DNA of 64,000 bases from a virus. Below the pieces are notes generated by a model. That model saw nothing but the letters and a program-made list of their open reading frames with translations, did not search any database and was not told the DNA's origin. Below, piece after piece: positions 1-64,000 of the stretch. Each line of letters opens with the position of its first letter. Position 1 is the first letter of the stretch. The position numbers and the translations under genes are program-made. The stretch spans positions 1 through 64,000 of IMG/VR virus record IMGVR_UViG_3300046167_000873; one strand, written 5' to 3'.

Positions 1-275
1 GATTTGCTGATTTTAAGACCTGAAGTAAAAAAGAACCTTGGATTAGTGCTGCCATCAGGCAAAACGACAAGTTGGCTACTTAGTACATTAAGTAATTTGC
101 CGTATATCATACCATCAACAGGATCTGTAATTTGCACAGAATCACCAGGGTTATAATTGACACCTGCTTTTTTATAGGCAAGTTTATTGGGGGTATATGC
201 AACAAAGTCTTTGTCAGCAGCAACAGAAACGTTTTCTTTCTTACGAGGTCTAGAAGTGTTTTCTTTACGAGCCAT
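1..275 (-). CDS. Hypothetical protein, 3' end outside window
   Basis: The reading frame starts at the ATG at 275, preceded by a GAGAGA ribosome-binding site, and stays open to the window edge for about 91 codons. The N-terminus is very basic (MARKENTSRPRKKEN). A segment around residues 40-90 contains NPGDSVQI and DGMIYGKLL, which look like short beta strands of an SH3-like or small-barrel fold. I do not recognise the family and the C-terminus is missing. Confidence 0.6.
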   Translation of the reverse strand, partial: MARKENTSRPRKKENVSVAADKDFVAYTPNKLAYKKAGVNYNPGDSVQITDPVDGMIYGKLLNVLSSQLVVLPDGSTNPRFFFTSGLKISK

Positions 276-333
276 GATATATCTCTCATTTATTTGTTAA
301 ATAAATTATACTCTATAACTCAGAGAAAGTACA

Positions 334-819
334 CTAAAAGATTTTATCAATAATCCGATCAATCTTCTTATTGATCTTTCGCTTTAGCTCGTAATCAGCT
401 TCACGCTTAAATGTGCTGGCGGTGTAACCAAGATATCCTTGCCGACCTTGGTGATCTGTCCTATAGATATTTTGCAGCTCTGCACGATGATCACGGTTAC
501 CGTTTTGATCGTAGATAATCCTACGTCCAGTTCTTGAGTCATACTTTGGCAAACCTGAAAGGTTGATCTGAGAAACAGAAACACCACGCATCTCTACATC
601 ACCGTTCGTACTTCTATTTGAACGTGCCGCTTCAGTTGCTGCAGCCCCTGTTGCTTCAACATTACGTTGAGCAGGTGTAGACGTATCAGTGTAGGTGGAT
701 GGCTGTGAAGCGCAACCCATAAAGTTACTAGCAATGATGATAATAACTCCAACAAATATGCCTTGTATCGCCGAATCCTTCATGCGACTTCCGAGTGTTG
801 TTTCTACATCGTCTTTCAT
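334..819 (-). CDS. Putative membrane-anchored or lipoprotein-like hypothetical protein
   Basis: I chose the ATG at 819 because a GGAGG box lies 7 bases upstream; a TTG further up sits on that box. The protein has about 161 residues. A hydrophobic stretch at residues 20-35 ends in FMGCAS, an imperfect lipobox, so it may be a lipoprotein or a type II membrane protein. A Ser/Thr/Ala-rich linker follows, then a basic tail with YDSRTGRRIIYDQNG. It sits at the 3' end of a run of small membrane-protein genes. No family recognised. Confidence 0.65.
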   Translation of the reverse strand: MKDDVETTLGSRMKDSAIQGIFVGVIIIIASNFMGCASQPSTYTDTSTPAQRNVEATGAAATEAARSNRSTNGDVEMRGVSVSQINLSGLPKYDSRTGRRIIYDQNGNRDHRAELQNIYRTDHQGRQGYLGYTASTFKREADYELKRKINKKIDRIIDKIF

Positions 820-820
820 T

Positions 821-982
821 TTAACCTCCAAAAAATGTGAAGTTTACGAAAAAATATACAGCTACCGTTGCGGCCATACTAAGAAATGAAACTACCCAAT
901 CTAAGATAGCTTCACCTGCCTTTAGCGTTCTATCTTTCATTGTAACTTTAGGTTTCTTACCGACACTAAAAGAGTCCTTCAT
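821..982 (-). CDS. Small single-pass membrane protein (53 aa)
   Basis: A 53-codon frame begins at the ATG at 982 after GAGGAAATAAAATT. The basic N-terminal half (KDSFSVGKKPKVTMKDR) precedes a hydrophobic segment at about residues 26-50 (LDWVVSFLSMAATVAVYFFV), a likely transmembrane helix. The stop overlaps the ribosome-binding site of the next gene, so the two are probably translationally coupled. Function unknown. Confidence 0.55.
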   Translation of the reverse strand: MKDSFSVGKKPKVTMKDRTLKAGEAILDWVVSFLSMAATVAVYFFVNFTFFGG

Positions 983-994
983 AATTTTATTTCC

Positions 995-1192
995 TCAGAA
1001 GATGAAAGACAGCACAAAGCCGGCAAACAGCATCCACAAAATGGTTTGAAAAATACCTGCTATAATTGCTTTACCTGTAGGCGTTGTTAAAACTTTGAAG
1101 ACACCGTATAGTACGGCACATGCCAAGAAGAACCAAACTCCTATAACAATAAATCCAAAGGTTTCCATATTTGCCATCGCTGCTTCATTCAT
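995..1192 (-). CDS. Small two-helix membrane protein
   Basis: The protein has 65 residues and two hydrophobic segments, residues 10-34 and 42-65, joined by a short polar turn containing TTPTGK. This hairpin topology fits small phage membrane proteins, including some holins, but nothing in the residues proves a lysis role. Its start overlaps the end of the upstream 53-aa gene by a few bases, so it belongs to the same operon. Confidence 0.6.
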   Translation of the reverse strand: MNEAAMANMETFGFIVIGVWFFLACAVLYGVFKVLTTPTGKAIIAGIFQTILWMLFAGFVLSFIF

Positions 1193-1195
1193 GGT

Positions 1196-1357
1196 TTAGG
1201 TCTCCATGTCTTCATCAGACGATTCAGCAACAGATTCTTGAACTGTTGCAGTTGTTTGAATCTCACTAATAATATCTGTGACTTCTGAGTAAGGGCGAGT
1301 TGCCATATACGCTAAGACACGGTTTACTAAATCAACTGGTAATACTACATTAGCCAT
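1196..1357 (-). CDS. Small hypothetical protein (53 aa)
   Basis: The frame starts at the ATG at 1357, preceded by GGATAGGAGATTAGT with a strong GGAG box. The product is acidic toward its C-terminus (ESVAESSDEDMET) with an amphipathic first half (MANVVLPVDLVNRVLAYMA). It lies tightly between two small membrane-protein genes, overlapping neither by more than a few bases. No homology recognised. Confidence 0.55.
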   Translation of the reverse strand: MANVVLPVDLVNRVLAYMATRPYSEVTDIISEIQTTATVQESVAESSDEDMET

Positions 1358-1358
1358 A

Positions 1359-1514
1359 CTAATCTCCTATCCATTCATCAAGTGCTTTTGCACCGGTTTC
1401 ATCAAATACTGTACATACAGTATAAAGCAGCGTAACTAAGTAGTAAAAAGCATCCCAAACAAGTGCTGGAATAAATACTACTGCGATACGAAGTCCCTTC
1501 AAAAATTTCTTCAT
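1359..1514 (-). CDS. Small single-pass membrane protein (51 aa)
   Basis: The frame starts at MKKFLKGLR. The upstream ATG two codons earlier is too close to the AGGG box to be favoured. A hydrophobic helix covers residues 9-37 (IAVVFIPALVWDAFYYLVTLLY), followed by a short acidic tail. It is the first gene after a TATAAATA late promoter, so it probably leads a late operon of tiny membrane proteins. Confidence 0.55.
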   Translation of the reverse strand: MKKFLKGLRIAVVFIPALVWDAFYYLVTLLYTVCTVFDETGAKALDEWIGD

Positions 1515-1523
1515 TTTCATCCC

Positions 1524-1531
1524 TATTTATA
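1524..1531 (-). promoter_or_regulatory. T4-type late promoter TATAAATA
   Basis: An exact TATAAATA on the minus strand lies about 10 bases before the likely ATG of the small membrane-protein operon. T4 late promoters of this sequence are recognised by RNA polymerase carrying gp55. The short spacing implies a very short leader, which lowers confidence. Confidence 0.55.
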
Positions 1532-1760
1532 CAATGCAACCGCGTTTATTAATAAATACTGGTAAGCTAGGGCGGTTACACACTTTAATCAAAAGCTCGA
1601 GCTTTTCATTCTGCTTCGCTGTTATGTGAGCTTTGGCTTGCTTAAGAACATCAATACCTACCGAAGACTCAAACTCCTGAATAGCGCTGTAGTCCTCATC
1701 GAGCAGTTCTACTTTGTGGTAGTTTTGCCCGATGCAGTGAACATACGAATAGCATACCAT
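1527..1760 (-). CDS. Hypothetical protein (77 aa)
   Basis: The start codon overlaps the stop of the upstream gene (TAATG), indicating translational coupling in an early operon. The protein is soluble, with a central helix-rich acidic/basic stretch (residues 25-60) and a short C-terminal segment PVFINKRGCIV. I do not recognise it. Confidence 0.6.
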   Translation of the reverse strand: MVCYSYVHCIGQNYHKVELLDEDYSAIQEFESSVGIDVLKQAKAHITAKQNEKLELLIKVCNRPSLPVFINKRGCIV

Positions 1761-1930
1761 TATTTTTCCCTCACATTATGAGTGGCGACACACACAACTT
1801 TATCATCCATACGACCATAGTTAATAACTTTGATTCGCTTTGCAGTAAAACCAACCACAACACCCTCAGCCCAAGCATCACTACCAGCACACTTAACCCA
1901 AACTTTATCACCAACCCAATATTTAAACAT
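1760..1930 (-). CDS. Small hypothetical protein, SH3-like (56 aa)
   Basis: I place the start at MFKYWVGDKV, directly after the AAGAGAGAAGATT leader shared with other early genes here; the 20 codons upstream are leader and promoter sequence. The 56 residues alternate hydrophobic and charged in short strands (VGDKVWVKC, AEGVVVGF, RIKVINYG), suggesting a small beta barrel. It is expressed from the early promoter at 1972-2001. Confidence 0.65.
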   Translation of the reverse strand: MFKYWVGDKVWVKCAGSDAWAEGVVVGFTAKRIKVINYGRMDDKVVCVATHNVREK

Positions 1931-1971
1931 AATCTTCTCTCTTTTCAAGTGGTTGCTCATTTGATGGAACC

Positions 1972-2001
1972 ATTCTACTATAGCTTTCATTAAAAGTAAA
2001 C
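1972..2001 (-). promoter_or_regulatory. Early promoter GTTTAC-N18-TAGAAT
   Basis: On the minus strand GTTTAC (1996-2001) is followed after 18 bases by TAGAAT (1972-1977), then by GGTTCCATCAAATGA, which recurs downstream of several promoters here. The elements resemble T4 early promoters, served by host sigma70. Confidence 0.8.
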
Positions 2002-2022
2002 ACTTTTTTTAAAAAAATAATA

Positions 2023-2265
2023 TTATCCTCGCTCTAACACTACGCGCCGGTGAAGTGGAGCTAGATTAAGAAACTTGTGAACTCTCTCGGCTTGCTTTGC
2101 GCAGGCTTTGTCGATTAAATCAATTTCACGCTGGGTAAGAGGTGTCATGTCACACAAGACACTTTTCTCTTGCCACGTCCACCAGTTGCTGATGCCTAGA
2201 TCAGAGATGATTAACTTTGCTGCTTCATTAGGCGTAAGTGTTGCTCCGAATAAATGCTTGATCAT
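2023..2265 (-). CDS. Hypothetical early protein (80 aa)
   Basis: The start is the ATG of MIKHLFGATL, directly after the conserved leader AAGAGAGAAAATATT. The six codons upstream (KRENI and so on) are that leader read in frame. The product is a soluble, mostly helical 80-residue protein with a Trp-rich patch (SNWWTWQEK) and a basic end. It is monocistronic, with its own early promoter. Family unknown. Confidence 0.6.
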   Translation of the reverse strand: MIKHLFGATLTPNEAAKLIISDLGISNWWTWQEKSVLCDMTPLTQREIDLIDKACAKQAERVHKFLNLAPLHRRVVLERG

Positions 2266-2310
2266 AATATTTTCTCTCTTCAATTAAGTGTTTGCTCATT
2301 TGATGTAACC

Positions 2311-2340
2311 ATTCTATAGCGGTTTTCATGAAAAGTAAAC
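2311..2340 (-). promoter_or_regulatory. Early promoter GTTTAC-N18-TAGAAT
   Basis: GTTTAC at 2335-2340 and TAGAAT at 2311-2316 are separated by 18 bases on the minus strand and sit about 46 bases upstream of the ATG at 2265. The flank matches the other early-promoter copies, including the upstream A/T run. Confidence 0.8.
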
Positions 2341-2368
2341 ACTTTTTTTAAAAAGAATTTAAACTACC

Positions 2369-2448
2369 CCTCCACAAATAAGTACACTAGCCACTTTATC
2401 AGATGTGTTCCAAACTTAATTGGACACTAGTGTACTTATTGGTGGAGG
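2369..2448. repeat. 22-bp inverted repeat with 36-base loop
   Basis: The arms 2369-2390 and 2427-2448 are reverse complements with one mismatch (CCTCCACAAATAAGTACACTAG against its partner). The loop has a weaker inner pairing of GTGTTCCAA with TTGGACAC. It lies between the end of the DUF3310-like gene and the next early promoter. No U-run follows, so it is not a simple intrinsic terminator; it could be a processed or factor-dependent 3' structure. Confidence 0.75.
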
Positions 2449-2466
2449 TGCTATGTGGTGTTGGTA

Positions 2467-2760
2467 CTACTTGAGGCCGTGTTCCTTGTCATGAATATAA
2501 AGTTGAAATAAAGCATAGTGCATTACTTTAACCAGATCCTTACGCCACTCATCAGGACCATCACCTTTCTCACCGTACCTGTCTTTGTACTTTTGTAGAT
2601 TGCCCATACAGAAACCAGTACCATGACCATCTCGAATAATAGACTCAAGTGTCTGCTTACCATTCTTTGCATAGTGCTGATCGTACGTACTGTCAATGTA
2701 TTTTTTGAACTCAGCAAGTAGTTCACCTTCACGAAACTTATAATCTATATCATCACTCAT
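2467..2760 (-). CDS. DUF3310-like nucleotide-kinase-associated protein
   Basis: I start at MSDDIDYKF, which has AAGGATT upstream and overlaps the end of the preceding gene. Around residues 45-90 the pattern GTGFCMGNLQKYKDRYGEKG followed by a WRKDL helix resembles the DUF3310 / SaV-like domain found in many phages, where a Cys-Gly-x2-KY motif is typical. That family is often named a nucleotide kinase component without firm biochemistry. The match is by eye. Confidence 0.5.
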   Translation of the reverse strand: MSDDIDYKFREGELLAEFKKYIDSTYDQHYAKNGKQTLESIIRDGHGTGFCMGNLQKYKDRYGEKGDGPDEWRKDLVKVMHYALFQLYIHDKEHGLK

Positions 2761-3364
2761 AATAATCCTTATGCTCCCCATTAAATTTAAATGAACACGG
2801 TGCTTTAATTGTCATTTGTGTATCTTCACACTCATGATCCGCTGTGTTTGGTAGTACTGTATGAACAAATAGTTGGTGGTAGTGCACACCCGAATATTGG
2901 TCTCTATGGTGTGTATTCCATCCGCTGTATATAACACCATCGCCTGGATCTGTTAAAAAGCCTTGGTATTTTTTCTTGCCGTAATCCCACACATAAATCG
3001 GCCACTCATCACCAATTTGATTAATATTGAATGACAATGAAATAGAACAACAAGGCCTATCGGTATGCGGGGTTAAAAAGTCACCATTATTGTACACGCT
3101 ACTGAACCAATATGTCAGTATTAAATCAGGGTGGATATACGTTTTCATTTGCTCGAATAACTCTAAAGCAAGCTCCTTCAATACTGGCGGTTTATGGACC
3201 TGTATTGCTTTGCCTACAGTCCAATCATCAGATGGTTCAGCTTTTTGTTCATCTAACCACTTTAGGTGTTGTTCATCGATATGCAACAACCTTTCTCGGT
3301 CTTTAATCATGCCTTGTATTTTGCATTGATTAAGATCCACGTAGTCGTGTAATTCCGTAATCAT
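2753..3364 (-). CDS. 2OG-Fe(II) oxygenase, prolyl-hydroxylase-like
   Basis: The 203-residue protein has the double-stranded beta-helix signature of 2-oxoglutarate/Fe(II) oxygenases: HTDR at residues 100-103 (the HxD iron motif), then PGDGVIYSGWNTHHRDQ with the distal histidine at about 152-153. Family members hydroxylate protein or small-molecule substrates. This type, with a late PGD-x-IY-x-G strand, resembles prolyl 4-hydroxylase-like proteins of marine T4-like phages. It overlaps the downstream gene by 8 bases. The substrate cannot be read, but the phage also encodes a collagen-like protein with Pro in Y positions. Confidence 0.7.
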   Translation of the reverse strand: MITELHDYVDLNQCKIQGMIKDRERLLHIDEQHLKWLDEQKAEPSDDWTVGKAIQVHKPPVLKELALELFEQMKTYIHPDLILTYWFSSVYNNGDFLTPHTDRPCCSISLSFNINQIGDEWPIYVWDYGKKKYQGFLTDPGDGVIYSGWNTHHRDQYSGVHYHQLFVHTVLPNTADHECEDTQMTIKAPCSFKFNGEHKDYYE

Positions 3365-3365
3365 A

Positions 3366-3563
3366 TTAGTCTATCTCTTGTATATCCACGATAGTCGCTT
3401 TAATAATATCTTCATATGTTCCATTGTCTTTTAATAGAATATATCGATCGCTCTGTGAACATGAATTATATATTACCTTATGACCGCTAACTTCAAGAAG
3501 TTTTCCAGTCTTCCAGTGCTTAAACTTTACCTTTATTTTTTGCTCGCTATTTAAATGCATCAA
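3366..3563 (-). CDS. Hypothetical protein (65 aa)
   Basis: The gene overlaps the 3' end of gp41 by 17 bases and its stop abuts the oxygenase start, so it is in the gp41 operon. The protein is a small, beta-rich sequence (KVKFKHWKTGKLLEVSGHKVIY). No known family. Confidence 0.6.
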   Translation of the reverse strand: MMHLNSEQKIKVKFKHWKTGKLLEVSGHKVIYNSCSQSDRYILLKDNGTYEDIIKATIVDIQEID

Positions 3564-4950
3564 ATATACCCTTATCTATCTTCTCTGATTTTAAGCCTGC
3601 ACCGAATGCTGTATTATCCATAACTGGGCCAGTATCTTGAAATGATTCTGACATCTCAGGTTGATACTCTGCATCAAATAATTTCATTTTTGATCTGTCG
3701 ATACCCACCGTAAACTTTCTGTAGACGTCAGTGGGTCCGTATCTGTTTTTGAGTTGTTTGATTTTAAGTTGTCCGAGCTCTTCGAGTTCTTCTGAAGATA
3801 TAGCGGCAAACATAAAGTCGGCCGTGGCGGGCAACCCGAAGGATTCTGATGTATTTGTGAGGTCGACGTCCGAAGACGAGTAGCCCTCTCTATTTGTTTG
3901 CGTTGCTGTAAAGATCGGTAAGTTAAATTCAACGGCGAGTCCCCTTAATTCTTCTGCAATATTTTTAATTATAGTATAGCTGTTTGCAGTACTACCAGCT
4001 CTTATTCTCGATGAATTACAAAGGTTAATGTAATCGATATAAACTATATCAGGAGTAAAGTCTTTCTTAATTTTAAGCTCATTAAGTAGATGCCTGAAAT
4101 GACCTGCGTTGACGCTAGATGTAGGATATTCCTTAACGATAAGTTTTCCAGTTGTTTTATCTCTGATCTTCTTCATTTTTTTATTGTACGAATCATATGG
4201 TAATACTTCAAGATCATCTAAAGCTATATCTAAAAGATTTGCATCAATACGTTCTGAAATACGTTCTTCTGCCATTTCCAAAGTGATATATAAAACATTG
4301 CTACCAGCCATAAGATTTGCAGCAGCAAAATGACACATCATCAATGACTTACCGACTGCTGTACCAGCAAGAATAACATTTAAAGTTTTTCTTGGTATAC
4401 CGTTCCTTGTAATAACATTGAATAATTCTAAGTCAAATGGTATTCTTTCAATTTTTTGATGATAGAAGTCGTAGCGTTCATCACTATCTTCTAAGAAATC
4501 GTGACCGATAGACGTATCAAATGACACGCTTAAAGCTTTACTTAATATTTCAGGTAGCGCTCCACGTTCTTTGTCAGACTTCCCATCAATGACTTTTATA
4601 GATTCCATGATTGCATTGTAAATGGCTTTATCTTGTATATACTTTTCAGATACTTCCATTAACCAATCGAAATCTTGAGTTATATCTTCTTTTGCAATCG
4701 AAACAAGAAACTTAACTGTGTCTTTGTATAAACCATCATTTATTTCTAAGTCGTCAAGCTCAACTTTACAAGCCGACGGCGTTATGCACTTATTAAATTT
4801 CTCAAAGTAGTTTGTAACTAAATTATATACAATCTTTTCTTCGGGTTTTGCAAAATATTCTTCCTTTAAGAATGGAATTATGTGTCTAACATACACTTCA
4901 TTTTTAAATAAATTGGTGAATATAGTTTGTTCAATTGTTATCGATTGCAT
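3547..4950 (-). CDS. 41: Replicative DNA helicase gp41 (DnaB family)
   Basis: The 467-residue protein matches the T4 gp41 length (475). The N-terminal helical domain (1-150) is followed by a RecA-like core with Walker A AGTAVGKS near 193-200, Walker B VYIDYINL near 280, and DnaB-type ATATQTN near 350. gp41 unwinds DNA ahead of the gp43 polymerase and partners with primase gp61. Its position next to uvsX follows T4 order, though two unrelated metabolic genes intervene here. Confidence 0.93.
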   Translation of the reverse strand: MQSITIEQTIFTNLFKNEVYVRHIIPFLKEEYFAKPEEKIVYNLVTNYFEKFNKCITPSACKVELDDLEINDGLYKDTVKFLVSIAKEDITQDFDWLMEVSEKYIQDKAIYNAIMESIKVIDGKSDKERGALPEILSKALSVSFDTSIGHDFLEDSDERYDFYHQKIERIPFDLELFNVITRNGIPRKTLNVILAGTAVGKSLMMCHFAAANLMAGSNVLYITLEMAEERISERIDANLLDIALDDLEVLPYDSYNKKMKKIRDKTTGKLIVKEYPTSSVNAGHFRHLLNELKIKKDFTPDIVYIDYINLCNSSRIRAGSTANSYTIIKNIAEELRGLAVEFNLPIFTATQTNREGYSSSDVDLTNTSESFGLPATADFMFAAISSEELEELGQLKIKQLKNRYGPTDVYRKFTVGIDRSKMKLFDAEYQPEMSESFQDTGPVMDNTAFGAGLKSEKIDKGIFDAFK

Positions 4951-5525
4951 TTAATATTCTCTTTCATTTCTTGTACGAGTTTATATGGATGTCTATGTTG
5001 CATAGTCATTTGTGGTATTTCAATGTGTTGAGGAAGCTCCATTATATGCCAGATCATATCGTGTACTTGTTCCCATGTACAACCTGGAATTCCATCTTCA
5101 TCTTCATTATCTTTAGTCTCAAAATCGTGCCCTGTTATGTATCCCAGATTGAGCGTGGTGATACGGCATTTAACCTTTGAGTTGTATGTTAGGCTGTTTG
5201 ACATATGATCCAGAGCGGCTTTCTGAGCGCCGTAGATATGATCTTGTGAGAGGTTTGGGAATGCAGCTCTTGAAGAAATATTAATAATGAGTTTTTCTGG
5301 ATTGTCTGCCCATGCATTGGCCAGTTTTTCCAGTATAAGCACTTGATCAATATCACGGTGAGCCTGATTAATGAATACCTCCCATGGGTAATCATCATAA
5401 TCTTTCATCCTTAGTACATCTGCAATTCGTAAATAATCTGGATACATTCCACTAAATGTATAACCAATCCCGCCACAGCCTGTAATACCTATACTGCCAG
5501 ATCTATTATATTGCTCAGGAACCAT
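4938..5525 (-). CDS. Short-chain dehydrogenase/reductase-like protein
   Basis: The protein has 195 residues, short for an SDR (usual about 250). GITGCGGIG near residues 13-21 fits the Rossmann nucleotide-binding loop; NISSRAAF near 100 and YGAQKAAL near 118 supply the Ser and YxxxK catalytic residues. SDRs carry out NAD(P)H-dependent carbonyl/alcohol chemistry, often on sugars. It overlaps gp41 and the radical SAM gene on either side, so the two metabolic genes are translationally linked to replication genes. The substrate is unknown. Confidence 0.75.
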   Translation of the reverse strand: MVPEQYNRSGSIGITGCGGIGYTFSGMYPDYLRIADVLRMKDYDDYPWEVFINQAHRDIDQVLILEKLANAWADNPEKLIINISSRAAFPNLSQDHIYGAQKAALDHMSNSLTYNSKVKCRITTLNLGYITGHDFETKDNEDEDGIPGCTWEQVHDMIWHIMELPQHIEIPQMTMQHRHPYKLVQEMKENIKCNR

Positions 5526-6393
5526 TTAATATCTCCATTGATTTTCTTCCAAATAAATTACCTTTGACCGAACACTTGTTGCATGGTGATTTAGATCGGT
5601 CGCCACTTCCTAAACGATTTCTGATTTTTTTCATTTCTTTAGATAACCATACATCTTTCACTGATTGTTGAATAAGATTTCCAACAACAATTTCTTTGCC
5701 CCAATCGTTAGAGCAGAATAAAACATCGCCATTCCAATCTACGAACATTTTGTAGAATGGATAATAACAAGGCGTACCTTCTAGTTCTTTAACAGTGGCT
5801 TCGTCATCGCCTAACCAATCAATGTTTCCCCCACGGTTGTTTAGATGCAAACCATAATCGTCTTGAGAATAATGTGCTCTATAACTCCACTTAGATGCAT
5901 CAACGTCTTGCATAACAGTATCAAAGTGGAGTTGTTGATGTAAACCATCATATAAGTTTATGTACAAAAAATCAAGTCCATAGTTGTATAGTCTTTCAAC
6001 AACGCTCGGATCTAACCGATCACCATTCGTATTACATTCTAAAGTTGCTTTTGGTAAACATATTCTAAAGGCCCTGATAATCTCATCAAATTGAGGATTC
6101 AATAAGTTTTCACTATAACCAGAAAATGAGATTTTACCACTATAATCTATTTCTGCTAGATTTTCTGCAATATACATTGCACCCATCACAGTCATATTTA
6201 AATTACGGTTAGGATATACTTTAGGATCATGTCTTGGGCAGAATACACATGTGCGGTTACACAACTCTGTCGTATTAATTTCAACAGTAAGAATAGAGCT
6301 AAGTGGATCTGTTAAATCCACTTTTTCGAAATGCTCTGACTCTTGCTGTTTCCTATAGTCTAAGAAAGAATCTTTATCCTGCAATGAAGTCAT
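5515..6393 (-). CDS. Radical SAM protein with SPASM-like C-terminus
   Basis: The cluster motif CNRTCVFC near residues 42-49 is CxxxCxxC, the [4Fe-4S] ligand set of radical SAM enzymes. A C-terminal Cys set (CYYPF, CSNDWG, CNKC) with VGNLIQQSVKDVW is typical of SPASM-type auxiliary cluster domains. Such enzymes use S-adenosylmethionine to start radical reactions on peptides, sugars or nucleotides. It is 292 residues, overlaps uvsX by 20 bases upstream and the SDR by 11 bases downstream. The substrate is unknown; sugar or peptide modification is possible. Confidence 0.85.
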   Translation of the reverse strand: MTSLQDKDSFLDYRKQQESEHFEKVDLTDPLSSILTVEINTTELCNRTCVFCPRHDPKVYPNRNLNMTVMGAMYIAENLAEIDYSGKISFSGYSENLLNPQFDEIIRAFRICLPKATLECNTNGDRLDPSVVERLYNYGLDFLYINLYDGLHQQLHFDTVMQDVDASKWSYRAHYSQDDYGLHLNNRGGNIDWLGDDEATVKELEGTPCYYPFYKMFVDWNGDVLFCSNDWGKEIVVGNLIQQSVKDVWLSKEMKKIRNRLGSGDRSKSPCNKCSVKGNLFGRKSMEILNGS

Positions 6394-7429
6394 CTATTTC
6401 ATCATCTTCTATAATAGATCCTCGAGCAACAGTATATGTTTTTTCTACATAGTCAGCAAATGCCTTGCTGTTAAGTATTTCATTCCAAAACGTAGGATTG
6501 TTTGTTTCTTTAGCACGAAACTTCTTTTCATCTACTTCACCGCTTTCTGTGTTGACTTTTGAATACCAACCGTTTGATGGTTTAATGACAAATCCACCCG
6601 CCATCGCTATCTCAAGTAAACCTGACCATTTATTGATACCATGTTCTTTCGTAACATTAACTGGTATCTTTGATTTCTCTAATGCGTAACGTGATTTTTC
6701 TACATTGATAATAAAGTTATATCCAACAACGTCTTTGCCTTCTTTCTCTTGCTGACGACCAATGATATAGATGTTATCAGCGCTGTAGTAAACACCAGTT
6801 CCACCTGATACAACAGACTTTGAATACATTTCCATTGTTTGGTATGTATGGTTCACAACAACCATAGGAATATCTTTCAATGATAGTATTGGTGTAGCGA
6901 TACGGAAAAGTGATTTTAATATTTTTGCACGAGTCATATCAGCAGCACTATTACCTTCTTCTGCATCTTTAATTTCTTTTGCTGACGCAAGGTTTCCTAC
7001 TGAATCAACAACAATAATAACCTTATCCTTTTTATCAATTGCATTTAATTGATTGGATAGATCAGTTCTTAGTTGTTCAATATTTGTGATTGGGGTATGG
7101 ATGACGCGTTCCATATCAATACCAAAAGATTCGAAGTATGCTGGTGGTGTTCCAAATTCAGAATCATAGAAAAGCATCACGCCATCTTTGTGTTTGTCAA
7201 GATACGCCTTTGCCATTAAAAGACTAAACATTGTTTTGAAATGCTTTGACGGACCTGCCCAGATGGTAAGTCCAGATGTAAGACCACCAGTGAGTGTACC
7301 AGACAAAGCAATGTTTACTGCTGGTACATCTGTTAGGATATTGTCTTTGCCGTTAAAGACATCTGATTCTAGTATTGGTGCAGTTTCTTTGATAGTAGTA
7401 CTGGCAGTCAACTTCTTAAGTAAGCTCAT
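6374..7429 (-). CDS. uvsX: UvsX recombinase (RecA family)
   Basis: The 351-residue protein carries the phage RecA-like Walker A WAGPSKHFKTMF near residues 58-69, Walker B KVIIVVDSVGNLAS near 140, and the MVVVNHTY and GGTGVYYSAD segments seen in T4 UvsX (391 aa). UvsX forms filaments on gp32-coated ssDNA, loaded by UvsY, to drive strand exchange and recombination-dependent replication. An early promoter lies just upstream. Confidence 0.93.
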   Translation of the reverse strand: MSLLKKLTASTTIKETAPILESDVFNGKDNILTDVPAVNIALSGTLTGGLTSGLTIWAGPSKHFKTMFSLLMAKAYLDKHKDGVMLFYDSEFGTPPAYFESFGIDMERVIHTPITNIEQLRTDLSNQLNAIDKKDKVIIVVDSVGNLASAKEIKDAEEGNSAADMTRAKILKSLFRIATPILSLKDIPMVVVNHTYQTMEMYSKSVVSGGTGVYYSADNIYIIGRQQEKEGKDVVGYNFIINVEKSRYALEKSKIPVNVTKEHGINKWSGLLEIAMAGGFVIKPSNGWYSKVNTESGEVDEKKFRAKETNNPTFWNEILNSKAFADYVEKTYTVARGSIIEDDEIDDFIAG

Positions 7430-7458
7430 TCACTTTCTCCAATAAATGTGTATTGCTA

Positions 7459-7488
7459 ATCATATAATGTTTTAGGTATTTTGTAAAC
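7459..7488 (-). promoter_or_regulatory. Early promoter upstream of uvsX
   Basis: GTTTAC at 7483-7488 and TATGAT at 7459-7464 are 18 bases apart on the minus strand, 30 bases before the uvsX ATG. The -10 has one mismatch to TATAAT. It lies in the only intergenic gap in this stretch. Confidence 0.7.
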
Positions 7489-7489
7489 T

Positions 7490-8380
7490 TTAAACGCTAA
7501 GGGCCGGATACGTTTGTGAAATTAGTTCAGACAAGAATTTGTCGCTTTCTTTGTTTTTCTCTTGTTCCTCAAACCAACCTAGTTTTGAAAGAGTAATCGG
7601 AAGATTAATAATAATCGCATGGGTTCCATAGGCCTCACATAAAAGTTGGTACCATGCAGGTTCACTAAATTGTAATCGTTTTGTATCGTATAAGTTCATT
7701 AGTATATTATAGTCAATCATATCTGCCCGATGCATAAGAAGAAAATCACGGCATAAGCTACTATCTACTGAATTGCCTTGGTGGCTAAATTCCATAATAG
7801 GTTGTTTTGAATATATTTGGCTACCTGTTCTTGGATAACGATGGAAACCAATTGGCCTTCTTTCTCTATAGCAAAGTTCTGCTAATTCATAAACCCATCT
7901 TTTTAAGAATCCTTCATCAAGCAAAGTATCATATCGCATACGAATTACAACATCATGTTCTGGCTTGACAAAATCACGACAAGTCATTGCGTGAATAATA
8001 AGCTGTTTTTGTTGTTTACGGAACCACGTCCTTTTTGTGACGTTGTCTTCCATTTGTCGCATTATTTCATTTTCAGTATTTAAATTATCCTCGGCGTATT
8101 CTTTAAGTTTTTTAATTGCACTAGGATCTTTTTTTCGAAGTTTGCGCAGCTGCTCAATATCATGAAGTATTTGTTTTTTACCGGGATTATATGTCATTGG
8201 AGGGGTTTTATATCTTCGGTTTGTAAAAGCATTATACGGCTGATCTTCCCATGTCGTGAATGCATAATCAGCATCAGGTAAAATGCTTTTCATTGTCATA
8301 ATGTTTTCTTCGACAGAAGTCAATGTTTCAAATCCATCATTGTTTGGTATTGCACCAGAAACACATACTATTATTTTCAT
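7490..8380 (-). CDS. Hypothetical protein, possible glycosyltransferase
   Basis: The 296-residue soluble protein begins MKIIVCVSGAIPNND, a beta-strand start seen in Rossmann-like folds. It has a central charged helix (KKQILHDIEQLRKLRKK) and a later VVIRMRYDTLLDEG segment resembling the Arg/Asp donor-site region of WavE-type LPS proteins. It is coupled to a GDPD-like gene and a sugar nucleotidyltransferase, which supports a role in glycan or phospho-glycan chemistry. I cannot assign a family firmly. Confidence 0.6.
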   Translation of the reverse strand: MKIIVCVSGAIPNNDGFETLTSVEENIMTMKSILPDADYAFTTWEDQPYNAFTNRRYKTPPMTYNPGKKQILHDIEQLRKLRKKDPSAIKKLKEYAEDNLNTENEIMRQMEDNVTKRTWFRKQQKQLIIHAMTCRDFVKPEHDVVIRMRYDTLLDEGFLKRWVYELAELCYRERRPIGFHRYPRTGSQIYSKQPIMEFSHQGNSVDSSLCRDFLLMHRADMIDYNILMNLYDTKRLQFSEPAWYQLLCEAYGTHAIIINLPITLSKLGWFEEQEKNKESDKFLSELISQTYPALSV

Positions 8381-8850
8381 GTTGCACCTGCGTTAGATTT
8401 CAATCTTAGATAAACCTCTGCGTCATCAGTACATACACCGCTAAACTTACTTGTATCAAAATAGTGGTTTGGCATAACGCTAATCGATTTTCTTGTGTTA
8501 AATGGTACATCACAACCAGGATATGCCCATATCCAACCCTTTGATGTGATAGTATATTGATCTGTCTCATGCCAAAAGTAGTGTAAATCTAGTACGTCAT
8601 TCTGAAGAGCACACATTGCTTCAATATTCTTGCAGTGTAACCACAAAAAGTTTGATCTGAGTATTAGCCACTGCTTAGAAACATTGTGTTGTGCCGTATC
8701 ATGGCCTAGATACCATTCACCATCAATAAATCTCACATCCACTTCTACGTTTAATGAATGCTCAGCAATGCAGCGATCGATTTGCGTTGGGTGGTTTTCA
8801 AGTGGTGGATCAGAACCTTCTGTGTTACCGCGGTGTGAAATAATCAGCAT
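8377..8850 (-). CDS. Glycerophosphodiester phosphodiesterase-like protein
   Basis: The 157-residue protein starts ISHRGNTEGS (HRG catalytic motif) and continues ENHPTQIDRCI, EVDVRF and GEWYLGHD, the Glu/Asp/His pattern of the GDPD TIM-barrel active site. It is shorter than a full GDPD (about 240-300 residues), so the barrel may be minimal or truncated. GDPDs hydrolyse glycerophosphodiesters; in a phage with glycan genes it might act on a polyol-phosphate polymer. It overlaps its neighbours by 4 and 7 bases. Confidence 0.7.
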   Translation of the reverse strand: MLIISHRGNTEGSDPPLENHPTQIDRCIAEHSLNVEVDVRFIDGEWYLGHDTAQHNVSKQWLILRSNFLWLHCKNIEAMCALQNDVLDLHYFWHETDQYTITSKGWIWAYPGCDVPFNTRKSISVMPNHYFDTSKFSGVCTDDAEVYLRLKSNAGAT

Positions 8851-9617
8851 ATACTTTCCTCATAATTAAATAACTCTTCTGGAGTCCCAATAAGATGAAC
8901 ATTTCCATTCTGCTCGTTTAAATCATATGCTACAAACTTATGACCATCATTGAGAGCTTCAGTATATACCGGGCACATGTAATACTCACCGTTAACTTTC
9001 GTTTCTGGCTTTTTAATCATTTGATTGGCGTATCGATAAAAGTCAGATCCGTGCTTCCAATAATATAATCCTGCAGTTGCATTATCACTAATCAGCTGCT
9101 TCTCTGCAACTTCAGTAATTAAACCATTCTCTATTTTTGCGTATGATGCACCTGGATTATCTGATTTGAACGTGATCATACCACCACTCAATCCTGGCCG
9201 AGATACATACTGTAAAAAATGTTCTGCATTCCAATCTTCCATAAGTTGATCACAGTTAACAAATAATACTGGCCAATCACTATTGATCAAGTGACCTGAT
9301 AGCAAAGCAGTACATGCTGCACCATCGGTCACTTGATCAATATCAACAATATCATAATGTGAACAACTTTTTTCAAATATGTTGTCATATTCTCTTTTAT
9401 AACGGTGATAATTTCGAGTTATAAAAACATAGTGTCCATCAATTGATAAGCTTTCAATAACAGCCCGAAGCATTATATCTTGTTCTTTATATATTGATTT
9501 AAATTCAATCAATGGCTTTGGAAAATCAAACCTTCTTTCTCCGCCTTCGTCTTTGTAATTAGAAAACCTACTACCTCTACCGGCCATAGGTATTACAACG
9601 TTCATTCTCAAACTCAT
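8844..9617 (-). CDS. Sugar-phosphate nucleotidyltransferase
   Basis: The N-terminus MNVVIPMAGRGSRF is the GxGxRF nucleotide-binding loop of RmlA/GlmU-type nucleotidyltransferases, followed by FPKPLIE (lysine-proline motif) near 34 and VLFVNCDQLMED near 115, the metal-binding Asp. At 257 residues it is one catalytic domain without a beta-helix tail. Such enzymes make NDP-sugars from NTP and sugar-1-phosphate. The start is preceded by AGGATAAAGT. It is coupled to the GDPD-like gene downstream. Confidence 0.83.
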   Translation of the reverse strand: MSLRMNVVIPMAGRGSRFSNYKDEGGERRFDFPKPLIEFKSIYKEQDIMLRAVIESLSIDGHYVFITRNYHRYKREYDNIFEKSCSHYDIVDIDQVTDGAACTALLSGHLINSDWPVLFVNCDQLMEDWNAEHFLQYVSRPGLSGGMITFKSDNPGASYAKIENGLITEVAEKQLISDNATAGLYYWKHGSDFYRYANQMIKKPETKVNGEYYMCPVYTEALNDGHKFVAYDLNEQNGNVHLIGTPEELFNYEESIC

Positions 9618-9620
9618 ACT

Positions 9621-10448
9621 TTATCCTGTTAAATTGTGCCCTTGCGTTGATATATCTTTTAGTATTTCTTTTTCTGTCATCATTTTAAATTCTGGCTTTC
9701 TTTGTGTCAACCCAATATTACCAGAGATGATCATCACGATGGCCAAGGGATCAAATACACATACAAGTAATATAATAATCCACCTAACAGCAACGTCAAA
9801 ATACTCAGCTGCATTATCCTTTCCATAAATTAATTCCGCAATATACTTGAGTGGACCCACTTCAACTTCAAGCTCAAGTCGTTCTCTCTGCAAGGGACTG
9901 AGACTCGATTGGAGTCGCTCGATATTAGCATATGCATTATTGATGTTTTCGTTTTGAGCTGCACGTTCCTCGCCTTGCGCTTGCCGTGTGGCGATCGCAC
10001 CGTCCTTGCCTCTGATCCTATCATAATCGATGAGGGTTTGAACTGTGGCGTCCAATTGCGAGAGAACCGTTTCTGCATCCTTAATAGAACGCTGCTGGTT
10101 TCCAATTTGTCTTTGAAGGTTTTCGATCTGAAGCTCATTTGTTCCACCTGTTGATATAGAATGCTCAAGATGTGCCTTACTAAGATAACCGAAGATACCA
10201 AGAGAAGTAATAAACACCAGCACAATGATAGATAATACCATGTATGTGCGAATAAGTACAGGCGCAATTGACCACGACCTATAAATCCACGATGCTGCTA
10301 CAACCTTTGATAACTCTAATGTCGCTGCCATTACAACAACTGACCAAAATGCACCTGCAAAAATTGTTGCAAGTCCAACGATTGAAAAATACCCACCCAC
10401 ACATGTCAACATCAATCCCATCATCAACACAAGATGGTGTACGTTCAT
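9621..10448 (-). CDS. Integral membrane protein with coiled coil
   Basis: The 275-residue protein has hydrophobic segments at about 5-32, 35-52, 62-90 and a final one near 218-243, around a long polar, coiled-coil-like region (residues 100-200) rich in Gln, Glu and Arg. This layout is found in conserved membrane proteins of marine T4-like phages, of unknown role. Its start abuts the stop of the gene upstream, so it is in the gp43 transcript. Confidence 0.7.
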   Translation of the reverse strand: MNVHHLVLMMGLMLTCVGGYFSIVGLATIFAGAFWSVVVMAATLELSKVVAASWIYRSWSIAPVLIRTYMVLSIIVLVFITSLGIFGYLSKAHLEHSISTGGTNELQIENLQRQIGNQQRSIKDAETVLSQLDATVQTLIDYDRIRGKDGAIATRQAQGEERAAQNENINNAYANIERLQSSLSPLQRERLELEVEVGPLKYIAELIYGKDNAAEYFDVAVRWIIILLVCVFDPLAIVMIISGNIGLTQRKPEFKMMTEKEILKDISTQGHNLTG

Positions 10449-10757
10449 TTAATCCTCCAGGATTTGGTTTAACTTAAGTTTAAATGCGTTAATCTTATTT
10501 ACACGGTCTTCACCTGGCCAATAGATATATTCTTTTTCTGGCTCAGTTGAAAGATTGTTGAGTAGTGGTATAACAGCTGCATAGATTGATTGTGCCTTTT
10601 GTCGCCACTGCTCAGATTGTTCCATCCACTCGTTTGCTGTCGATTCTGTTTGTGTAAGCTCTGATCTAACTTCTTGCACTTCAGACAATTCATCTGCGTC
10701 AACAAGAGAAAATCCAAAATCGAAGTTCTGTAAGTCTAGCGTTGATTTTTCTGTCAT
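10449..10757 (-). CDS. Hypothetical protein (102 aa)
   Basis: The gene overlaps the gp43 stop by 4 bases (ATGA coupling). The protein is acidic and helical, with VRSELTQTESTANEWMEQSEQW and a C-terminal stretch WPGEDRVNKINAFKLK. No family recognised. Confidence 0.6.
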   Translation of the reverse strand: MTEKSTLDLQNFDFGFSLVDADELSEVQEVRSELTQTESTANEWMEQSEQWRQKAQSIYAAVIPLLNNLSTEPEKEYIYWPGEDRVNKINAFKLKLNQILED

Positions 10758-12733
10758 CCGAAAAAGTCCTCAATTGAATTTGTTTTTTCTACGTCCCATC
10801 CAACGGCATCAAGTATTGTTTCCATTGGCTTAAGATATCCCTTGTAGAATTGTGTTTCGAAGTCTAAGAATTCGTCTAGAGCAAATTCTTCTGGCAATCC
10901 AGCAGGTGAAGCTATAACTGTTTGGAAGATTGGGTTTGCCTTAACAAGATAGCAAAACTTTATCTTTTCACCTGACTTAATTTCTTCGTATTTCTTTTCT
11001 AAGTTATATTTATTCAACAAATGATTGTAGATTAAACTACCTTTGACTTGTATAGGCGTTCCTTTTTTGTAGATGTTTGTTTTGTCAGCGTATGTACCAG
11101 GATAAATTTTACCTTGTGCATTCTTTTCCCACTTAACAAAGTTACAACTCCTTGGAAATGCGATGTCTTCATAACTCAATGTTCTAAATTCAGTACGGAA
11201 GTTTGAGATATATTTCTGGACGGTTCCCTCATCTGTCGTCATAATGAGCTTAAGTGTCTTTTTAATTTCATCACGGCATACAGCAGGAGTCGATGAACGT
11301 ATTGCTTCGATGCCCATCATCTTCATCTTAGGATCTGTATATCGAACACCTTCTTCATCATAAACGTGCATGATATATCTTTTCTTTGCAGTCCATATAG
11401 CCTTATCGGCAATGTTTTCTCGCTTCATAAACATTTTTTGTGATCTTGCATTGGTGTAATTAGCAAGATCTTTATATGCGCTGTCAATAAACGGCTCAAT
11501 CTTCGACTTCGCAGCGAAATCTAAAAATTCAATAGGATCATCTGGATTAACTTTCTTTACAAGTTTATCAAAGCATACATAAATCGAATCAGTATCTCCT
11601 GCTATAACATAATCTTTGTTCTTTGTGCTGAGCAGTTTGTTGAGATAGTCGTTCATCTTATTCTCAATCCAACGAATGGATAGTTGACCGGCCATTGTAA
11701 TTGCTTCAGCATTCTCGTTATCGAACCACCGAAAATATTGATTTGCTAACGCACCATATGCAGAGTTCAATTGAATCTTTTTACTGTGTTGTAGGTTATG
11801 ATAACGAGAGATGTCAACCTCAAGTTGTTTGGTTGGATTTTTCTGATATTCTCTCTTTGCATCTATCATCTTATTCTTGTATTCTACACGGTCATTATAC
11901 ATTTTTTCCATAATTGCAGGCAAAAATCCTTGTTCTATAGTATCATAGACTTGACCATTAGGCGTGAGTGTGCAGTGTGAGCTCCTTAATTGATCAAGAT
12001 TAACTTCTTGTTTCAACATTGTATCAACACTTACGTTATTAATATGTACGTCACGCTTGCATTCAGGTGATATGTTGTATTGCATAATGAGATGAGGATA
12101 CAGTGAGTTGAGGTCAAATGACATTACCCATTCATGCATACCTACGTGTGGGTCTTTTACGTGGCCACCTACAATACTGCCTGTATTTTGATTACTCTTT
12201 CTGTCATACGTCACCACTTTGTTTGTATCCATTAAATAATTGTGGATGATGACGTCCCATAGTAACACGCTAGCTAAAGTATCTTGGTAGTTTACTTTTG
12301 CATCATATGCAATTGAAAATATTTGGTCGATATAACCGAGTTGCTTCTCTAGTTCTACAATAAGCATAACGTCATCAATGTTGTATTCAATAAACTTTTG
12401 ATGATTGTTCTTGTATAACTCATGTAGATTACCATACTCTGAATAATCTACTTTCTTTCTACCGATCTCTATTTCAGCGATGTAGTCTAGGCGATAAGAT
12501 TCTCTAGGTTGCAGTCTAAACTTTTTGTATATCTTTAGGTAGTCAAGATCTGCTACACCAAGTATAGAATATGTCTGCGACTGCTTATCGCTGCCTGCTC
12601 GATACACCATCTTTTCTTTAACGATGCCCCATGGGCTTAAACGTTTATGTGAATCTTTAGAGCATACCTTTTGAATTCTGTTCACTAAGTACGGTATATC
12701 AAAAAATTCTGAGTTCCACCCCTGTGACAGCAT
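10754..12733 (-). CDS. 43: DNA polymerase gp43, C-terminal part (frameshifted gene)
   Basis: Homologous sequence begins at about 12718 with GWNSEFFDIPYLV (exonuclease motif II) and continues with YNIDDV (exo III), DLNSLYPH, KKIQLNSAYG and AGDTDSIYV, the family B polymerase motifs A, B and C. The ATG at 12733 is simply the nearest in-frame start and is unlikely to be native. The N-terminal exonuclease I part is in another frame just upstream; removing one G from the GGGG at 12719-12722 would join them into an 840-residue protein, near T4 gp43 (898). It replicates the phage genome with the gp45 clamp. Confidence 0.9.
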   Translation of the reverse strand: MLSQGWNSEFFDIPYLVNRIQKVCSKDSHKRLSPWGIVKEKMVYRAGSDKQSQTYSILGVADLDYLKIYKKFRLQPRESYRLDYIAEIEIGRKKVDYSEYGNLHELYKNNHQKFIEYNIDDVMLIVELEKQLGYIDQIFSIAYDAKVNYQDTLASVLLWDVIIHNYLMDTNKVVTYDRKSNQNTGSIVGGHVKDPHVGMHEWVMSFDLNSLYPHLIMQYNISPECKRDVHINNVSVDTMLKQEVNLDQLRSSHCTLTPNGQVYDTIEQGFLPAIMEKMYNDRVEYKNKMIDAKREYQKNPTKQLEVDISRYHNLQHSKKIQLNSAYGALANQYFRWFDNENAEAITMAGQLSIRWIENKMNDYLNKLLSTKNKDYVIAGDTDSIYVCFDKLVKKVNPDDPIEFLDFAAKSKIEPFIDSAYKDLANYTNARSQKMFMKRENIADKAIWTAKKRYIMHVYDEEGVRYTDPKMKMMGIEAIRSSTPAVCRDEIKKTLKLIMTTDEGTVQKYISNFRTEFRTLSYEDIAFPRSCNFVKWEKNAQGKIYPGTYADKTNIYKKGTPIQVKGSLIYNHLLNKYNLEKKYEEIKSGEKIKFCYLVKANPIFQTVIASPAGLPEEFALDEFLDFETQFYKGYLKPMETILDAVGWDVEKTNSIEDFFG

Positions 12734-13277
12734 CGGGATCCATTCTTTCCCAAGACTGCAAAAACTTATTGAGCAGATGAGTCTCGTCTTTACACTTAAT
12801 ATAGTAAACGTCTTTGTATTTTTCAAGATTAGGTTTCTTAAAATCACGTATTCCAAGAGCAACACATAGACCGCCTTTGATAATTGTAATTGCGGTAATT
12901 TCTTTTTCTGCTTTCTCAGGTTCTGGAAAACCATCGTCAGATTTTACCTCGATGTCTATGTAGACGACATTAATCTTTGATGTGTCAGGCTGGAAATTTT
13001 TGTATGTGTCGTAAATATAAAGATAAGCCCAGCGAGATGATCCGTAGATATCAAACCCGTGCCATTGCTCACTCCATTGACGGGCTTCCCAAACATTATC
13101 AAAGTCTACGCGCTTTACATTTGACCCATGGATATCTGTGATTCCTGTAGGCTTTGCAGATGCAGCGAATAAATATGGTTTGTAAGCAATCTTTTTTTGG
13201 AAACGACCGTCGGCGTCAATACCACGAACATACAAGTAATTGCCTTGCTGGATAACACTGGTGTAAAATGAATTCAT
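12699..13277 (-). CDS. 43: DNA polymerase gp43, N-terminal part (frameshifted gene)
   Basis: The 192-residue frame carries the N-terminal domain of family B phage polymerase, including VVYIDIEVK near residue 105 (exonuclease motif I DxE). Homology stops at PDAVTG, where a run of four G bases shifts the frame and the last few residues are nonsense. It starts at the ATG at 13277 with an early promoter upstream. Either the gene is broken or the sequence has an extra base; a functional split is less likely because the break is inside the exonuclease domain. Confidence 0.88.
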   Translation of the reverse strand: MNSFYTSVIQQGNYLYVRGIDADGRFQKKIAYKPYLFAASAKPTGITDIHGSNVKRVDFDNVWEARQWSEQWHGFDIYGSSRWAYLYIYDTYKNFQPDTSKINVVYIDIEVKSDDGFPEPEKAEKEITAITIIKGGLCVALGIRDFKKPNLEKYKDVYYIKCKDETHLLNKFLQSWERMDPDAVTGVELRIF

Positions 13278-13315
13278 ACTATCGGTTTTTTCACCTTATT
13301 TTAGTAAGCCTCGGC

Positions 13316-13345
13316 ATTGTACAACGGAAACTTAGAGAAGTAAAC
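13316..13345 (-). promoter_or_regulatory. Early promoter for DNA polymerase gene
   Basis: GTTTAC at 13340-13345 and TACAAT at 13316-13321 are 18 bases apart on the minus strand, about 39 bases before the gp43 ATG. The promoter lies on the opposite strand to, and just upstream of, the lysozyme start. Confidence 0.72.
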
Positions 13346-13348
13346 CAC

Positions 13349-13795
13349 ATGAATAGAGAATCTGTCTTTGAGCAACTCAAAATCGATGAAGGTATTAAGT
13401 ATGAAATTTATCTTGACCACCTTGGTAATCCAACATTTGGTGTTGGACATTTAGTTGACGACAACGAGCCAGAATATTGGTTGGAAGTAGGGACAGAGAT
13501 TTCACACGATAGAGTATGGCAAGCATTTAACCAAGATTTGAATGAAGCAATCGTTGATTGTAGATCTTTATACGGCGAAGGAACTTTTGATAGATTCCCA
13601 GGTGAAGTACAGGAAATATTAGTCAACATGATGTTTAATCTTGGTAAACCTCGATTATCAAAATTCAAGAAAATGAACACTCATTTATATGATAAAAATT
13701 GGAAGCTTGCTGCGACAGAAGGTCGAGATTCGTTGTGGTATAACCAAGTAACAGCAAGAGCAGAAAGACTTATGACAAGATTAGAGAATGTCTAA
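13349..13795 (+). CDS. e: T4-type lysozyme (endolysin, GH24)
   Basis: This is the only plus-strand gene I support. I start at MNRESVFEQLKIDEG, after the AGAGAAG box; it gives 148 residues, close to T4 lysozyme (164). DEG with the catalytic Glu near residue 11, GHLV near 34 and the AFNQDL and LVNMMFNLG segments match the T4 e family of muramidases. It hydrolyses host peptidoglycan at lysis and has no signal peptide, so it would need a holin. It faces gp43 head-to-head and converges on a small membrane-protein gene. Confidence 0.9.
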   Translation: MNRESVFEQLKIDEGIKYEIYLDHLGNPTFGVGHLVDDNEPEYWLEVGTEISHDRVWQAFNQDLNEAIVDCRSLYGEGTFDRFPGEVQEILVNMMFNLGKPRLSKFKKMNTHLYDKNWKLAATEGRDSLWYNQVTARAERLMTRLENV

Positions 13796-13911
13796 TCGTC
13801 GTGCTTATTAAATAAATCGTCACTCATCTTAATTTTTAAAATCAACGCAGCATAAATTGTAGACATAACAATCAGGATAACCATCAATAAACTTATAATG
13901 TAATCTAACAT
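13792..13911 (-). CDS. 39-aa membrane protein in lysis block
   Basis: The frame starts after GAGGGCATAAC. Residues 4-26 (YIISLLMVILIVMSTIYAALIL) form one transmembrane helix, followed by a charged tail KMSDDLFNKHDD. It is converged on by the lysozyme gene, overlapping its stop by 4 bases, and lies just after a small lipoprotein gene under a late promoter. The N-in helix plus short tail could be a spanin or holin partner; this is inference from position. Confidence 0.5.
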   Translation of the reverse strand: MLDYIISLLMVILIVMSTIYAALILKIKMSDDLFNKHDD

Positions 13912-13920
13912 GTTATGCCC

Positions 13921-14091
13921 TCAAAATTCAACGCATTGTAATCGGAAGCTTGTTTTTTCTATATACCCTTCTGCAGGATAACGAAAGTATTCTCTTTCTA
14001 TATATGGTACTTCTTTATAGATTTCACAAGGCTCGCGCTCTGTACTACTGCACCCACTAATGAGCAACAACAATACACACAAATATTTCAT
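13921..14091 (-). CDS. Small lipoprotein, candidate outer-membrane spanin
   Basis: The 56-residue product has a signal peptide ending in a clear lipobox, LLLLISGC, so Cys13 would be lipidated. The mature part is short and charged (TEREPCEIYKEVPYIERE). Its ribosome site is AGGAAAAGGATA and a TATAAATA late promoter sits 32 bases upstream. A short lipoprotein next to a small inner-membrane protein and the lysozyme fits an o-spanin, but the mature region is not Pro-rich, so this is tentative. Confidence 0.6.
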   Translation of the reverse strand: MKYLCVLLLLISGCSSTEREPCEIYKEVPYIEREYFRYPAEGYIEKTSFRLQCVEF

Positions 14092-14122
14092 TATCCTTTT
14101 CCTATGAAGTAGTAGACGGTGT

Positions 14123-14130
14123 TATTTATA
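14123..14130 (-). promoter_or_regulatory. Late promoter TATAAATA
   Basis: An exact TATAAATA on the minus strand lies 32 bases upstream of the lipoprotein ATG. It would give late expression of the two small lysis-block genes, matching the expected gp55-dependent timing. Confidence 0.75.
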
Positions 14131-14168
14131 AATGTAAATATTTAACACCATTTCAAATACGAATAATT

Positions 14169-14348
14169 CTATTCATCGCCTTTTCGTAGTTCTTCTTTTT
14201 GAACTCTACGGAAACGTTTATTGTATTTCTTTTTGATTGCTTTAGCAACACCGGAACGAGTGAGATAAACATAATACTTACGAGCCGTAGTAAGAGCATC
14301 AAATTCATCGCCACCCTTCATGGGTATTTTTGGTTTCTTTTTAGACAT
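14169..14348 (-). CDS. Small basic hypothetical protein (59 aa)
   Basis: The frame begins MSKKKPKIPMKGG and is rich in Lys/Arg throughout (TARKYYVYLTRSG, KAIKKKYNKRFRR), suggesting nucleic-acid binding. Upstream is TTGGAGTATAGTC with a GGAG box. It is followed by the late promoter region of the lysis genes. No family known to me. Confidence 0.55.
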   Translation of the reverse strand: MSKKKPKIPMKGGDEFDALTTARKYYVYLTRSGVAKAIKKKYNKRFRRVQKEELRKGDE

Positions 14349-14441
14349 GACTATACTCCAAAAAAGTGGGCACCCGATTGCTCTTTATCCCACATTATTT
14401 GCCAACGGGAAGGCCGCAGGTCTTATAGGGTGTAAAACAGT

Positions 14442-14636
14442 TTATGCCTTTTTGCTTTGTTTCTTCTGACGTTCTACGTAATGCCAATTCCTTGTGATAG
14501 GATTTTGAACATGGTTTTCGGAAAGTTTCTGCATGACAATACGAACTTGCCTTGCTTTGACAACAATCTCTTCCATTTCATCGGCACTTGCAAACGTAGA
14601 AGCAAAACATAAGGCAATAATTGCCCAGCGTTTCAT
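14442..14636 (-). CDS. Small secreted or periplasmic protein (64 aa)
   Basis: The N-terminus MKRWAIIALCFASTFASA is a typical Sec signal peptide with an AxA cleavage site at about residue 18. The mature 46 residues are charged and end in KKQSKKA. Its start abuts the stop of the Hsp20 gene, so it is in the same operon. The 93 bases between it and the next gene hold no feature I can support. Confidence 0.6.
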   Translation of the reverse strand: MKRWAIIALCFASTFASADEMEEIVVKARQVRIVMQKLSENHVQNPITRNWHYVERQKKQSKKA

Positions 14637-14638
14637 TC

Positions 14639-15148
14639 CTAGTCCTCGTTGAGTAATGCGTCTATTCTTTCAGGTGAAAAGAGATCACCATCAGACTCAT
14701 TTAGTAGATGTTTCTCGGATTTACCTATCGTAATATTTCTAGGCAGCTTTTCCTTAGGTAGGACTACTTTCAGGTCAATGACCAGAAGCCCATCTATAAA
14801 GTCAGCTCCATCTACAACAACGTGTTCGGACAATCTAAAGGTACGTGTAAATTTCTTTGCAGAGATTCCACGATGTAAGTACTCACGTTCAATTTCTTTA
14901 TCCAAAGTAGGTGTGTTGTTGCCTTGAACGACAAGAATGCCGTCTTTGACTTCCACTGTTAGATTATCTTTCGAATAACCTGCAAGTGCCAGTTCTACAG
15001 AGAATTGAGTTTCATCGTGCTTCACTACGTTGTGTGGAGGATAGAGTTTGTTGTCTGCCATATCTGACAGTCTCTCAATCTCCGACCATACGTGGTCAAA
15101 ACCAATGAAATGTGAACGTGGAAAAGAAAATGCTTTAGTTGATACCAT
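14639..15148 (-). CDS. hsp20: Small heat-shock protein, Hsp20/IbpA family
   Basis: The 169-residue protein contains an alpha-crystallin domain at about 40-140: NVVKHDETQFSVELALAGY, VEVKDGILVVQG, and FTRTFRLSEHV ending in a GLL-x-IDL strand, matching IbpA-type chaperones. These hold unfolded proteins in oligomers. Hsp20 genes are widespread in marine T4-like phages and may aid virion assembly or host proteostasis. Both an early-type and a late-type promoter lie upstream. Confidence 0.88.
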   Translation of the reverse strand: MVSTKAFSFPRSHFIGFDHVWSEIERLSDMADNKLYPPHNVVKHDETQFSVELALAGYSKDNLTVEVKDGILVVQGNNTPTLDKEIEREYLHRGISAKKFTRTFRLSEHVVVDGADFIDGLLVIDLKVVLPKEKLPRNITIGKSEKHLLNESDGDLFSPERIDALLNED

Positions 15149-15234
15149 AACGGTTCTCCTTATTTAAAAGCAAGAATGTTGTTTTACTCTACCGGATTAT
15201 TCCGCATAGAGATGCTGACAAATGCCAGCACATG

Positions 15235-15242
15235 TATTTATA
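15235..15242 (-). promoter_or_regulatory. Late promoter TATAAATA upstream of Hsp20
   Basis: An exact TATAAATA lies 87 bases before the Hsp20 ATG on the minus strand. Its first bases overlap the -10 of an early-type promoter (TAGTATAAATA), so the same short stretch could serve both programmes. Confidence 0.6.
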
Positions 15243-15269
15243 CTAACATAACAAATTTAAAATGTAAAC
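15240..15269 (-). promoter_or_regulatory. Early-type promoter upstream of Hsp20
   Basis: GTTTAC at 15264-15269 and TAGTAT at 15240-15245 are 18 bases apart on the minus strand. The -35 overlaps the stop of the metalloprotease gene. Confidence 0.6.
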
Positions 15270-16219
15270 TATTCACAATACTCTATACTACTTTTAGACG
15301 CATCTAGATCTAATTCAATGAAATTTTGTGGTGCATTCATCATAGTTTCGTGCGCCATTGCAATATTACCTAGCGTATCATTCAAAACAGCGACAGCATT
15401 TGCTTCTTCAGAACCCCACATCAATCCGTCGTATTTGGTATTGGTGTTACTAAAGAATGGGATACGCCTTTCTGCATAGGACATTATAGTGCCTCTTGTA
15501 TCGTCCTCTGGCAAACGATAGCCAACACCACCTTGTATTCGTGTATCCTCACCGATATCATGTCTTAGGCCAAAATTGTGGCCTATTTCATGTGCTAGAG
15601 TCATGTTAGCACCATAACAGGCAGTCACACTTGCTCTTGGCCATGAGGTCGTTCCTACCTTTGCAACACCACAATATCTCCACGCTTGGAAATACTCTGG
15701 CAACAACTTTATACCCAAGTCAGCACCGTTACGGCGGGATATATTATCCATTCTACTTTGTAGGTCATTGAGCTGACTGATCATACTTGTTCCGTCCCAC
15801 GCTACTGTCTGTATTTCAGTAACAATAAACTGAACTGGTACACCTGATAATTGAAACGTGTTGTTTAATTTTCTGACTTGCTTAAGTGCAAATCTCCATG
15901 GCTCTCTAATTTCATCGTCAACTTCGATGTATACCATGACATAAGCAAGCCCTGGCATTTTATATAACTCATATGGTGACATGTCTCTGCCACTACATGA
16001 TACCTTTCGATCAGCTTCATTGCATATAAATGGCTGAGGCATATCAGGTGGGTTTTGTGCGTATCGTAATGCTTTAATTGATTCTTGCTGATACCAATGA
16101 ATATTATCAGCGCAGTCTTCGCAGACCTTTCCTGGTGATGAATTGATTGGAACATTGCCTGGTGCTGCAGAAGCAGCCAACGACACTAACATAATTGCAG
16201 TGCACAGTACTCGTAACAT
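15269..16219 (-). CDS. Secreted zinc metalloprotease (metzincin)
   Basis: The 316-residue protein has a Sec signal peptide (LCTAIMLVSLAASA, cleavage near 19) and a mature domain with HEIGHNFGLRHD at 210-221, the extended HExxHxxGxxHD zinc motif of metzincins, plus the Met-turn TIMSY near 244-248. Eight or more cysteines suggest disulfides in an oxidising compartment. The closest look is to reprolysin-like (M12B) or M43 peptidases. It would be exported from the host, so it may act on envelope or extracellular proteins. This is an unusual gene for a T4-like phage. Confidence 0.85.
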   Translation of the reverse strand: MLRVLCTAIMLVSLAASAAPGNVPINSSPGKVCEDCADNIHWYQQESIKALRYAQNPPDMPQPFICNEADRKVSCSGRDMSPYELYKMPGLAYVMVYIEVDDEIREPWRFALKQVRKLNNTFQLSGVPVQFIVTEIQTVAWDGTSMISQLNDLQSRMDNISRRNGADLGIKLLPEYFQAWRYCGVAKVGTTSWPRASVTACYGANMTLAHEIGHNFGLRHDIGEDTRIQGGVGYRLPEDDTRGTIMSYAERRIPFFSNTNTKYDGLMWGSEEANAVAVLNDTLGNIAMAHETMMNAPQNFIELDLDASKSSIEYCE

Positions 16220-16383
16220 TGAATTGCCCTTTTAAAAGTTTATTATTTTTTATTGGACATAACAAGAAGAGCTAGAAAGGATTTCGAACTGGTGTGCGTA
16301 TTATAAGAACGCTAACACTAATATAATTGGCTAAGTTATCAGTTCGTGGACACCTGGTGTTTCCGTGCCCGAGCCAATTCTTT

Positions 16384-16536
16384 TTACTTTAGGTTTTGGT
16401 TTGATCCGTCATTTTTGCCGCCAGATCCACCGGTGCCATTACCACCGTTGCCACCAGAATTCCTGCTTTTTACAACCCATACAATTACAGCCAAAACAAC
16501 TAGGCCGCCAATTACTAATTCAGTCGTCATTTCCAT
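16384..16536 (-). CDS. Small membrane protein with Gly-rich tail (50 aa)
   Basis: The frame follows AAGGAGAAGTACA. Residues 6-22 (ELVIGGLVVLAVIVWVV) form one transmembrane helix, then a Gly/Asn/Ser-rich tail (NSGGNGGNGTGGSGG). A late promoter lies 32 bases upstream. Function unknown; the bases 16220-16383 beyond it carry no convincing gene. Confidence 0.6.
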   Translation of the reverse strand: MEMTTELVIGGLVVLAVIVWVVKSRNSGGNGGNGTGGSGGKNDGSNQNLK

Positions 16537-16567
16537 TGTACTTCTCCTTATACGATTGTTAGCGTAT

Positions 16568-16575
16568 TATTTATA
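16568..16575 (-). promoter_or_regulatory. Late promoter TATAAATA
   Basis: An exact TATAAATA on the minus strand sits 32 bases before the ATG of the Gly-rich membrane-protein gene, spacing like that of the capsid-gene late promoters. Confidence 0.7.
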
Positions 16576-16579
16576 AAAT

Positions 16580-17053
16580 TTATTTGTTTGAAAATCTTGC
16601 ATTTGTTGATATTGCTTTTGAATTGTTATAGACCTCTTCAACCAAAAACTGTTCGTGCGTTACCGCTATTTCCTTACAGTTAATTATAGGATATCCACGG
16701 AATTTTTTATCCTTAAAGACAAAATTCCGATAGAAATGTTTGTGATCTTTACATCTATAGACATGGATTCCCTCTTCAAGAGACTCAGGAACCTTTATAA
16801 AGAATAGAATATCAACATTATCAAGCTTCCAGAATTGTTTTTCTTCGATCCAGAATTCTTGAGTCTTATTGTTGAGGCGCATTGTCTTACACTCTTGTGT
16901 CAGCCATTTGCCTCCGTTCCATGGTACGTATATAGTACCATCCTTTTTGGCATCATACCAGTCATCGGTTCGTTTAGATCCAAACCGTGAATAGATGAAA
17001 TCAATAATTTCTTCGCCTATATTTCCAATGATTACCTTCTTTGATTCACTCAT
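16580..17053 (-). CDS. Hypothetical protein, possible PD-(D/E)xK nuclease fold
   Basis: The 157-residue soluble protein begins with a GNIGEEIIDFIYSRFG helix. It then has DDWYDAKKDGTIYV and LTQECKTMRL, which could be the Glu, Asp and ExK residues of a PD-(D/E)xK-type nuclease core with the usual spacing. The assignment rests on motif shape only. It could serve host DNA degradation or DNA repair. A late promoter overlaps just beyond its stop. Confidence 0.5.
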   Translation of the reverse strand: MSESKKVIIGNIGEEIIDFIYSRFGSKRTDDWYDAKKDGTIYVPWNGGKWLTQECKTMRLNNKTQEFWIEEKQFWKLDNVDILFFIKVPESLEEGIHVYRCKDHKHFYRNFVFKDKKFRGYPIINCKEIAVTHEQFLVEEVYNNSKAISTNARFSNK

Positions 17054-17065
17054 AAGTTAACCAAA

Positions 17066-17149
17066 TCAGATGAAAATATCGAGCGAAGATCTTTTAAGAG
17101 TTGAAATATCGATAGGTGGTGGTACAGGTTTTGTAGGATTATTCTTCAT
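17066..17149 (-). CDS. Very small Pro-rich protein (27 aa)
   Basis: A 27-codon frame (MKNNPTKPVPPPIDISTLKRSS and so on) starts with ATGA overlap to the upstream gene and has a strong TGGAGG box. The length leaves room for chance, but the ribosome site and coupling favour translation. Confidence 0.4.
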   Translation of the reverse strand: MKNNPTKPVPPPIDISTLKRSSLDIFI

Positions 17150-17334
17150 GATGATTCCTCCATAGGTTGACATCTAAGCTCTGGCGGTGCAGATGCATGA
17201 TAAACCTTACATTGCTTTGGTTTAGTATCTATACTTAATTCTAAATGCGTCGAGAGCGCATTGAAAGAGACTAATATGAATGGCACAATTGCAACTAGTG
17301 CTAGATTCTCGAGGCGTCTTTTGCTAAGATTCAT
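17146..17334 (-). CDS. Small membrane-anchored protein (62 aa)
   Basis: A basic N-terminus (MNLSKRRLEN) precedes a hydrophobic helix at residues 11-30, then a short polar tail with two Cys (KQCKVYHASAPPELRCQP). The topology suggests an N-in signal anchor with a periplasmic tail. It overlaps both neighbours by 4 bases. Family unknown. Confidence 0.55.
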   Translation of the reverse strand: MNLSKRRLENLALVAIVPFILVSFNALSTHLELSIDTKPKQCKVYHASAPPELRCQPMEESS

Positions 17335-17633
17335 TTTGCAACCCCCGCAATGCTAACAGCAACAATTAATGCACTTAATACCATCACCATATAAGGCATT
17401 ATTCGCATCGGCAATGGTATTTCGTCTCTGGTGCGATCTTTGATTGAATTCCTGCCAAGATAATAATCGTCTTGATGATTTAAATCGACCAAAGTAACGC
17501 CGCATTCGTAATTAGAAAAGTGCCATTGACTACCACAGACGATGTTATTATCCATAGCTCGAATTGTAGTGCATCCATGTAAACGATGTATACCTACTTT
17601 ACGTAGGTCTTCAGGTAGATCGCAACAAGCCAT
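17331..17633 (-). CDS. Hypothetical protein with C-terminal membrane helix
   Basis: I start at MACCDLPEDLRKVG, preceded by AGAAGGAGAGTGTT; an upstream ATG lacks a ribosome site. About 75 polar residues are followed by a hydrophobic C-terminal helix (PYMVMVLSALIVAVSIAGV). It is the first gene after the tRNA and is coupled to the next gene. No family recognised. Confidence 0.6.
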   Translation of the reverse strand: MACCDLPEDLRKVGIHRLHGCTTIRAMDNNIVCGSQWHFSNYECGVTLVDLNHQDDYYLGRNSIKDRTRDEIPLPMRIMPYMVMVLSALIVAVSIAGVAK

Positions 17634-17710
17634 AACACTCTCCTTCTGGGAATTTAATTGAACACCATACAACAGAACTTATGTAAAGTACAACAAAAAG
17701 ATAAATTAAT

Positions 17711-17785
17711 TGGTAGACCGTAGGAGAATCGAACTCCTGTTGCCGAGATGAAAACCCGGTGTCCTAACCACTAGACGAACGGTCC
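17711..17785 (-). tRNA. tRNA-Glu (UUC)
   Basis: The minus strand reads as a full cloverleaf. The acceptor stem is GGACCGT paired with ACGGTCT (one G-U). The D-arm contains TAGTGGTTAGGACA, the anticodon loop is TTTTCAT with anticodon TTC, and the T-loop is GTTCGATTC. CCA is encoded at the 3' end (17711-17713). It lies just after the stop of an early gene and is probably processed from that transcript. Confidence 0.93.
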
Positions 17786-17791
17786 ATTAAG

Positions 17792-18010
17792 TTATTGATT
17801 AAAATCTATCTTATCAAGCAATTCCATCATTCGAACAGTATCATCAGCACATGGCACCTTTCCTTCAAAGCGATCACGATTGATTCTCGCTGCGGTTAGA
17901 TGTGCTTCTCTGATGTAGCCATCAATCTGAGAAACTGCTGCTTCGAGGCTTTTTACTTTGTTCGCAAGAAAGACACTTCGCTCTTTTAACTTATCAACTT
18001 GATTTGCCAT
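17792..18010 (-). CDS. Hypothetical early protein, helical (72 aa)
   Basis: The start is MANQVDKLKERS, right after the conserved AAGAGAGAAAATATC leader. The sequence has heptad-like leucines and alanines (KERSVFLANKVKSLEAAVSQI), indicating a helical or coiled-coil protein. It has its own early promoter and is followed within 6 bases by the tRNA-Glu. Function unknown. Confidence 0.6.
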   Translation of the reverse strand: MANQVDKLKERSVFLANKVKSLEAAVSQIDGYIREAHLTAARINRDRFEGKVPCADDTVRMMELLDKIDFNQ

Positions 18011-18056
18011 GATATTTTCTCTCTTCAATTAAAGGTTAACTTCATTTGATGAAACC

Positions 18057-18086
18057 ATTATAGTACAGTTTTTTCTAAAAGTAAAC
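18057..18086 (-). promoter_or_regulatory. Early promoter GTTTAC-N18-TATAAT
   Basis: GTTTAC at 18081-18086 and a perfect TATAAT at 18057-18062 are 18 bases apart on the minus strand. It drives the 72-aa gene and probably the tRNA behind it. Confidence 0.85.
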
Positions 18087-18102
18087 ACTTTTTTTAAAAA
18101 AA

Positions 18103-18312
18103 TTATGCTTCGCAGATTCTGCCGTTGTATGCGATAGTAGCAACACGCTTCTTACCACTAAAAACACGACCAGCGTCTTTGGCAAGATCACGACTACCTA
18201 AGAAGTTAGAGTCGCGCCACTCTTTAAAGATAGCAGAAGCTTCTTCTAAAGAAGCGCACTCAACGATCTGCTTAGGGAAGTAACGCTCTTGAAGTACGAT
18301 GCTTAAGTTCAT
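18103..18312 (-). CDS. Hypothetical early protein (69 aa)
   Basis: The start is MNLSIVLQERYFP, after the shared AAGAGAGAAAATT leader. The 69-residue soluble protein has an EEASAIFKEW helix and ends with a short strand-rich part (GRVFSGKKRVATIAYNGRI). It has a private early promoter and its 3' end lies against the next promoter. Family unknown. Confidence 0.6.
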   Translation of the reverse strand: MNLSIVLQERYFPKQIVECASLEEASAIFKEWRDSNFLGSRDLAKDAGRVFSGKKRVATIAYNGRICEA

Positions 18313-18353
18313 AATTTTCTCTCTTTTTAAGTGGTTGCTCATTTGATGAAACC

Positions 18354-18383
18354 ATTATACGATAGTTTTTTTGAAAAGTAAAC
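18354..18383 (-). promoter_or_regulatory. Early promoter GTTTAC-N18-TATAAT
   Basis: GTTTAC at 18378-18383 and TATAAT at 18354-18359 on the minus strand. It sits directly downstream of a terminator that ends the previous early gene, making this an insulated single-gene unit. Confidence 0.85.
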
Positions 18384-18404
18384 ACTTTTTATTTATTTTT
18401 TTTT

Positions 18405-18428
18405 AAAAAAAAGGGGGCGAACCCCCTT
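18405..18428 (-). terminator. Intrinsic terminator
   Basis: The minus strand reads AAGGGGG, loop TTCG, CCCCCTT, then a run of eight T. The hairpin starts 5 bases after the stop of the gene at 18433-18732 and stops its transcript before the next promoter. Confidence 0.85.
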
Positions 18429-18432
18429 AGCT

Positions 18433-18732
18433 TTATGTACGTTTCCTAGTCGCTGTCATTTCGTAGCCCTCAGCGTCCAGCATCTCGTTGACGACTTCGA
18501 TGACATATGGTGTGCGTCCACCGACATGCCACTCGTATACAGCCTCACTTCGGCAGCGCTCTCCGCCGTCGTACTCTTTCCAATCGTAGATTCGTATCTC
18601 ATTTGATTCGAAGTCGGTGAACACAAACTCGGTGCTGACTTTTCCGTCTCCAGACTCTTCTAAATCTGGTGCACCCATGATTTCGCAGATCTGGCTGAAT
18701 GTTGCTTTAACGTACCCTTGCAAACATGACAT
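18433..18732 (-). CDS. Hypothetical early protein, paralog of 18908-19216 gene
   Basis: I start at MSCLQGYVKATFSQI. The protein is about 99 residues and shares with the gene at 18908-19216 the pattern LQGYV-AT-Q-EI-G-P, then a DWK-YD-G strand and a WHIGG/WHVGG motif. The two are clear paralogs. The fold looks like a small alpha/beta domain. The gene has its own promoter and terminator. Function unknown. Confidence 0.65.
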   Translation of the reverse strand: MSCLQGYVKATFSQICEIMGAPDLEESGDGKVSTEFVFTDFESNEIRIYDWKEYDGGERCRSEAVYEWHVGGRTPYVIEVVNEMLDAEGYEMTATRKRT

Positions 18733-18779
18733 ACTATTTTCCTTTCTCACTTGGTTGGTTAACTGCATTTGATGGAACA

Positions 18780-18809
18780 ATTATATAGCAGCTCTTTTGA
18801 GAAGTAAAC
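18780..18809 (-). promoter_or_regulatory. Early promoter GTTTAC-N18-TATAAT
   Basis: GTTTAC at 18804-18809 and TATAAT at 18780-18785 on the minus strand, 48 bases before the ATG at 18732. Confidence 0.85.
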
Positions 18810-18841
18810 ACTTTTTTTTAAAAAAATATGCGCGAAAAGAG

Positions 18842-18871
18842 GTTTACTTTTAAGGAGAAACATCTTATAAT
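18842..18871 (+). promoter_or_regulatory. Orphan plus-strand early promoter
   Basis: GTTTAC at 18842-18847 and TATAAT at 18866-18871 are separated by exactly 18 bases on the plus strand, the same geometry as the minus-strand promoters. It points into the 3' end of the gene at 18908-19216, so any product would be antisense; no plus-strand gene follows. A T-rich run (18882-18899) lies just beyond the predicted start site. Confidence 0.6.
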
Positions 18872-18907
18872 AAATTAGGTGTTTTTATTTTTTTTTTTAA
18901 GACCGTT

Positions 18908-19216
18908 TTAGCAATAATCAGTTTTACGAAATCCAAATTTTTCTACGGCATCAACTGCACCATGGTTTTCACCACCGATATGCCATGTATAATTTTTGCC
19001 GGATCGGCTAGTCGCACCTGAGTCATAGCACTTCCAATCATAGATACGAACAAGGTTTCCAGCGCCGTCGTAAAATTCCCATTCTGTTTCTACTTTATCG
19101 CCGATATCATCAAAATCTTCGTTGTCATAAAACTGTCCGGTCTTATAAGTTGGTTCACCTAAAATCTCAACGATTTGATCATATGTTGCGGTAACGTACC
19201 CTTGTAGACTTGACAT
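18908..19216 (-). CDS. Hypothetical early protein, paralog of 18433-18732 gene
   Basis: The start is MSSLQGYVTATYDQI after the AAGAGAGAAAATATT leader. The 102 residues match the downstream paralog in the first 20 residues and in the RIYDWKCYDSG and WHIGG segments. It has a ribosome leader but no promoter of its own, so it is transcribed with the larger gene upstream. Function unknown. Confidence 0.65.
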   Translation of the reverse strand: MSSLQGYVTATYDQIVEILGEPTYKTGQFYDNEDFDDIGDKVETEWEFYDGAGNLVRIYDWKCYDSGATSRSGKNYTWHIGGENHGAVDAVEKFGFRKTDYC

Positions 19217-19251
19217 AATATTTTCTCTCTTCAATTAAGTGGTTAACTTTA

Positions 19252-19935
19252 TTATGCTGCTTTCGAGTCCATCTCAACGACTTCAGCCATTTTGTTGACG
19301 ATGAGATTCTTAACACGATCCATGCTGACTCGCTCATGCCACTGATTGAATACTCGCACTGTAGAATCTACGCGGTGGCATTTAAAAGTGACAGATGATT
19401 GCTTACCTCGGTGACGCAAGGTAATTGAAACACGTTCGCCATTCTTCGCTAAGCGACGCATTTGATTAACAAGTATATCAGCATCTTTCTTAGAGAAAGA
19501 AGTGTCGTTATCGTATAATTCCTGCTCACGAGCTTGGTGACGCTTCCTATCAATTTCGTGCTGTTCAAGTCTAGCTAACACGACCTCTGCCATACGCATT
19601 TCATTTTCTTGACATGATTCAACAAAGGAACACGCATTCTCTAGCAACTTAGCAAAGCATCGCTGTGTTTCAACAATACCTTTACCGTTTTCACCGCCAG
19701 CTGAACGGTTGATGCTGTATTTGAATAGCGGACGACCTGCAAGTTTACGGCTGTTAAAATCTTCGCGGCTGTAAAATTCAATAGACAAGCAGACAGTGAT
19801 GGGGCCGCTAGAACTCCAGAAGTAACGCTCATCCTGAGCTGCAGTTTCTACGAAATCGTATGATTGGTATACTACACGCGACTCATCTTTTGTGATGTTA
19901 TCGATAACGTCTTGTACTGATTTAGGGTTTTGCAT
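19252..19935 (-). CDS. Hypothetical early protein (227 aa)
   Basis: I start at MQNPKSVQDVID after the conserved leader. The 227-residue soluble protein has two regions: residues 1-110 with a strand-rich pattern (VVYQSYDFVETA, ITVCLSIEFYS) and a helical, charged second half (RQEQELYDN-type stretch, then VSITLRHRGKQSSVTF). It leads the operon containing the paralog gene. I see no catalytic motif. Confidence 0.6.
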   Translation of the reverse strand: MQNPKSVQDVIDNITKDESRVVYQSYDFVETAAQDERYFWSSSGPITVCLSIEFYSREDFNSRKLAGRPLFKYSINRSAGGENGKGIVETQRCFAKLLENACSFVESCQENEMRMAEVVLARLEQHEIDRKRHQAREQELYDNDTSFSKKDADILVNQMRRLAKNGERVSITLRHRGKQSSVTFKCHRVDSTVRVFNQWHERVSMDRVKNLIVNKMAEVVEMDSKAA

Positions 19936-19981
19936 AATATTTTCTCTCTTCAATCAAGGGTTAACTTCATTTGATGGAACC

Positions 19982-20011
19982 ATTATAGAGCAGTTCTTCT
20001 CAAAAGTAAAC
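19982..20011 (-). promoter_or_regulatory. Early promoter GTTTAC-N18-TATAAT
   Basis: GTTTAC at 20006-20011 and TATAAT at 19982-19987 on the minus strand, 47 bases before the ATG at 19935, with the shared GGTTCCATCAAATGA flank. Confidence 0.85.
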
Positions 20012-20031
20012 ACTTTTTTGTCATTTTTTTT

Positions 20032-20142
20032 TCAATCATTCTTAACGTTATTTTCCATGTGCTCTAACAGTTGTATTGCTTGCGATTGATAGTATAACAC
20101 CCAAAAGGTTGGATGAAAGAATGGTATGATCAACGGTGCCAT
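20032..20142 (-). CDS. Very small hydrophobic protein (36 aa)
   Basis: The frame starts after a strong GGAGGGTTAAT and reads MAPLIIPFFHPTFWVLYYQ at its hydrophobic N-terminus, then a polar tail. It follows the Zn-ribbon-like gene within the same operon. The strong ribosome site supports translation; no family known. Confidence 0.5.
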   Translation of the reverse strand: MAPLIIPFFHPTFWVLYYQSQAIQLLEHMENNVKND

Positions 20143-20143
20143 A

Positions 20144-20329
20144 TTAACCCTCCTTGATTGCCTTTAGACTGCATTTATTAGTGTGCATGTCATTAACTTC
20201 GCCGCACTCTAAACATTTTTTCCCACCTTTATATCCGAAGATACGGTGATAGTTTTCTTCCCATGTCGTTCGATCAACAATAGAAGGACGCCTTGCTGAA
20301 CCTTTACCGCCTGTACTTTGACTACTCAT
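20144..20329 (-). CDS. Small protein with Cys zinc-ribbon-like motif (61 aa)
   Basis: The N-terminus STGGKGSARRPS is a motif I have seen in many short phage proteins, and residues 38-55 (CLECGEVNDMHTNKC) hold CxxC and a third Cys plus His, a likely zinc site. It is ATGA-coupled to its upstream neighbour. Function unknown. Confidence 0.6.
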   Translation of the reverse strand: MSSQSTGGKGSARRPSIVDRTTWEENYHRIFGYKGGKKCLECGEVNDMHTNKCSLKAIKEG

Positions 20330-20523
20330 GATTTCTCCGCATCTCTAAAAAGTTTTGCCGCTTGATCCGTTGTAAGGTGATATCGCTTGTATTTCGAGTT
20401 CCATTTAAGCTCTTTCCATTGAGACTCATCTTCCCAGTTTAGGTTTTCACTGGTTCTTTTCTGGATACTCGTGCCTTCCCTATCGTCTTGACTTATTACT
20501 ACGTGGTTGTCATAATGTTTCAT
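20326..20523 (-). CDS. Hypothetical protein (65 aa)
   Basis: A charged, soluble protein with WEDESQWKELKWNSKYKRYH near the middle and an alpha-helical end (TDQAAKLFRDAEKS). It is coupled by overlap to the Cys-motif gene. Not recognised. Confidence 0.55.
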   Translation of the reverse strand: MKHYDNHVVISQDDREGTSIQKRTSENLNWEDESQWKELKWNSKYKRYHLTTDQAAKLFRDAEKS

Positions 20524-20537
20524 ATTATATCTCCGTT

Positions 20538-20762
20538 TTAATCGTTCTCACTTATATTGCCGGTCTTGGTATATGTATTGAACCACGCGGCGCCAGCTCC
20601 CACAATCGTACCGATAAGACCCATCTGCTCAACAGTTGGCGCCTCAAGTGCCATAAACCACATCGTGCTATTGTATAGCAAAACCATATAAACTGTTATA
20701 AAAATTCTAGGAAATACTCTCCATGAATTTACTGCTGTTGCTAAGTCTCTTTCGCCTTTCAT
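20538..20762 (-). CDS. Two-helix membrane protein, holin-like
   Basis: The 74-residue protein has hydrophobic segments at about 17-37 (FITVYMVLLYNSTMWFMAL) and 45-63 (EQMGLIGTIVGAGAAWFNTY), with charged ends. The Gly-rich second helix and the size resemble small phage holins in marine myoviruses, where a T4-type T gene may be absent. It is not beside the lysozyme, so the holin role is only a suggestion. Confidence 0.55.
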   Translation of the reverse strand: MKGERDLATAVNSWRVFPRIFITVYMVLLYNSTMWFMALEAPTVEQMGLIGTIVGAGAAWFNTYTKTGNISEND

Positions 20763-20765
20763 AAG

Positions 20766-21314
20766 TCACCATTTAGTCTTTGTTGATTTACAATACGCAT
20801 TGCCACTGCTTACATACTCTAAATTCACGCAAATTCTCCATGATGTATCTTTTTGGGGTAGTGGTCTATGTATCATCCAACCCGGAAAAAGGTAAAGATA
20901 ATTTTCATACACCTTTATTGTATGCAGACCACAACACTCCACCTCTAACTCGCCACCTTCTTGTGGTAAATCTATATATGTGACTGCATTGATTGTTGAT
21001 GAATTAATATGATTATGGTATTCGCTGACAAAAGTTTTGTCTGTTTGACAATAAATATATGGTAACTTTTCAGCTTTTATGTTTTCGCCAACGTCAAACT
21101 CTCTTTGAACAATTCTTTCGAACTCTGACATAATTGGTACTGAGTATTCAGCATTCTTATATGCAGTGTTGTTTCCATATGGAGTTTTATTTTCTAGGTA
21201 TACTTTAAAAACATCAATCATATCGGCTTTAAAAAGCTGATTGTGTTCTTCAAAGTCAAATGGAACAGCAATAAAATATTGCTGAGCAAAATCTTTACTC
21301 GGGTACATCATCAA
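20766..21314 (-). CDS. 2OG-Fe(II) oxygenase-like protein
   Basis: The 182-residue protein has a double-stranded beta-helix pattern: YHNH at about 99-102 (an HxH iron motif in place of HxD), a GGELE strand near 120, LFPGWMIHRP with His149, and WRICVNLEY with Arg160 for the 2-oxoglutarate carboxylate. Such oxygenases hydroxylate diverse substrates. It overlaps the 3' end of a glycosyltransferase by 20 bases, hinting at glycan or protein modification. Confidence 0.65.
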   Translation of the reverse strand: MMMYPSKDFAQQYFIAVPFDFEEHNQLFKADMIDVFKVYLENKTPYGNNTAYKNAEYSVPIMSEFERIVQREFDVGENIKAEKLPYIYCQTDKTFVSEYHNHINSSTINAVTYIDLPQEGGELEVECCGLHTIKVYENYLYLFPGWMIHRPLPQKDTSWRICVNLEYVSSGNAYCKSTKTKW

Positions 21315-22776
21315 GTATATAATTTTTATGGTTTAAGTAAGATACTTCACCCCAATTTATCTTCTTAGAGCCACCCAATGCCGCCTGGTAATAAAAAACA
21401 AGTCCCTCTATATCTGATACTTCCATGCCATCAATCCATGGACCACCATGCGTATAGTGTACACTGTGGCTTCTTTCAATATCAGTTATATCAGAATACC
21501 CTTCTGTCCAAACATATTTATTTGGGATTGCATCAACACTACTTGCCCACTTAAATTGATGCAGATATTGACCGTCACAAGTATTAATAATATCAGGAGT
21601 CAGTTTTTTACAATCTGGATGAGCATTGTTGAATACCATCATGCTTGACCAGAGTTTTTTGTCATATGATGTATTTTTTAACCCGCCCATCTTTTCTGCT
21701 TTGCTTTCTTTAAAGTCGTGTTTAACACATGCGACAGGACTATCTGGTGATACAAAATAAAACAGATCTAAGATTGAATTCTTGAAAACAAAATCATCAT
21801 CTACAAAAACGCTTATCCCTTCATAGTTCGATAGATAAGGCACTAAGAACCTTGAATAAGTGAATTCAGTTGATTGCTCTGCATATTCTCTTGTATATTC
21901 TGGTATTTTAGATATATCAATCCTGTTGATTTGGAAATAGTTTTCTGCTTTTTCTACATCAACACCGTGAATTTCAGAGAATTGTTGAAGAATACTACGA
22001 GCACAGACTTCAGAGCAATCCCCATGGGTGCTATCGTATCCAATAAAGATACGGAGCGGCTGATCAAACATTATACTTGATTTCTCTGACCATTCTACGA
22101 TATCATTATCCAACGACATTAGTTTAGATTCTTCATGCTGATTAGCAATATCTGGAATGCCATACGACAAGTATCTATGCCAGTCAACAGACAAATTCCT
22201 TGGTCCTTTATACATCTCTTTTATTTCTTCCCATCCTATTTTAGGATAGTCTGCAAATTCATAGAAAAGATCATAGACAATACAATCAGGATTTTGATCT
22301 AACATAAAAGACGCAGCGCTACGACAACCACCAGGATGGAACTGCGCAGTGGTTGCATGACCATGATTAAGTATTACTAAAGGAGGATCACGAAGCTCTT
22401 CTCTTTGTAACTCATGAATAAGCCAATGCATTTTTGTTATTTTACGCAATTGACCATCTGTTTCATATTCAAGAGGGGTTTGCTTATCAGGGTGTTGTAG
22501 TGTTGGCTTAGAACCAAACGCAATATAGCTTTGATCAGGAAGATTAGCTTGATGATTTTTAAAGTTATACAAAATTAGATCACGGGCTGCTGCGGTCTGA
22601 CCAGAGCAACCAGCATCAAGCTTTTCTATCAGTTCTTTAAGAGGAACTTTCCTAACGTGCTTTATATCATGATAGAATTTTTTAATATCAAAATTAATTT
22701 CATCATGTGACCCTCTCTTTTTTTCTTGAAAGAAGGTAATATATTTGTTTGGTGTTTCATCGTTATCAAAATGCAT
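21295..22776 (-). CDS. Glycosyltransferase-like protein, two-part
   Basis: The 493-residue protein has an unrecognised N-terminal half (residues 1-240), then a GT-A-like domain: RIFIGYDSTHG near 243, a SVFVDDDFVFK motif near 315-325 (DDD resembling the DxD metal site) and WSSMMVFNNAH near 370. The second half resembles the host-type GT8 / LPS glycosyltransferases seen in marine phages. It may modify surface glycans or phage components. The next gene's start is 1 base away. Confidence 0.65.
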   Translation of the reverse strand: MHFDNDETPNKYITFFQEKKRGSHDEINFDIKKFYHDIKHVRKVPLKELIEKLDAGCSGQTAAARDLILYNFKNHQANLPDQSYIAFGSKPTLQHPDKQTPLEYETDGQLRKITKMHWLIHELQREELRDPPLVILNHGHATTAQFHPGGCRSAASFMLDQNPDCIVYDLFYEFADYPKIGWEEIKEMYKGPRNLSVDWHRYLSYGIPDIANQHEESKLMSLDNDIVEWSEKSSIMFDQPLRIFIGYDSTHGDCSEVCARSILQQFSEIHGVDVEKAENYFQINRIDISKIPEYTREYAEQSTEFTYSRFLVPYLSNYEGISVFVDDDFVFKNSILDLFYFVSPDSPVACVKHDFKESKAEKMGGLKNTSYDKKLWSSMMVFNNAHPDCKKLTPDIINTCDGQYLHQFKWASSVDAIPNKYVWTEGYSDITDIERSHSVHYTHGGPWIDGMEVSDIEGLVFYYQAALGGSKKINWGEVSYLNHKNYILDDVPE

Positions 22777-23052
22777 TTATACAACAATACCTGAGGTTGC
22801 TTGAATCCATACTTTTTCAATAGTTGGTTCTGTTTTTTGCATAAAAATAATATGACTACCATTAATAGTAACTTTATTAGGATTGCGTTCACCAGACATA
22901 CAGATAGCAGGTGCAAATTCTGCGCCTTTTTCAGATACTACAAGTGTGCGTGGGCTTCCGATACGATATTCGTCGTTATCAAAACTTTCAAGGCGACCAA
23001 TAATTTCTCCTACAACTGTTACGACTGTGATTACTTCACCGAGTTTAGCCAT
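22777..23052 (-). CDS. Small beta-barrel (Sm-like) hypothetical protein
   Basis: The 91-residue protein is strand-rich with VVGEIIGRLESFDNDEYRIGSPRTLVV near residues 13-40, the shape of an Sm/Lsm first motif, and ends with SHIIFMQKTEPT. Similar small barrels are common in T4-like phages; RNA binding is possible but not proven. Confidence 0.6.
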   Translation of the reverse strand: MAKLGEVITVVTVVGEIIGRLESFDNDEYRIGSPRTLVVSEKGAEFAPAICMSGERNPNKVTINGSHIIFMQKTEPTIEKVWIQATSGIVV

Positions 23053-23054
23053 TT

Positions 23055-23261
23055 CTATTCTCCATAGTATTTTACATGAGGTTGATCACAGTCTTCAACG
23101 GTTCCATCTTCTAAAGATACGAAGTTTATGTAGCCTGCCGGTTCACGTGATTTGTATTCGTTCTTTTCTATATCTAACAAAGGTACTATGTTGCCAATCA
23201 TATTTCTATACCACTTCATTCCATCTTTACAGCTATTAATTCTCAATACTTTTACATTCAT
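23055..23261 (-). CDS. Hypothetical protein (68 aa)
   Basis: Soluble 68-residue product with strand-rich start (MNVKVLRINSCKDGMKWYRNMIG) and an acidic end (LEDGTVEDCDQPHVKYYGE). It lies between RegA and the Sm-like gene with 2-18 base gaps. No family recognised. Confidence 0.6.
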   Translation of the reverse strand: MNVKVLRINSCKDGMKWYRNMIGNIVPLLDIEKNEYKSREPAGYINFVSLEDGTVEDCDQPHVKYYGE

Positions 23262-23279
23262 AATAAATCCCTCACATAA

Positions 23280-23678
23280 TTATAATTTCTTTCCAATGTT
23301 GTACTTAGCAACTAATTCCCAGTCAGCTTTATCTTTATGAGATATGATTTTGATTTGCCCTGTAGGAGCTGATTCAGCGGCGACAATATCGCTGTTTACA
23401 ACCTCAAGTAAATCCCATTCTGCAAGCAATCTAACGATAGCGTTTCTTCGTCCGCGATCTTCTTCAGAAAAATTACTAGGCTTACCGTCAAGCGCAAATA
23501 ACTCTTTGAAGTGCACGATATAATATTTACCGCGCTTGTGCAGAATATGACACGATTGGTATAGCTTCTTTGTTTTCGGACTAGCAATACCAATACGAGT
23601 AAGGGTCTCTTTGATCTTTAAAAAATCATCATCTTCTATTAATGTTATTTCAACAAGTGAATCTACAATGTTATCCAT
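23280..23678 (-). CDS. regA: RegA translational repressor
   Basis: The 132-residue protein matches T4 RegA (122 aa) in the pattern VEITLIEDDDFLKIKETLTRIGI, the lysine-rich KKLYQSCHILHKRGKYYIVHFKEL segment and EEDRGRRNAIVRLLAEWDLLEVV. RegA binds the start regions of early mRNAs and blocks translation. The order regA-62-44-45 is as in T4. Its own early leader targets are probably the A-rich starts upstream of early genes here. Confidence 0.92.
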   Translation of the reverse strand: MDNIVDSLVEITLIEDDDFLKIKETLTRIGIASPKTKKLYQSCHILHKRGKYYIVHFKELFALDGKPSNFSEEDRGRRNAIVRLLAEWDLLEVVNSDIVAAESAPTGQIKIISHKDKADWELVAKYNIGKKL

Positions 23679-23679
23679 G

Positions 23680-24057
23680 TTAACCGCCTTTTTCCAAGCT
23701 AGTTTTTATTATTTTAATTTGATCTGAAGAAAGTATTGATATTGCTTGAACTGCTTGACTATTACTATATCCATAGTATTCCTTTACAGCTTCAACATCA
23801 CTATCATCTTCTTTTTTAAACCATTTGGAAAATCTTTTCCTTGGCCTGATGGTACTTATTAAAAAATCATATTGGAGTTTTGGGTCTAAATCACGGCATA
23901 TATTCATTTGGTTGGCATACATGATCGTATCTTGAAAGTATGAAAGGCCACGATTCATAAGAAAAGGCTTGTAATCTTTCTCAAGACCAGGATCTTCGGC
24001 AATGAGGTTTTTCTTTGATGTATTGATACTATTTAAAAAATCAAATGGGCTCGTCAT
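23680..24057 (-). CDS. 62: Clamp loader small subunit gp62
   Basis: I start at MTSPFDFLNSINTSKKN; the TTG six codons earlier lacks a separate box. The 125-residue protein has the gp62 pattern (PFLMNRGLSYFQDTIMYANQMN, LDPKLQYDFLISTIRPRKRF, EYYGYSNSQA), shorter than T4 gp62 (187), as in many marine T4-like phages. With gp44 it loads the gp45 sliding clamp. It lies directly upstream of regA. Confidence 0.85.
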   Translation of the reverse strand: MTSPFDFLNSINTSKKNLIAEDPGLEKDYKPFLMNRGLSYFQDTIMYANQMNICRDLDPKLQYDFLISTIRPRKRFSKWFKKEDDSDVEAVKEYYGYSNSQAVQAISILSSDQIKIIKTSLEKGG

Positions 24058-24235
24058 GATTAAATCGTTCCTCAACTGCTTCAGTATATTTCTGTTCTAT
24101 TACTTCCATTAGCCTTTCACATTCTTCACACACAGATATTGCATGGTCCCCAACGTAAATAACTGCACACGGTTCAGGGCGTTCATTATTACATTCAGTA
24201 ATTTCACAATGTAATTTTCTATCTTTTTTAAACAT
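24041..24235 (-). CDS. Small Cys-rich hypothetical protein (64 aa)
   Basis: The ATG at 24235 follows AAGGTGGATATT. The product has CEITECNNERPEPC and VCEECERLME, with CxxC and paired cysteines that could bind zinc. It overlaps the 5' end of gp62 by 17 bases. Not a known replication protein, but inserted in the clamp operon. Confidence 0.55.
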   Translation of the reverse strand: MFKKDRKLHCEITECNNERPEPCAVIYVGDHAISVCEECERLMEVIEQKYTEAVEERFNHDEPI

Positions 24236-24247
24236 AATATCCACCTT

Positions 24248-24535
24248 TTACCATATATCAGATTTAGATAAAGACCAACTATTTTGTATGGTTGGATACA
24301 TTTCTAAGTGAACCATAAGCAAAGACTGTAGTTCATTGATAACATCGAATTCAAACCCCTGTCTTGTTCCTCGCGCTGTATAATCATAGCTAACACATTC
24401 TGTTAGTTTATCTAGACAGTCTTGTGATCCCCAGAGAAAGCATATCTTAGAGGACAATTCTGGGTGTTTTATATCTACTAATGATTCTTCGACACCAAGA
24501 TAATCAGCTACAGTTTTAGGATTAAGAAAATTCAC
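24248..24535 (-). CDS. Hypothetical protein in clamp-loader operon (95 aa)
   Basis: A 95-residue acidic, soluble protein (FLNPKTVADYLGVEESLVDI start, Cys-containing middle, SKSDIW end). It overlaps the gp44 C-terminal fragment by 14 bases and is followed by the Cys-rich gene. No homology recognised. Confidence 0.6.
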   Translation of the reverse strand: MNFLNPKTVADYLGVEESLVDIKHPELSSKICFLWGSQDCLDKLTECVSYDYTARGTRQGFEFDVINELQSLLMVHLEMYPTIQNSWSLSKSDIW

Positions 24536-24902
24536 AGTTTGCCATAATCTCTGTTAGGCATGCAGTAATATTTATCTCTTGATCTGCAACAAATGCCGTC
24601 TTGTATTGATACTCAGATAATATCAGAATAAGTTGTGGAACAGAGTTTGGTTTTAAAAAACCTGAGCATTTATCATACAGCTTTCTAAATAAGGCGGTAG
24701 GGTCGCTGTCAGAGTTAAATGCAATCCATTTTCTTACTTCTGTAAAATCTTTATCTTTCAGCTTTTGTACGAGATTATCAAAATTCTCTTCACTGAGATT
24801 TGCAAGGATTCCGTTATCAATAATACCTGTCGCTGAGTAACGTTGTAACTCATTGATAATGCCGGCGGTTATCAGGAAAGTATTTTTTAACAAACTCGGC
24901 AA
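24522..24902 (-). CDS. 44: Clamp loader gp44, C-terminal part (frameshifted gene)
   Basis: From about residue 15 (IINELQRYSATG) this is the C-terminal collar domain of T4 gp44 (LPQLILILSEYQYK-type AAA+ lid region). The first 14 codons are an out-of-frame artefact. In the intervening 45 bases a third frame encodes PVAEFVKKYFPDNRR, so two single-base insertions (near 24907-24910 and 24861-24865) separate the halves. The native protein would be near 315 residues like T4 gp44 (319). Confidence 0.85.
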   Translation of the reverse strand: MPSLLKNTFLITAGIINELQRYSATGIIDNGILANLSEENFDNLVQKLKDKDFTEVRKWIAFNSDSDPTALFRKLYDKCSGFLKPNSVPQLILILSEYQYKTAFVADQEINITACLTEIMANCEFS

Positions 24903-25462
24903 CAGGCCCCGTTTACGTATTCTACGTTCTCTGCTTTAAGTATACCACATATTGATGTAAACACGTCCTTTGCAACTTGAGACTTCTGCTCTTTAGATAT
25001 CGTGAAATCTATAACGCTACAACGAGAATGAAGTGGTTCAATAATCCTATTCTTGAAGTTACACGTAAGAATGAATCCACAGTTTGCAGAGTATTCTTCC
25101 ATGAAGTTACGAAGAGCTGGTTGTGTAGAGTTTGCGTTGAGGTAGTCAGCCTCATCAAGAATGACATACTTACGACCACCTTGCAATGATACCGATGATG
25201 CGAACTGCATAATCTCATTGCGAAGTGTATCGATGTTGCCGTTCATAGAACCGTTGATGACTATATAGTCAGATCCTAGTTCTTCACACATTGCTTTGGC
25301 GACTGTTGTCTTACCAACACCTGGACCACCACTAAGGATGAGGTTTGGTACATTGCCGCTGTCGACAAACTTTTGAAAGGTAGCTTTAAGTTGTGATGTT
25401 AAAGCACAGTCTATAATTCGCTTGGGCCGATACCGCTCCACCCACAAGAAATCTTCACGCAT
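24887..25462 (-). CDS. 44: Clamp loader ATPase gp44, N-terminal part (frameshifted gene)
   Basis: The frame holds the AAA+ core of gp44: VERYRPKRIID start, Walker A SGGPGVGKTT near 45-54, Walker B YVILDEADYLN near 103, and the SRC arginine-finger motif near 148. Homology runs to VEYVNG, after which the frame shifts at a GGGG run and ends in GACCRVC. gp44/gp62 loads the sliding clamp. Sequence error or true breakage cannot be told apart here. Confidence 0.88.
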   Translation of the reverse strand: MREDFLWVERYRPKRIIDCALTSQLKATFQKFVDSGNVPNLILSGGPGVGKTTVAKAMCEELGSDYIVINGSMNGNIDTLRNEIMQFASSVSLQGGRKYVILDEADYLNANSTQPALRNFMEEYSANCGFILTCNFKNRIIEPLHSRCSVIDFTISKEQKSQVAKDVFTSICGILKAENVEYVNGACCRVC

Positions 25463-25502
25463 AATATATCCTTCATATAATATTAAAAACCCAATTAGTT
25501 GT

Positions 25503-25545
25503 GACCCCGAAACCCTTCGTCATCAACTTAGCCCCATGCGGGGTC
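25503..25545 (-). promoter_or_regulatory. Competing hairpins in gp45-gp44 gap
   Basis: In the 92-base gap after gp45 the minus-strand RNA can form CCCC-GCAT-GGGG (25532-25543) or pair GACCCCG (25539-25545) with CGGGGTC (25503-25509), a 7-bp stem. The two share the ACCCC segment and exclude each other. This could be an attenuator or an mRNA processing structure; no U-run follows. Confidence 0.5.
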
Positions 25546-25554
25546 CCTCTATTT

Positions 25555-26211
25555 TTAAAAGCTGGAATTACTATCTAAGCTAATCCAATATTCTATATCA
25601 TCTGACTTAAAGTGCGCAAGCCCTTTTGCAGATATTGTAACATCATAATCAGCAGGAATAATCTTTAAGTTTTCAGTTTTAAAGATCGCTTCGAAACCAT
25701 CCATTGCTGTATTGTCCCCGATTTCGATATCATATTTATCCGCTGATGGATTTTTAGTATCAGTTGCACGAAGCCATATTTTACCGCCTTGGCCTGCTAC
25801 AACAAAATCAGGAAGAGACATTACACCCAATGCTTTCATCACTTCAACAAACTGATCTTGTGGCAATTTAAAAGATACGTCAGCTTCCATTACAATCTCA
25901 CGATCAGGAGGAGTAATGATAGTAGACTCACTTGCGTAAGTATAACCTACTGTGCGACCATCTGATCGGATAGTCAAACCTGTTTCTTCGAATTCAAAAC
26001 TTGGATCTTCAAACAAACTTAATACACCAAGAAACCTTGATAGATCGTATATAGAGAACGTCTGAGGGATCACGTTATCTAAATTAGCCTTTGCCATCAT
26101 GGTTTTATTAGGTGAGATTGTTTTAATCACTGAGCCTTCGTCAAACTTAAGAGAAGGATTGATGTGAGAAAAGTTCTTTAGGATCTGCACTGTTCGTGGT
26201 GATAGTTTCAT
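25555..26211 (-). CDS. 45: Sliding clamp gp45
   Basis: The 218-residue protein (T4 gp45, 228) starts MKLSPRTVQILKNFSHINPSLKF, with IYDLSRFLGVLSLF near 53 and QFVEVMKALGVMSLPDFVV near 125, the repeated domain pattern of the trimeric clamp. gp45 tethers gp43 polymerase to DNA and also co-activates late transcription with gp55 and gp33. It sits before gp44 as in T4. The next gene upstream is a glycosyltransferase. Confidence 0.92.
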   Translation of the reverse strand: MKLSPRTVQILKNFSHINPSLKFDEGSVIKTISPNKTMMAKANLDNVIPQTFSIYDLSRFLGVLSLFEDPSFEFEETGLTIRSDGRTVGYTYASESTIITPPDREIVMEADVSFKLPQDQFVEVMKALGVMSLPDFVVAGQGGKIWLRATDTKNPSADKYDIEIGDNTAMDGFEAIFKTENLKIIPADYDVTISAKGLAHFKSDDIEYWISLDSNSSF

Positions 26212-26223
26212 AATATAGTTTTC

Positions 26224-27198
26224 CTATTTAAGTGATGATTTCTTATTTAGTTTCTCAGGGTCAGCAGTTGGAGCAGCACCGATTGAAGCAATGTGTGCTA
26301 ACGATCCACCAAATACATATGTACCAACATGCTTTAAACTCATCCATGGACACATCCAAACTTTCATACCAGCCCTCCTTACATTGTAACAAAACATGTA
26401 ATCTTCGGACAAGTATCTATTCGAATATTTTTCTTGATCGATACCACTTCTTTTATCTGATAAGAATGCTATGACATCATCCTTTGTTGCTTCAGGGTTT
26501 TTATCGTAGAACGCTGTAATTTCAGGCAAAAGATTCTGTGTTTTATCATCAATGAGTGCATCGAAGTATGCCATAATTTCACGAGAGCCATCAAAGTTTT
26601 CTGTTCGAATATGATCAGGCCTATAAAGAAATTGTGGATATGTTTCTTGATATTTCTCAAAGGTAGAGCGTTTAATCATCATAAAACCAGTGCCGCCTTC
26701 TGCTACTTCAGCCGGTTCTGCAATTTTAATATGACCTGTTTTGCTTATTGGGTTGAATACGTAATCACCAACAAAATTCTCTAGTTCATTGGGGTTTGTA
26801 TCAGCTGCACCCACATCAACAGCTTGCTTAATCTTTTCCCAAGAAATTGTTTTCTTAGGATAAGGTCCGCACATGACATCATAATCGTCTGGGTTTTGCA
26901 ACATAGAACCAAGTAACGCAATGACATCACGGGGATTAAACATAATATCAGCATCAATAAACATGAGGTGTGTGCAATCACTCCTCATAAACTCATCGAC
27001 ACAATAGTTACGTGCTCGTGTAATCAATGACTCGTTAAAGAGAAAGTAAAACTGTAGTGGGATTTTATATTGCTTACACATAACAGTAAGCTCAGCAAGA
27101 GATCTTGCATACATACCAGCACATTGACCTCCATACATTGGAGTGGCTAGAAATATTTTCTGTTTTTGTAAATCTTCAATTGGTACGTTTATTTCCAT
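26224..27198 (-). CDS. Glycosyltransferase, GT-A fold
   Basis: The 324-residue protein begins with a substrate-pocket region (KIFLATPMYGGQCAGMYARSL) and has THLMFIDADIMF near 90-101 with a DxD metal motif, then PYPKKTISWEKIK and GGTGFMMIKRSTFEK. It is the GT type often seen in marine T4-like phages that transfers a sugar from an NDP-sugar. With the NDP-sugar nucleotidyltransferase at 8844-9617 it could add sugars to DNA bases or phage or host surface glycans. Confidence 0.8.
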   Translation of the reverse strand: MEINVPIEDLQKQKIFLATPMYGGQCAGMYARSLAELTVMCKQYKIPLQFYFLFNESLITRARNYCVDEFMRSDCTHLMFIDADIMFNPRDVIALLGSMLQNPDDYDVMCGPYPKKTISWEKIKQAVDVGAADTNPNELENFVGDYVFNPISKTGHIKIAEPAEVAEGGTGFMMIKRSTFEKYQETYPQFLYRPDHIRTENFDGSREIMAYFDALIDDKTQNLLPEITAFYDKNPEATKDDVIAFLSDKRSGIDQEKYSNRYLSEDYMFCYNVRRAGMKVWMCPWMSLKHVGTYVFGGSLAHIASIGAAPTADPEKLNKKSSLK

Positions 27199-27229
27199 GT
27201 TACGTGTATCCTCATTTTAATGTTAGCTC

Positions 27230-27259
27230 ACTATACTACGACTATATATCCCTGTAAAT
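27230..27259 (-). promoter_or_regulatory. Early-type promoter ATTTAC-N18-TATAGT
   Basis: ATTTAC at 27254-27259 and TATAGT at 27230-27235 on the minus strand, 18 bases apart and about 32 bases before the glycosyltransferase ATG. Two mismatches to the consensus of the early set make it weaker. Confidence 0.45.
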
Positions 27260-28374
27260 TAAAAGAATGCGTTAAGACCAAATTCTTTTTGTATTTCATT
27301 TTCAGGGGTCGGAGTGTAATCAATAAATGGAGCATGTGACCATTCGTATCCTTGCCAATGTGGATACCATGCGCGTGATAAATGTACCGACTTTGGTTTT
27401 TCCATACAATCAAAATCAAGTTCACCTTGTGAATTAATCATCTCACCGATCCACTCATAAAGTTCTACTTTATAGTTGAATGCACTTGACGATTTTTCAA
27501 TTTGCTGCTTAAGATAATTTTTAAAATGTTTTCGAACATTGTTGCGTTCTTCCCATGACCCATAAAATGGAGTATGCTTATACCAACCAGTCTTTGGAAC
27601 TGATCTACTTTCATTTTCAATTGGCAACAATTCATAGATCGTTACTTTGCATCCATAACGCGCAGATAACTCAATAGCTTGTCTTAGATATTCATCGACT
27701 AGATCTTCTACTGCTTTGAATGGATCGGGTTGGCGACATAAATGATGGCGGACATCGATATTACCAAAATATAATTCAATGTTTTCCCATACGTCCCTCT
27801 TTGGTAGAAAACTGTTTAGGCCTTCTTTTAATGCACCATGTAATGTTTTAAATGGAACTGATACGTTTTTCCATTCCGGTCTATACATGCATATTGCGTG
27901 GCTATCACCTATAGAAATATTTTGACCGTTGACAAGATTGTTTGTGCATAATGTTTCTGCATTTTCACACATTCTTTTTAAATTATCCCAATCAGTATTG
28001 TCCCAATCAGGGTTGTACTCGTCGCTCTTTTCAAGCCGTTCTTTCATCATGCCATAATAATCTGGCATATCAATTGCTATCGAATAAACTTTGCCTTTGA
28101 ATTTTGAAAAGTTAACGAAGTTACCGATACCTGCGTAATTCTTTACACCACCAAAAAGATTAATAGAGCCACTCCAATCATTTCCATGATATACATAAAG
28201 CTCATCGTAATCATTGAGCTCCGATTTATACATCGGACCAGCAATATTCATTGTCATCGTGCAACTTCTAGATGCTTGGATTTGATCAGTATAGATGGCG
28301 GCTTGCGCAGCCCTATGACTAGTCATGGCTTTAGAAATCGTATTGAACGGTGAAGATACAATACCTTTTTTCAT
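27259..28374 (-). CDS. Hypothetical protein of modification cluster, SGNH-like motifs
   Basis: The start at MKKGIVSSPF follows AGGATAATGATT. The 371-residue protein has SIGDSHAICMYRP near 155 (GDSH, similar to the GDSL/SGNH block I), then a YFGNIDVRHHLCRQ segment near 205 (block III GxND-like) and KSVHLSRAWYP near 340 (possible late His). This fits an SGNH-hydrolase-like or related esterase fold. It is directly downstream of the frameshifted small gene and the aGPT-like gene, so it is probably part of the modification cluster. Substrate unknown. Confidence 0.55.
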   Translation of the reverse strand: MKKGIVSSPFNTISKAMTSHRAAQAAIYTDQIQASRSCTMTMNIAGPMYKSELNDYDELYVYHGNDWSGSINLFGGVKNYAGIGNFVNFSKFKGKVYSIAIDMPDYYGMMKERLEKSDEYNPDWDNTDWDNLKRMCENAETLCTNNLVNGQNISIGDSHAICMYRPEWKNVSVPFKTLHGALKEGLNSFLPKRDVWENIELYFGNIDVRHHLCRQPDPFKAVEDLVDEYLRQAIELSARYGCKVTIYELLPIENESRSVPKTGWYKHTPFYGSWEERNNVRKHFKNYLKQQIEKSSSAFNYKVELYEWIGEMINSQGELDFDCMEKPKSVHLSRAWYPHWQGYEWSHAPFIDYTPTPENEIQKEFGLNAFF

Positions 28375-28384
28375 AATCATTATC

Positions 28385-28598
28385 CTAAAAATATTTGTTA
28401 AGCGTCTCTAACTTTTCGTCTGCTTCTGCCAACTTGGCAACTTCTTCATCGATAGCGCCTGTGATATCTGAATGCTCGCCAATACCTACAGAGTGCCGCA
28501 AATATGTTTCGATGTTAGCAGCGCGCAAGGGCTACATCGCCTTCATATTTTTTGCGTAGCGCTAATAACAAAATTTCATTCATAGAGCTGTTTTTCAT
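28385..28598 (-). pseudogene. Small conserved T4-like protein, frameshifted
   Basis: The frame from the ATG at 28598 is open for 27 codons and then meets a stop. After skipping one base near 28520-28526 it continues through AANIETYLRHSVGIGEHSDI, AIDEEVAKLAEADEKLETL and a TAG. The pattern (ANIETYL, VGIGEHSDI, AIDEE, LAEADEKLE) is that of a short conserved T4-like phage protein of about 70 residues. It is either a broken gene or has a sequence error. Confidence 0.6.
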
Positions 28599-29755
28599 AA
28601 TAATTTCACCTTTTGTTGATAATCTTTAGTAGACATCCCTGCTTGTTTAAGAATTACATCATCAGATGGATGACTTTTCATTCCATTAAATGTTTCAACT
28701 AATCCGAGCTCCAACATCGCACGCTGTCTACCATATGGATGATCGGTAATACCACAAGAAGACCACAAGCTATCATAATCCAAGTGATCGTAATCAGGAC
28801 CAGGACGGACATAATTTTCAACGTAACGAATAAAGTCACAGCACACATCTTCAGCATTGTAAGGAATCGACCCAGTATCATCATAGATTTTTGACATAAC
28901 TGCATCTAGAAATACCTCCTTCTTTACTTTTTTAGTTGGTGTTGCTAGGTATGAAATACATTCTACAGCATTTGTACCATAATAGAACATACTTTCTTTG
29001 TTAACATATTGAGGAAACCAATCAGCAATGTCAGCAACAACAGCAGCATATTGAAACTTATATCGCTTTAAGCCATTGTCTTCATTCCACTGAAGCATGA
29101 ACTCTCCAATCTCTCTTAAATCCCTTTTATCTCCTTGAGATAACCAAGCAGCGAGGGCTCTTGCAAGCCTTGGCGCGTATTCTCCTAAATAATAATCACC
29201 GCCCTTTTTATAATCTCCACGCGGTTTTGGAAACTGTGGAAACTGGTAACCTACTGATGTATAGAAAGACACTGGATAATGTTTCATCAGGCCTACCATG
29301 TCATCGATGGTATCACATTGATGCAGATTGAATAGGATTGTATTGTGATATCCAGAAGGCTTCTGGGCATAGTTGATGGCTGATCCTGTGACTCTATGCA
29401 ATATGAATATGTACAACCATTCAGGTAAATCATAGAAGTGTTGTTTTCCAGTCCAGTCTTTGGCTACCTGTTCTCTTTGACGAGTACACGTACCTGCTTC
29501 CATTTTTTTCCAATATGGATGAGATGGATTCCAACCATAAAAACAATCATTGATGATCTGAGAAAAGCCTGCATATTTACGTTCAACAACATCATAGAGT
29601 TCTACATTCTCCATAAGATCATCGTTCAGGCCTGAGTCTTTATGTGCAATCATGCCATATGGTTCATCTTCGCACACATTACAAAGATCCTGCTGACGTT
29701 TAGCAAGATCAAAGTATCGAATGAATTCGTCATAATATCGTGTAGTTTCAATCAT
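28595..29755 (-). CDS. aGPT-pyrophosphorylase-like protein (base hypermodification)
   Basis: The 386-residue protein resembles the alpha-glutamyl/putrescinyl-thymine pyrophosphorylase families (helix-hairpin-helix DNA-glycosylase-like) of hypermodifying phages: an N-terminal YYDEFIRYFDLAKRQQ segment and the later HRVTGSAINYAQKPSGYHNTI block with YYLGEYAPRLARAL. These proteins replace a 5-phosphomethyl-base pyrophosphate or phosphate with an amino group donor on DNA. Identification is by eye, but the neighbouring TS-family gene at 31934-32617 supports it. ATGA overlap couples it to the next gene upstream. Confidence 0.55.
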   Translation of the reverse strand: MIETTRYYDEFIRYFDLAKRQQDLCNVCEDEPYGMIAHKDSGLNDDLMENVELYDVVERKYAGFSQIINDCFYGWNPSHPYWKKMEAGTCTRQREQVAKDWTGKQHFYDLPEWLYIFILHRVTGSAINYAQKPSGYHNTILFNLHQCDTIDDMVGLMKHYPVSFYTSVGYQFPQFPKPRGDYKKGGDYYLGEYAPRLARALAAWLSQGDKRDLREIGEFMLQWNEDNGLKRYKFQYAAVVADIADWFPQYVNKESMFYYGTNAVECISYLATPTKKVKKEVFLDAVMSKIYDDTGSIPYNAEDVCCDFIRYVENYVRPGPDYDHLDYDSLWSSCGITDHPYGRQRAMLELGLVETFNGMKSHPSDDVILKQAGMSTKDYQQKVKLL

Positions 29756-30717
29756 AATAAAAAGGTTTCATATCCATCTTTGAGTGATCTGTTTGCATGC
29801 CAATCACCAAGATCATTCCATTCTCTTTGTGAATTGATTGCGTCGGTGTTTATTTTCATTAAGTTTCGGTTGATCTGATCGTCTGAACCAACATTAATAA
29901 AGATAGAACCTGGTTTACCTTCACGATCAAAAAGATCCCAAGCTTTTGCATCATATGCTCCTGTAGTAGGACAAGGCATTGTATCTGCAATTGGAGTTTT
30001 CTTAAGAAAAGGCATCGTTGCTGTTTCAAGAATAGCAACACCTTTTTCACCTTCATGAATATTGCGTGCAACTGCAACACCTTTTGGTGTAGCTTCAGGC
30101 CATCCCATTTGCAATGCACGAATCATTGTACCTGTAGATACTGCACAATATATCTCTGAAGGATCGTGCCCCAGATCGCTGCTGACATTCTTACACATGT
30201 TTACCAAACCAGCAGTGACTGTTGGTGTATCTTTAAATCCGAATGGAATGTAGGTAAAATCTCTTTCCTCAGCCCATTTCTTTGCGTAACTATTAAGCAT
30301 AGGCATCGCAGCAGTTTTAAAGAAGCGAACTTCTACATTGTCATATGCAAACAATGCACCTTGGTGATCAGAAACTTTTTTAGAGGCAGGCATAAAGAAG
30401 ACGCAACGCTTTTCATACCTCTCAGCAATAGCAGCGATTGCATCAGGCGCGTGTCCTTGTCTAGGTGCTACGTAGACGAATGTGTCAGATGGAGCTTGAG
30501 CAATAACCTTCTCACCGCCAAATGCTTTTAATCCACCAGGCGCAAGGTCAGCTCGAAGAATATATTTGTCTTTGTATTTTTCAACGACGGGTGAACCGAA
30601 ACGGGTATCAAATTGACCCCACATTTCTTGGTAATAATCTCTGCCGTCTTGACGAGACATACCTAAAAACAAATCTTTATTAAGGTCACTTTCAGTAATA
30701 TTAAATGATGTAGGCAT
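29752..30717 (-). CDS. PLP fold-II-like (tryptophan synthase beta-like) protein
   Basis: The 321-residue protein has a GLKAFGGEKVIAQA stretch near 60, a following VAPRQGHAPDAIAAIAERYEKRC motif, and SKKVSDHQGALFAYDN near 117. This order resembles beta-family PLP enzymes (ACC deaminase, TrpB type), where a Lys and a Q/N-x-H-A pattern bind PLP and substrate. STGTMIRALQMGWPE near 200 fits a phosphate loop region. PLP enzymes act in phage thymine hypermodification loci. The active-site Lys is not certain. Confidence 0.5.
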   Translation of the reverse strand: MPTSFNITESDLNKDLFLGMSRQDGRDYYQEMWGQFDTRFGSPVVEKYKDKYILRADLAPGGLKAFGGEKVIAQAPSDTFVYVAPRQGHAPDAIAAIAERYEKRCVFFMPASKKVSDHQGALFAYDNVEVRFFKTAAMPMLNSYAKKWAEERDFTYIPFGFKDTPTVTAGLVNMCKNVSSDLGHDPSEIYCAVSTGTMIRALQMGWPEATPKGVAVARNIHEGEKGVAILETATMPFLKKTPIADTMPCPTTGAYDAKAWDLFDREGKPGSIFINVGSDDQINRNLMKINTDAINSQREWNDLGDWHANRSLKDGYETFLL

Positions 30718-30720
30718 AAC

Positions 30721-31353
30721 TCAATCTCTAAAACATGGCAAAAATATATCTGGATCTACGTTGTGGTTACCGATTCTGTAATGTTCAGGTTCGTATAGTA
30801 CCTTAGGTAAAGGATTACTGACACCTACTCTTCCTGGCGAATTTTGTGGCTTATACCATTTTTTAAACTTTGCCATTGCAGTGTGAAAATACAAATAAGC
30901 ATTTGCTAACTGAATATACTTATCTAGGTCTACAGGCAAATCATACTGTTTAATCTTTTCAACTGCTCTGCGTTCACAGTCTGCCTCTAGCATAACGATA
31001 TTTGACAAAGCAGACCGTAAACTTGATTCTGATACATCTTCACCATCTAATGCAGCAGACCATATCATATAATCATCACCAATATTTTCTGGCCAATACT
31101 TAGAACCATCTATCCATTGATCCATGTGACAACTTTCATGTACATACACACCAATAAACATTTCTGGTGGGCAACCTGTCGCAACATGTAATCTCCGTGT
31201 CTCATCACAAAAGAAACCAAGCACTCGCATGCTATCACCTGGACAATTGACTAGCTGTCCTCTTCCTTTGTATATTGTAATGTTATTTGCTTTCGCTTTT
31301 GCACGTACGTCATTATCAAATCTTTTATATTCTTCGTTGGTTTTGTTTTTCAA
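30721..31353 (-). CDS. Putative metallopeptidase-like protein (HExxH)
   Basis: The 210-residue protein contains VYVHESCHMDQW near residue 70 (HExxH zinc motif) and a later VMLEADCERRAVE helix near 122, with Glu as a possible third ligand. The fold is of small phage or SprT-like metallohydrolases. It sits in the modification cluster with only a 3-base gap to the PLP-like gene. Substrate unknown; it could act in DNA-protein or peptide processing. Confidence 0.6.
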   Translation of the reverse strand: MKNKTNEEYKRFDNDVRAKAKANNITIYKGRGQLVNCPGDSMRVLGFFCDETRRLHVATGCPPEMFIGVYVHESCHMDQWIDGSKYWPENIGDDYMIWSAALDGEDVSESSLRSALSNIVMLEADCERRAVEKIKQYDLPVDLDKYIQLANAYLYFHTAMAKFKKWYKPQNSPGRVGVSNPLPKVLYEPEHYRIGNHNVDPDIFLPCFRD

Positions 31354-31383
31354 TATCTTCTCGTATTAGATCTAATAACATAC

Positions 31384-31599
31384 CTACTTATCCTTCTTTT
31401 GAAAATGCAACCTCACGTATGTTTTACGGAAAATAGCAACAGCAGTAAAAATAGACGTAGCAACGATTGTTGTTAGCGTTGCATTCCACTGCAATCCAAA
31501 AGCGATAGTAAGTATAACCCAGTTGATAATAAAATTCAACGGTAATGCTATCATAGTATCAATCGTTGCTTCTGTTAGTGCTGCTTTATAATCACGCAT
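31384..31599 (-). CDS. Small two-helix membrane protein
   Basis: The 71-residue protein has hydrophobic segments at about 16-36 (MIALPLNFIINWVILTIAFGL) and 42-58 (LTTIVATSIFTAVAIF), with a basic C-terminus (RLHFQKKDK). The shape matches small conserved phage membrane proteins. It overlaps the next gene by 1 base. Function unknown. Confidence 0.6.
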   Translation of the reverse strand: MRDYKAALTEATIDTMIALPLNFIINWVILTIAFGLQWNATLTTIVATSIFTAVAIFRKTYVRLHFQKKDK

Positions 31600-31847
31600 T
31601 ATTCCCTCTCTATGATTTCTGCATAACTTCCAAATTCCATTTTAAAGTTTTGTGCAGCCTTTAAATCTTCAAAGCAAAATGTGTGTGCATAGACATCTGT
31701 CCAATGTTTAAAGTGCCACTCTTCTTTGCGACACATAAACCTGCACCACTCTTTGCCATTAGTTTCCAAATCACTGTGTAATTGCACGTTGAAAGAATGC
31801 TTTGGTAACCAATTTCTTTTGTAGTCATCAATCTCTTGTGGTGTCAT
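31599..31847 (-). CDS. Hypothetical protein (82 aa)
   Basis: The start at MTPQEIDDYKRN follows AAGGTGATGATC. The soluble protein has an aromatic-rich central region (EWCRFMCRKEEWHFKHWTDVYAH). It overlaps the downstream membrane gene by 1 base and a 34-residue membrane frame upstream by 20 bases. Family unknown. Confidence 0.55.
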   Translation of the reverse strand: MTPQEIDDYKRNWLPKHSFNVQLHSDLETNGKEWCRFMCRKEEWHFKHWTDVYAHTFCFEDLKAAQNFKMEFGSYAEIIERE

Positions 31848-31932
31848 GATCATCACCTTGAAAAACTATCATTAAAGAAGTACAAAATACCCAAATTAAA
31901 ACCATTGTCCAAGCAAGTTCCCAATCAGTCAT
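31828..31932 (-). CDS. Very small membrane protein (34 aa)
   Basis: A 34-codon frame starts after GGTGGTTTAAA and holds one transmembrane helix (residues 5-25, LAWTMVLIWVFCTSLMIVF). It overlaps the start of the 82-aa gene. The ribosome site and conserved topology make it plausible as a real microprotein. Confidence 0.45.
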   Translation of the reverse strand: MTDWELAWTMVLIWVFCTSLMIVFQGDDHDTTRD

Positions 31933-31933
31933 T

Positions 31934-32617
31934 TTAAACCACCAAGTCAAAGTGTCTTTCATAAACGTGTAACGACTGTACTTGCCAATAGATATTACCT
32001 ACTTCGACATGATCCAATTCGGAATATGAGTTGTAATCATCGGTCAGTCGAATCAGTACTTCTTCTTGCCAAGCATAATCATTTTTATAGCCGAAGACTA
32101 CGTCGTTAGAACGCATTTGCACGACACAGTGTAATTTATTGTCTCTGACGTAATAGGTGACTGCGTTTGTACAGATGAAATCGTTCTTTCCATTTTCGAC
32201 AGCTTCCACCCAGATAGATGGTCGAGTATATATGGCCGTTGCTCGTCTTGTGTTACTATCTCCCAACAGACAGTCGAGTACGTTATTGTATTGATCATAG
32301 TATTGCTCTCCATGTAGAAGTAATCCATAATTCGAGTTGATTTCACCGTACTTGTTTGCTGAGAGCTCCCATGCTTTAGGCGCTGGACGATCCCCACCAT
32401 ATATATCATTAATATTAGTACTATGAGAATCGTACCACCGTAGCTCTCTAAAGATATATTCATCGTTTACTTCTCCAAAGATTGTTGGGCGGTCAGCTAA
32501 AAATGAAGCGCCTAACATTTCAATTGTTTTGCAACCAGTACGATCGGTGACAAAATCCTTTCGTAACAGTGCTGTTTTAAAAAACTCTCGTATATCATTA
32601 GTGCGAATATGCATCAT
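31934..32617 (-). CDS. Deoxypyrimidine hydroxymethylase (thymidylate synthase family)
   Basis: The start at MMHIRTND uses AGGTGGAAAGATTA and overlaps the upstream stop. The 227-residue protein shows thymidylate-synthase features: DRTG near 25-28, catalytic Cys in FICTNAVTYYV near 149, RSND near 170, and SLHVYERH near 215 (HxY). In TS the recognition Asn sits in PFN-type GLPFN; here the segment is FGYKND, with Asp in its place, as in T4 dCMP hydroxymethylase. It is smaller than TS (about 264). It would make 5-hydroxymethyl dCMP or dUMP for modified DNA. Confidence 0.75.
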   Translation of the reverse strand: MMHIRTNDIREFFKTALLRKDFVTDRTGCKTIEMLGASFLADRPTIFGEVNDEYIFRELRWYDSHSTNINDIYGGDRPAPKAWELSANKYGEINSNYGLLLHGEQYYDQYNNVLDCLLGDSNTRRATAIYTRPSIWVEAVENGKNDFICTNAVTYYVRDNKLHCVVQMRSNDVVFGYKNDYAWQEEVLIRLTDDYNSYSELDHVEVGNIYWQVQSLHVYERHFDLVV

Positions 32618-32928
32618 TAATCTTTCCACCTATCATCTATTTTAGAAGTATCTTGTTGATCCATTGCTATCATCATGATCATAATCTGAGTAGCAGCATG
32701 GGCTAAATGGCTTAATCCTGATTCAGGGTCGATGTCTTCACCTGACCAAAATGAATTAAGATGACGTTGAATCGATGAATAGCTACGAGACAATTCTGTG
32801 CAGTCTATATCTTCACGCCAATTATTCGCGCCATACTTGTCAGCACCGAAACCGAACACCTTAGAAATTTCTATTAGTGTTTCAGGTGGTATAAGAGCGA
32901 GGGGCGGTTTGCCCCTATCATATTTCAT
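32617..32928 (-). CDS. MazG-like dNTP pyrophosphohydrolase domain (DUF5664-like)
   Basis: The 103-residue protein follows the pattern RGKPPLALIPPETLIEISKVFGFGADKYGANNW, then RHLNSFWSGEDIDPESGLSHLAHA, as in DUF5664 / dATP-dGTP diphosphohydrolase N-terminal domains of phages. These hydrolyse dNTPs or normal nucleotides to favour a modified pool. It overlaps the hydroxymethylase start by 1 base, giving a nucleotide-processing pair. A GGAG site precedes it. Confidence 0.72.
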   Translation of the reverse strand: MKYDRGKPPLALIPPETLIEISKVFGFGADKYGANNWREDIDCTELSRSYSSIQRHLNSFWSGEDIDPESGLSHLAHAATQIMIMMIAMDQQDTSKIDDRWKD

Positions 32929-32931
32929 TAT

Positions 32932-32994
32932 TCATACTCCTACGATAGATAGAGCAATGAACATTAGTGTACCTGCAACAAAGATGGTTTTCAT
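32932..32994 (-). CDS. 20-aa hydrophobic microprotein
   Basis: A 20-codon frame (MKTIFVAGTLMFIALSIVGV) has its ATG overlapping the upstream stop and a GGGAGTATGAATA leader identical in layout to the next gene's. It may be a short membrane peptide or leader. Short length makes it tentative. Confidence 0.35.
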   Translation of the reverse strand: MKTIFVAGTLMFIALSIVGV

Positions 32995-33164
32995 TATTCA
33001 TACTCCCGTATTTCTTGCTCAAGATCATTTTGAAGACGGTGTAAGTAATCGTATGCATTCTGCATATCAAACCTTGCGGCCTTTGCCTTTTCATCAAGAA
33101 CTTTATTGAGGCGGCGTTGTAGTCTAGCAACTAATTGATCACGCATTTCTAAATCATAATTCAT
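32994..33164 (-). CDS. Small helical hypothetical protein (56 aa)
   Basis: The frame MNYDLEMRDQLVARLQRRLN runs 56 codons as one charged amphipathic helix with Leu at heptad-like spacing. It starts 35 bases after the early promoter at 33199-33228. Function unknown; possibly a coiled-coil adaptor. Confidence 0.55.
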   Translation of the reverse strand: MNYDLEMRDQLVARLQRRLNKVLDEKAKAARFDMQNAYDYLHRLQNDLEQEIREYE

Positions 33165-33198
33165 AACTTTTTCTCACTTGTCATTAGATAACACAGGC

Positions 33199-33228
33199 AT
33201 TGTACTATAGCTTTTATCAGAAGTAAAC
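33199..33228 (-). promoter_or_regulatory. Early promoter GTTTAC-N18-TACAAT
   Basis: GTTTAC at 33223-33228 and TACAAT at 33199-33204 on the minus strand with an 18-base spacer. It lies upstream of the 56-aa helical gene and the nucleotide-processing genes. Confidence 0.72.
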
Positions 33229-33876
33229 TTATATTACTTGTTTTTGTTTACGTCGTTCACGTAACATCGCAACACGTTCTACACCTTTGATCCATGTTTC
33301 TGGAGACTGTGGCTTTGAGTGTGACAACTTCAACTTGTTTTCTTTAAACTCTGTCTTAAGGATGTTTGCAGCATCTCGACCCATAAAAGATGATACCAAC
33401 TTAATAAGGTTTGAGCGAAACTCAATTGAATGGTTAAAACAGTTTGGAAGTTGGTGGCAAAGCTCGTGCAATAATGTGTACTCATTCATACCCGTGGATT
33501 CTGCCAGCTCTATCTTGTTGTTAGAGAATGCTCGACCAGCAGTCCGCCTTCCCATCCTTGTATTAATTTCAAGAGTAACAAAAGGGCCGCAGAGATTATA
33601 CCACCTTGATGAATCTAAGATTTGATCCATGCGCCGTTGAACTTGTTTAATGTTATCGAACTTACGAATTTTCACTTGTTTCTGAAAAGCCCATTCTGAT
33701 CGATAAACCCTATGGGTATCTGAATCTCTATTTGTAAGACCCTTTATGCCACCATTCTGGATGGCTTGCTCTTTGCGCTGGACATAACTTAAGTATGCTT
33801 GTGTTTCAGAGTTGGTAAACCCAAGAGATTTGCAATGATCTACTACGTCTTTTTTACATGATTGATATATAAGCAT
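33229..33876 (-). CDS. Putative zinc metallohydrolase (HExxH)
   Basis: The 215-residue protein has TLLHELCHQLPN near residue 135-146, an HExxH zinc motif, followed by a HSIEFR segment that may give a third ligand. The N-terminal region is helical and basic. It resembles SprT/TIGR04338-type phage metallohydrolases of unknown substrate. Upstream bases 33877-33943 hold a weak TATAAT (33908-33913) but no clear -35. Confidence 0.6.
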   Translation of the reverse strand: MLIYQSCKKDVVDHCKSLGFTNSETQAYLSYVQRKEQAIQNGGIKGLTNRDSDTHRVYRSEWAFQKQVKIRKFDNIKQVQRRMDQILDSSRWYNLCGPFVTLEINTRMGRRTAGRAFSNNKIELAESTGMNEYTLLHELCHQLPNCFNHSIEFRSNLIKLVSSFMGRDAANILKTEFKENKLKLSHSKPQSPETWIKGVERVAMLRERRKQKQVI

Positions 33877-33943
33877 AATATAAAAACCTATTCAATGATC
33901 TACATAAAGATTATACAACAGAAAGTGGGGCGTTGTACACCCC

Positions 33944-34291
33944 TTATAGTTTTACAACTTTAAGACAATCCATCATGTTGCTGTTTAAGTAGTGGCCTTT
34001 GCCGTATCCGTCAACTACATAATAGTAGTCAGCGGTTTTGATTGGATCAGCCGTAGGTATGTCGCGATCGATATGCGTAACCCGTCCAGCGTGACTGCCA
34101 CCAGCCGAGGTCCACTGAATAAGTTCACCTACTTCAGCGTGATTAGAACAATGAGTATATTCTTCTTCGGTGATATGTAGGGCTTTAGGGTTTGGGTAGC
34201 TCATCATTTTATCATGGGCTTCAGCAAAGCTGTTGAAAGGACCAGATCGACGGCCGAGTTTGTTTAGCTTTAAAAAGTAACCAGTTTCCAT
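33944..34291 (-). CDS. Hypothetical early protein (115 aa)
   Basis: The start METGYFLKLNKLG follows GAGGGAAACATT. The protein has GGSHAGRVTHIDRDIP near 65-80 and a strand-rich end (YYYVVDGYGKGHYLNSNMM), resembling a small beta protein. It is monocistronic with its own strong early promoter. Family unknown. Confidence 0.6.
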   Translation of the reverse strand: METGYFLKLNKLGRRSGPFNSFAEAHDKMMSYPNPKALHITEEEYTHCSNHAEVGELIQWTSAGGSHAGRVTHIDRDIPTADPIKTADYYYVVDGYGKGHYLNSNMMDCLKVVKL

Positions 34292-34333
34292 AATGTTTCC
34301 CTCAAGTTCAGAATAACTTCATTTGATGGAACC

Positions 34334-34363
34334 ATTATAGAATAGTTTTTTTGAAAAGTAAAC
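34334..34363 (-). promoter_or_regulatory. Early promoter GTTTAC-N18-TATAAT
   Basis: GTTTAC at 34358-34363 and TATAAT at 34334-34339 on the minus strand, with the same flanks as the early copies at 17-20 kb. It drives the 115-aa gene. Confidence 0.85.
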
Positions 34364-34387
34364 ACTTTTTTTGAAAAGAATTATTCT

Positions 34388-34789
34388 CTAGACATTTTCA
34401 AAAAGACCGTGGTTGCCTGAATGATCAGGCGCCTTCCATCCACTTGGCTTTACAAGATCAGGCAGACCAAGTGGGTTTGGACGGCTTTCTTTTTGTCCTA
34501 CTTGTTTTGCCATATTAGCTTCTGCTACACGATCCCAAGCTTCATATGCATCTACATTAAAAGCATCTAATGTACCAATAGCAACAACACACAGATCAAT
34601 AAGACCATCAACGATTTCTTCAGGATCACGTGCATCAACTGCAAGAGCAGTTTCATTGAGTTCTTCATAAAGAAACTTAAGACGAAAGTCCAAATACTCC
34701 TTTAACTTGTCTGGGTTATTCTTTACCCATTCACCAACACCGTATTGCTTGTGCATACGTTCAATATCATAAACCCAGTCATTCGACAT
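34388..34789 (-). CDS. MazG-like nucleotide pyrophosphohydrolase
   Basis: The 133-residue protein has the helical MazG layout FLYEELNETALAV and EEIVDGLIDLCVVAIG, with the Glu/Asp pairs (EELxE, ExxD) that bind Mg2+ near residues 40-75. MazG-family enzymes hydrolyse (d)NTPs, and phage versions may alter host ppGpp or nucleotide pools. It overlaps the deformylase stop by 1 base. Confidence 0.8.
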   Translation of the reverse strand: MSNDWVYDIERMHKQYGVGEWVKNNPDKLKEYLDFRLKFLYEELNETALAVDARDPEEIVDGLIDLCVVAIGTLDAFNVDAYEAWDRVAEANMAKQVGQKESRPNPLGLPDLVKPSGWKAPDHSGNHGLFENV

Positions 34790-35319
34790 TATACTGCTCC
34801 TTTAAAAGCTCTTAAAAATTTCTTCTTTAAATTATCTCTACGCTTCCGTGCTTTTTTGAGGTTAATCTCAGAAACACGTTGCGTAAAATAGATACCATCT
34901 AGATGATCAATCTCGTGTTGTATTACTCGTGATACCATACCGGTAAATGTATGTGCCTTTTGTTCACCTTGTGGCGTATGCCACCGTACTCGGCAAGATT
35001 TTGGTCTTCGTACCTTGGCTAGCATAAACTCATCACTCAAGCAACCTTCAGTTTTTACACTATAATCATCACTATAAAATACTATGCGAGGATTGTACAT
35101 AGCTAGCTTGCCTTCATCTTGAGTATTGATGATGCACAACCTATGGTTAAGTCCAACTTGATTGGCTGCTATACCTAGTCCGCCCTTTTCTACCATAAAG
35201 TTAGATAGTTCATTTACTAGCTCTATAGCATCACATGGAGGATTCTCAAAATCAAATGGTTCGATTTTATCATGCAGATATGTAGGATCTATTTTCATTT
35301 TATTCACTGTCAAAATCAA
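34789..35319 (-). CDS. def: Peptide deformylase
   Basis: The 176-residue protein carries the three PDF motifs: GLGIAANQVGL near 48 (motif 1), EGCLSDEF near 92 (motif 2, zinc Cys) and VIQHEIDHLDG near 134 (motif 3, HExxH). PDF removes the N-formyl group from nascent proteins. Phage copies are common in marine T4-like phages and probably help phage or host translation in infection. It overlaps the next gene upstream by 20 bases. Confidence 0.92.
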   Translation of the reverse strand: MILTVNKMKIDPTYLHDKIEPFDFENPPCDAIELVNELSNFMVEKGGLGIAANQVGLNHRLCIINTQDEGKLAMYNPRIVFYSDDYSVKTEGCLSDEFMLAKVRRPKSCRVRWHTPQGEQKAHTFTGMVSRVIQHEIDHLDGIYFTQRVSEINLKKARKRRDNLKKKFLRAFKGAV

Positions 35320-35491
35320 CTATTCTTACAAGGTTTTCATTTGTAATTTTAAGTTTGTTGTCAATGTAATGTTGTGCCTCAGCCTCATTCATAAAAACCA
35401 TATCGACTTTCGTAATCCGGCTTTTGGCTGTATCAATAACATTATACCACTTACCATCTTCTTTTATTTTAGCTTGAATTTTATATGCCAT
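35300..35491 (-). CDS. Hypothetical protein (63 aa)
   Basis: A 63-residue charged protein (MAYKIQAKIKEDGKWYNVID) with a strand-helix pattern ending EAQHYIDNKLKI. It lies between gp46 and deformylase and overlaps the latter. No family known. Confidence 0.6.
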   Translation of the reverse strand: MAYKIQAKIKEDGKWYNVIDTAKSRITKVDMVFMNEAEAQHYIDNKLKITNENLVRIVDFDSE

Positions 35492-35502
35492 TATATTTCT
35501 CC

Positions 35503-37185
35503 TTAAGATGCAATATGTGAAAAGTTCTTAATCTTCTCAAACTTTATATTGCTATGAAATTTATCGTAAAGCTGATCACCTTTATGGCTAATCACAAAGA
35601 CATTACTATCAGATGTAAGCGATGTAATAAGCTTGAGGAATTCATCTGTTCCTGTATTATCAAGTGAGCTGTCAAATACTTCATCCATGATCAATAGGTT
35701 TGTTGTAATTGAATTGCGTAGCTTAGCAACTGCTCTCCACGTAAATAGTAGTGATAAATCAATTCTCATTTTCTCACCTTCAGAAAACGAATCGTATGTA
35801 AATTCATCACGGTGTCTTGATTTAATAACTTCATTGAAGTTTTCATCAAGTTCGAACTGCACAAAAAACTCCATGGCAGCGAGGTACTTATTCATGAGCT
35901 TATTGATCACTGGTATGTATTGCTTTACAATCTTTGCTTTAATTCCAGTGTCCTTGAGTAGACTCAGTCCAATATCATTGATCTCTTTCTGTTCTAAAAG
36001 TACTTTATAGTTGGCTTGCTTATCTTTAACAAAAGCTTCAAGCTCAACAATATCGTCATCAATCGAATCAGGAACAATCTCTTTCTGCTCTTTCATCAGC
36101 TTAGTTACGTCTTGCTTAATAGATGAAAGCAAAGCAGTTGATACTGATTGTTGATTGGTTACTTTTGCTATCTTACCTTTAACTTCGTTCCATTCATCAC
36201 GTACTTTGTCAATCTTGTCAAATTGTGCTGTAAGTTTTTCATAAGCATCATTGAGTTCTGTTTGCTTACTTACAGATTCCGCTATCTTTTTCTTCTTCAT
36301 AGCTTCGTTAATGGTTTGCTTACAGGTAGGACAGTCATCGTGTTTCTCATAGAACTTATTGTCTTCGACTGCCTGTTTAAGTTCGAACTCCATATTGGCT
36401 TTAATCTTGTTTAGCTTTGTTTCTTTATTCTTGGCAGTCTCAATATCAGGTAGTTTGCTTTCTAGTTTCTCGATATCTTTATCGTATGCTCGAATAGTTT
36501 TAACCGTATCCTCATATTTTTTCTTATGGATCTGTATCTCTTTTTCTTTATCTTCTTTGTTCTTCAAAACCATCGAAGTAATCTTTGCTGCATGTTGGCG
36601 TGTGAGTTCAATCTTCTGTTCACACTTTTCAATCTCGTGCTTGTGTTCAGTCAATTGTGCCTTAACATCGTTTGCTCTTTCTTTTAGGATTGTATTCATC
36701 TTAGTAAAGATTTCTATATCAAGAAGATCTTCTATGACACTCCTGCGATCACCTGGCTTCATTTGCATGAATGGCATATAGTTTGCAGAGCCAATCACAA
36801 CAATTTGCGTGAAGGACTTGTGGTTGAGCTTGAGGATAGTCTTCTCAAGCATTTCTTGGTATTCCTTTATGCTGGCATTTTGATCTATCAAAGTATCATC
36901 CGCATATATTTCAAACACGGCTGGCTTGATGCCTCTACGAACTTTATAGTGTTTGCCTTTGGTCGTAAATTCTATTTCGACAGCACAATCTTTATTTGTA
37001 ATTGAATTAACGAGTTGCGGCTTATTAATATTGCGATAAGGCTTACCATACAATGCAAACATGATTGCATCAAGTATTGTAGATTTACCCGCACCGTTTT
37101 CACCTACAATAAGAGTAGATGCTGAACGATTTAATTGGAGTTCAGTCCATTGATTACCGGTCGATAAGAAATTTTGCCAACGCAC
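35503..37185 (-). CDS. 46: Recombination endonuclease subunit gp46 (SbcC/Rad50-like)
   Basis: The 560-residue protein is exactly T4 gp46 length. It has Walker A GENGAGKST near 28-36, long coiled-coil arms (about 160-450) around a CPTC zinc-hook motif near 288, and a C-terminal ATPase half with FSEGEKMRIDLSLLF (signature) and LLIMDEVFDSSLD (Walker B). With gp47 it resects DNA ends for recombination-dependent replication. The gene order 46-(YkgJ)-47 has a small insert. Confidence 0.93.
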   Translation of the reverse strand: MRWQNFLSTGNQWTELQLNRSASTLIVGENGAGKSTILDAIMFALYGKPYRNINKPQLVNSITNKDCAVEIEFTTKGKHYKVRRGIKPAVFEIYADDTLIDQNASIKEYQEMLEKTILKLNHKSFTQIVVIGSANYMPFMQMKPGDRRSVIEDLLDIEIFTKMNTILKERANDVKAQLTEHKHEIEKCEQKIELTRQHAAKITSMVLKNKEDKEKEIQIHKKKYEDTVKTIRAYDKDIEKLESKLPDIETAKNKETKLNKIKANMEFELKQAVEDNKFYEKHDDCPTCKQTINEAMKKKKIAESVSKQTELNDAYEKLTAQFDKIDKVRDEWNEVKGKIAKVTNQQSVSTALLSSIKQDVTKLMKEQKEIVPDSIDDDIVELEAFVKDKQANYKVLLEQKEINDIGLSLLKDTGIKAKIVKQYIPVINKLMNKYLAAMEFFVQFELDENFNEVIKSRHRDEFTYDSFSEGEKMRIDLSLLFTWRAVAKLRNSITTNLLIMDEVFDSSLDNTGTDEFLKLITSLTSDSNVFVISHKGDQLYDKFHSNIKFEKIKNFSHIAS

Positions 37186-37196
37186 TTTCTGAAAGT

Positions 37197-37616
37197 TTAT
37201 GATAACGTATTTCCTCTAAGTAAAAGCTCACCATTATACTGTGTATTCACTTGAACAGAACCCTCATTCTGTGATACTGCCCACCAAATAGCCCAAACAA
37301 GTTGTACCTGATCAACCTCTTCATATTTAGTCTGTCTAATAAAAAGGTGCTTACCTTCTTCGTCTTCGTTTTGGTATGTTATGAATCCACATTTATTTGG
37401 CTTTAAAGATTCAGGAAGTCCTTCATCTTCTAACCAAGAACATCTAAATGATCTGCACGTAATTGGTCTATCTGGATAAATTGTACAACCTGATTCATAT
37501 TTTGAACACACAGGCATATTAGATGATGCTATAACATCTTCACCAGTCATTGACTTATCATTAAACCATAAAATACCGGTGCAGCATGCATAGCAATCAC
37601 CGCATTCCCTACTCAT
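37197..37616 (-). CDS. YkgJ-type Cys-cluster metal-binding protein
   Basis: The 139-residue protein has the YkgJ pattern: CGDCYACCTG near residue 5, CSKYESGCTIYPDRPITCRSFRC near 37-60. The family binds Zn or an Fe cofactor through eight or so Cys residues; its function is poorly known. It is inserted between gp46 and gp47 with an 8-base overlap to gp47. A second copy of the family is at 59386-59814. Confidence 0.8.
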   Translation of the reverse strand: MSRECGDCYACCTGILWFNDKSMTGEDVIASSNMPVCSKYESGCTIYPDRPITCRSFRCSWLEDEGLPESLKPNKCGFITYQNEDEEGKHLFIRQTKYEEVDQVQLVWAIWWAVSQNEGSVQVNTQYNGELLLRGNTLS

Positions 37617-38718
37617 TAGATATTGCCTCAGAATATAAGTCGTAAAATAAATCGTGCACTGGCTTCGGTGCTGGAAGATTCAAACTATCAATGTACTTGT
37701 TCACGATTGTAGCTGTGTCTTCTGCTTCATTAATAATGTCGTCTGCGTTTTCCATATCAAGACGTAGATTATCTTCTACGATTTGAACGTGACATGGATT
37801 AGCTTGATTGATGCTATCGACAAATAAATCGAAGAGGTATGGATTGTCTTTATTCTTTACGACAATCTTTATGAAGGTATCTTTGAGGTGGCCATGATCT
37901 TCTTTTATAGATGCATGGATATTATCTTCGTTGCTATCATCATAAAATACTTTGTGGAACATAGAGTAAGGATTCTTAATGTATTCTAACTCTCTTGTTT
38001 TAGTATCAAAAATATGAAACCCACGATCATCATCATAATCAGACCATGTCATTTCATATGGTGCGCCTAGATAATGTATATTGTCTTTCGAGGACTTATG
38101 GTGGAAGTGACCAGACATCACCATATCAAACTTGCCAAACGTCGCGTGGCTCATTCCTGAGTCTATCTTTGTACCTTTATACATTTCAAAACCACTGAGC
38201 TCAAGGTGACCCATACATACGTCAGCATTGCTGTTTTTGATTGTATGCATTGCATAATCATAATTCGAACTATTGATCCAAGGCATAAACATTATTTTAC
38301 AGCCATCAAAATCAAAGTCATTAGATGGGTGTGCGTGTACCCACATCTCTGATGTATTGAGTATGTAATCGTTTTTTGGACAGGGCCATTTATCCTTCAT
38401 CCATCCAAGGAGTAGATACGGTGCGTTTACGGCGTTAGTGTTCTTAAAGTATGTATCATGATTACCAACGATACAATGGAGATTGATACCCTTACCATAA
38501 ATTGGACCAAAAAAATAATCATTACAACGCTTAAGACTATCGAAATTGATGTACTTACGTCGATCAAAAATGTCTCCCAATTCAATGATATCTTTGATAC
38601 CACGCTCTTCCAAGGTTGGGAAAAATACTTCGCTATAAAACTTTTCATAATAATTATGAAACTGTGTACTGTCATTTCGAACCCCGAAATGCTGGTCTGT
38701 AATTAAAGCGATCTTCAT
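37609..38718 (-). CDS. 47: Recombination endonuclease subunit gp47 (SbcD/Mre11-like)
   Basis: The 369-residue protein carries metallophosphoesterase motifs: ITDQHFGVRND near 5, LGDIFDRRKYIN near 46, VGNHDTYF near 84 and MGHLELS/SGHFHHK near 170-205. It is slightly longer than T4 gp47 (339). It is the nuclease partner of gp46. Its start overlaps the RuBisCO-like gene stop by 4 bases, so the operon runs RLP-gp47 without a gap. Confidence 0.92.
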   Translation of the reverse strand: MKIALITDQHFGVRNDSTQFHNYYEKFYSEVFFPTLEERGIKDIIELGDIFDRRKYINFDSLKRCNDYFFGPIYGKGINLHCIVGNHDTYFKNTNAVNAPYLLLGWMKDKWPCPKNDYILNTSEMWVHAHPSNDFDFDGCKIMFMPWINSSNYDYAMHTIKNSNADVCMGHLELSGFEMYKGTKIDSGMSHATFGKFDMVMSGHFHHKSSKDNIHYLGAPYEMTWSDYDDDRGFHIFDTKTRELEYIKNPYSMFHKVFYDDSNEDNIHASIKEDHGHLKDTFIKIVVKNKDNPYLFDLFVDSINQANPCHVQIVEDNLRLDMENADDIINEAEDTATIVNKYIDSLNLPAPKPVHDLFYDLYSEAISNE

Positions 38719-39845
38719 TTACTTATCCTTTCGATCTCTTGACGTATTTCCATAGCGCCTGATTTCGTACCAAATTTATGACCATGTACTGCACCACCAG
38801 CATTAGCAAGATAATCATTACCAATTCTATTCGTAATCGGTTCGATGAGTCCTGCATGCATACCACAACTAAGTATTGGTATTGTATTACATTCTCGTAG
38901 CGCGTGTACACAGTTCATTGTTTCAGAATCGTCGTGGTTACTATAACCACCAAGCATTCCTACTTGAATAGAATCAACACCGCAGAGTGTTGCGAGACGA
39001 CACATGACTGGCCATGATATACTATATCGGTGTGATTTATCGCACATGACTTTTGAGCCACTGCTTTGATAATGCATAAACAGGGGTAAATCCATACGAC
39101 GGATACTATGGTATGCACCTAATCCGCTAAAGACATTAACATGCACACCACGACCACCTAATTCGCTCACCATCAAAGCTCTCTCACTAATCACATGAGG
39201 ATCACCATTTATGGTATGGCAAAACATTATATTAGAATTAATTCGTTCTAAATAATTTGCGACTGCATCGACACGTTCATATAAAGGAGCTATTGCTGGG
39301 TTAGACATGATTTCATCTTCTTTGATAAAATCAACACCACCATCAACCAGCATTGATACCATGTCGATCAACGTCTTTGTAGTAATCCCAATCTTTGGTT
39401 TGATAATACTACCAAATAACGGTTTATCATATTGCCCAGTTTTTTCTCTTAGACCAGATAACCCAATCTTTGGCTTATAAAAAAGCTTTTCAATTCTATC
39501 AGGGAAGGATATATCAATGAGTCGGCATTTTTCAACAATTTCAATGTCAGTATGACCGCCCATCAATTGACAAAGCAAATGGCTAATGCCGTCGTTTTTC
39601 CAATCTGTATTACAAACAGGATATGCAATACAAATAACGTCGTCACGATTCAAGTCCACAATTTTACATGCGAACTTCTCTATCATTTCCTGCGTTTCCC
39701 AGTCATTACGAATATCAGGATTACCGATACTCTGACCAATTGCTATTGCGTAAGCTGCTTCTTCAATTGTTGTCTTAGATTCGATTTCATAGCAAGCAAG
39801 GACATAGTCATTCCTTAACTCTTCCATCTTCCGATATAAGTTCAT
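38715..39845 (-). CDS. RuBisCO-like protein (form IV type)
   Basis: The 376-residue protein aligns by eye to the RuBisCO large chain TIM barrel: GSIIKPKIG (K149, equivalent of active-site Lys175), GGVDFIKEDE (K175, D177 and E178, equivalents of the carbamylated Lys201 and the metal ligands), LSCGMHAG and AGGAVHGH (phosphate-binding loops). Loop-6 Lys is absent (GMLGGYSN) and the Arg of HR is Tyr (FMHYQ), and the N-terminal domain is short. So it keeps the metal/carbamate site but not carboxylation, as in form IV proteins that enolise or isomerise sugar phosphates. ATG with GGAG box; overlaps cupin and gp47. Confidence 0.88.
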   Translation of the reverse strand: MNLYRKMEELRNDYVLACYEIESKTTIEEAAYAIAIGQSIGNPDIRNDWETQEMIEKFACKIVDLNRDDVICIAYPVCNTDWKNDGISHLLCQLMGGHTDIEIVEKCRLIDISFPDRIEKLFYKPKIGLSGLREKTGQYDKPLFGSIIKPKIGITTKTLIDMVSMLVDGGVDFIKEDEIMSNPAIAPLYERVDAVANYLERINSNIMFCHTINGDPHVISERALMVSELGGRGVHVNVFSGLGAYHSIRRMDLPLFMHYQSSGSKVMCDKSHRYSISWPVMCRLATLCGVDSIQVGMLGGYSNHDDSETMNCVHALRECNTIPILSCGMHAGLIEPITNRIGNDYLANAGGAVHGHKFGTKSGAMEIRQEIERISK

Positions 39846-40233
39846 CTAATTGTTCTCCACGGTATTCTGTTATCTTATCTCCTGGGATACTAGGAGCTTT
39901 CACGCATACTATCACACAATCTTCTAAAAATACAGGTTTAACGATAGATTTTTTAGGAACAACAAATACAGATTCAGGTTCAATAATCGTACCATAAATT
40001 GACATCTTGCCTGTCACGAGTACATTGTATTCATCATGAGATCGATGGTAGTGTGCTGGCCAATCTTCCCCCTTGCTGTGTTTAAAAACACCAACTTCAA
40101 ATTTAGAAGTCTTTAAAACGGATGGTTCGAAATTACCGATAAACCAACCTCTTGTAAATTCAGAAAGTGGTATTACCCTCATTTGTCGGTTACCAAATTT
40201 TAAACCGAAAATTCTTTTAATCAACTTAATCAT
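39808..40233 (-). CDS. Cupin-domain protein
   Basis: I start at MIKLIKRIFGLKF, which overlaps the carbamoyltransferase stop; upstream ATGs in frame lie deeper in that gene and are less likely. Residues near 50-64 (AHYHRSHDEYNVLVTG) are cupin motif 1 (HxHx-E), followed by a strand GTIIEPESVFVVPKK and PVFLEDCVIVCVKAPS. Such single-domain cupins occur in sugar and phage glycan loci and can be isomerases, epimerases or metal enzymes. It overlaps the RuBisCO-like gene by 38 bases. Confidence 0.75.
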   Translation of the reverse strand: MIKLIKRIFGLKFGNRQMRVIPLSEFTRGWFIGNFEPSVLKTSKFEVGVFKHSKGEDWPAHYHRSHDEYNVLVTGKMSIYGTIIEPESVFVVPKKSIVKPVFLEDCVIVCVKAPSIPGDKITEYRGEQLDELISEDGRVKE

Positions 40234-42001
40234 TTTTACGTACCACATAATTGCCCATGAATAAAATATCAATATCCATTTTCATAAACGCATTTAATGC
40301 ATCAGTAGGAGTTTCAACTATAGGTTCGCCATTATCATTGAATGAAGTATTAAGTACAATCGGCACACCAGTTTTCTCATTAACAGCACGAAGCAGTTTT
40401 GTTACTGTATGATTTTGTTCTTCGTTAACTGTTTGAATACGGCAGCTACGATCAAGATGTGAGATTGCTGGTATCTCAGAAACTTTATCTTCTTTTACTG
40501 TAAACGCATAAAGCATATACGGAGATTCAAAATCTTCTTCAAAGTAATCTGTAAGATACTCATCAAGAATAATACCGGCAAACGGCCTCCACTCTTCTCT
40601 ATGCTTCACCCTTTGATTAAGTATATCTTTATTTTCGGCTAATTTTGGGCTCATTAAAATAGACCGTGAACCAAGTGCTCTTGGACCAAACTCAGATCTA
40701 CCTTGAAACCATCCTACTATTTTATTATCGTTAATACATTCTGCTGCGATGTTATCAATATCAAATGGTCTATGTTCATAAAACAAACTATTTTCTGTTG
40801 ATCTATTAAATTCTTTGATCGCCTCTTCTATTTCATTACTATTATAATGCTTACCTAATAATGCAATATTATCAGGCATAGTAGGATGCTTACAACCTTG
40901 GCTAACAAGACCTAGAAACGCAGCACCTAAATGTAATCCTGTATCTGTAGTATACGGCGGAATGTGTACTCCTTTCATCATCGGCGTCTGTTTTAGCCAA
41001 GTGTTTGCTTTTACATTTAAAAATATACCACCTGAAAAACATACGTTATCTTCTAAGTATCCTTCCTTATAATATAAGGTCATCATTTTCTGAAGTGCGT
41101 CTTCGTGGTTACGCTGTAGAACGTATGCTTTTTCTGCATGTGACAGAGTAGTGCATTCTTCTGATGACCAATGCGGGTGATGCTCTCCAATGTATGGTCT
41201 GCCGTTATAACCAATCTCTTCATTTGTTATGGTGTAAATATATTTTTTTTCAAAATCTGGGTCTTTACCTAAATCTGAACCGTATGCACAAAGTCCCATA
41301 ATTTTTCCGTGCATAGAATCCATTTCACCACGGTAATGTTTTCCTGTATTATGCTCTATATCAATAATACTGCAAAAAATGCTTTCTGAACCTATTGCCC
41401 AATGTGAGCCTAAACAATTTGTATGTGGCAAATCGTGGAATATTCTAAACATGGATTTGTTTTTATTAAAATATCCTAACGCACCTCTTTCTGTAATAGA
41501 GGTTGGAAAAACAAATCTGCCTTCATCGTCTCGGGCTACGTGTGACGGAATACTCTCGCCTGAACCATCATTTGTAATAAACGCACCTTCTTCATACGGG
41601 CTTGTATAGATAGACACTGCTGCGTGGCAACTATGATGGGGATAAAATTCTATTTTTGCTTTTGGAAATAATCCCTCAAGCCGTTTTTGTAATTGATGTT
41701 CAAACCTTGATATTTTAAAAAGAGGTGATCCTGGAGTAGCGACACAAACCATATCGATCATATCTACAGTTAGTTTACCTGCTTCAAGGCAATACATAAT
41801 ACTTTGTTGCGGCTCTGATCCATCATATTTTACGCGAGAAAGCCTTTCTTCTTGGATACTACAGATGTGTTCTCCATCTATAAACAGGCTCGCTCCAGCA
41901 TCATGCACCCATTCTACCAGATGTTGTTCGATATCATTTTTAATATGGTCTTCATTTCTAGGATTCCAACCCCACGCACCATACACGCCGAGAATATTCA
42001 T
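40226..42001 (-). CDS. NodU/TobZ-family carbamoyltransferase
   Basis: The 591-residue protein has the family layout: N-terminal ASKHA-like domain with YPHHSCHAAVSIY near 118 (metal His) and GAFITNDGSGES, then the C-terminal part with GWFQGRSEFGPRALGSRSI near 430 and EWRPFAGIILDEY near 465. These enzymes transfer a carbamoyl group from carbamoyl phosphate, with ATP, to a sugar, antibiotic hydroxyl or, in some phages, hydroxymethylcytosine DNA. Its start overlaps the gp55 stop by 4 bases (ATGA) and it leads a three-gene insert between gp55 and gp47. Confidence 0.85.
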   Translation of the reverse strand: MNILGVYGAWGWNPRNEDHIKNDIEQHLVEWVHDAGASLFIDGEHICSIQEERLSRVKYDGSEPQQSIMYCLEAGKLTVDMIDMVCVATPGSPLFKISRFEHQLQKRLEGLFPKAKIEFYPHHSCHAAVSIYTSPYEEGAFITNDGSGESIPSHVARDDEGRFVFPTSITERGALGYFNKNKSMFRIFHDLPHTNCLGSHWAIGSESIFCSIIDIEHNTGKHYRGEMDSMHGKIMGLCAYGSDLGKDPDFEKKYIYTITNEEIGYNGRPYIGEHHPHWSSEECTTLSHAEKAYVLQRNHEDALQKMMTLYYKEGYLEDNVCFSGGIFLNVKANTWLKQTPMMKGVHIPPYTTDTGLHLGAAFLGLVSQGCKHPTMPDNIALLGKHYNSNEIEEAIKEFNRSTENSLFYEHRPFDIDNIAAECINDNKIVGWFQGRSEFGPRALGSRSILMSPKLAENKDILNQRVKHREEWRPFAGIILDEYLTDYFEEDFESPYMLYAFTVKEDKVSEIPAISHLDRSCRIQTVNEEQNHTVTKLLRAVNEKTGVPIVLNTSFNDNGEPIVETPTDALNAFMKMDIDILFMGNYVVRKND

Positions 42002-42516
42002 TCTTCAGTAAACCTCTCAACGCCTTTAAGTGTTTTTTTGTTGTTGTCTGTTTTTTTCTTGGATTCAAATTTATCAATAATAGGTTTCATTTTTTCATTT
42101 TGAATATTAAAGTCTTTGTATCCATTGCTACTTTCAGCTTCAAAAAAGTCAGCGTCGATAACAAGTTCTTCGAGAGATTTATATTTGACGTAGGTTTGCT
42201 TTTGCTCCTTTTCTATGCGCCGCAAAAAGGCAAACCAAATAATTCGAGTAAAATATCCAAACGGGTTTTTAGATTTTTCTGGATCAAAACTATGAACTGC
42301 AACAATACAGTTTTCTAGTGAATCGTTGATCATTTCATCTTTGTAAGTATAACCGACAAAATTACCACGGTTGGCAGTACGGGTGGCTATAAGGTAAAAA
42401 GCTTCACCAATCTTTTCTGGTATTCTTGGCACTTCACCGTCAAGTGCTTCATTACATGATTTACGATAATCGACTAGCAGTTGATAAAATTCTTTGTTGT
42501 CTATATAGTTTGCCAT
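41998..42516 (-). CDS. 55: Late sigma factor gp55
   Basis: The 172-residue protein (T4 gp55, 185) has the sigma-region-2 pattern GYTYKDEMINDSLENCIVAV, FGYFTRIIWFAFLRRIEKEQ and KSLEELVID of phage late sigma factors. gp55 directs host RNA polymerase to TATAAATA promoters with gp33 and gp45. Several such promoters are in this window. It is coupled to the 116-aa gene upstream and the carbamoyltransferase downstream. Confidence 0.9.
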   Translation of the reverse strand: MANYIDNKEFYQLLVDYRKSCNEALDGEVPRIPEKIGEAFYLIATRTANRGNFVGYTYKDEMINDSLENCIVAVHSFDPEKSKNPFGYFTRIIWFAFLRRIEKEQKQTYVKYKSLEELVIDADFFEAESSNGYKDFNIQNEKMKPIIDKFESKKKTDNNKKTLKGVERFTEE

Positions 42517-42866
42517 CAGTGTAATTCCTTTTGACTGGTTTTTTTGGCAAACAAGTTTTCAACATCATAATCTCGATTAAAATATTTGTTTGCATAGGAT
42601 TTATAATACTCAATTATTTCTGGTTGTAAATCTTTATGTATATGTAGGATATCTTCATTGTAAAAAAGTGCATCAGCACCAGTCGTTAAGGGTTGGTACT
42701 TAGTAAACTCCAAACCAGTTGAAACCTTTCCTTCAGTCTCATATTCAGAATCATATGTTTTAACCTTTAGTCGCAATGCATCTAAAATATCAATAGACGT
42801 ATCCGAAGATATCTCTAGCTTACCTAACACATTGGTTTCATTTTTTAAAACAACGAGTACAATCAT
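42516..42866 (-). CDS. Hypothetical protein (116 aa)
   Basis: The 116-residue protein starts MIVLVVLKNETNVLGKLEIS, a strand-rich beginning, and has a late LQPEIIEYYKSYANKYFNRD helix. Its start touches the uvsW stop by 1 base, and it ends on the gp55 start. Not recognised. Confidence 0.65.
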   Translation of the reverse strand: MIVLVVLKNETNVLGKLEISSDTSIDILDALRLKVKTYDSEYETEGKVSTGLEFTKYQPLTTGADALFYNEDILHIHKDLQPEIIEYYKSYANKYFNRDYDVENLFAKKTSQKELH

Positions 42867-44333
42867 TTACACATCCTTTATTTCTACTTTTCTTACAGTA
42901 TATTCGTGTTGCTCAAGATCATACTGCTTCACACGTTCCATCAAATGATTTAGTGTGTAATTTGTTTTTGATCCCCAACTTAAATCATCAGCAATGTCAT
43001 ATAATGTTGCACTATCTTTTGTGCTAGATGTTCTTAGTCCACGGCCAATAGATTGAAGATTCCGTATCTTTGTTTTAAAAGGTGATGCGTAAATAATATT
43101 ATGCAAGTTCTTAATGTTGATACCAGTAGAGAAAGTGCCGTAGCTAGCTATAACAATGGCATCACTTTCATTTTCAACAATTGCTCTAATTTCATTACGT
43201 GTTTCACCTTTAACCTTACCATGCACGAAATAAACTTTCCTATCTTCGCTCACCATTTTTTTAATACTTTCATGCAATATTTTACCATGCTTCTCAACAT
43301 ATTGAAACAAAAGAAGGGTATTACCATTCAAAGATAACGTCAAGTCCCGTATGAATTTATTTCTTATTTCATGAGAACAAAGAAAATCCATCTCTTCTTG
43401 ATACTTATTTTTACTATTTTTCTTTCGTGTTAACTCGGAATATTTTAACGTTATAATTTTTATTTGTAGTTTTGCAAGATAGTTCATATCCTGTAGTTCG
43501 CGCGTGGTGATCACTTTATTAACAGGCCCAAATAGACCTTCAAGAACCAATTGATGCGTCTGAGAATCATCTAGGGAGCCTGTGAAGCCATATCTGTATG
43601 GTGTGTTAACAAGTTTTGTCATTAACGTAGTACATGATTTAGCTTTAAATAAATGGGCTTCATCACCAATAACCACACTAAACTTATCAAACCATTCTTT
43701 CTTTAACTTATAGACAGATTGCCATGTGGTAATAACAATTGGTTTATCGGTTTCTTTAGATTGCCCAGTATATATTTTATGACAATACTTTTCTGATTTA
43801 AAACCGTAATCTTCAAAATCAGAATATATCTGGTGTACAAGTGTTACTGTAGGAACAATGAGAAGTGTTGGCTTAAGATGCCAACGCATAATCATATAAA
43901 TAATAAATGACTTACCGGAACCAGTGGGAGAAAGGAATAGAGAACGACTATTACATATAGCGTCCTTAAAAGCCTCAATCTGATATTCTCTTTGGTCGAA
44001 GTTAGGAGGAAGACTAACGAGCTGTTCATCAATAAACTTTTTAGCTGCTTCAATTGTAAAATCAATTGGTCTACTATCATAAGTGTAACTGACATGGTAG
44101 CCTCTTTCTTCTGCGAATTGCTCTATATATTTATTGAGACCAGAATAGAGAAATCCAGTAGCAGTATTTAAAAGACGTATTTTCCCATCCCACATTCGAT
44201 TTCGGTAACTAGGCATGAATTCTGCACCAGGTACTTTGAATGTAAAGTGTTCACTGAGTTGATTAAAGACGCCTCTATCATCGATTTGAATTTGGTTATA
44301 AACTTCATCAACTTTGTTGATTTTAATTTCCAT
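42867..44333 (-). CDS. uvsW: DNA/RNA helicase UvsW
   Basis: The 488-residue protein has an N-terminal double-stranded DNA binding region and SF2 helicase motifs: LSPTGSGKSF near 133 (Walker A), GDEAHLF near 222 (DEAH box), FTGSLDDSQTHQ near 250, and SIGRGLRTSS near 430 (motif VI). Length matches T4 UvsW (502). It unwinds branched DNA and R-loops and regulates origin use. Translation continues from uvsY with a 1-base gap. Confidence 0.92.
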   Translation of the reverse strand: MEIKINKVDEVYNQIQIDDRGVFNQLSEHFTFKVPGAEFMPSYRNRMWDGKIRLLNTATGFLYSGLNKYIEQFAEERGYHVSYTYDSRPIDFTIEAAKKFIDEQLVSLPPNFDQREYQIEAFKDAICNSRSLFLSPTGSGKSFIIYMIMRWHLKPTLLIVPTVTLVHQIYSDFEDYGFKSEKYCHKIYTGQSKETDKPIVITTWQSVYKLKKEWFDKFSVVIGDEAHLFKAKSCTTLMTKLVNTPYRYGFTGSLDDSQTHQLVLEGLFGPVNKVITTRELQDMNYLAKLQIKIITLKYSELTRKKNSKNKYQEEMDFLCSHEIRNKFIRDLTLSLNGNTLLLFQYVEKHGKILHESIKKMVSEDRKVYFVHGKVKGETRNEIRAIVENESDAIVIASYGTFSTGINIKNLHNIIYASPFKTKIRNLQSIGRGLRTSSTKDSATLYDIADDLSWGSKTNYTLNHLMERVKQYDLEQHEYTVRKVEIKDV

Positions 44334-44334
44334 A

Positions 44335-44775
44335 TTACGCGCCTGTTTGGAAGCGTGCCCAATCTATTGCAGATTTAATATGAAAACCACGATTTGATAT
44401 CGTCTTAATAATATCTGTAAGAAGTTCAACCTTTTCACCTTGATATGCAACTTTAAGATTCATTCTAATAATATCATTATCAGCATCAATATAGTTGTTC
44501 ACATCAGATTTTAAGATTCGTCCTTTAGAAGGAAGTTTCCAGCCCTTTTCAACTTGCTCTGGAGTAGGTCCATCTAGATAAAATTCTTGTTTTTCTAATC
44601 TGAGTTTTTTGAGCTCGCCTTGTATTTTCTTATGATTAATGCGCTCAAACGAAAGGATTTTATAATATTTTTGGTGGAGTTTTGCAAGCTCAAGAGCAGC
44701 ATTACCTAACTCACCTGGATTAATCTCACAATCTATTTGCCAAGCACTAAATATTTCTTCTAAAGTCATAGCCAA
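44335..44775 (-). CDS. uvsY: Recombination mediator UvsY
   Basis: The 146-residue protein has the UvsY pattern: TLEEIFSAWQIDCEINPGELGN, helical LAKLHQKYYKILSFERI and a conserved end RGFHIKSAIDWARFQTG. UvsY loads UvsX on gp32-coated ssDNA. T4 UvsY is 137 residues. A 53-base gap separates it from the tube-like protein gene upstream. Confidence 0.88.
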   Translation of the reverse strand: MAMTLEEIFSAWQIDCEINPGELGNAALELAKLHQKYYKILSFERINHKKIQGELKKLRLEKQEFYLDGPTPEQVEKGWKLPSKGRILKSDVNNYIDADNDIIRMNLKVAYQGEKVELLTDIIKTISNRGFHIKSAIDWARFQTGA

Positions 44776-44828
44776 TTTTCACGATTAAAACTTCATTATA
44801 TTATACTTATAAGCGTCTGTACAATTGT

Positions 44829-45332
44829 TTACAGATAAGACCAAGTATACTTTTTAAATTTAAATCCAACTTGTGCCTCTACATATTCTATTGTAGAATC
44901 TTTTGTGTCGAATGTTATATCGGTTAATGATACAGGAAACATATCTTCGAAATCTATCCTTATAATAGGATTCATAGCACTCGAAAGTATATTAATGTGA
45001 CCATCAGATTCAACACCTTCACCTATAAGAGTTTTATCCGTCTCAGCGATCTTTTTGAATTGCTCGAATGTATCAGGAAATGCAATGCTTTGTAACCATT
45101 CATAGATAGAAATATAATTGCCTAAATCTTCGTTGATTTTAAATGAAACAATTAACTCACCATTATATTCCCAATGATCTCCATAGACTGGAAGCTTCTT
45201 GAATGGGTTTGGCTGTTCAGTATACCCAAGATTGACACCTGGAATACTAACTGATTGTACAAAGAAATTTAACTCAGGAAGCTTTCTAATATGAAAATTA
45301 AAGCCAACCGGGGATAACATATTTTTATTCAT
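44829..45332 (-). CDS. Tail-tube-family structural protein
   Basis: The 167-residue protein has an SPVGFNFHIRKLPELNFFVQSVSIPG start, the hallmark of gp19-fold tube proteins (FxV...S..IPG), and ends YVEAQVGFKFKKYTW. Real gp19 is at 62735-63241, so this is a paralog that could be a tube initiator or baseplate tube protein (gp48/gp54-like). It stands away from the other virion genes, beyond gp23. Confidence 0.7.
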   Translation of the reverse strand: MNKNMLSPVGFNFHIRKLPELNFFVQSVSIPGVNLGYTEQPNPFKKLPVYGDHWEYNGELIVSFKINEDLGNYISIYEWLQSIAFPDTFEQFKKIAETDKTLIGEGVESDGHINILSSAMNPIIRIDFEDMFPVSLTDITFDTKDSTIEYVEAQVGFKFKKYTWSYL

Positions 45333-45574
45333 AGTTTGTATACTCCGTTTACCGTGATTTCAAAATCACCTTGACCTGTCATATAAGAATACAATACTTC
45401 TGGTTTACAGTAATGAACCATGCTTTTTTCATTTGTCATCTTATTTATCTTTATATAAGCACTACATTCCTTAATAGGAATTGTACTAAAGATTTCATAG
45501 TTTGTATACTGCTTTGTTGTATACATGTTAGGTGCAGTTGTGATTATCAAGTAGAGTATAACGGTATGTATCAT
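45329..45574 (-). CDS. Hypothetical protein with N-terminal hydrophobic segment (81 aa)
   Basis: The 81-residue protein begins with a hydrophobic run (MIHTVILYLIITTAP) that could be a signal peptide, then a strand-rich polar part with two Cys. It overlaps both neighbours by 4 bases. Function unknown. Confidence 0.6.
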   Translation of the reverse strand: MIHTVILYLIITTAPNMYTTKQYTNYEIFSTIPIKECSAYIKINKMTNEKSMVHYCKPEVLYSYMTGQGDFEITVNGVYKL

Positions 45575-45819
45575 CTTGGTGGCAAATGTCCTCTATTTTC
45601 TTCTACTAAAAAACTCATATAGCAGTGATCAGGGTCCCAAAAGAATATCTTATCTATTACTGCCCTTGCTATAGCGGCTGACTTATAACCTTTTTGCTGG
45701 TATCTCCACATAGCACTACTAATAGTTTCATCTGGATAACCACCGCCTAATGTAAATACAGTCCAAAGAAGTTGATCAATAGCAATGAGTATGTTTTTAA
45801 TTCTAATTGTAATACTCAT
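45571..45819 (-). CDS. Conserved phage hypothetical protein (82 aa)
   Basis: The protein has ILIAIDQLLWTVFTLGGGYPDETISSAMWR near 10-40 and a later DKIFFWDPDHCYMSF segment, a short conserved phage pattern I have seen without an assigned function. It follows the gp23 terminator. Confidence 0.6.
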   Translation of the reverse strand: MSITIRIKNILIAIDQLLWTVFTLGGGYPDETISSAMWRYQQKGYKSAAIARAVIDKIFFWDPDHCYMSFLVEENRGHLPPR

Positions 45820-45842
45820 AAATTTACTTCCCGTTTTTTGAT

Positions 45843-45869
45843 GAAAAAAAAGGGAGTCCGAAGACCCCC
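45843..45869 (-). terminator. Intrinsic terminator after gp23
   Basis: On the minus strand GGGGGTC, loop TTCG, GACTCCC (one mismatch) is followed by eight T. A second palindrome TCCTTTATAAAGGA (45880-45893) lies just before it. It ends the gp23 transcript. Confidence 0.85.
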
Positions 45870-45900
45870 CATAAAACGTCCTTTATAAAGGATCTTTTTA

Positions 45901-47232
45901 TTACATCAAGTTGGCAATAGTGCTCGCACGGTAGTAGACGTTGGAGTTAGCATCGATGCCAGATCCAGTTGCCCAATCACCTGACTTAGTAGCACCCTGT
46001 GAGAATGGGTTAGCAACCATGCCGTAGCGAGTCTTGAAGCCAATCTTAGGCTGGAAGGTATCTTGATCAACCGCACGTACCATTTGCAGAGGTACATATG
46101 GGCAGTAGAAGATACCAGCGTCGAATGCACCAGCACCCTTGTAGCCAATGTTCATATACTGAGTAGTAGCATATGGATCAATGTATACACGGAAACGACC
46201 ATTCAGAACACCAGCGAAAGTGTTACCAGTATCGTCAACAGCAAGGTTGTTGCTGTTAAGAGCAGGCGTGTAATCAAGAACACCAGCCATCTGAAGAGCA
46301 GAAGCTACGTCAGAAGAACAGATGATGATGTTAGCCTTACCACGACGAGTGTCTTTAGCAACCTTGTTAGCTTCACGTTCAATGTGGAACATAAGACCCT
46401 TGAACTTCTCAACAGACCAGCGACCAGAAGCATCAACGTCAAGGTTGAATGTACCAGCAACAGCAGTTGTAGAATCTTGTGAACCAGGAACAGCAACACG
46501 GTTAACAGTACGCACGACTTCACGGTTGATTTCAGCAAGAATCTCAGCAGCAAGAATGTTGCTCAGTTCAGCTTCAGCGTCAAGACCATGTACAGCTTTC
46601 AAGTCTTGAGCAAGTTCAAGCGAGTAATCAGCTTTAAGTGCACGAGTGTTAGCAGTAACAGTTACTTTGTCAATGGTGAATGCCATCTCGCCGAAAGCGT
46701 TACCGTCAGCTCCACCAAGCTTCTCAGCATCAGCAGTAGCCATACCAGTACCTGAAGCTCCAGCTTGTGAGTCACCAGTGTGAGCACCAGTACCAGAGAA
46801 GTCAGTATCAGCTTCGTTGTAGAATGCTTCTTCGAAAGAATCACGATCAGCAGGGTTAGCAGTGTTAGCTGCATATTGTGAACGCATTGCGAAGATAAGA
46901 CCAGTAGGACCAGACATGGGCTGAACGCCACAGATGTCATAAGCCATCAGGTTTGGCATAGCACGACGAACAAGGCTGATCAGAATTGGATCAAAACCTT
47001 GGATAGGACCTGCTGAACCAGAACCCATACCTTGGCTTGTTACAGCGTTGGTTGGCTCTTCGTTCAACATGGATTGATTAGCACCGATAGCAGCATTCTC
47101 GCGAAGTGCCTTTTCAGTGTTCTCAAGAACCATAGCCGTTACAGAACGACGATGTGAGTCAGTAATTTCTGGAAGATCCGGATGCGAAATCACTGGGGCC
47201 CACTTAGATTGAATTTCTTCTTTTAAATTCAT
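45901..47232 (-). CDS. 23: Major capsid protein gp23
   Basis: The 443-residue protein has gp23 features: N-terminal SHRRSVTAMVLENTEKAL, GFDPILISLVRRAMPNLMAYDICGVQPMSGPTG-type region split by GTGSGSAGP, EMAFTIDKVTVTANTRALKADYSLELAQDLKA, and FYCPYVPLQMVRAVDQDTFQPKIGFKTRYG near the end. It is shorter than T4 gp23 (521), as in other marine T4-like phages. It forms capsid hexamers. A likely gp21 cleavage site is after LNE58. Late promoter upstream and terminator downstream. Confidence 0.95.
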   Translation of the reverse strand: MNLKEEIQSKWAPVISHPDLPEITDSHRRSVTAMVLENTEKALRENAAIGANQSMLNEEPTNAVTSQGMGSGSAGPIQGFDPILISLVRRAMPNLMAYDICGVQPMSGPTGLIFAMRSQYAANTANPADRDSFEEAFYNEADTDFSGTGAHTGDSQAGASGTGMATADAEKLGGADGNAFGEMAFTIDKVTVTANTRALKADYSLELAQDLKAVHGLDAEAELSNILAAEILAEINREVVRTVNRVAVPGSQDSTTAVAGTFNLDVDASGRWSVEKFKGLMFHIEREANKVAKDTRRGKANIIICSSDVASALQMAGVLDYTPALNSNNLAVDDTGNTFAGVLNGRFRVYIDPYATTQYMNIGYKGAGAFDAGIFYCPYVPLQMVRAVDQDTFQPKIGFKTRYGMVANPFSQGATKSGDWATGSGIDANSNVYYRASTIANLM

Positions 47233-47268
47233 TTGTTGCTCCTATTTTTATTTGGATATACTTATCTA

Positions 47269-47276
47269 TATTTATA
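47269..47276 (-). promoter_or_regulatory. Late promoter TATAAATA for gp23
   Basis: An exact TATAAATA lies 37 bases before the gp23 ATG on the minus strand, in the 50-base gap after gp22. Confidence 0.9.
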
Positions 47277-47282
47277 AAAAAG

Positions 47283-48341
47283 TTATTTTCGGTTAGTTTT
47301 AGATATAGCCTGGACATAATGTCGAACATCTTCAGAGACATAAGACGGACTATCTTCAGCTTGATCATTAGAACCAACTGAAACTTCTTCATTAATTAGA
47401 CCAGTATGTCCTTCCTCTTTTGCAGACTCAGTGAAATACTGTTCTTTAATGATCTTCAATTTTTCAACATATTCATCAATGCTTCCATACTCAATTCCTT
47501 CAGACAATTGACGCAGTTTTTCAGATTGTGTTTGTACCAATCCTTCAGAAACTTCATCAAATGCAAGTTCTTGGGTTGCTTCAGCCATAACGTTATTTAG
47601 TTGAACGTTTTCAGCTTCAACTGCTTCAAGTGCTTCTTCAAGAGAGTTAACTACAGCTACTAGATCTTCAACCAGGTCACTCTTTTCTTCAGGAACATCT
47701 ACGTAAGATTCTGAGAAAAGATTTTTTAGACCGTCGATGAAGTTCTCTGTAACATCAACTTTAATGTTATTTCGAAGTGCTACTTCGTTGGCTTCAAGCC
47801 ACTTCTCAGTAACGTAGTCCATATACTGTTCTACTTGCTCATGAAGTGTAGAAACAGAAGCAGCTACTTGCTCTTCAAGTTCAGCAGCAAAGGCCTCTTC
47901 GAGTTCAGCTTCAATGAGGGTAGCGCGATTATTGATAGTTGCTTCAAAAATCGTAAGTACACGAGTTTGAGCTTCTTCTGAAAGCTCACTACCAGAAAAC
48001 AGTTCTTGCATGTCTTCTTTCATAGCTTTCGCAGGGGTAGCAACACGAGGTGATGGAACACCAGCTCCTGAGTTACTAACTGATGATGCGTTCTTACCTG
48101 ACGTATCAGGTACAGTATCAGCTTCTTTACCAACTTGAGCAAGAGTCTTGTCAAGGAAAGATGATAGATCTTGCTTTGTCATACCTGCAACCTTAGACAT
48201 AAGGTCGCTTAACATTGCTGATTTAGATGCTGTTGGCTTTAACGATGCAGCTGCGGCAGAAGCCTCAGTAACGTCTTCAGCAGACTCAACAACTTCAACA
48301 TCAACCTGATCGGTTACCTCAACGGTATTTTCTTCAGACAT
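47283..48341 (-). CDS. 22: Prohead core scaffolding protein gp22
   Basis: I start at MSEENTVEVTDQVDV (GGAG box upstream). The 352-residue protein is acidic and coiled-coil-rich, with ELSEEAQTRVLTIFEATINNRA and VNSLEEALEAVEAENVQLNN, as expected for the internal scaffold gp22. gp21 protease digests it after assembly. It lies between gp21 and gp23 as in T4. Confidence 0.88.
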   Translation of the reverse strand: MSEENTVEVTDQVDVEVVESAEDVTEASAAAASLKPTASKSAMLSDLMSKVAGMTKQDLSSFLDKTLAQVGKEADTVPDTSGKNASSVSNSGAGVPSPRVATPAKAMKEDMQELFSGSELSEEAQTRVLTIFEATINNRATLIEAELEEAFAAELEEQVAASVSTLHEQVEQYMDYVTEKWLEANEVALRNNIKVDVTENFIDGLKNLFSESYVDVPEEKSDLVEDLVAVVNSLEEALEAVEAENVQLNNVMAEATQELAFDEVSEGLVQTQSEKLRQLSEGIEYGSIDEYVEKLKIIKEQYFTESAKEEGHTGLINEEVSVGSNDQAEDSPSYVSEDVRHYVQAISKTNRK

Positions 48342-48377
48342 TAGATGCACTCCTAATTTTTTACGTTATTAATATAG

Positions 48378-48385
48378 TATTTATA
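48378..48385 (-). promoter_or_regulatory. Late promoter TATAAATA for gp22
   Basis: An exact TATAAATA lies 37 bases before the ATG of gp22 on the minus strand. Confidence 0.9.
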
Positions 48386-48389
48386 TAAA

Positions 48390-49052
48390 TTAATTTCTAG
48401 AGATTTTATTCAAAAAATTCTCGAATATTTCAATCTTCTTTTGCTCTGATAATTGATTACGGCGAACAGAAGCTTCGATCTCTTCTTCAATATCCTCTAT
48501 AGATTTTGAATTAAGTTTACCATTATCCCAGACCCATTCCACTCCTTCCATAATCCCGTTAACAAAAGCATCTGGCGCTGAAGGATCCGCAACGATATCA
48601 GCAGCAGTCGCCAAATGGAAATCATCTTGTACTTCCATGATTCCATCTTTACCTTCTTTAATAGAACCCATACCACGGCTTGAAACACCGAGTTGTGCTC
48701 CGTCTTCTATTAAGCCCCTTGCAATTTGACCCATAGGAGTAGAAGATATTTTGGCTTTACCAATAAAGTTATCTCCTTCACGCTTAAGTTCTGTAATGAT
48801 ATGAGATACACGATCTAAATTGACACCTGGTCCATCAGGGTGACCGAGCTCGCCATATGCGCGACCTTTTTCAACAGATTCTTTTACATAACGATTTACT
48901 TCTCTATCAAGTATGTTAGTATTGTAGAGTCGGCCATTTCGGTTTTTGATATTTCCTTGAAGAAAAATACCTTCGATAAAAAGGTTTTTCTTACCATCTT
49001 TTTCTTCAGTAAGAATTTTAACTGCTTCTGTAACTTCTGTAATAAGTTTCAT
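48390..49052 (-). CDS. 21: Prohead protease gp21
   Basis: The 220-residue protein has YGELGHPDGPGVNLDRVSHII near 68-88 (the catalytic His region) and GVSSRGMGSI near 128 (the Ser of the herpesvirus-protease-like fold) of the T4 gp21 peptidase family. It cleaves gp23, gp22 and itself at LxE or IxE sites. T4 gp21 is 212 residues. Confidence 0.92.
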   Translation of the reverse strand: MKLITEVTEAVKILTEEKDGKKNLFIEGIFLQGNIKNRNGRLYNTNILDREVNRYVKESVEKGRAYGELGHPDGPGVNLDRVSHIITELKREGDNFIGKAKISSTPMGQIARGLIEDGAQLGVSSRGMGSIKEGKDGIMEVQDDFHLATAADIVADPSAPDAFVNGIMEGVEWVWDNGKLNSKSIEDIEEEIEASVRRNQLSEQKKIEIFENFLNKISRN

Positions 49053-49062
49053 TGTTGTGTCC

Positions 49063-49296
49063 TTACGATATGGTGTATGCTACACTAACAGCTTCAATAG
49101 TGCCAGTAGCATTGATCGTATCTGCTGGTGATTTTTCTAGAAAAACAATAGAACCAGTTGGCATTGAAAAAGATCCGCCAGTAGCAATATTAGTAACAAC
49201 ACCTGCAGCGGTTGCATATAACCTTACGACAACAGCATTAGCGACAGTTGTTGGTCCGCTAATGGTCGCTTCTGCATTTAATGGTTTAACTATCAT
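49063..49296 (-). CDS. Small virion-associated or hypothetical protein (77 aa)
   Basis: I start at MIVKPLNAEATISGP, which overlaps the upstream stop as ATGA. The 77-residue beta-rich protein (VVRLYATAAGVVTNIATGG) resembles small capsid-decoration or tail-fibre-type domains. It precedes gp21 in the late head operon. Confidence 0.55.
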   Translation of the reverse strand: MIVKPLNAEATISGPTTVANAVVVRLYATAAGVVTNIATGGSFSMPTGSIVFLEKSPADTINATGTIEAVSVAYTIS

Positions 49297-50015
49297 GATC
49301 CTAACCCGTCCTCTATTAATAAAGCGCAAAACGCTGTTGTGATTCTGGCATTACCAGACCCTACTTTACTTGCCGCGCGAAGATCTATGTCAGCGGTTGC
49401 CCCTATCTCGAGTGGAAACTGAAAATCGTAGTCATAGACTCCACTAAACAATTCCCCTGTGTGTGCAATTCTAAATGCATCCTCACCAGGAAATTTCTTA
49501 TATACGAATAGCGAAGCTGATGCATCAGATGAGGCTGATAACTTTGTCATATACAACTTTGAGTTAGCAGGTACTGTATAAACAGACATCAACGTTTGAG
49601 CTTGTTCAGCAAGTATAAGTGCTACGATATCTCCATTAACAGTTATGTCTATATCGTCAGTATTTTCACTGCCAGTACTTATAAAAGCTCTATTAATCCT
49701 TTTAAATTCTACTGTTCCAGTAGTGCCTGCATTAGAAACTACAATATCTTCTTGTACAAATTCATAATTATCATCCAATCCTTGGACGGTAACTATTTTT
49801 CCATCATCAGCTGTAGAAGCAGCAGCAGTTACTGTCGCAGTATTAGCAGTATCAAAAGCACTCCACGGATAAAGTGTTCCTTCATCCCAAACAGTAGAAG
49901 TAACACCATTACCTAAAGATGGAACAGCACCAAACTTATGCACATGAGAGGTGCCTTTTACGACACCTCTTGAAACGTTTAAACCAAAATCATCTGGATA
50001 ATACGATTGCGACAT
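49293..50015 (-). CDS. Virion structural protein (240 aa)
   Basis: A 240-residue beta-rich protein with LYPWSAFDTANTATVTAA, a VQGLDDNYEFVQEDIVVSN block and AFRIAHTGELFSGVYDYDF. This type is found in marine T4-like phages near the head genes and is annotated as virion structural. The start touches the stop of the acidic protein gene upstream. Confidence 0.65.
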   Translation of the reverse strand: MSQSYYPDDFGLNVSRGVVKGTSHVHKFGAVPSLGNGVTSTVWDEGTLYPWSAFDTANTATVTAAASTADDGKIVTVQGLDDNYEFVQEDIVVSNAGTTGTVEFKRINRAFISTGSENTDDIDITVNGDIVALILAEQAQTLMSVYTVPANSKLYMTKLSASSDASASLFVYKKFPGEDAFRIAHTGELFSGVYDYDFQFPLEIGATADIDLRAASKVGSGNARITTAFCALLIEDGLGS

Positions 50016-50755
50016 TAGTCAGTCTTCTTGCTTACTTCAGTTTCTGGCCTGTTCCTTTTCCAGATAACTTTACCTTCAGGTGTTTTTGTCTTAATCATTT
50101 TAAAATCAGAGTGGCGTTCTATATCTTCTTTGCGATATTTTTTCTTTGCTTTAGAATCACCGCTTGAACAACTAGCCTCGTCTACTTCTTTTTTTGTAAT
50201 TTTAGGGTTAGTATCAACGTTGCCATCTTTTGTTTCAACATTGCATTTACAATCTTTTTTACCACAAGCTTCACAGCAATCTTCGTCTTCTTCGTCTTCT
50301 TCGAAAATCCAATTGATAAATTCTTGACAACCTTCTTCTGTTGACAGCATCTCTTCTAAAAGTGCGGTCTCTTCAAGTGAAGCTTCTGTCTGTAAGAACT
50401 CGTCAATTGTTTCGTTTATAAATGCTGTTAGATCTTCTTCGCTACCATTACTAATAACGTTTTCTAGAATTTGAGATAAGTCTGAATTTTCAAAATCGCT
50501 TTCATAAACCTCTGCATCTTCTCCTGGCTCGTAGCCTTTACGATGCTTTTTACGAGGAGCCATTTTAGCTTTACTGCCTGCATCATGAGGATGGCCTTTT
50601 TGAGCTTTAACCGCTGGCGCATCTGTAACATCGACATTATCAACATGCTTGTCAATAAAGTCTTGTTCGCCTTGACCCTTCTCATCTTGGTCTAGATATC
50701 CGCCTTCGACTTTTTTCATCTTTTCTAAGATATCTTGTAATAGATCTTTACTCAT
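50015..50755 (-). CDS. Acidic head-operon protein with Cys cluster
   Basis: The 246-residue protein is highly charged: a Lys/His-rich part (KMAPRKKHRKG), an acidic centre (LTAFINETIDEFLQTEAS and a run of Glu/Asp) and CCEACGKKDCKC near 170, a possible metal-binding site. It is located where T4 has the prohead core genes gp67/gp68, but I see no clear match to them. Overlaps its upstream neighbour by 8 bases. Confidence 0.6.
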   Translation of the reverse strand: MSKDLLQDILEKMKKVEGGYLDQDEKGQGEQDFIDKHVDNVDVTDAPAVKAQKGHPHDAGSKAKMAPRKKHRKGYEPGEDAEVYESDFENSDLSQILENVISNGSEEDLTAFINETIDEFLQTEASLEETALLEEMLSTEEGCQEFINWIFEEDEEDEDCCEACGKKDCKCNVETKDGNVDTNPKITKKEVDEASCSSGDSKAKKKYRKEDIERHSDFKMIKTKTPEGKVIWKRNRPETEVSKKTD

Positions 50756-50981
50756 TGGAATATTCCGTATCTTGTATTTGTTCTTCTGATTCTAATTCTA
50801 TGTACTCGTTATCATCTTCTGTTACATTAGAATCAGGATTAAAAACGTTTGAAGCTATACTATGATATTGTTGTGCGACTACTGCGTCTAGCCTATCTGC
50901 CATAGCATTGTCGAAAGCTTGTTGCGCAGCTAACGGTTTATCGTCTAGAGCAGCCGAAATAAAATCTGTAATATCACTCAT
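50748..50981 (-). CDS. Small prohead-core-like protein (77 aa)
   Basis: The 77-residue acidic protein has DKPLAAQQAFDNAMADRLD near 15-33 and an acidic tail. The motif (A-x-AFDNAMADR) resembles prohead core / scaffold proteins (gp67-like) of T4-related phages. It starts an operon after a late promoter. Confidence 0.65.
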   Translation of the reverse strand: MSDITDFISAALDDKPLAAQQAFDNAMADRLDAVVAQQYHSIASNVFNPDSNVTEDDNEYIELESEEQIQDTEYSNE

Positions 50982-51000
50982 AGTTTATTCTCCTTTCCAT

Positions 51001-51008
51001 TATTTATA
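51001..51008 (-). promoter_or_regulatory. Late promoter TATAAATA
   Basis: An exact TATAAATA on the minus strand, 20 bases before the ATG of the small prohead-core-like gene; it would drive the head operon down to gp21. Confidence 0.85.
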
Positions 51009-51022
51009 TAAAAAATACTTTA

Positions 51023-51628
51023 CTATCTTAATGCAATATCCTGCACTTTCGTTGCAATCCTTCCAAGCTTTTTGCCTGTAGTACCTGTGTCTCTATGATC
51101 AGCTAATTGCTCATCCCATACAGAATCAACAATTGCATCAATATCTGCCTGTGTAATCGCTACAGACGCTGCTTCAATCGTAATTAAATCTACGATGTTA
51201 GATCTTACAAGAGAAGTAGAAACACCTTCAGCAAATAAAAATGGGTTTTCTCCAGTTTCTCTTGTATATAAATTGCCGACTACTGTTAATGTATACGCGT
51301 CACCAGAAGCTGCTGGTTGAATTCTCCATCCGTTCTCTAAGAACAATGTAGTACCAACGTTTTGAACATCTGTAACTGGGTCTCCACCTAACACACTTAA
51401 AGCTTTAGGCCATGTCATTCCAGTGCCTTGTTCAGGTGACGCAAGTACCCATTCTTTCCAGGCTTCATAAATGTCTTCTTTAGCATTTATATCGGTGACG
51501 CCTGATGCAATATAAATTATTCTTGAGTAACCATCAAACGCAACTTTTTGATTACCAAACTGAAGCGTTGCCGCGTTCTCGTCTGTCCAGTTGTTAAACG
51601 TTTGATGGTAGTGAAGTCCCATTCCCAT
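51023..51628 (-). CDS. Virion structural protein (201 aa)
   Basis: The 201-residue protein has LQFGNQKVAFDGYSRIIYIAS, a TLFLENGWRIQPAASGDAYTL segment and a C-terminal SVWDEQLADHRDTGTTGKKL, a motif (VWD-x5-H) found in many phage tail structural proteins. It overlaps the large structural gene upstream by 1 base. Confidence 0.65.
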   Translation of the reverse strand: MGMGLHYHQTFNNWTDENAATLQFGNQKVAFDGYSRIIYIASGVTDINAKEDIYEAWKEWVLASPEQGTGMTWPKALSVLGGDPVTDVQNVGTTLFLENGWRIQPAASGDAYTLTVVGNLYTRETGENPFLFAEGVSTSLVRSNIVDLITIEAASVAITQADIDAIVDSVWDEQLADHRDTGTTGKKLGRIATKVQDIALR

Positions 51629-53724
51629 TATTGATTAATCTCAGACCATCCAAGATTGAAGTGTGCTGTTATATCTCCAATAGATGTATTCGATGTTTTA
51701 AAATCAATTGCTGGTTGCAATGGCTTAACTACTACAGTAAAGTAAATCTGATTACCATAGTCTCCACGCATACGACCGTTGCTTGTAATTGTTAACCCTT
51801 GAGTATTTACAGCAGTCGTAAACTCAATGTCTTCATAAAGTTCTGCTGTATTAATGCCAGTTACTTTAATATAAAAATCTTGACCGCCATTTTCGTCAAA
51901 GTTCAATACAGTACTAGCCGAACCAACTATGTCATAAAGTCGAATTGGATACCCTTCTCTGTGCCGCAACACAGCTGGCATACTATACGAGGTAGTTGTT
52001 CCGGTTGTCCAAGAAAATACTCCGTGATCTTCAGTACTACCATTCTCTGAATAGTTTTTAAATGCACCATCTTGGAAATTATTGAATGTTTGGTTTACAT
52101 CAACAAACCCTTTACTACGTACATACGTTGATAACATATGAGCGCCACCACCCCAAAACTTTGGGCGATCTGCAAGAACATAATTATTTGGCTTATACAC
52201 TTCTACGGCGTTATTAGGTAATTGACTTACTGGTACCATCCAAGGAGTGGAACCAGGATTTACCACAAACTCATCGCTGTTGATTGAATATGATGCGTCA
52301 CCACCCCCTAATACAGGATCTAAATAAACTTCAAACTCTACTAGTGCTTCTGAGCCGTCTTGATGATACGCCATAACTTCCATGTAGTTAGGCATATACA
52401 ATGTTCTATTAATGTTACCGCCGGAACCCGCCTCTAAAGTTTTGACTGGACTTAATACACCAATAAGTTCGTAATCCTGACCATTCTCTAACGATGTCGG
52501 ATCAAATGTTTTAGTAATAGTTTCTAGTCTATTACTTCCGATAGTATTAAGATCAATCTCATGCTCTGTTTGCACAGTTGCACACCAAGCAAATATTTTA
52601 GCATCATTTAAATTATTACCAGTATTTTTCATTGCAAAACAAATAGGCAATGAACCGGTTTGAGATGTAGGTTTACCGAAATTATCCGTACCTTCATGAT
52701 AATACTCGTGTATTACGATACGTTGTCCGCGGTGATATGTACCAAACCGAACTCGGCCTGCACCTAACCATTGGACATCAATCCAATAGATATTATCATC
52801 TTGAATCCTTAAATTCATTTGCGATAAACCTGTACCGTCGACAGGGTCGCCGTTGAATTCATCAGATTCAATTATTTTTTCTTGTACACTACCTGTTGCA
52901 GAAGACCTAATAACCAATTTTAATTTATTTGTATTATCGTTAACTCGGAACATATATCCGTTACTAAAGTCGAAATATCCCCAATTTCTAGTAACATTAG
53001 TTCCATAATCATCAGCAGTCAAAGCTACTGTCATCATTGCTGTCTGTGAGAATCCTGGAAAGTAGTGATGATATGTATTAGTAGTATGCGCCACTTGATC
53101 GAAGGATGAATCATTCTCAAAAGTAGTGCCAGGTGCACCTGAAGGGCAAGTCAATTCTAAAGCACGAAGATCACCCGAATGACCAATCGTTCCATTTCCT
53201 ACTCTAAGAGTGGAGAAATCATTTGGCAGTTGGTCATAAGCAAATACATATTCTCCTAAAGCGGTACCAGAAGATACTCTTAGTCTTCCAAATGCATCTA
53301 GTTGTGGGCGGCCTTCGTCAAACCGCATACTCATAGATCCAGTACTATCTACGTCTACTGTATTTTGTGGAGAATTTCCGCCACTGATATTCATATAAGG
53401 AACGTGAAGAATCTCATCACCTTGTATTGTAGCTACGATTGAGCCGTTATACCATAACTCATCCCCTAATACAAGACTTACATTGTTAAAATCTTGTCCA
53501 CTTGGGAATTTCATACCTACATAGCCGGAATCGCTATCTGGCCCTGTAAATATTACAACAGTAAATAATGGAGCGGACGCTCTATAGATTTGATAATCTT
53601 GTTGTAACTGCCAAATATGATTACCGACTCGAGCTGCGTATTGCACACGATGAAACGGCTCATGGCGAATCTTTTTGCCTGTGCTATCTATTGGTACCTG
53701 TACAAAACTTCTTTCGCCCGTCAT
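51628..53724 (-). CDS. Large virion structural protein (698 aa)
   Basis: A beta-rich 698-residue protein with RFDEGRPQLDAFGRLRVSSG near 135 and an YWIDVQWLGAGRVRFGTYHRGQ region near 315. Such proteins are conserved virion-structural components of marine T4-like phages; the motif RLRVS-x-P/GT is typical of tail or fibre-associated parts. A GATAAATA late-like site lies 30 bases upstream. Confidence 0.7.
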   Translation of the reverse strand: MTGERSFVQVPIDSTGKKIRHEPFHRVQYAARVGNHIWQLQQDYQIYRASAPLFTVVIFTGPDSDSGYVGMKFPSGQDFNNVSLVLGDELWYNGSIVATIQGDEILHVPYMNISGGNSPQNTVDVDSTGSMSMRFDEGRPQLDAFGRLRVSSGTALGEYVFAYDQLPNDFSTLRVGNGTIGHSGDLRALELTCPSGAPGTTFENDSSFDQVAHTTNTYHHYFPGFSQTAMMTVALTADDYGTNVTRNWGYFDFSNGYMFRVNDNTNKLKLVIRSSATGSVQEKIIESDEFNGDPVDGTGLSQMNLRIQDDNIYWIDVQWLGAGRVRFGTYHRGQRIVIHEYYHEGTDNFGKPTSQTGSLPICFAMKNTGNNLNDAKIFAWCATVQTEHEIDLNTIGSNRLETITKTFDPTSLENGQDYELIGVLSPVKTLEAGSGGNINRTLYMPNYMEVMAYHQDGSEALVEFEVYLDPVLGGGDASYSINSDEFVVNPGSTPWMVPVSQLPNNAVEVYKPNNYVLADRPKFWGGGAHMLSTYVRSKGFVDVNQTFNNFQDGAFKNYSENGSTEDHGVFSWTTGTTTSYSMPAVLRHREGYPIRLYDIVGSASTVLNFDENGGQDFYIKVTGINTAELYEDIEFTTAVNTQGLTITSNGRMRGDYGNQIYFTVVVKPLQPAIDFKTSNTSIGDITAHFNLGWSEINQ

Positions 53725-53752
53725 CGGTGTTTTCCTTTAGAATTCGTTATCA

Positions 53753-54310
53753 TTATTTATCTTCGCCGAGAGTGAGTTTGGTTTGAACTGTGTTAATCTC
53801 GTCTCTGGCTTCTTCAGCAGTATTTGAAGATTGCAATTCTTTTAATTTTTGTATTTTTTGATCGACTAATGCTTGAGCATCTTCAAATTTCTGATCTGCT
53901 TTTCTTTTAAGAAGATGTGTTTCAATTCGATCTGTATCGGAATTTTTTCGTAAAGCCCATTCGTCTCTATAATTTTGCCAAGTCATAATACCGTCTAAAA
54001 ATTGAGCTTCAACTAATGCAATTACTGAAGTCTCTTGGTCACTCCATTCTTTATCTGCACCTATTTCTGAAACAATTTTCATTTGTGAACAAACGTTTTC
54101 AGCAACAGGCAAGTCTTTTACACAAGGAACAACTACAATTCCTTTTATAGGATGAATAACAATATCCCAATAACTACCAAAACTATGCCAGCCATAATTC
54201 TTTTCAATCATCATTGGTTCGATGATATCAATTATTTCTGGTATAAAAGGCTGTAGTCCTTTCTTTTTTCTATTGCAAGCATTTCTTACTTCATATCTTG
54301 TATAATTCAT
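53753..54310 (-). CDS. Hypothetical protein in structural module (185 aa)
   Basis: The 185-residue protein has a globular N-terminal half (NACNRKKKGLQPFIPEII, WHSFGSYWDIVIHP) and a charged coiled-coil C-terminus from about residue 125. It lies between two large structural genes and might be a chaperone or fibre-assembly protein; no family is clear. Confidence 0.6.
   Translation of the reverse strand: MNYTRYEVRNACNRKKKGLQPFIPEIIDIIEPMMIEKNYGWHSFGSYWDIVIHPIKGIVVVPCVKDLPVAENVCSQMKIVSEIGADKEWSDQETSVIALVEAQFLDGIMTWQNYRDEWALRKNSDTDRIETHLLKRKADQKFEDAQALVDQKIQKLKELQSSNTAEEARDEINTVQTKLTLGEDK
53754..53761 (-). promoter_or_regulatory. Late-promoter variant GATAAATA
   Basis: GATAAATA on the minus strand, one mismatch to TATAAATA, lies 30 bases upstream of the 698-aa structural gene, overlapping the end of the gene before it. 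The same variant with similar spacing precedes gp19. Confidence 0.55.
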
Positions 54311-54323
54311 ATGTCCTCACTAT

Positions 54324-54350
54324 AAAAACTGGGGGCCTATAAGACCCCCC
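54324..54350 (-). terminator. Intrinsic terminator after 688-aa structural gene
   Basis: On the minus strand a GGGGG/CCCCC stem with loop TCTTATAGG is followed by AGTTTTT. It lies between the 688-aa gene and the 185-aa gene. Confidence 0.75.
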
Positions 54351-54362
54351 TCTATACTATAC

Positions 54363-56429
54363 TTATGCAGGATTATCGTAGTTTCTTTCAAGTGGCGCAA
54401 TCAGTGTTATACTGTTTGAAATAGATCGCTGAATTGTTGCCTCAGCAGAAATATATTGAGCAGTATTTAATCCAATCGCTACAGCAGTAATTGGTGCATC
54501 TTCACCAGCTGATGCAGCACCTCGCTGTACGTTCTCATCATATGCATATGACTTCTGCAAAGTTAGAGCTACGATCGAACCAGCCATATCAACGTTAGAA
54601 GCGTCATCAACAATAATTGCAGATGCAGTACCATAATCTGCGCCAGCATTATCACCAGCATCATCGTTTGTAAAGAATACCCTGAAGATTGCATCAGTAT
54701 CATCTACAAGTGTCTGACTAAAGTTCAATGTCAGAATTGCCACAAACGGGAATGTCAAGTTAACGAACTGCGCAGGTGCTACAATCGAAGAACCATCAAC
54801 AGTACCAGATTCATCAGCACCAGTCTGTGCATATGTAAATGTTGTTGTGTTTGTCACAGTAACTTGGAAAGTTCCGTTAAACGAATCCGTCGTAGTGCCT
54901 GTTCCAGAGATTGTAATGTAGTCGTTACTGGTCAATCCATGCGTTCCAGACGTTACAACAGTTACAACGTTTGATGCTCTACTAATCGATGAGATAACAG
55001 CAGCGGCATTAACCTCAGAACCATAACCCCAGAAGTGTAACCTGTTCTGATCGGCTGTAGCAAAGTTGTTAATGTACACACCTTCGTAATCTTCAACTCC
55101 GGGTACATCTGGCTGACCAAGTGTGAATAGATCGTCTCCAACGAAGTTTAATTTCAGTGGAGTAATATCACCACGACGGACACCAGTAACACCAGTATTA
55201 TCATTGATATCAGTTGTCTTACGAAGTTGCGCTTGTATCCACTGATATATGATTTCAGCAGTAGGATTGGTTGTGTGTAATGAACCGGAGTCAGCATCAA
55301 TTTCAACCGTAAAGAATGCAGTTGGAACAGATGTTGGTGGGTTATTATTAAATCCTGTCTGCGAAGTAACATCACCAGAAGCAGCCCACGATATTGTCAT
55401 ATTGTTATAATATGTACCAGAGGCAACAGCAGGAGAAGTATTCTCAGTGGCGTTAGTAGCATTTAAATATGTAAATTCAGTTGCACTTGTTACAGTAATA
55501 GTTGCACCGCCAACACCAGTATTAAATCCGGTTTCAGTTGCACCTGAAATAGTAATCAAATCATTGCTTTCAAGTCCGTGTGCAGCTGAGGCTGTAACAG
55601 TAACAGTTGTACCGTTACCTGTAAGAGTATCGATTGCAATATCATCGCCTGCCGCTGCAGCTTCTGAGTCAGTTACTTTAACGTCAGTAGAGTTAACAAG
55701 CGGGAAACGATATGCTTGATATGTGGTACCAGCTTCAGCACCGATATCTGTTAGGTTAGCAGTATCATATGTTTTAGACCATGTTCGAAGGAATGCTTCA
55801 AAGAATAGACTATAGTTAAAACCATCAGCAGTTGAACCATCAGCGTTTGGATCGCTATAGAACTCAATCGCTTGGTTTGCAGCTCCAGTCAAAACGATAT
55901 CTACTGGTGCGCTTGTTGTGTCATTGATTTGACGATAGTAAATTTGGTCGTTAGAATCCAAACTACCCAACGAAATAAATGAGAACCAACGTTCCGTATC
56001 GTTAGTACCTGGACCAGCGTTAACCGCCCATCCACCTGTTCGAATAAGGTCTACCGTGTATGCACCACGTGAACCAGTATCTGCAACAGCAGCACCACCT
56101 TTAGCACCAGTATCGTCTACTTGGTCGAGGTTCCAACCGTTCGTAAACTCAAACTGCTCATCTGTAATAGGTGTCATTGGGAATGGGAATTTAATCAAAG
56201 TTGTATCATTCTTCCATCGTTCTTTGAGGAAAGAGTAAAGGCACTTTAGTGTTACACCAGAAACAGTCATACCGTTATTGCCTGGATCAACGGCCACATA
56301 GATCAACAAATTGGCTGTGTCAATATGAATCTCAGAAGCAGCTGCCCTAGAACCAGCACCGGTCGTATCGACGGTTGCTGCTAGATCATCTGGATCTGTA
56401 ATGACATCAGCGGCAATAAATTCTGCCAT
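54363..56429 (-). CDS. Large virion structural protein with repeated beta domains
   Basis: The 688-residue protein has two copies of a short repeat, at about 265-330 and 480-545, each with V-x-HGL-x-SND-x-ITISG ... FTY, a beta domain repeated in phage fibre and adsorption proteins. The N-terminal region (residues 1-110) matches the second giant protein in LKE/YLK-type helix and GNNG. It is likely a tail or fibre component. Own late promoter and terminator. Confidence 0.7.
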   Translation of the reverse strand: MAEFIAADVITDPDDLAATVDTTGAGSRAAASEIHIDTANLLIYVAVDPGNNGMTVSGVTLKCLYSFLKERWKNDTTLIKFPFPMTPITDEQFEFTNGWNLDQVDDTGAKGGAAVADTGSRGAYTVDLIRTGGWAVNAGPGTNDTERWFSFISLGSLDSNDQIYYRQINDTTSAPVDIVLTGAANQAIEFYSDPNADGSTADGFNYSLFFEAFLRTWSKTYDTANLTDIGAEAGTTYQAYRFPLVNSTDVKVTDSEAAAAGDDIAIDTLTGNGTTVTVTASAAHGLESNDLITISGATETGFNTGVGGATITVTSATEFTYLNATNATENTSPAVASGTYYNNMTISWAASGDVTSQTGFNNNPPTSVPTAFFTVEIDADSGSLHTTNPTAEIIYQWIQAQLRKTTDINDNTGVTGVRRGDITPLKLNFVGDDLFTLGQPDVPGVEDYEGVYINNFATADQNRLHFWGYGSEVNAAAVISSISRASNVVTVVTSGTHGLTSNDYITISGTGTTTDSFNGTFQVTVTNTTTFTYAQTGADESGTVDGSSIVAPAQFVNLTFPFVAILTLNFSQTLVDDTDAIFRVFFTNDDAGDNAGADYGTASAIIVDDASNVDMAGSIVALTLQKSYAYDENVQRGAASAGEDAPITAVAIGLNTAQYISAEATIQRSISNSITLIAPLERNYDNPA

Positions 56430-56473
56430 CTTTATTCTCCTTTAAAGAGTTTTATTGTTATTATACTTCTGAA

Positions 56474-56481
56474 TATTTATA
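56474..56481 (-). promoter_or_regulatory. Late promoter TATAAATA
   Basis: An exact TATAAATA on the minus strand lies 45 bases before the ATG of the 688-aa structural gene. Confidence 0.85.
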
Positions 56482-56485
56482 CGTT

Positions 56486-59386
56486 TTAAGGATTAAGATA
56501 TTGTCTATCGATTACCTGAGCAATCGGTATAGACTGGTTAGTATTAGTCAAAGTCAAACCTTCAAGATATATGTTTTGAAAATTCAAATTCACAACCACT
56601 ACAATAATGTTAATATCAGCACTGTAAATATACTGATAAGCAAATGTACTATTATCGGTTGTACCTGTAATGGTGACACCAGCTGTTGCTCCTGTTCCAG
56701 AACCAGCAGTAATAGTTTCGACACCCGCAACATCTGAAGTGTCTGATGCATCATATATTCTTACTTCTGTTCCATCTTTCAGACCAGTCAATTCGAATGT
56801 AACTGTTAATGGTGGAAATCTTAATACGCCATTTGAATCGATTAGTTGAAAGTTTGTACTATCAGCGCCTGCCATGTTAGTAAGGAATACGCCCTGAGCA
56901 CCGAAGAATCTGCCACCAGCAAACGTACCGAAAGGCGCCTGTTTATTATCTACGTTACTAAAGTTTGCCTCATCAGCATTTCGATATTCATAACCATCAT
57001 CACCATTTACTGTTTGTGAAAAGTCAAATGATGTAATATATTTTAAATATTCATAAACTTCATCAAGTGGTCTACCATTACAATCGACTTCTGCAGCATA
57101 AGGTTGTAGTCCATTACCATCGCCAATATCTCTTGTTAATGAACCAAATGTGAGTGTAATATCAGTATACGTAGCGACAGTACCAGAAGCAGTTGTATTG
57201 TTTAAATCTTCGTTTGTTGAAAGTGCAACAATACTTTGACCGCCACCAGAAAGATCAGAGAAAAAGTGGTCATATAAATCACCATATTCTCTTGCAAATA
57301 ACCAAACAGCGCCATTAACATTTGTAGCAGTATCATCTGTTGACTGTATAAAAGTACCGTCTTGCACTTTGATTAAGATATCAACGTTACCATCTGGCCA
57401 CCAAGATGTCAGCGCAGCATCAGACGCTTCAACGCCTTGAACAACATAAATACCTGTACCTGTTTCTACGGTACCAATTGTTTTAACGTTTGACCACAAA
57501 AGATTATTAGCGGCGTCTGTAAATGATCCAGAGTATAAGAATTTGTAATCGTTGTCTTTTGCTCCAAACGTATAACCATTTAAAAAGTTGTATTGGACAT
57601 CTGTAATTGATTCAAGCGGAACCTCAAACTGCATAAAAGCGGTCGCAGCAAATGTATTCATTACAAATTCATATAAATTCTGCGACGTATCAATTGCGCT
57701 ATAAGCACTGAAAGGTAACGTAGGACCAGAAGTCATTGTAATAGTTTCTAATGATGTATTAATAGTCCAAGTATTATTTAACGTTGGTACTGCAATCTGC
57801 TGTCTGTCGTTAATAAGTGTAACTAGTTGTGATACTGATCCCGATGCAGTACCGAGAGTTGTTTCAAATGGTTTGTCACCAAATTTTCGTACTCGAAGTG
57901 TAGAGTTATTAGTTCCACTATAACTTTGTTGTGGAATATTACCACTAGCATCAGTAGTACCATTAAAGATCGTGGTAACACCGTCATTAATATAAACAAA
58001 GGCACCAGATACATTAACACCATCTTCGTCTTTTACGTTAACATCAATTGTTTTTGCTTGGACTTGTACGGTAATTTGTCCGGTGTAACTTGCACCTCGA
58101 CGAATACTTGGTGTTGTTATGCCAGCCGGAATTGTAATAACAATATCTTGAGCAGATGTTGCATTAATATATAATGTTTCGTTACCAGTAGATCCAGCAG
58201 TAAAGTCAGTTCCTTCAATACCAAGAGCGCCTGTAGCATAACCAGTCGCTGTGTGCGGAAAAGTATATGTCGCAGGAACAGTCGTTAGCTCAATTGCATG
58301 GTTTGATCCATCACTTACAAAAGTACACGTTCCAATTGCCGTGATATCACTTACAAGTAAACTTGTTGCGCCAATAGACTCGTTGAATGTACAAGTGTCA
58401 ATTGATGCACCACCTTGCGTTACCTGATCACACTGGTTAAACGATGTACTCCCTAAAGTAGAATTACTAAGGAATATGAATGTTCCCATTGCATTGAAGT
58501 TACAGCTTTCTAAATCAACAGTCGCATTATCAACTACTTCAAAATTACCTCTAGAAACAGTACTAATAGAAGAAAATGAAATAGATGTCCATTCAACGTT
58601 TGAAGCAGCGTTGTTTATTTCAATCTTATTGAAATTAGATGTGACAAATTCTGTATTGTCGATTGTAATACTTTTGTTTGAATCTCTAAAATCTACAGAA
58701 GTTGCCGTTACCCCAAAAGTAAGAAGACCTTTATAAAGATATGATCCTCCAGCATCTTGAAATAACCCCCATCTGCCTAACGTTGGGTTATCATTTTCTG
58801 TAGCAATACCATCGAAGTCTGCGTATCCGTTTGCAAGATCGCCATCGGTAATAATAACTTCACCTCGGCCGTAACGCATGATATCGATGTTGAAAGAGTT
58901 ACCTTTTGAAATGCCGACACTTAGATCAACACCAATCCCAGCTGTATTATACGTCGTATTAGGCGAACCGGTGGTAGCTGACTCGGTTGTTGTTGGGTTT
59001 ACTGCATAATTTACCCAACCGCCATATGGATACGTATCTCGGCCATTTACATAGTATTGTCTAAAATTTGCACTGGTGTTACCAATAAAAACCTGTATTC
59101 CACCGAGTGATTTATTAATAGTTGCGTTAGGAGCAAACCATTTAAACCATATGAAAAAAGCACCATCAGTTGGAATTGTCCGACTTGTACCGGATGTGAA
59201 GACTAGAGAACCCTTACCATCTTTACGTTGTGATTCTGTAATACAACGATCACCATAAATCGCCAAGTCAGTATCAACCACGCCGGCGCCGTCTGTTCGG
59301 GTAAATCCGGTTGCCTCAGCAAATCCCGTAGTTGACGTCGCGTCGGTGTGAATTGATAAGTCTGTCGTATAGCTTGCAGCTGCCAT
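56486..59386 (-). CDS. Giant virion protein with beta-helix-like region (966 aa)
   Basis: The 966-residue protein has at residues 250-370 a series of short rungs (FNKIEINNAASNVEW, NFEVVDNATVDLES, FIFLSNSTLGSTSF) typical of right-handed parallel beta-helix. Near 445-520 VKDEDGVNVSGAFVYINDGV ... TTDASGN resembles a carboxypeptidase-regulatory or Ig-like insert. The C-terminal half is shared in style with the 688-aa protein (YLKYITSFDF). Most likely a receptor-binding or fibre-like protein, possibly glycan-acting. The stop-start overlap with the YkgJ gene is 1 base. Confidence 0.7.
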   Translation of the reverse strand: MAAASYTTDLSIHTDATSTTGFAEATGFTRTDGAGVVDTDLAIYGDRCITESQRKDGKGSLVFTSGTSRTIPTDGAFFIWFKWFAPNATINKSLGGIQVFIGNTSANFRQYYVNGRDTYPYGGWVNYAVNPTTTESATTGSPNTTYNTAGIGVDLSVGISKGNSFNIDIMRYGRGEVIITDGDLANGYADFDGIATENDNPTLGRWGLFQDAGGSYLYKGLLTFGVTATSVDFRDSNKSITIDNTEFVTSNFNKIEINNAASNVEWTSISFSSISTVSRGNFEVVDNATVDLESCNFNAMGTFIFLSNSTLGSTSFNQCDQVTQGGASIDTCTFNESIGATSLLVSDITAIGTCTFVSDGSNHAIELTTVPATYTFPHTATGYATGALGIEGTDFTAGSTGNETLYINATSAQDIVITIPAGITTPSIRRGASYTGQITVQVQAKTIDVNVKDEDGVNVSGAFVYINDGVTTIFNGTTDASGNIPQQSYSGTNNSTLRVRKFGDKPFETTLGTASGSVSQLVTLINDRQQIAVPTLNNTWTINTSLETITMTSGPTLPFSAYSAIDTSQNLYEFVMNTFAATAFMQFEVPLESITDVQYNFLNGYTFGAKDNDYKFLYSGSFTDAANNLLWSNVKTIGTVETGTGIYVVQGVEASDAALTSWWPDGNVDILIKVQDGTFIQSTDDTATNVNGAVWLFAREYGDLYDHFFSDLSGGGQSIVALSTNEDLNNTTASGTVATYTDITLTFGSLTRDIGDGNGLQPYAAEVDCNGRPLDEVYEYLKYITSFDFSQTVNGDDGYEYRNADEANFSNVDNKQAPFGTFAGGRFFGAQGVFLTNMAGADSTNFQLIDSNGVLRFPPLTVTFELTGLKDGTEVRIYDASDTSDVAGVETITAGSGTGATAGVTITGTTDNSTFAYQYIYSADINIIVVVVNLNFQNIYLEGLTLTNTNQSIPIAQVIDRQYLNP

Positions 59387-59810
59387 TAGTTATTTGACTC
59401 CAATGCAATTTGCAAAACTTTTTCAAGCGTATGTTCTTTTGCGCACAGTGCAGTAATAATGCCAGTAGAAAATGCAGATACAACAACAGATATCCCTTGA
59501 TCGTTAAGAGATTTTATGTATTGTTTCATCTGTATTGTCTCCCATGTGTCTACGTAATCGTTACTAACTAATGCATGATATACTTTTGTTCTTATTTTAT
59601 CGAAAATTACTCCAGTTTTATCTGGTCGTAAACTTTCATCATACCCATCAGTAATATATAAACAATTGAAGTTGACACACGAAGGAGGTCTATCTTCGTA
59701 AATAGCGCAACCTCTATCACAGAACTTACATACAGTATTATCTTCTTTTACAATGATACCATCGTCAATAGGCGGTGTTATGCAACACGCCATACACCCA
59801 TCACATTCCA

Positions 59811-59814
<4 letters not shown>
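59386..59814 (-). CDS. YkgJ-type Cys-cluster protein (second copy)
   Basis: The 142-residue protein has CDGCMACCITPP near the start, then CKFCDRGCAIYEDRPPSCVNFNC near 28-50, the same Cys pattern as the protein at 37197-37616. Two copies in one phage window are unusual. Here it lies in the structural module and overlaps both neighbours by up to 4 bases. Possible role: Fe/Zn cofactor handling for virion protein maturation; unproven. Confidence 0.8.
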
Positions 59815-60948
<1,134 letters not shown>

Positions 60949-60956
<8 letters not shown>

Positions 60957-62643
60957 CAGATAATGCCTGTGTTACAGTCTCCACCAATTTCATGTGGGCC
61001 AAATGCGCCTCTTCTTTTTTAACCTCAGCATCTTTATCTGTCTTTGCAGTAGGTTCACCTACAGGTCTAATCGGCGGTTCTGGTTCTTGATCTTCAGGTT
61101 CTTCTTGAGGCTCTTGCTCTTCGGCATACTTTGGATCTTTCATTTCTTCTTCTATCTGTTTATCAATATCTTCAATATCTTCTTCAGATTGTTGTAAAAC
61201 CCAACGACGAATATATTCGTGTGAGTAATATTTTCCAACGTATTCGTCCATATCTCGAAGAAGACCAAGACGATCACGATTCATTTCCATATTCTTTAAT
61301 TCATCGTAATAGTTATCAACGGCAAATTTAAAATCAATTTTATCGTGCCATTCTTTCCAATCTTCTGGAGTACAAATACCTTTTAGCAGCAACTGCCTTT
61401 CTAACATCTTCAAGAACAATTCACTAAACTTATTGCGAAGTCGTGTAATGAATTTTGAGAACTTAACTTCTTCTCTTGAGATTTCTGTTGCTCGACCAAG
61501 AGTATATGTTGCTTCTGGATTAAGTCGGCTAAGCGGTACGTTTAATGACTGGTAAAGTTTATTTTGGAAATACACTACGTCATCAATTTCACCAAGGTTT
61601 TGTCCACCTGGTAAAGTAGTAATTTCAGTACCTTTTCCACCTTCTCGCCGTGGTAACCAAAAATCTTCAAGCATAGTCATAAATTTGCGATCGTCACGAA
61701 TCTCACCAGAAGATGAATCGTAGACAATTTTGTTTTTAAACTTTGTCATCATATCAGAAACATATTGTTCTGCTTTAGGTTTTGGTAAACCACCAACATC
61801 AACGTAGAATATTCGCCTTTCAGGTGCTCGTGAAATACGATAGATAACCAACGAATCTTCCATCGACCTGAGTTGGTTTAAAGGCCTAATTGCTTTTTGT
61901 AAGTAAGAAAGAATTAGTTTATTATCAATGTTCTGATATCCACTCGTTGCATATACAATAGAGTCTTTTGCAATCTTAATGCCTTCAGCTTGCTGAGACG
62001 AACTAGAAAATGAATTGGTGACACTACCAGTTACAGAATTTGTTTTCTTTAAGAAACCCATTGGGTTAAACATGTAGTATTCGTTGATTAGCTTTTCTAA
62101 AGGAGCTCCAGTCTTTGGATCTTTTTCCTTTTTAACTTCACGAATCTTTTTAATATTTCTTGGATCGATATATCGGACTTCTACAATACCGTTTTTTGGT
62201 TTTTTCTCGTCGATTACAACGTGATAATATAAGCGGCCGTCAATATACCACCTTTTAAAAATTTCATAACTCATTCGGTTAAATTCAAGTAAACGCAATA
62301 CAGTAGTAAATTCTTCTTGTATTGTTTTCTTAATTGAATCTGTTTGTTCTATATCATCAAGGACGACGCTTACTGTAGTTTCATCAGAATCTTCGACAAT
62401 TGCTTCGTTACATATATCTTGTATAGCTAAATCAATAGTAGGATCCATTGATATCGCTCGATACTTATTAACGAGTTCTGCTTCTGTGCGTACAGACCCA
62501 TCTAAATCTACATATGTTCCATAAACACCACCAGCCTGAATTGTTAAAGCACCATCTTCATTGGTTGGCGGCACAAAAGATTGAAGAGTTTCTTGTTCGC
62601 GCTCTTCTTTCTTTCGATTAATTGAAAAACCAAAAAGTTCCAT
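60949..62643 (-). CDS. 20: Portal vertex protein gp20
   Basis: The 564-residue protein (T4 gp20, 524) has AIQDICNEAIVEDSD, FEIFKRWYIDGRLYYHVVID-like region, VRYIDPRNIKKI, and LYQSLNVPLSRLNPE, the conserved core of T4-like portals. The dodecamer is the DNA entry and exit channel. The C-terminal tail is acidic and Pro/Glu rich. Late promoter just upstream. Confidence 0.95.
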
Positions 62644-62661
62644 TACATACTCCTGTGAAAA

Positions 62662-62697
62662 AAAAGGGGACTATAGGTTTATTTATAGTCCCCTTTT
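62662..62697. terminator. Symmetric terminator between gp19 and gp20
   Basis: AAAAGGGGACTATA (62662-62675) pairs perfectly with TATAGTCCCCTTTT (62684-62697) across an 8-base loop. T/A runs on both sides give U-tracts on either strand, so it could work in both directions; it would end the gp19 transcript on the minus strand. Confidence 0.85.
62680..62687 (-). promoter_or_regulatory. Late promoter TATAAATA for gp20 inside terminator
   Basis: An exact TATAAATA on the minus strand lies 37 bases before the gp20 ATG and overlaps the loop and stem of the terminator at 62662-62697. Confidence 0.82.
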
Positions 62698-62734
62698 AGG
62701 CCGATTATACGTTGAGTGGTATCAGCTTATTAGC

Positions 62735-63241
62735 TTATTGACCAGGCTCGAAGAAATCGAATGACCAAGAAACAGAATACAAACCAATAGTATCGGTCGT
62801 GTTCCAATCTAATTCAATCGTTCCAATGTCACTTGGCCAACAACCTTGAAGAGTATAAGTCTGAGCTGGAGCACCTTGCTTAGTATAAAGAGTGACTGTT
62901 GCATCTTCTTTATAATCTTCAGGTGAACCATACGAACGTGTATTACCAACAGCAGAGTTGATCTTTTCAGCCCACTCTTCTAATACACGACGCTGACTGA
63001 AATCTTCTTCAATCATAACTGTCGTAGTCCATGCATCGAATGTACGATCACCAGCAACTTTAATCTTACGACCAAAATAAGGAACTTCAATAATTCCAGT
63101 GGTATAAGAAGGAACCTGCGATGACATACACAACCAATTGAACTCTTCGCCAAGGGTATTAACCTGCACTTCGAAGAGTGCGGGCCGGAACCCGCCTCTT
63201 GCTAGTGCATCATTCTTAAATGTGTTAATATTGAAAGGCAT
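62735..63241 (-). CDS. 19: Tail tube protein gp19
   Basis: The 168-residue protein (T4 gp19, 163) starts MPFNINTFKNDALARGGFRP and has LFEVQVNTLGEEFNWLCMSSQVPSYTTGIIEVPYFGRKIKVAGDRTF-type tube core, ending YSVSWSFDFFEPGQ. It polymerises as hexameric rings inside the sheath. It lies between gp18 and gp20 as in T4. Confidence 0.93.
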   Translation of the reverse strand: MPFNINTFKNDALARGGFRPALFEVQVNTLGEEFNWLCMSSQVPSYTTGIIEVPYFGRKIKVAGDRTFDAWTTTVMIEEDFSQRRVLEEWAEKINSAVGNTRSYGSPEDYKEDATVTLYTKQGAPAQTYTLQGCWPSDIGTIELDWNTTDTIGLYSVSWSFDFFEPGQ

Positions 63242-63268
63242 TTAATTATTCTCCTATTATTATTTTCT

Positions 63269-63276
63269 ATTTATCC
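63269..63276 (-). promoter_or_regulatory. Late-promoter variant GATAAATA for gp19
   Basis: GATAAATA on the minus strand lies 28 bases before the gp19 ATG in the short gap after gp18. Confidence 0.55.
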
Positions 63277-63283
63277 GTATTTA

Positions 63284-64000
63284 TTAGAAATTTCCAATAA
63301 CTTCGGAGAATTCTACACCTGATCTAACTGCAACAAAGTTGAGTTGGATGAAGTTAATGCTTCGAGCGGGCTTGATGTATATATCACCAACAAACTCGTT
63401 CTTATCAATTACTTCACCAGTATTATTGGTTTCATCACATATAACGATGAAGTCAGTAATACCTCGGCGTGCTTGTACCTCTCGAAGGAAAGGGGTTACT
63501 ACATTCACAAAGCTAGATCGTGTAAACTCGTCGTTGAATTCAAAGAGCGAGAATTGTGATGCTGCAGCAACTGCTTTTTCAAGGACGATGAACAAGCGTC
63601 GAACATTGATTCGATCAAAAGCAGAAGGCTTAGCAAGTAGCGTTTTATCTCCGTAAAGAACAACACCTTGACCTTGGAAATTAACAACTGGGTTAACACC
63701 ATTGGCATAAAGCACGTCGCGTTCAGCTTTTTCAGGACTCCAAGAAAGCTTAATAACATTCTTAACGTTACCACGGTTGAAGCCAGCAGGCGACCACCAA
63801 GGGTCACGCGTGTCATCAGTTCGTGCACACAATCCAGCGATATCACCATTGAGAGGTACCCATCGGTAAACATCATTGTGCTTATCGTATTGATACTTGT
63901 ATCCGCTATCAAGTACTGAGTAAGAAGTTGACCGTAAGCTATTTCGGAAGGTAATAACATCTTCAGAAATATCAGCAAAGTTATTTACAACATCTTCTTT
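63284..64000 (-). CDS. 18: Tail sheath protein gp18, C-terminal part (gene continues outside window)
   Basis: The frame is open from the window edge to the stop at 63284 (238 residues). It has the gp18 C-terminal region: VPLNGDIAGLCARTDDTRDPWWSPAGF, INVRRLFIVLEKAVAAASQF, EFNDEFTRSSFVNVV and DIYIKPARSINFIQLNFVAV. Sheath subunits contract to drive the tube into the host. The N-terminus is beyond base 64000. Confidence 0.93.
   Translation of the reverse strand, partial: KEDVVNNFADISEDVITFRNSLRSTSYSVLDSGYKYQYDKHNDVYRWVPLNGDIAGLCARTDDTRDPWWSPAGFNRGNVKNVIKLSWSPEKAERDVLYANGVNPVVNFQGQGVVLYGDKTLLAKPSAFDRINVRRLFIVLEKAVAAASQFSLFEFNDEFTRSSFVNVVTPFLREVQARRGITDFIVICDETNNTGEVIDKNEFVGDIYIKPARSINFIQLNFVAVRSGVEFSEVIGNF

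Follow-up and report, generated by a model that had tools for sequence, protein, structure and literature searches.

A distinct clade of RuBisCO-like proteins in uncultured phages and its partner genes, a candidate module for glycan decoration

Results

A RuBisCO-like gene in an operon of a T4-like phage

The window analyzed here is a stretch of 64,000 nucleotides from IMGVR_UViG_3300046167_000873, a T4-like phage. Within it, the genes for a RuBisCO-like protein (RLP), a small cupin and a carbamoyltransferase form a tightly spaced operon, flanked by T4 genes 55 and 47:

37609..38718, minus strand: gp47 (SbcD-like), downstream flank (phrog_100, E=3e-98)
38715..39845, minus strand: RLP, 376 aa (PF00016, E=2e-33)
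39808..40182, minus strand: small cupin, frame open to 40272 (phrog_24762, E=7e-23; family alignment)
40226..42001, minus strand: NodU/NolO-type O-carbamoyltransferase, 591 aa (PF16861/PF02543; phrog_1601, E=8.5e-118)
41998..42516, minus strand: gp55 late sigma factor, upstream flank (phrog_234, E=8e-52)

The open reading frames and the phrog_234 and phrog_100 matches bear out the three-gene insertion between gp55 and gp47 that had been described in a first-pass annotation. The operon is continuous with its flanks, the RLP gene overlapping gp47 by 4 bases and the carbamoyltransferase gene overlapping gp55 by 4 bases. Of the two internal overlaps described earlier, that of 38 bases between the RLP and cupin genes stands, but that of 8 bases between the cupin and carbamoyltransferase genes exists only with a cupin start at 40233; the family alignment favors a start at 40182, and the two genes are then 43 bases apart. 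The locus is not an assembly chimera, because contig L001, from another sample, repeats the identical gene order with 99.9% identity across 6330 bases. No PADLOC defence model was matched by any of six proteins.

The RLP has a RuBisCO fold but probably does not carboxylate

The RLP matches both RuBisCO profiles of Pfam, namely RuBisCO_large (PF00016, E=2e-33) and RuBisCO_large_N (PF02788, E=5e-7), and its AlphaFold2 model (mean pLDDT 91.4) is closest in overall fold to form III Rubisco 3a12, with a TM-score of 0.90 over the query. By its domains, its fold and its metal residues it is therefore a member of the RuBisCO superfamily (form IV in the broad sense). The membership proposed in the first-pass annotation is thus upheld by the profiles, the predicted structure and the tree described below.

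The window RLP retains the KPK lysines, K149 and K151, and the metal and carbamate residues K175, D177 and E178. The latter three (K201, D203 and E204 in spinach numbering) are invariant in 46 of 46 aligned members of its clade (18 cellular, 28 phage); K149, K151 and G350 are likewise identical across the 46 rows shown, and G351 in all except two. The residues of carboxylation are replaced. Loop-6 Lys334 is Tyr in all 46 members shown (Y301 in the window RLP) and H294 is Gln in all 46 (Q260), while the position of R295 is occupied by Lys, Arg or Ser (S261). The window RLP also has G37/Q38, and not Glu, at the position of E60. That is, the residues K334, R295, H294 and E60 of a bona fide Rubisco (forms I-III) are not those found here. 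Across the clade the P2-site residues are replaced as well, and its signatures are KEDE, H-x-Q-x-SG and GM-x-GGY. The alignment therefore confirms the earlier observation that KPK and K175/D177/E178 are kept while the loop-6 lysine and the HR arginine are gone (Y301, Q260-S261), and the replaced residues support the view drawn from it that the protein should not fix CO2: judged from its sequence, the window RLP is probably non-carboxylating. The window RLP itself sits on a long branch (0.72), has a shorter C-terminus and carries Gln294 in place of H327; because of these three features, its activity is less sure than that of the family.

A CO2-fixing or AMP-salvage Rubisco that boosts the carbon or nucleotide metabolism of the phage would be in keeping with the intact metal site, and with form III giving the closest fold and the best sequence scores (the IV-Photo structures 1tel and 2qyg score below it). 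The score against the form III equivalog, however, is 165.6 bits, far under the cut-off of 497, and the replacements at Lys334, H294 and R295 extend to the 46 members, along with a residue other than Glu at E60. We regard this reading as highly improbable.

Phage RLPs and rare cellular relatives form a single clade

The phage RLPs and a few cellular relatives, from SAR11, Legionella, Azospirillum, Elusimicrobia and archaea, form one clade with support of 100/100, in which the Azospirillum and Elusimicrobia proteins are among the deepest cellular members. This clade stands apart from all other RuBisCO and RLP types sampled in the tree. Placement tests put the window RLP outside the DeepYkr (3qfw/Rru-type), MtnW/Ykr (2oek/4nas) and OiaX/3nwr clades. 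No RLP was found in the isolate phages searched.

These placements bear on whether the protein is a catabolic carbon-acid RLP of the apionate/tetronate type, i.e., a decarboxylase, hydrolase or transcarboxylase. Such enzymes share its superfamily, and 3nwr and OiaX-type proteins are among its better matches; the score against the OiaX NCBIfam is 121.5 bits, with a cut-off of 700. The OiaX/3nwr group nevertheless forms a separate clade, and its reference genes adjoin a four-carbon acid sugar kinase gene, none of which was seen near the phage RLP. This assignment is thus unlikely.

The conserved partners are a nucleotidyltransferase, a GDPD-like protein and a cupin

Three further genes of the window lie together some distance from the operon:

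7490..8380, minus strand: glycosyltransferase-like protein, adjoining the GDPD-like gene (resemblance by eye to recurrent neighbor families)
8377..8850, minus strand: miniature GDPD-like protein, 157 aa (family profile, E=1.4e-49)
8844..9617, minus strand: sugar-phosphate nucleotidyltransferase, 257 aa (family profile, E=3.7e-71)

The first of these gave no match in a Pfam search, and we infer its glycosyltransferase-like character from the resemblance. The nucleotidyltransferase/GDPD-like pair at 8377-9617 had no place in the first-pass account.

The conserved partners of the RLP are the nucleotidyltransferase and the GDPD-like protein, plus the cupin. Among 81 RLP loci, a nucleotidyltransferase gene lies within 8 genes of the RLP gene in 75, a GDPD-like gene in 67 and a cupin gene in 54. 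The first two are each present in 19 of 19 long RLP phage records, whereas single-sequence tblastn searches of 50,697 isolate-phage records found the nucleotidyltransferase in 19 and the GDPD-like protein in 16. The window phage holds all four parts, with the pair 30 kb from the RLP and cupin genes. The four-gene set recurs in hundreds of uncultured phages and in a few bacteria and archaea, and in Azospirillum and Elusimicrobia it is contiguous, in the order GDPD-RLP-cupin-nucleotidyltransferase; the set of Azospirillum oleiclasticum spans L099:3939-6704. The nucleotidyltransferase and GDPD-like genes are often found without an RLP, so this pair has a wider role.

The carbamoyltransferase has the domains of the NodU/NolO O-carbamoyltransferases (PF16861, E=3e-68; PF02543), but it is present in only 2 of the 19 long RLP phage records. 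An obligate third partner it is therefore not, and the earlier grouping of RLP, cupin and carbamoyltransferase does not hold as a conserved set. In the relatives, the pairing of RLP and cupin does recur, in the 54 loci counted above, while the carbamoyltransferase is not a regular companion.

The nucleotidyltransferase family profile finds 4evw as its nearest solved structure (2.5e-35). The NTP_transferase fold (PF00483-type, with the signature GxGxRF...KP) is recognized in one member, L009, at 22.1 bits (cut-off 21.2); the window copy gave no Pfam match of its own, despite its family-profile score. Fusions occur within the family as well, with HAD domains and, in the S-SKS1 cyanophage, with the domain of a ribulose 5-phosphate enzyme, DHBP synthase (E=5e-65). 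DHBP synthase does not strictly take the place of the RLP, as both occur in loci L035 and L237-L244. The GDPD-like protein carries the motifs HR...EN, ExD and GHD, whose residues are invariant in 24 of 24 sequences. Its AlphaFold2 model (pLDDT 93.9) finds GDPD folds only weakly, at a TM-score of about 0.6 and E of about 0.02 (best E about 0.01), and its sequence a weak match to 7e0v (E=1.7e-4). A GDPD function, assigned from motif and weak fold match, is thus putative.

The cupin is unlike that of the methylthio-sugar pathway

By itself the window cupin has a weak Pfam match (Cupin_7, E=0.16), and it aligns with 25 relatives that have invariant HxH...E metal ligands in common. Among the best 80 cupin loci in IMG/VR, 78 have an RLP within 10 kb. 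Because the cupin is not near the RLP in one phage subgroup, several SAR11 loci and Legionella, it is not essential everywhere.

The first-pass annotation had suggested that the pair recycles methylthio-sugars. In this MTA-isoprenoid shunt, the RLP would isomerize 5-methylthioribulose-1-phosphate and the cupin would yield methanethiol and DXP, recycling by-products of SAM during infection. It is the only known pathway with an RLP and a cupin (R. rubrum Rru_A1998/Rru_A2000, PMC4958253), and the two genes adjoin in the window phage. The phage cupin profile, however, gave no match at E<=10 to the R. rubrum MTXu-5P sulfurylase structure 3jzv or to 3kgz, both of which the cupin of a true RLP-cupin pair, used as a positive control, matched at 4e-52 and 3e-55, respectively. 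Further, the RLP lies far outside the DeepYkr clade and has KEDE instead of KDDH, without the KPQ motif; its conserved neighbors are the nucleotidyltransferase and GDPD-like genes; and some lineages have lost the cupin. Thus, we consider it improbable that the phage genes carry out this shunt.

The RLP genes lie among genes of glycan type

The neighbors of the RLP genes include sugar epimerases, FkbM-type and other methyltransferases, DegT aminotransferases and glycosyltransferase-like genes. These neighborhoods agree with another suggestion of the first-pass annotation, namely that the pair may make a sugar phosphate, or a precursor, used in decoration.

Discussion

Our preferred explanation, which we hold to be reasonably probable, is that the RLP represents a new clade of active enzymes that do not carboxylate, and that it belongs to a four-part module that makes an activated, sugar-like unit for glycan decoration. 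The catalysis by the module, the order of its steps, the class of substrate and the glycan target are all inferred, as follows. The RLP, activated by carbamylation of K175 and using Mg2+, would enolize, and so isomerize, a ketose monophosphate, probably that of a pentulose. The cupin, where present, would then process the product, and the nucleotidyltransferase would join the resulting phosphate to a nucleotide; that this is CDP, or any other given nucleotide, is a guess. Glycosyl- or phospho-transferases would then put the unit on a glycan of the phage or of the host surface, with the carbamoyltransferase of the window phage as a possible extra, phage-specific decorating step.

A specific version of this explanation is a phosphodiester-linked polyol or tetritol. 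Here the nucleotidyltransferase would form a CDP-(keto-)polyol, a LicD-like or other transferase would move the phospho-unit, and the GDPD-like protein would trim or recycle the phosphodiester. In three Legionella a LicD-family gene adjoins the RLP gene, the GDPD-like protein accompanies the nucleotidyltransferase even where there is no RLP, and in S-SKS1 the nucleotidyltransferase is fused to DHBP synthase. Against this, the Legionella LicD query found no homologue in the phage loci, and the GDPD assignment comes from motif and weak fold match. We view this version as possible but rather unlikely.

In its broadest form, the four-part module would mean that an unrecognized branch of the RuBisCO superfamily, spread mostly by uncultured phages of aquatic habitats but also present in SAR11, Legionella and archaea, provides a four-gene route from a ketose phosphate to a new nucleotide-activated, surface-decorating unit; for this we see an even chance. 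The known roles of RuBisCO relatives are carbon fixation, nucleoside metabolism, methionine salvage and sugar-acid breakdown. If the proposal is true, this large phage-borne clade gives the fold an additional role and surface sugars a new biosynthetic route. A literature search, weak in that it covered no preprints and few subscription papers, found no paper tying an RLP to phages, to a nucleotidyltransferase, or to a cupin in polysaccharide synthesis. Matches to 'viral RuBisCO' call for caution before they are read as carbon fixation. The contiguous four-gene sets of Azospirillum and Elusimicrobia are compact, and can be directly expressed and assayed.

Comparison with known systems

Form III Rubisco (3a12, 8dht, 2cwx) has the closest fold, but the phage RLP is without its E60, H294, R295 and K334. 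OiaX/3nwr (apionate-type) is likewise a RuBisCO-fold RLP with a metal site, but belongs to a separate clade, keeps HR and the loop-6 Lys, and adjoins four-carbon acid sugar kinase genes. The DK-MTP-1P enolase MtnW/Ykr (2oek, 4nas) resembles the phage RLP in keeping the equivalents of K175/K201/D203/E204 and in lacking the loop-6 Lys; it too is a separate clade, and the phage RLP differs in its retained KPK and in its signatures KEDE, H-x-Q-x-SG and GM-x-GGY.

The Global Ocean Sampling data contained 65 marine RuBisCO homologues outside forms I-IV (PMC1821046). By description alone, these resemble the phage RLPs in their marine metagenomic origin and their position outside the known forms, and the clade suggests a possible identity for some of them. 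A marine clade of such homologues was later named IV-GOS.

The glycan gene clusters of cyanophages S-CAM9, S-SM2, Bellamy and S-SKS1 have the same nucleotidyltransferase family among glycosyltransferases, the GDPD-like protein in most cases (it was not found in S-SKS1) and a cupin in some. Unlike the RLP phages, they have no RLP, and carry instead HAD domains, phosphoheptose isomerase, aldolase or DHBP synthase.

Finally, the R. rubrum-type system of a DeepYkr RLP and MTXu-5P sulfurylase shares with the phage genes a non-carboxylating, RuBisCO-fold RLP beside a cupin and, probably, the enolization of a ketose phosphate. In the phage, however, the RLP is of another clade with other motifs, the cupin is of another family, and both are accompanied, in a glycan context, by a nucleotidyltransferase and a GDPD-like protein.

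The RLP locus and its setting

The first-pass annotation had claimed three neighbouring genes, encoding a RuBisCO-like protein (RLP), a cupin and a carbamoyltransferase. ORF analysis shows all three to be present as described:

38715-39845, minus strand: RLP, PF00016 E=2e-33
Upstream of the RLP, in this order: cupin, NodU-type carbamoyltransferase, gp55
Downstream of the RLP, with a 4-base overlap: gp47

The proposed membership of the RLP in the RuBisCO superfamily is borne out by the PF00016 match, the predicted fold (pLDDT 91.4) and the structural match of the model to the form III Rubisco 3a12 (TM 0.90), which all agree. The cupin probably starts at 40182, rather than at a far upstream TTG. 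Because an independent contig, L001, is 99.9% identical over 6330 bases and has the same gene order, an assembly chimera is ruled out. The whole virus contig (150,920 bases) carries a T4-type gp23, and its portal is about 53% identical to those of cyanophages and a Stenotrophomonas phage.

A small cysteine-rich, CxxCxxCC-type protein (37197-37616; phrog_9155) is inserted between gp47 and gp46. Elsewhere in this T4-like genome, the DNA polymerase region (10754-13277) appears as two overlapping ORFs in different frames (10754-12934 and 12699-13277), whether through a frameshift, through an error or because the gene is truly split; an opposite-strand ORF (13268-13795) adjoins it. A Reprolysin-like (M12B-type) metalloprotease with a signal-like N-terminus lies at 15269-16219 (PF13583, E=5e-11). 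At 4938-6393, a Radical SAM/SPASM protein is followed by a short-chain-dehydrogenase-like protein, flanked by uvsX- and dnaB-like genes. The product of 2753-3364 resembles 2-oxoglutarate/Fe(II) oxygenases by eye, with no match in a Pfam search, and that of 29752-30717 resembles PLP-dependent (PALP-like) enzymes at a Pfam E-value of 1e-6, below the cut-off.

A separate RLP clade

In a tree of 69 rows, built without form II, IV-Photo and Global Ocean Sampling sequences and with DeepYkr references chosen by their match to 3qfw, all phage RLPs and their cellular relatives form one group (100/100), separate from form I, form III and CPR Rubiscos, the OiaX/3nwr group, MtnW and DeepYkr. Its signature is GQS..GNP..R, KPK, KEDE, H.N, Q(K/R/S)SG, GM.GGY, SCG. 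The 65 Global Ocean Sampling RuBisCO homologues outside the known forms (PMC1821046) may overlap this clade.

Every one of the 46 clade rows keeps Rubisco residues K175, K177, K201, D203, E204, G381 and G403; G404 is present in nearly every row. The loop-6 K334 is replaced by Tyr, R295 by Lys, Arg or Ser, and H294 by Gln; Glu is not kept at the E60 position. At H327, the cellular RLPs and 16 of 28 phage RLPs retain His, and the RLP of the window has Gln. Judged from these residues and established Rubisco chemistry, metal-assisted enolisation would be plausible, and carboxylation would not. By the same reasoning the second phosphate site would be remodelled, which makes a monophosphate the likely substrate.

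Distribution

No RLP relatives were found by tblastn in isolate phages (50,697 records). Pattern scans of IMG/VR gave 165 places when the query was the single RLP protein and 332 when it was an alignment; 79 proteins were near-complete, 43 of them left after reduction at 85% identity. Among the 19 long RLP records, which include the window's and of which several are fragments, 11 carry gp23.

Cellular relatives are scarce (22 loci, 35-51% identity, among 84,980 species genomes), their hosts including SAR11, Legionella, Azospirillum, Elusimicrobia, Verrucomicrobia, a Patescibacteria bin and archaeal MAGs. The SAR11 contigs (167 and 233 kb) and a 1-Mb Legionella contig look chromosomal; some of the short contigs may in fact derive from phages. 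A phage origin is probable for L098, which is labelled Sphingobacteriales but has RLP, cupin, nucleotidyltransferase and carbamoyltransferase genes amid phage-like genes.

Conserved partner genes

Across 81 partly redundant loci, three partners recur within eight genes of the RLP: a 240-aa nucleotidyltransferase (75 loci), a 148-aa GDPD-like protein (67 loci) and a cupin (54 loci). The window is only seemingly exceptional, since profile searches locate the first two as an adjacent pair at 8377-9617. Both occur in all 19 long RLP records, and the carbamoyltransferase in just two. Of the 22 cellular loci, 20 have a nucleotidyltransferase flanking the RLP, and the other two are short contigs; the order in Azospirillum and Elusimicrobia is GDPD-RLP-cupin-nucleotidyltransferase. 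In SAR11 (L091:7214-7951 and similar loci), two nucleotidyltransferases flank the RLP; in the copy that adjoins the GDPD-like gene, the nucleotide-binding signature is degenerate.

The nucleotidyltransferase/GDPD-like pair is frequently present without an RLP. In contrast to their presence in every long RLP record, single-sequence searches of the 50,697 isolate-phage records for the two genes gave at least 19 and 16 matches, respectively, all but one of these records being Synechococcus phages. An RLP is nearby in 78 of the 80 best cupin loci. Because the RLP is absent from many loci with the pair and the cupin stays near the RLP, the RLP and cupin look like an interchangeable front end, attached to a nucleotidyltransferase/GDPD-like core of more general use.

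Clues to the chemistry of the module

Members of the nucleotidyltransferase family are fused to HAD domains, N-terminal (L161:2959-4329, beside an RLP) or C-terminal (L366:6102-7202, with cupin and GDPD-like neighbours and no RLP). In the isolate cyanophage S-SKS1 (L455:7001-8428), the fusion partner is DHBP synthase (RibB; E=5e-65), whose substrate is ribulose 5-phosphate. RibB is also encoded near the RLP in contigs L035 and L237-L244. The fusion and neighbourhood suggest a parallel activated four-carbon unit. In three Legionella, a LicD-family gene adjoins the RLP gene; LicD proteins transfer phospho-units from CDP carriers. Epimerase, methyltransferase, aminotransferase and glycosyltransferase-like genes surround the module. 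On the basis of these fusions, the LicD neighbour and the glycan-type surroundings, we favour a nucleotide-activated, ketose-phosphate-derived unit for a glycan as the module product. In the miniature GDPD-like protein the GDPD-type residues are invariant; its structure model is confident, and its fold matches, GDPDs among them, are weak.

Comparison with known systems

A search of the accessible literature found no paper connecting RLPs to phages or to a comparable gene module. The fold is known, but the RLP clade and the four-gene context appear to be new; their function we infer.

In R. rubrum, an RLP yields 1-methylthioxylulose-5-phosphate, which a cupin converts to DXP and methanethiol (PMC4958253). 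This pathway was among the readings first proposed for the phage genes. A true pair of this type occurs in contig L446, whose RLP matches 3qfw at 5e-134 and whose cupin matches Rru_A2000 (3jzv) at 4e-52. 3jzv is absent from the profile matches of the phage cupin, even at E<=10, and this, together with the position of the phage RLP outside DeepYkr, argues against membership in the R. rubrum-type pathway. Comparable isomerase chemistry would still be compatible with both results. The two systems have in common an RLP and a cupin, but the phage RLP belongs to another clade and the phage cupin has a profile unlike 3jzv.
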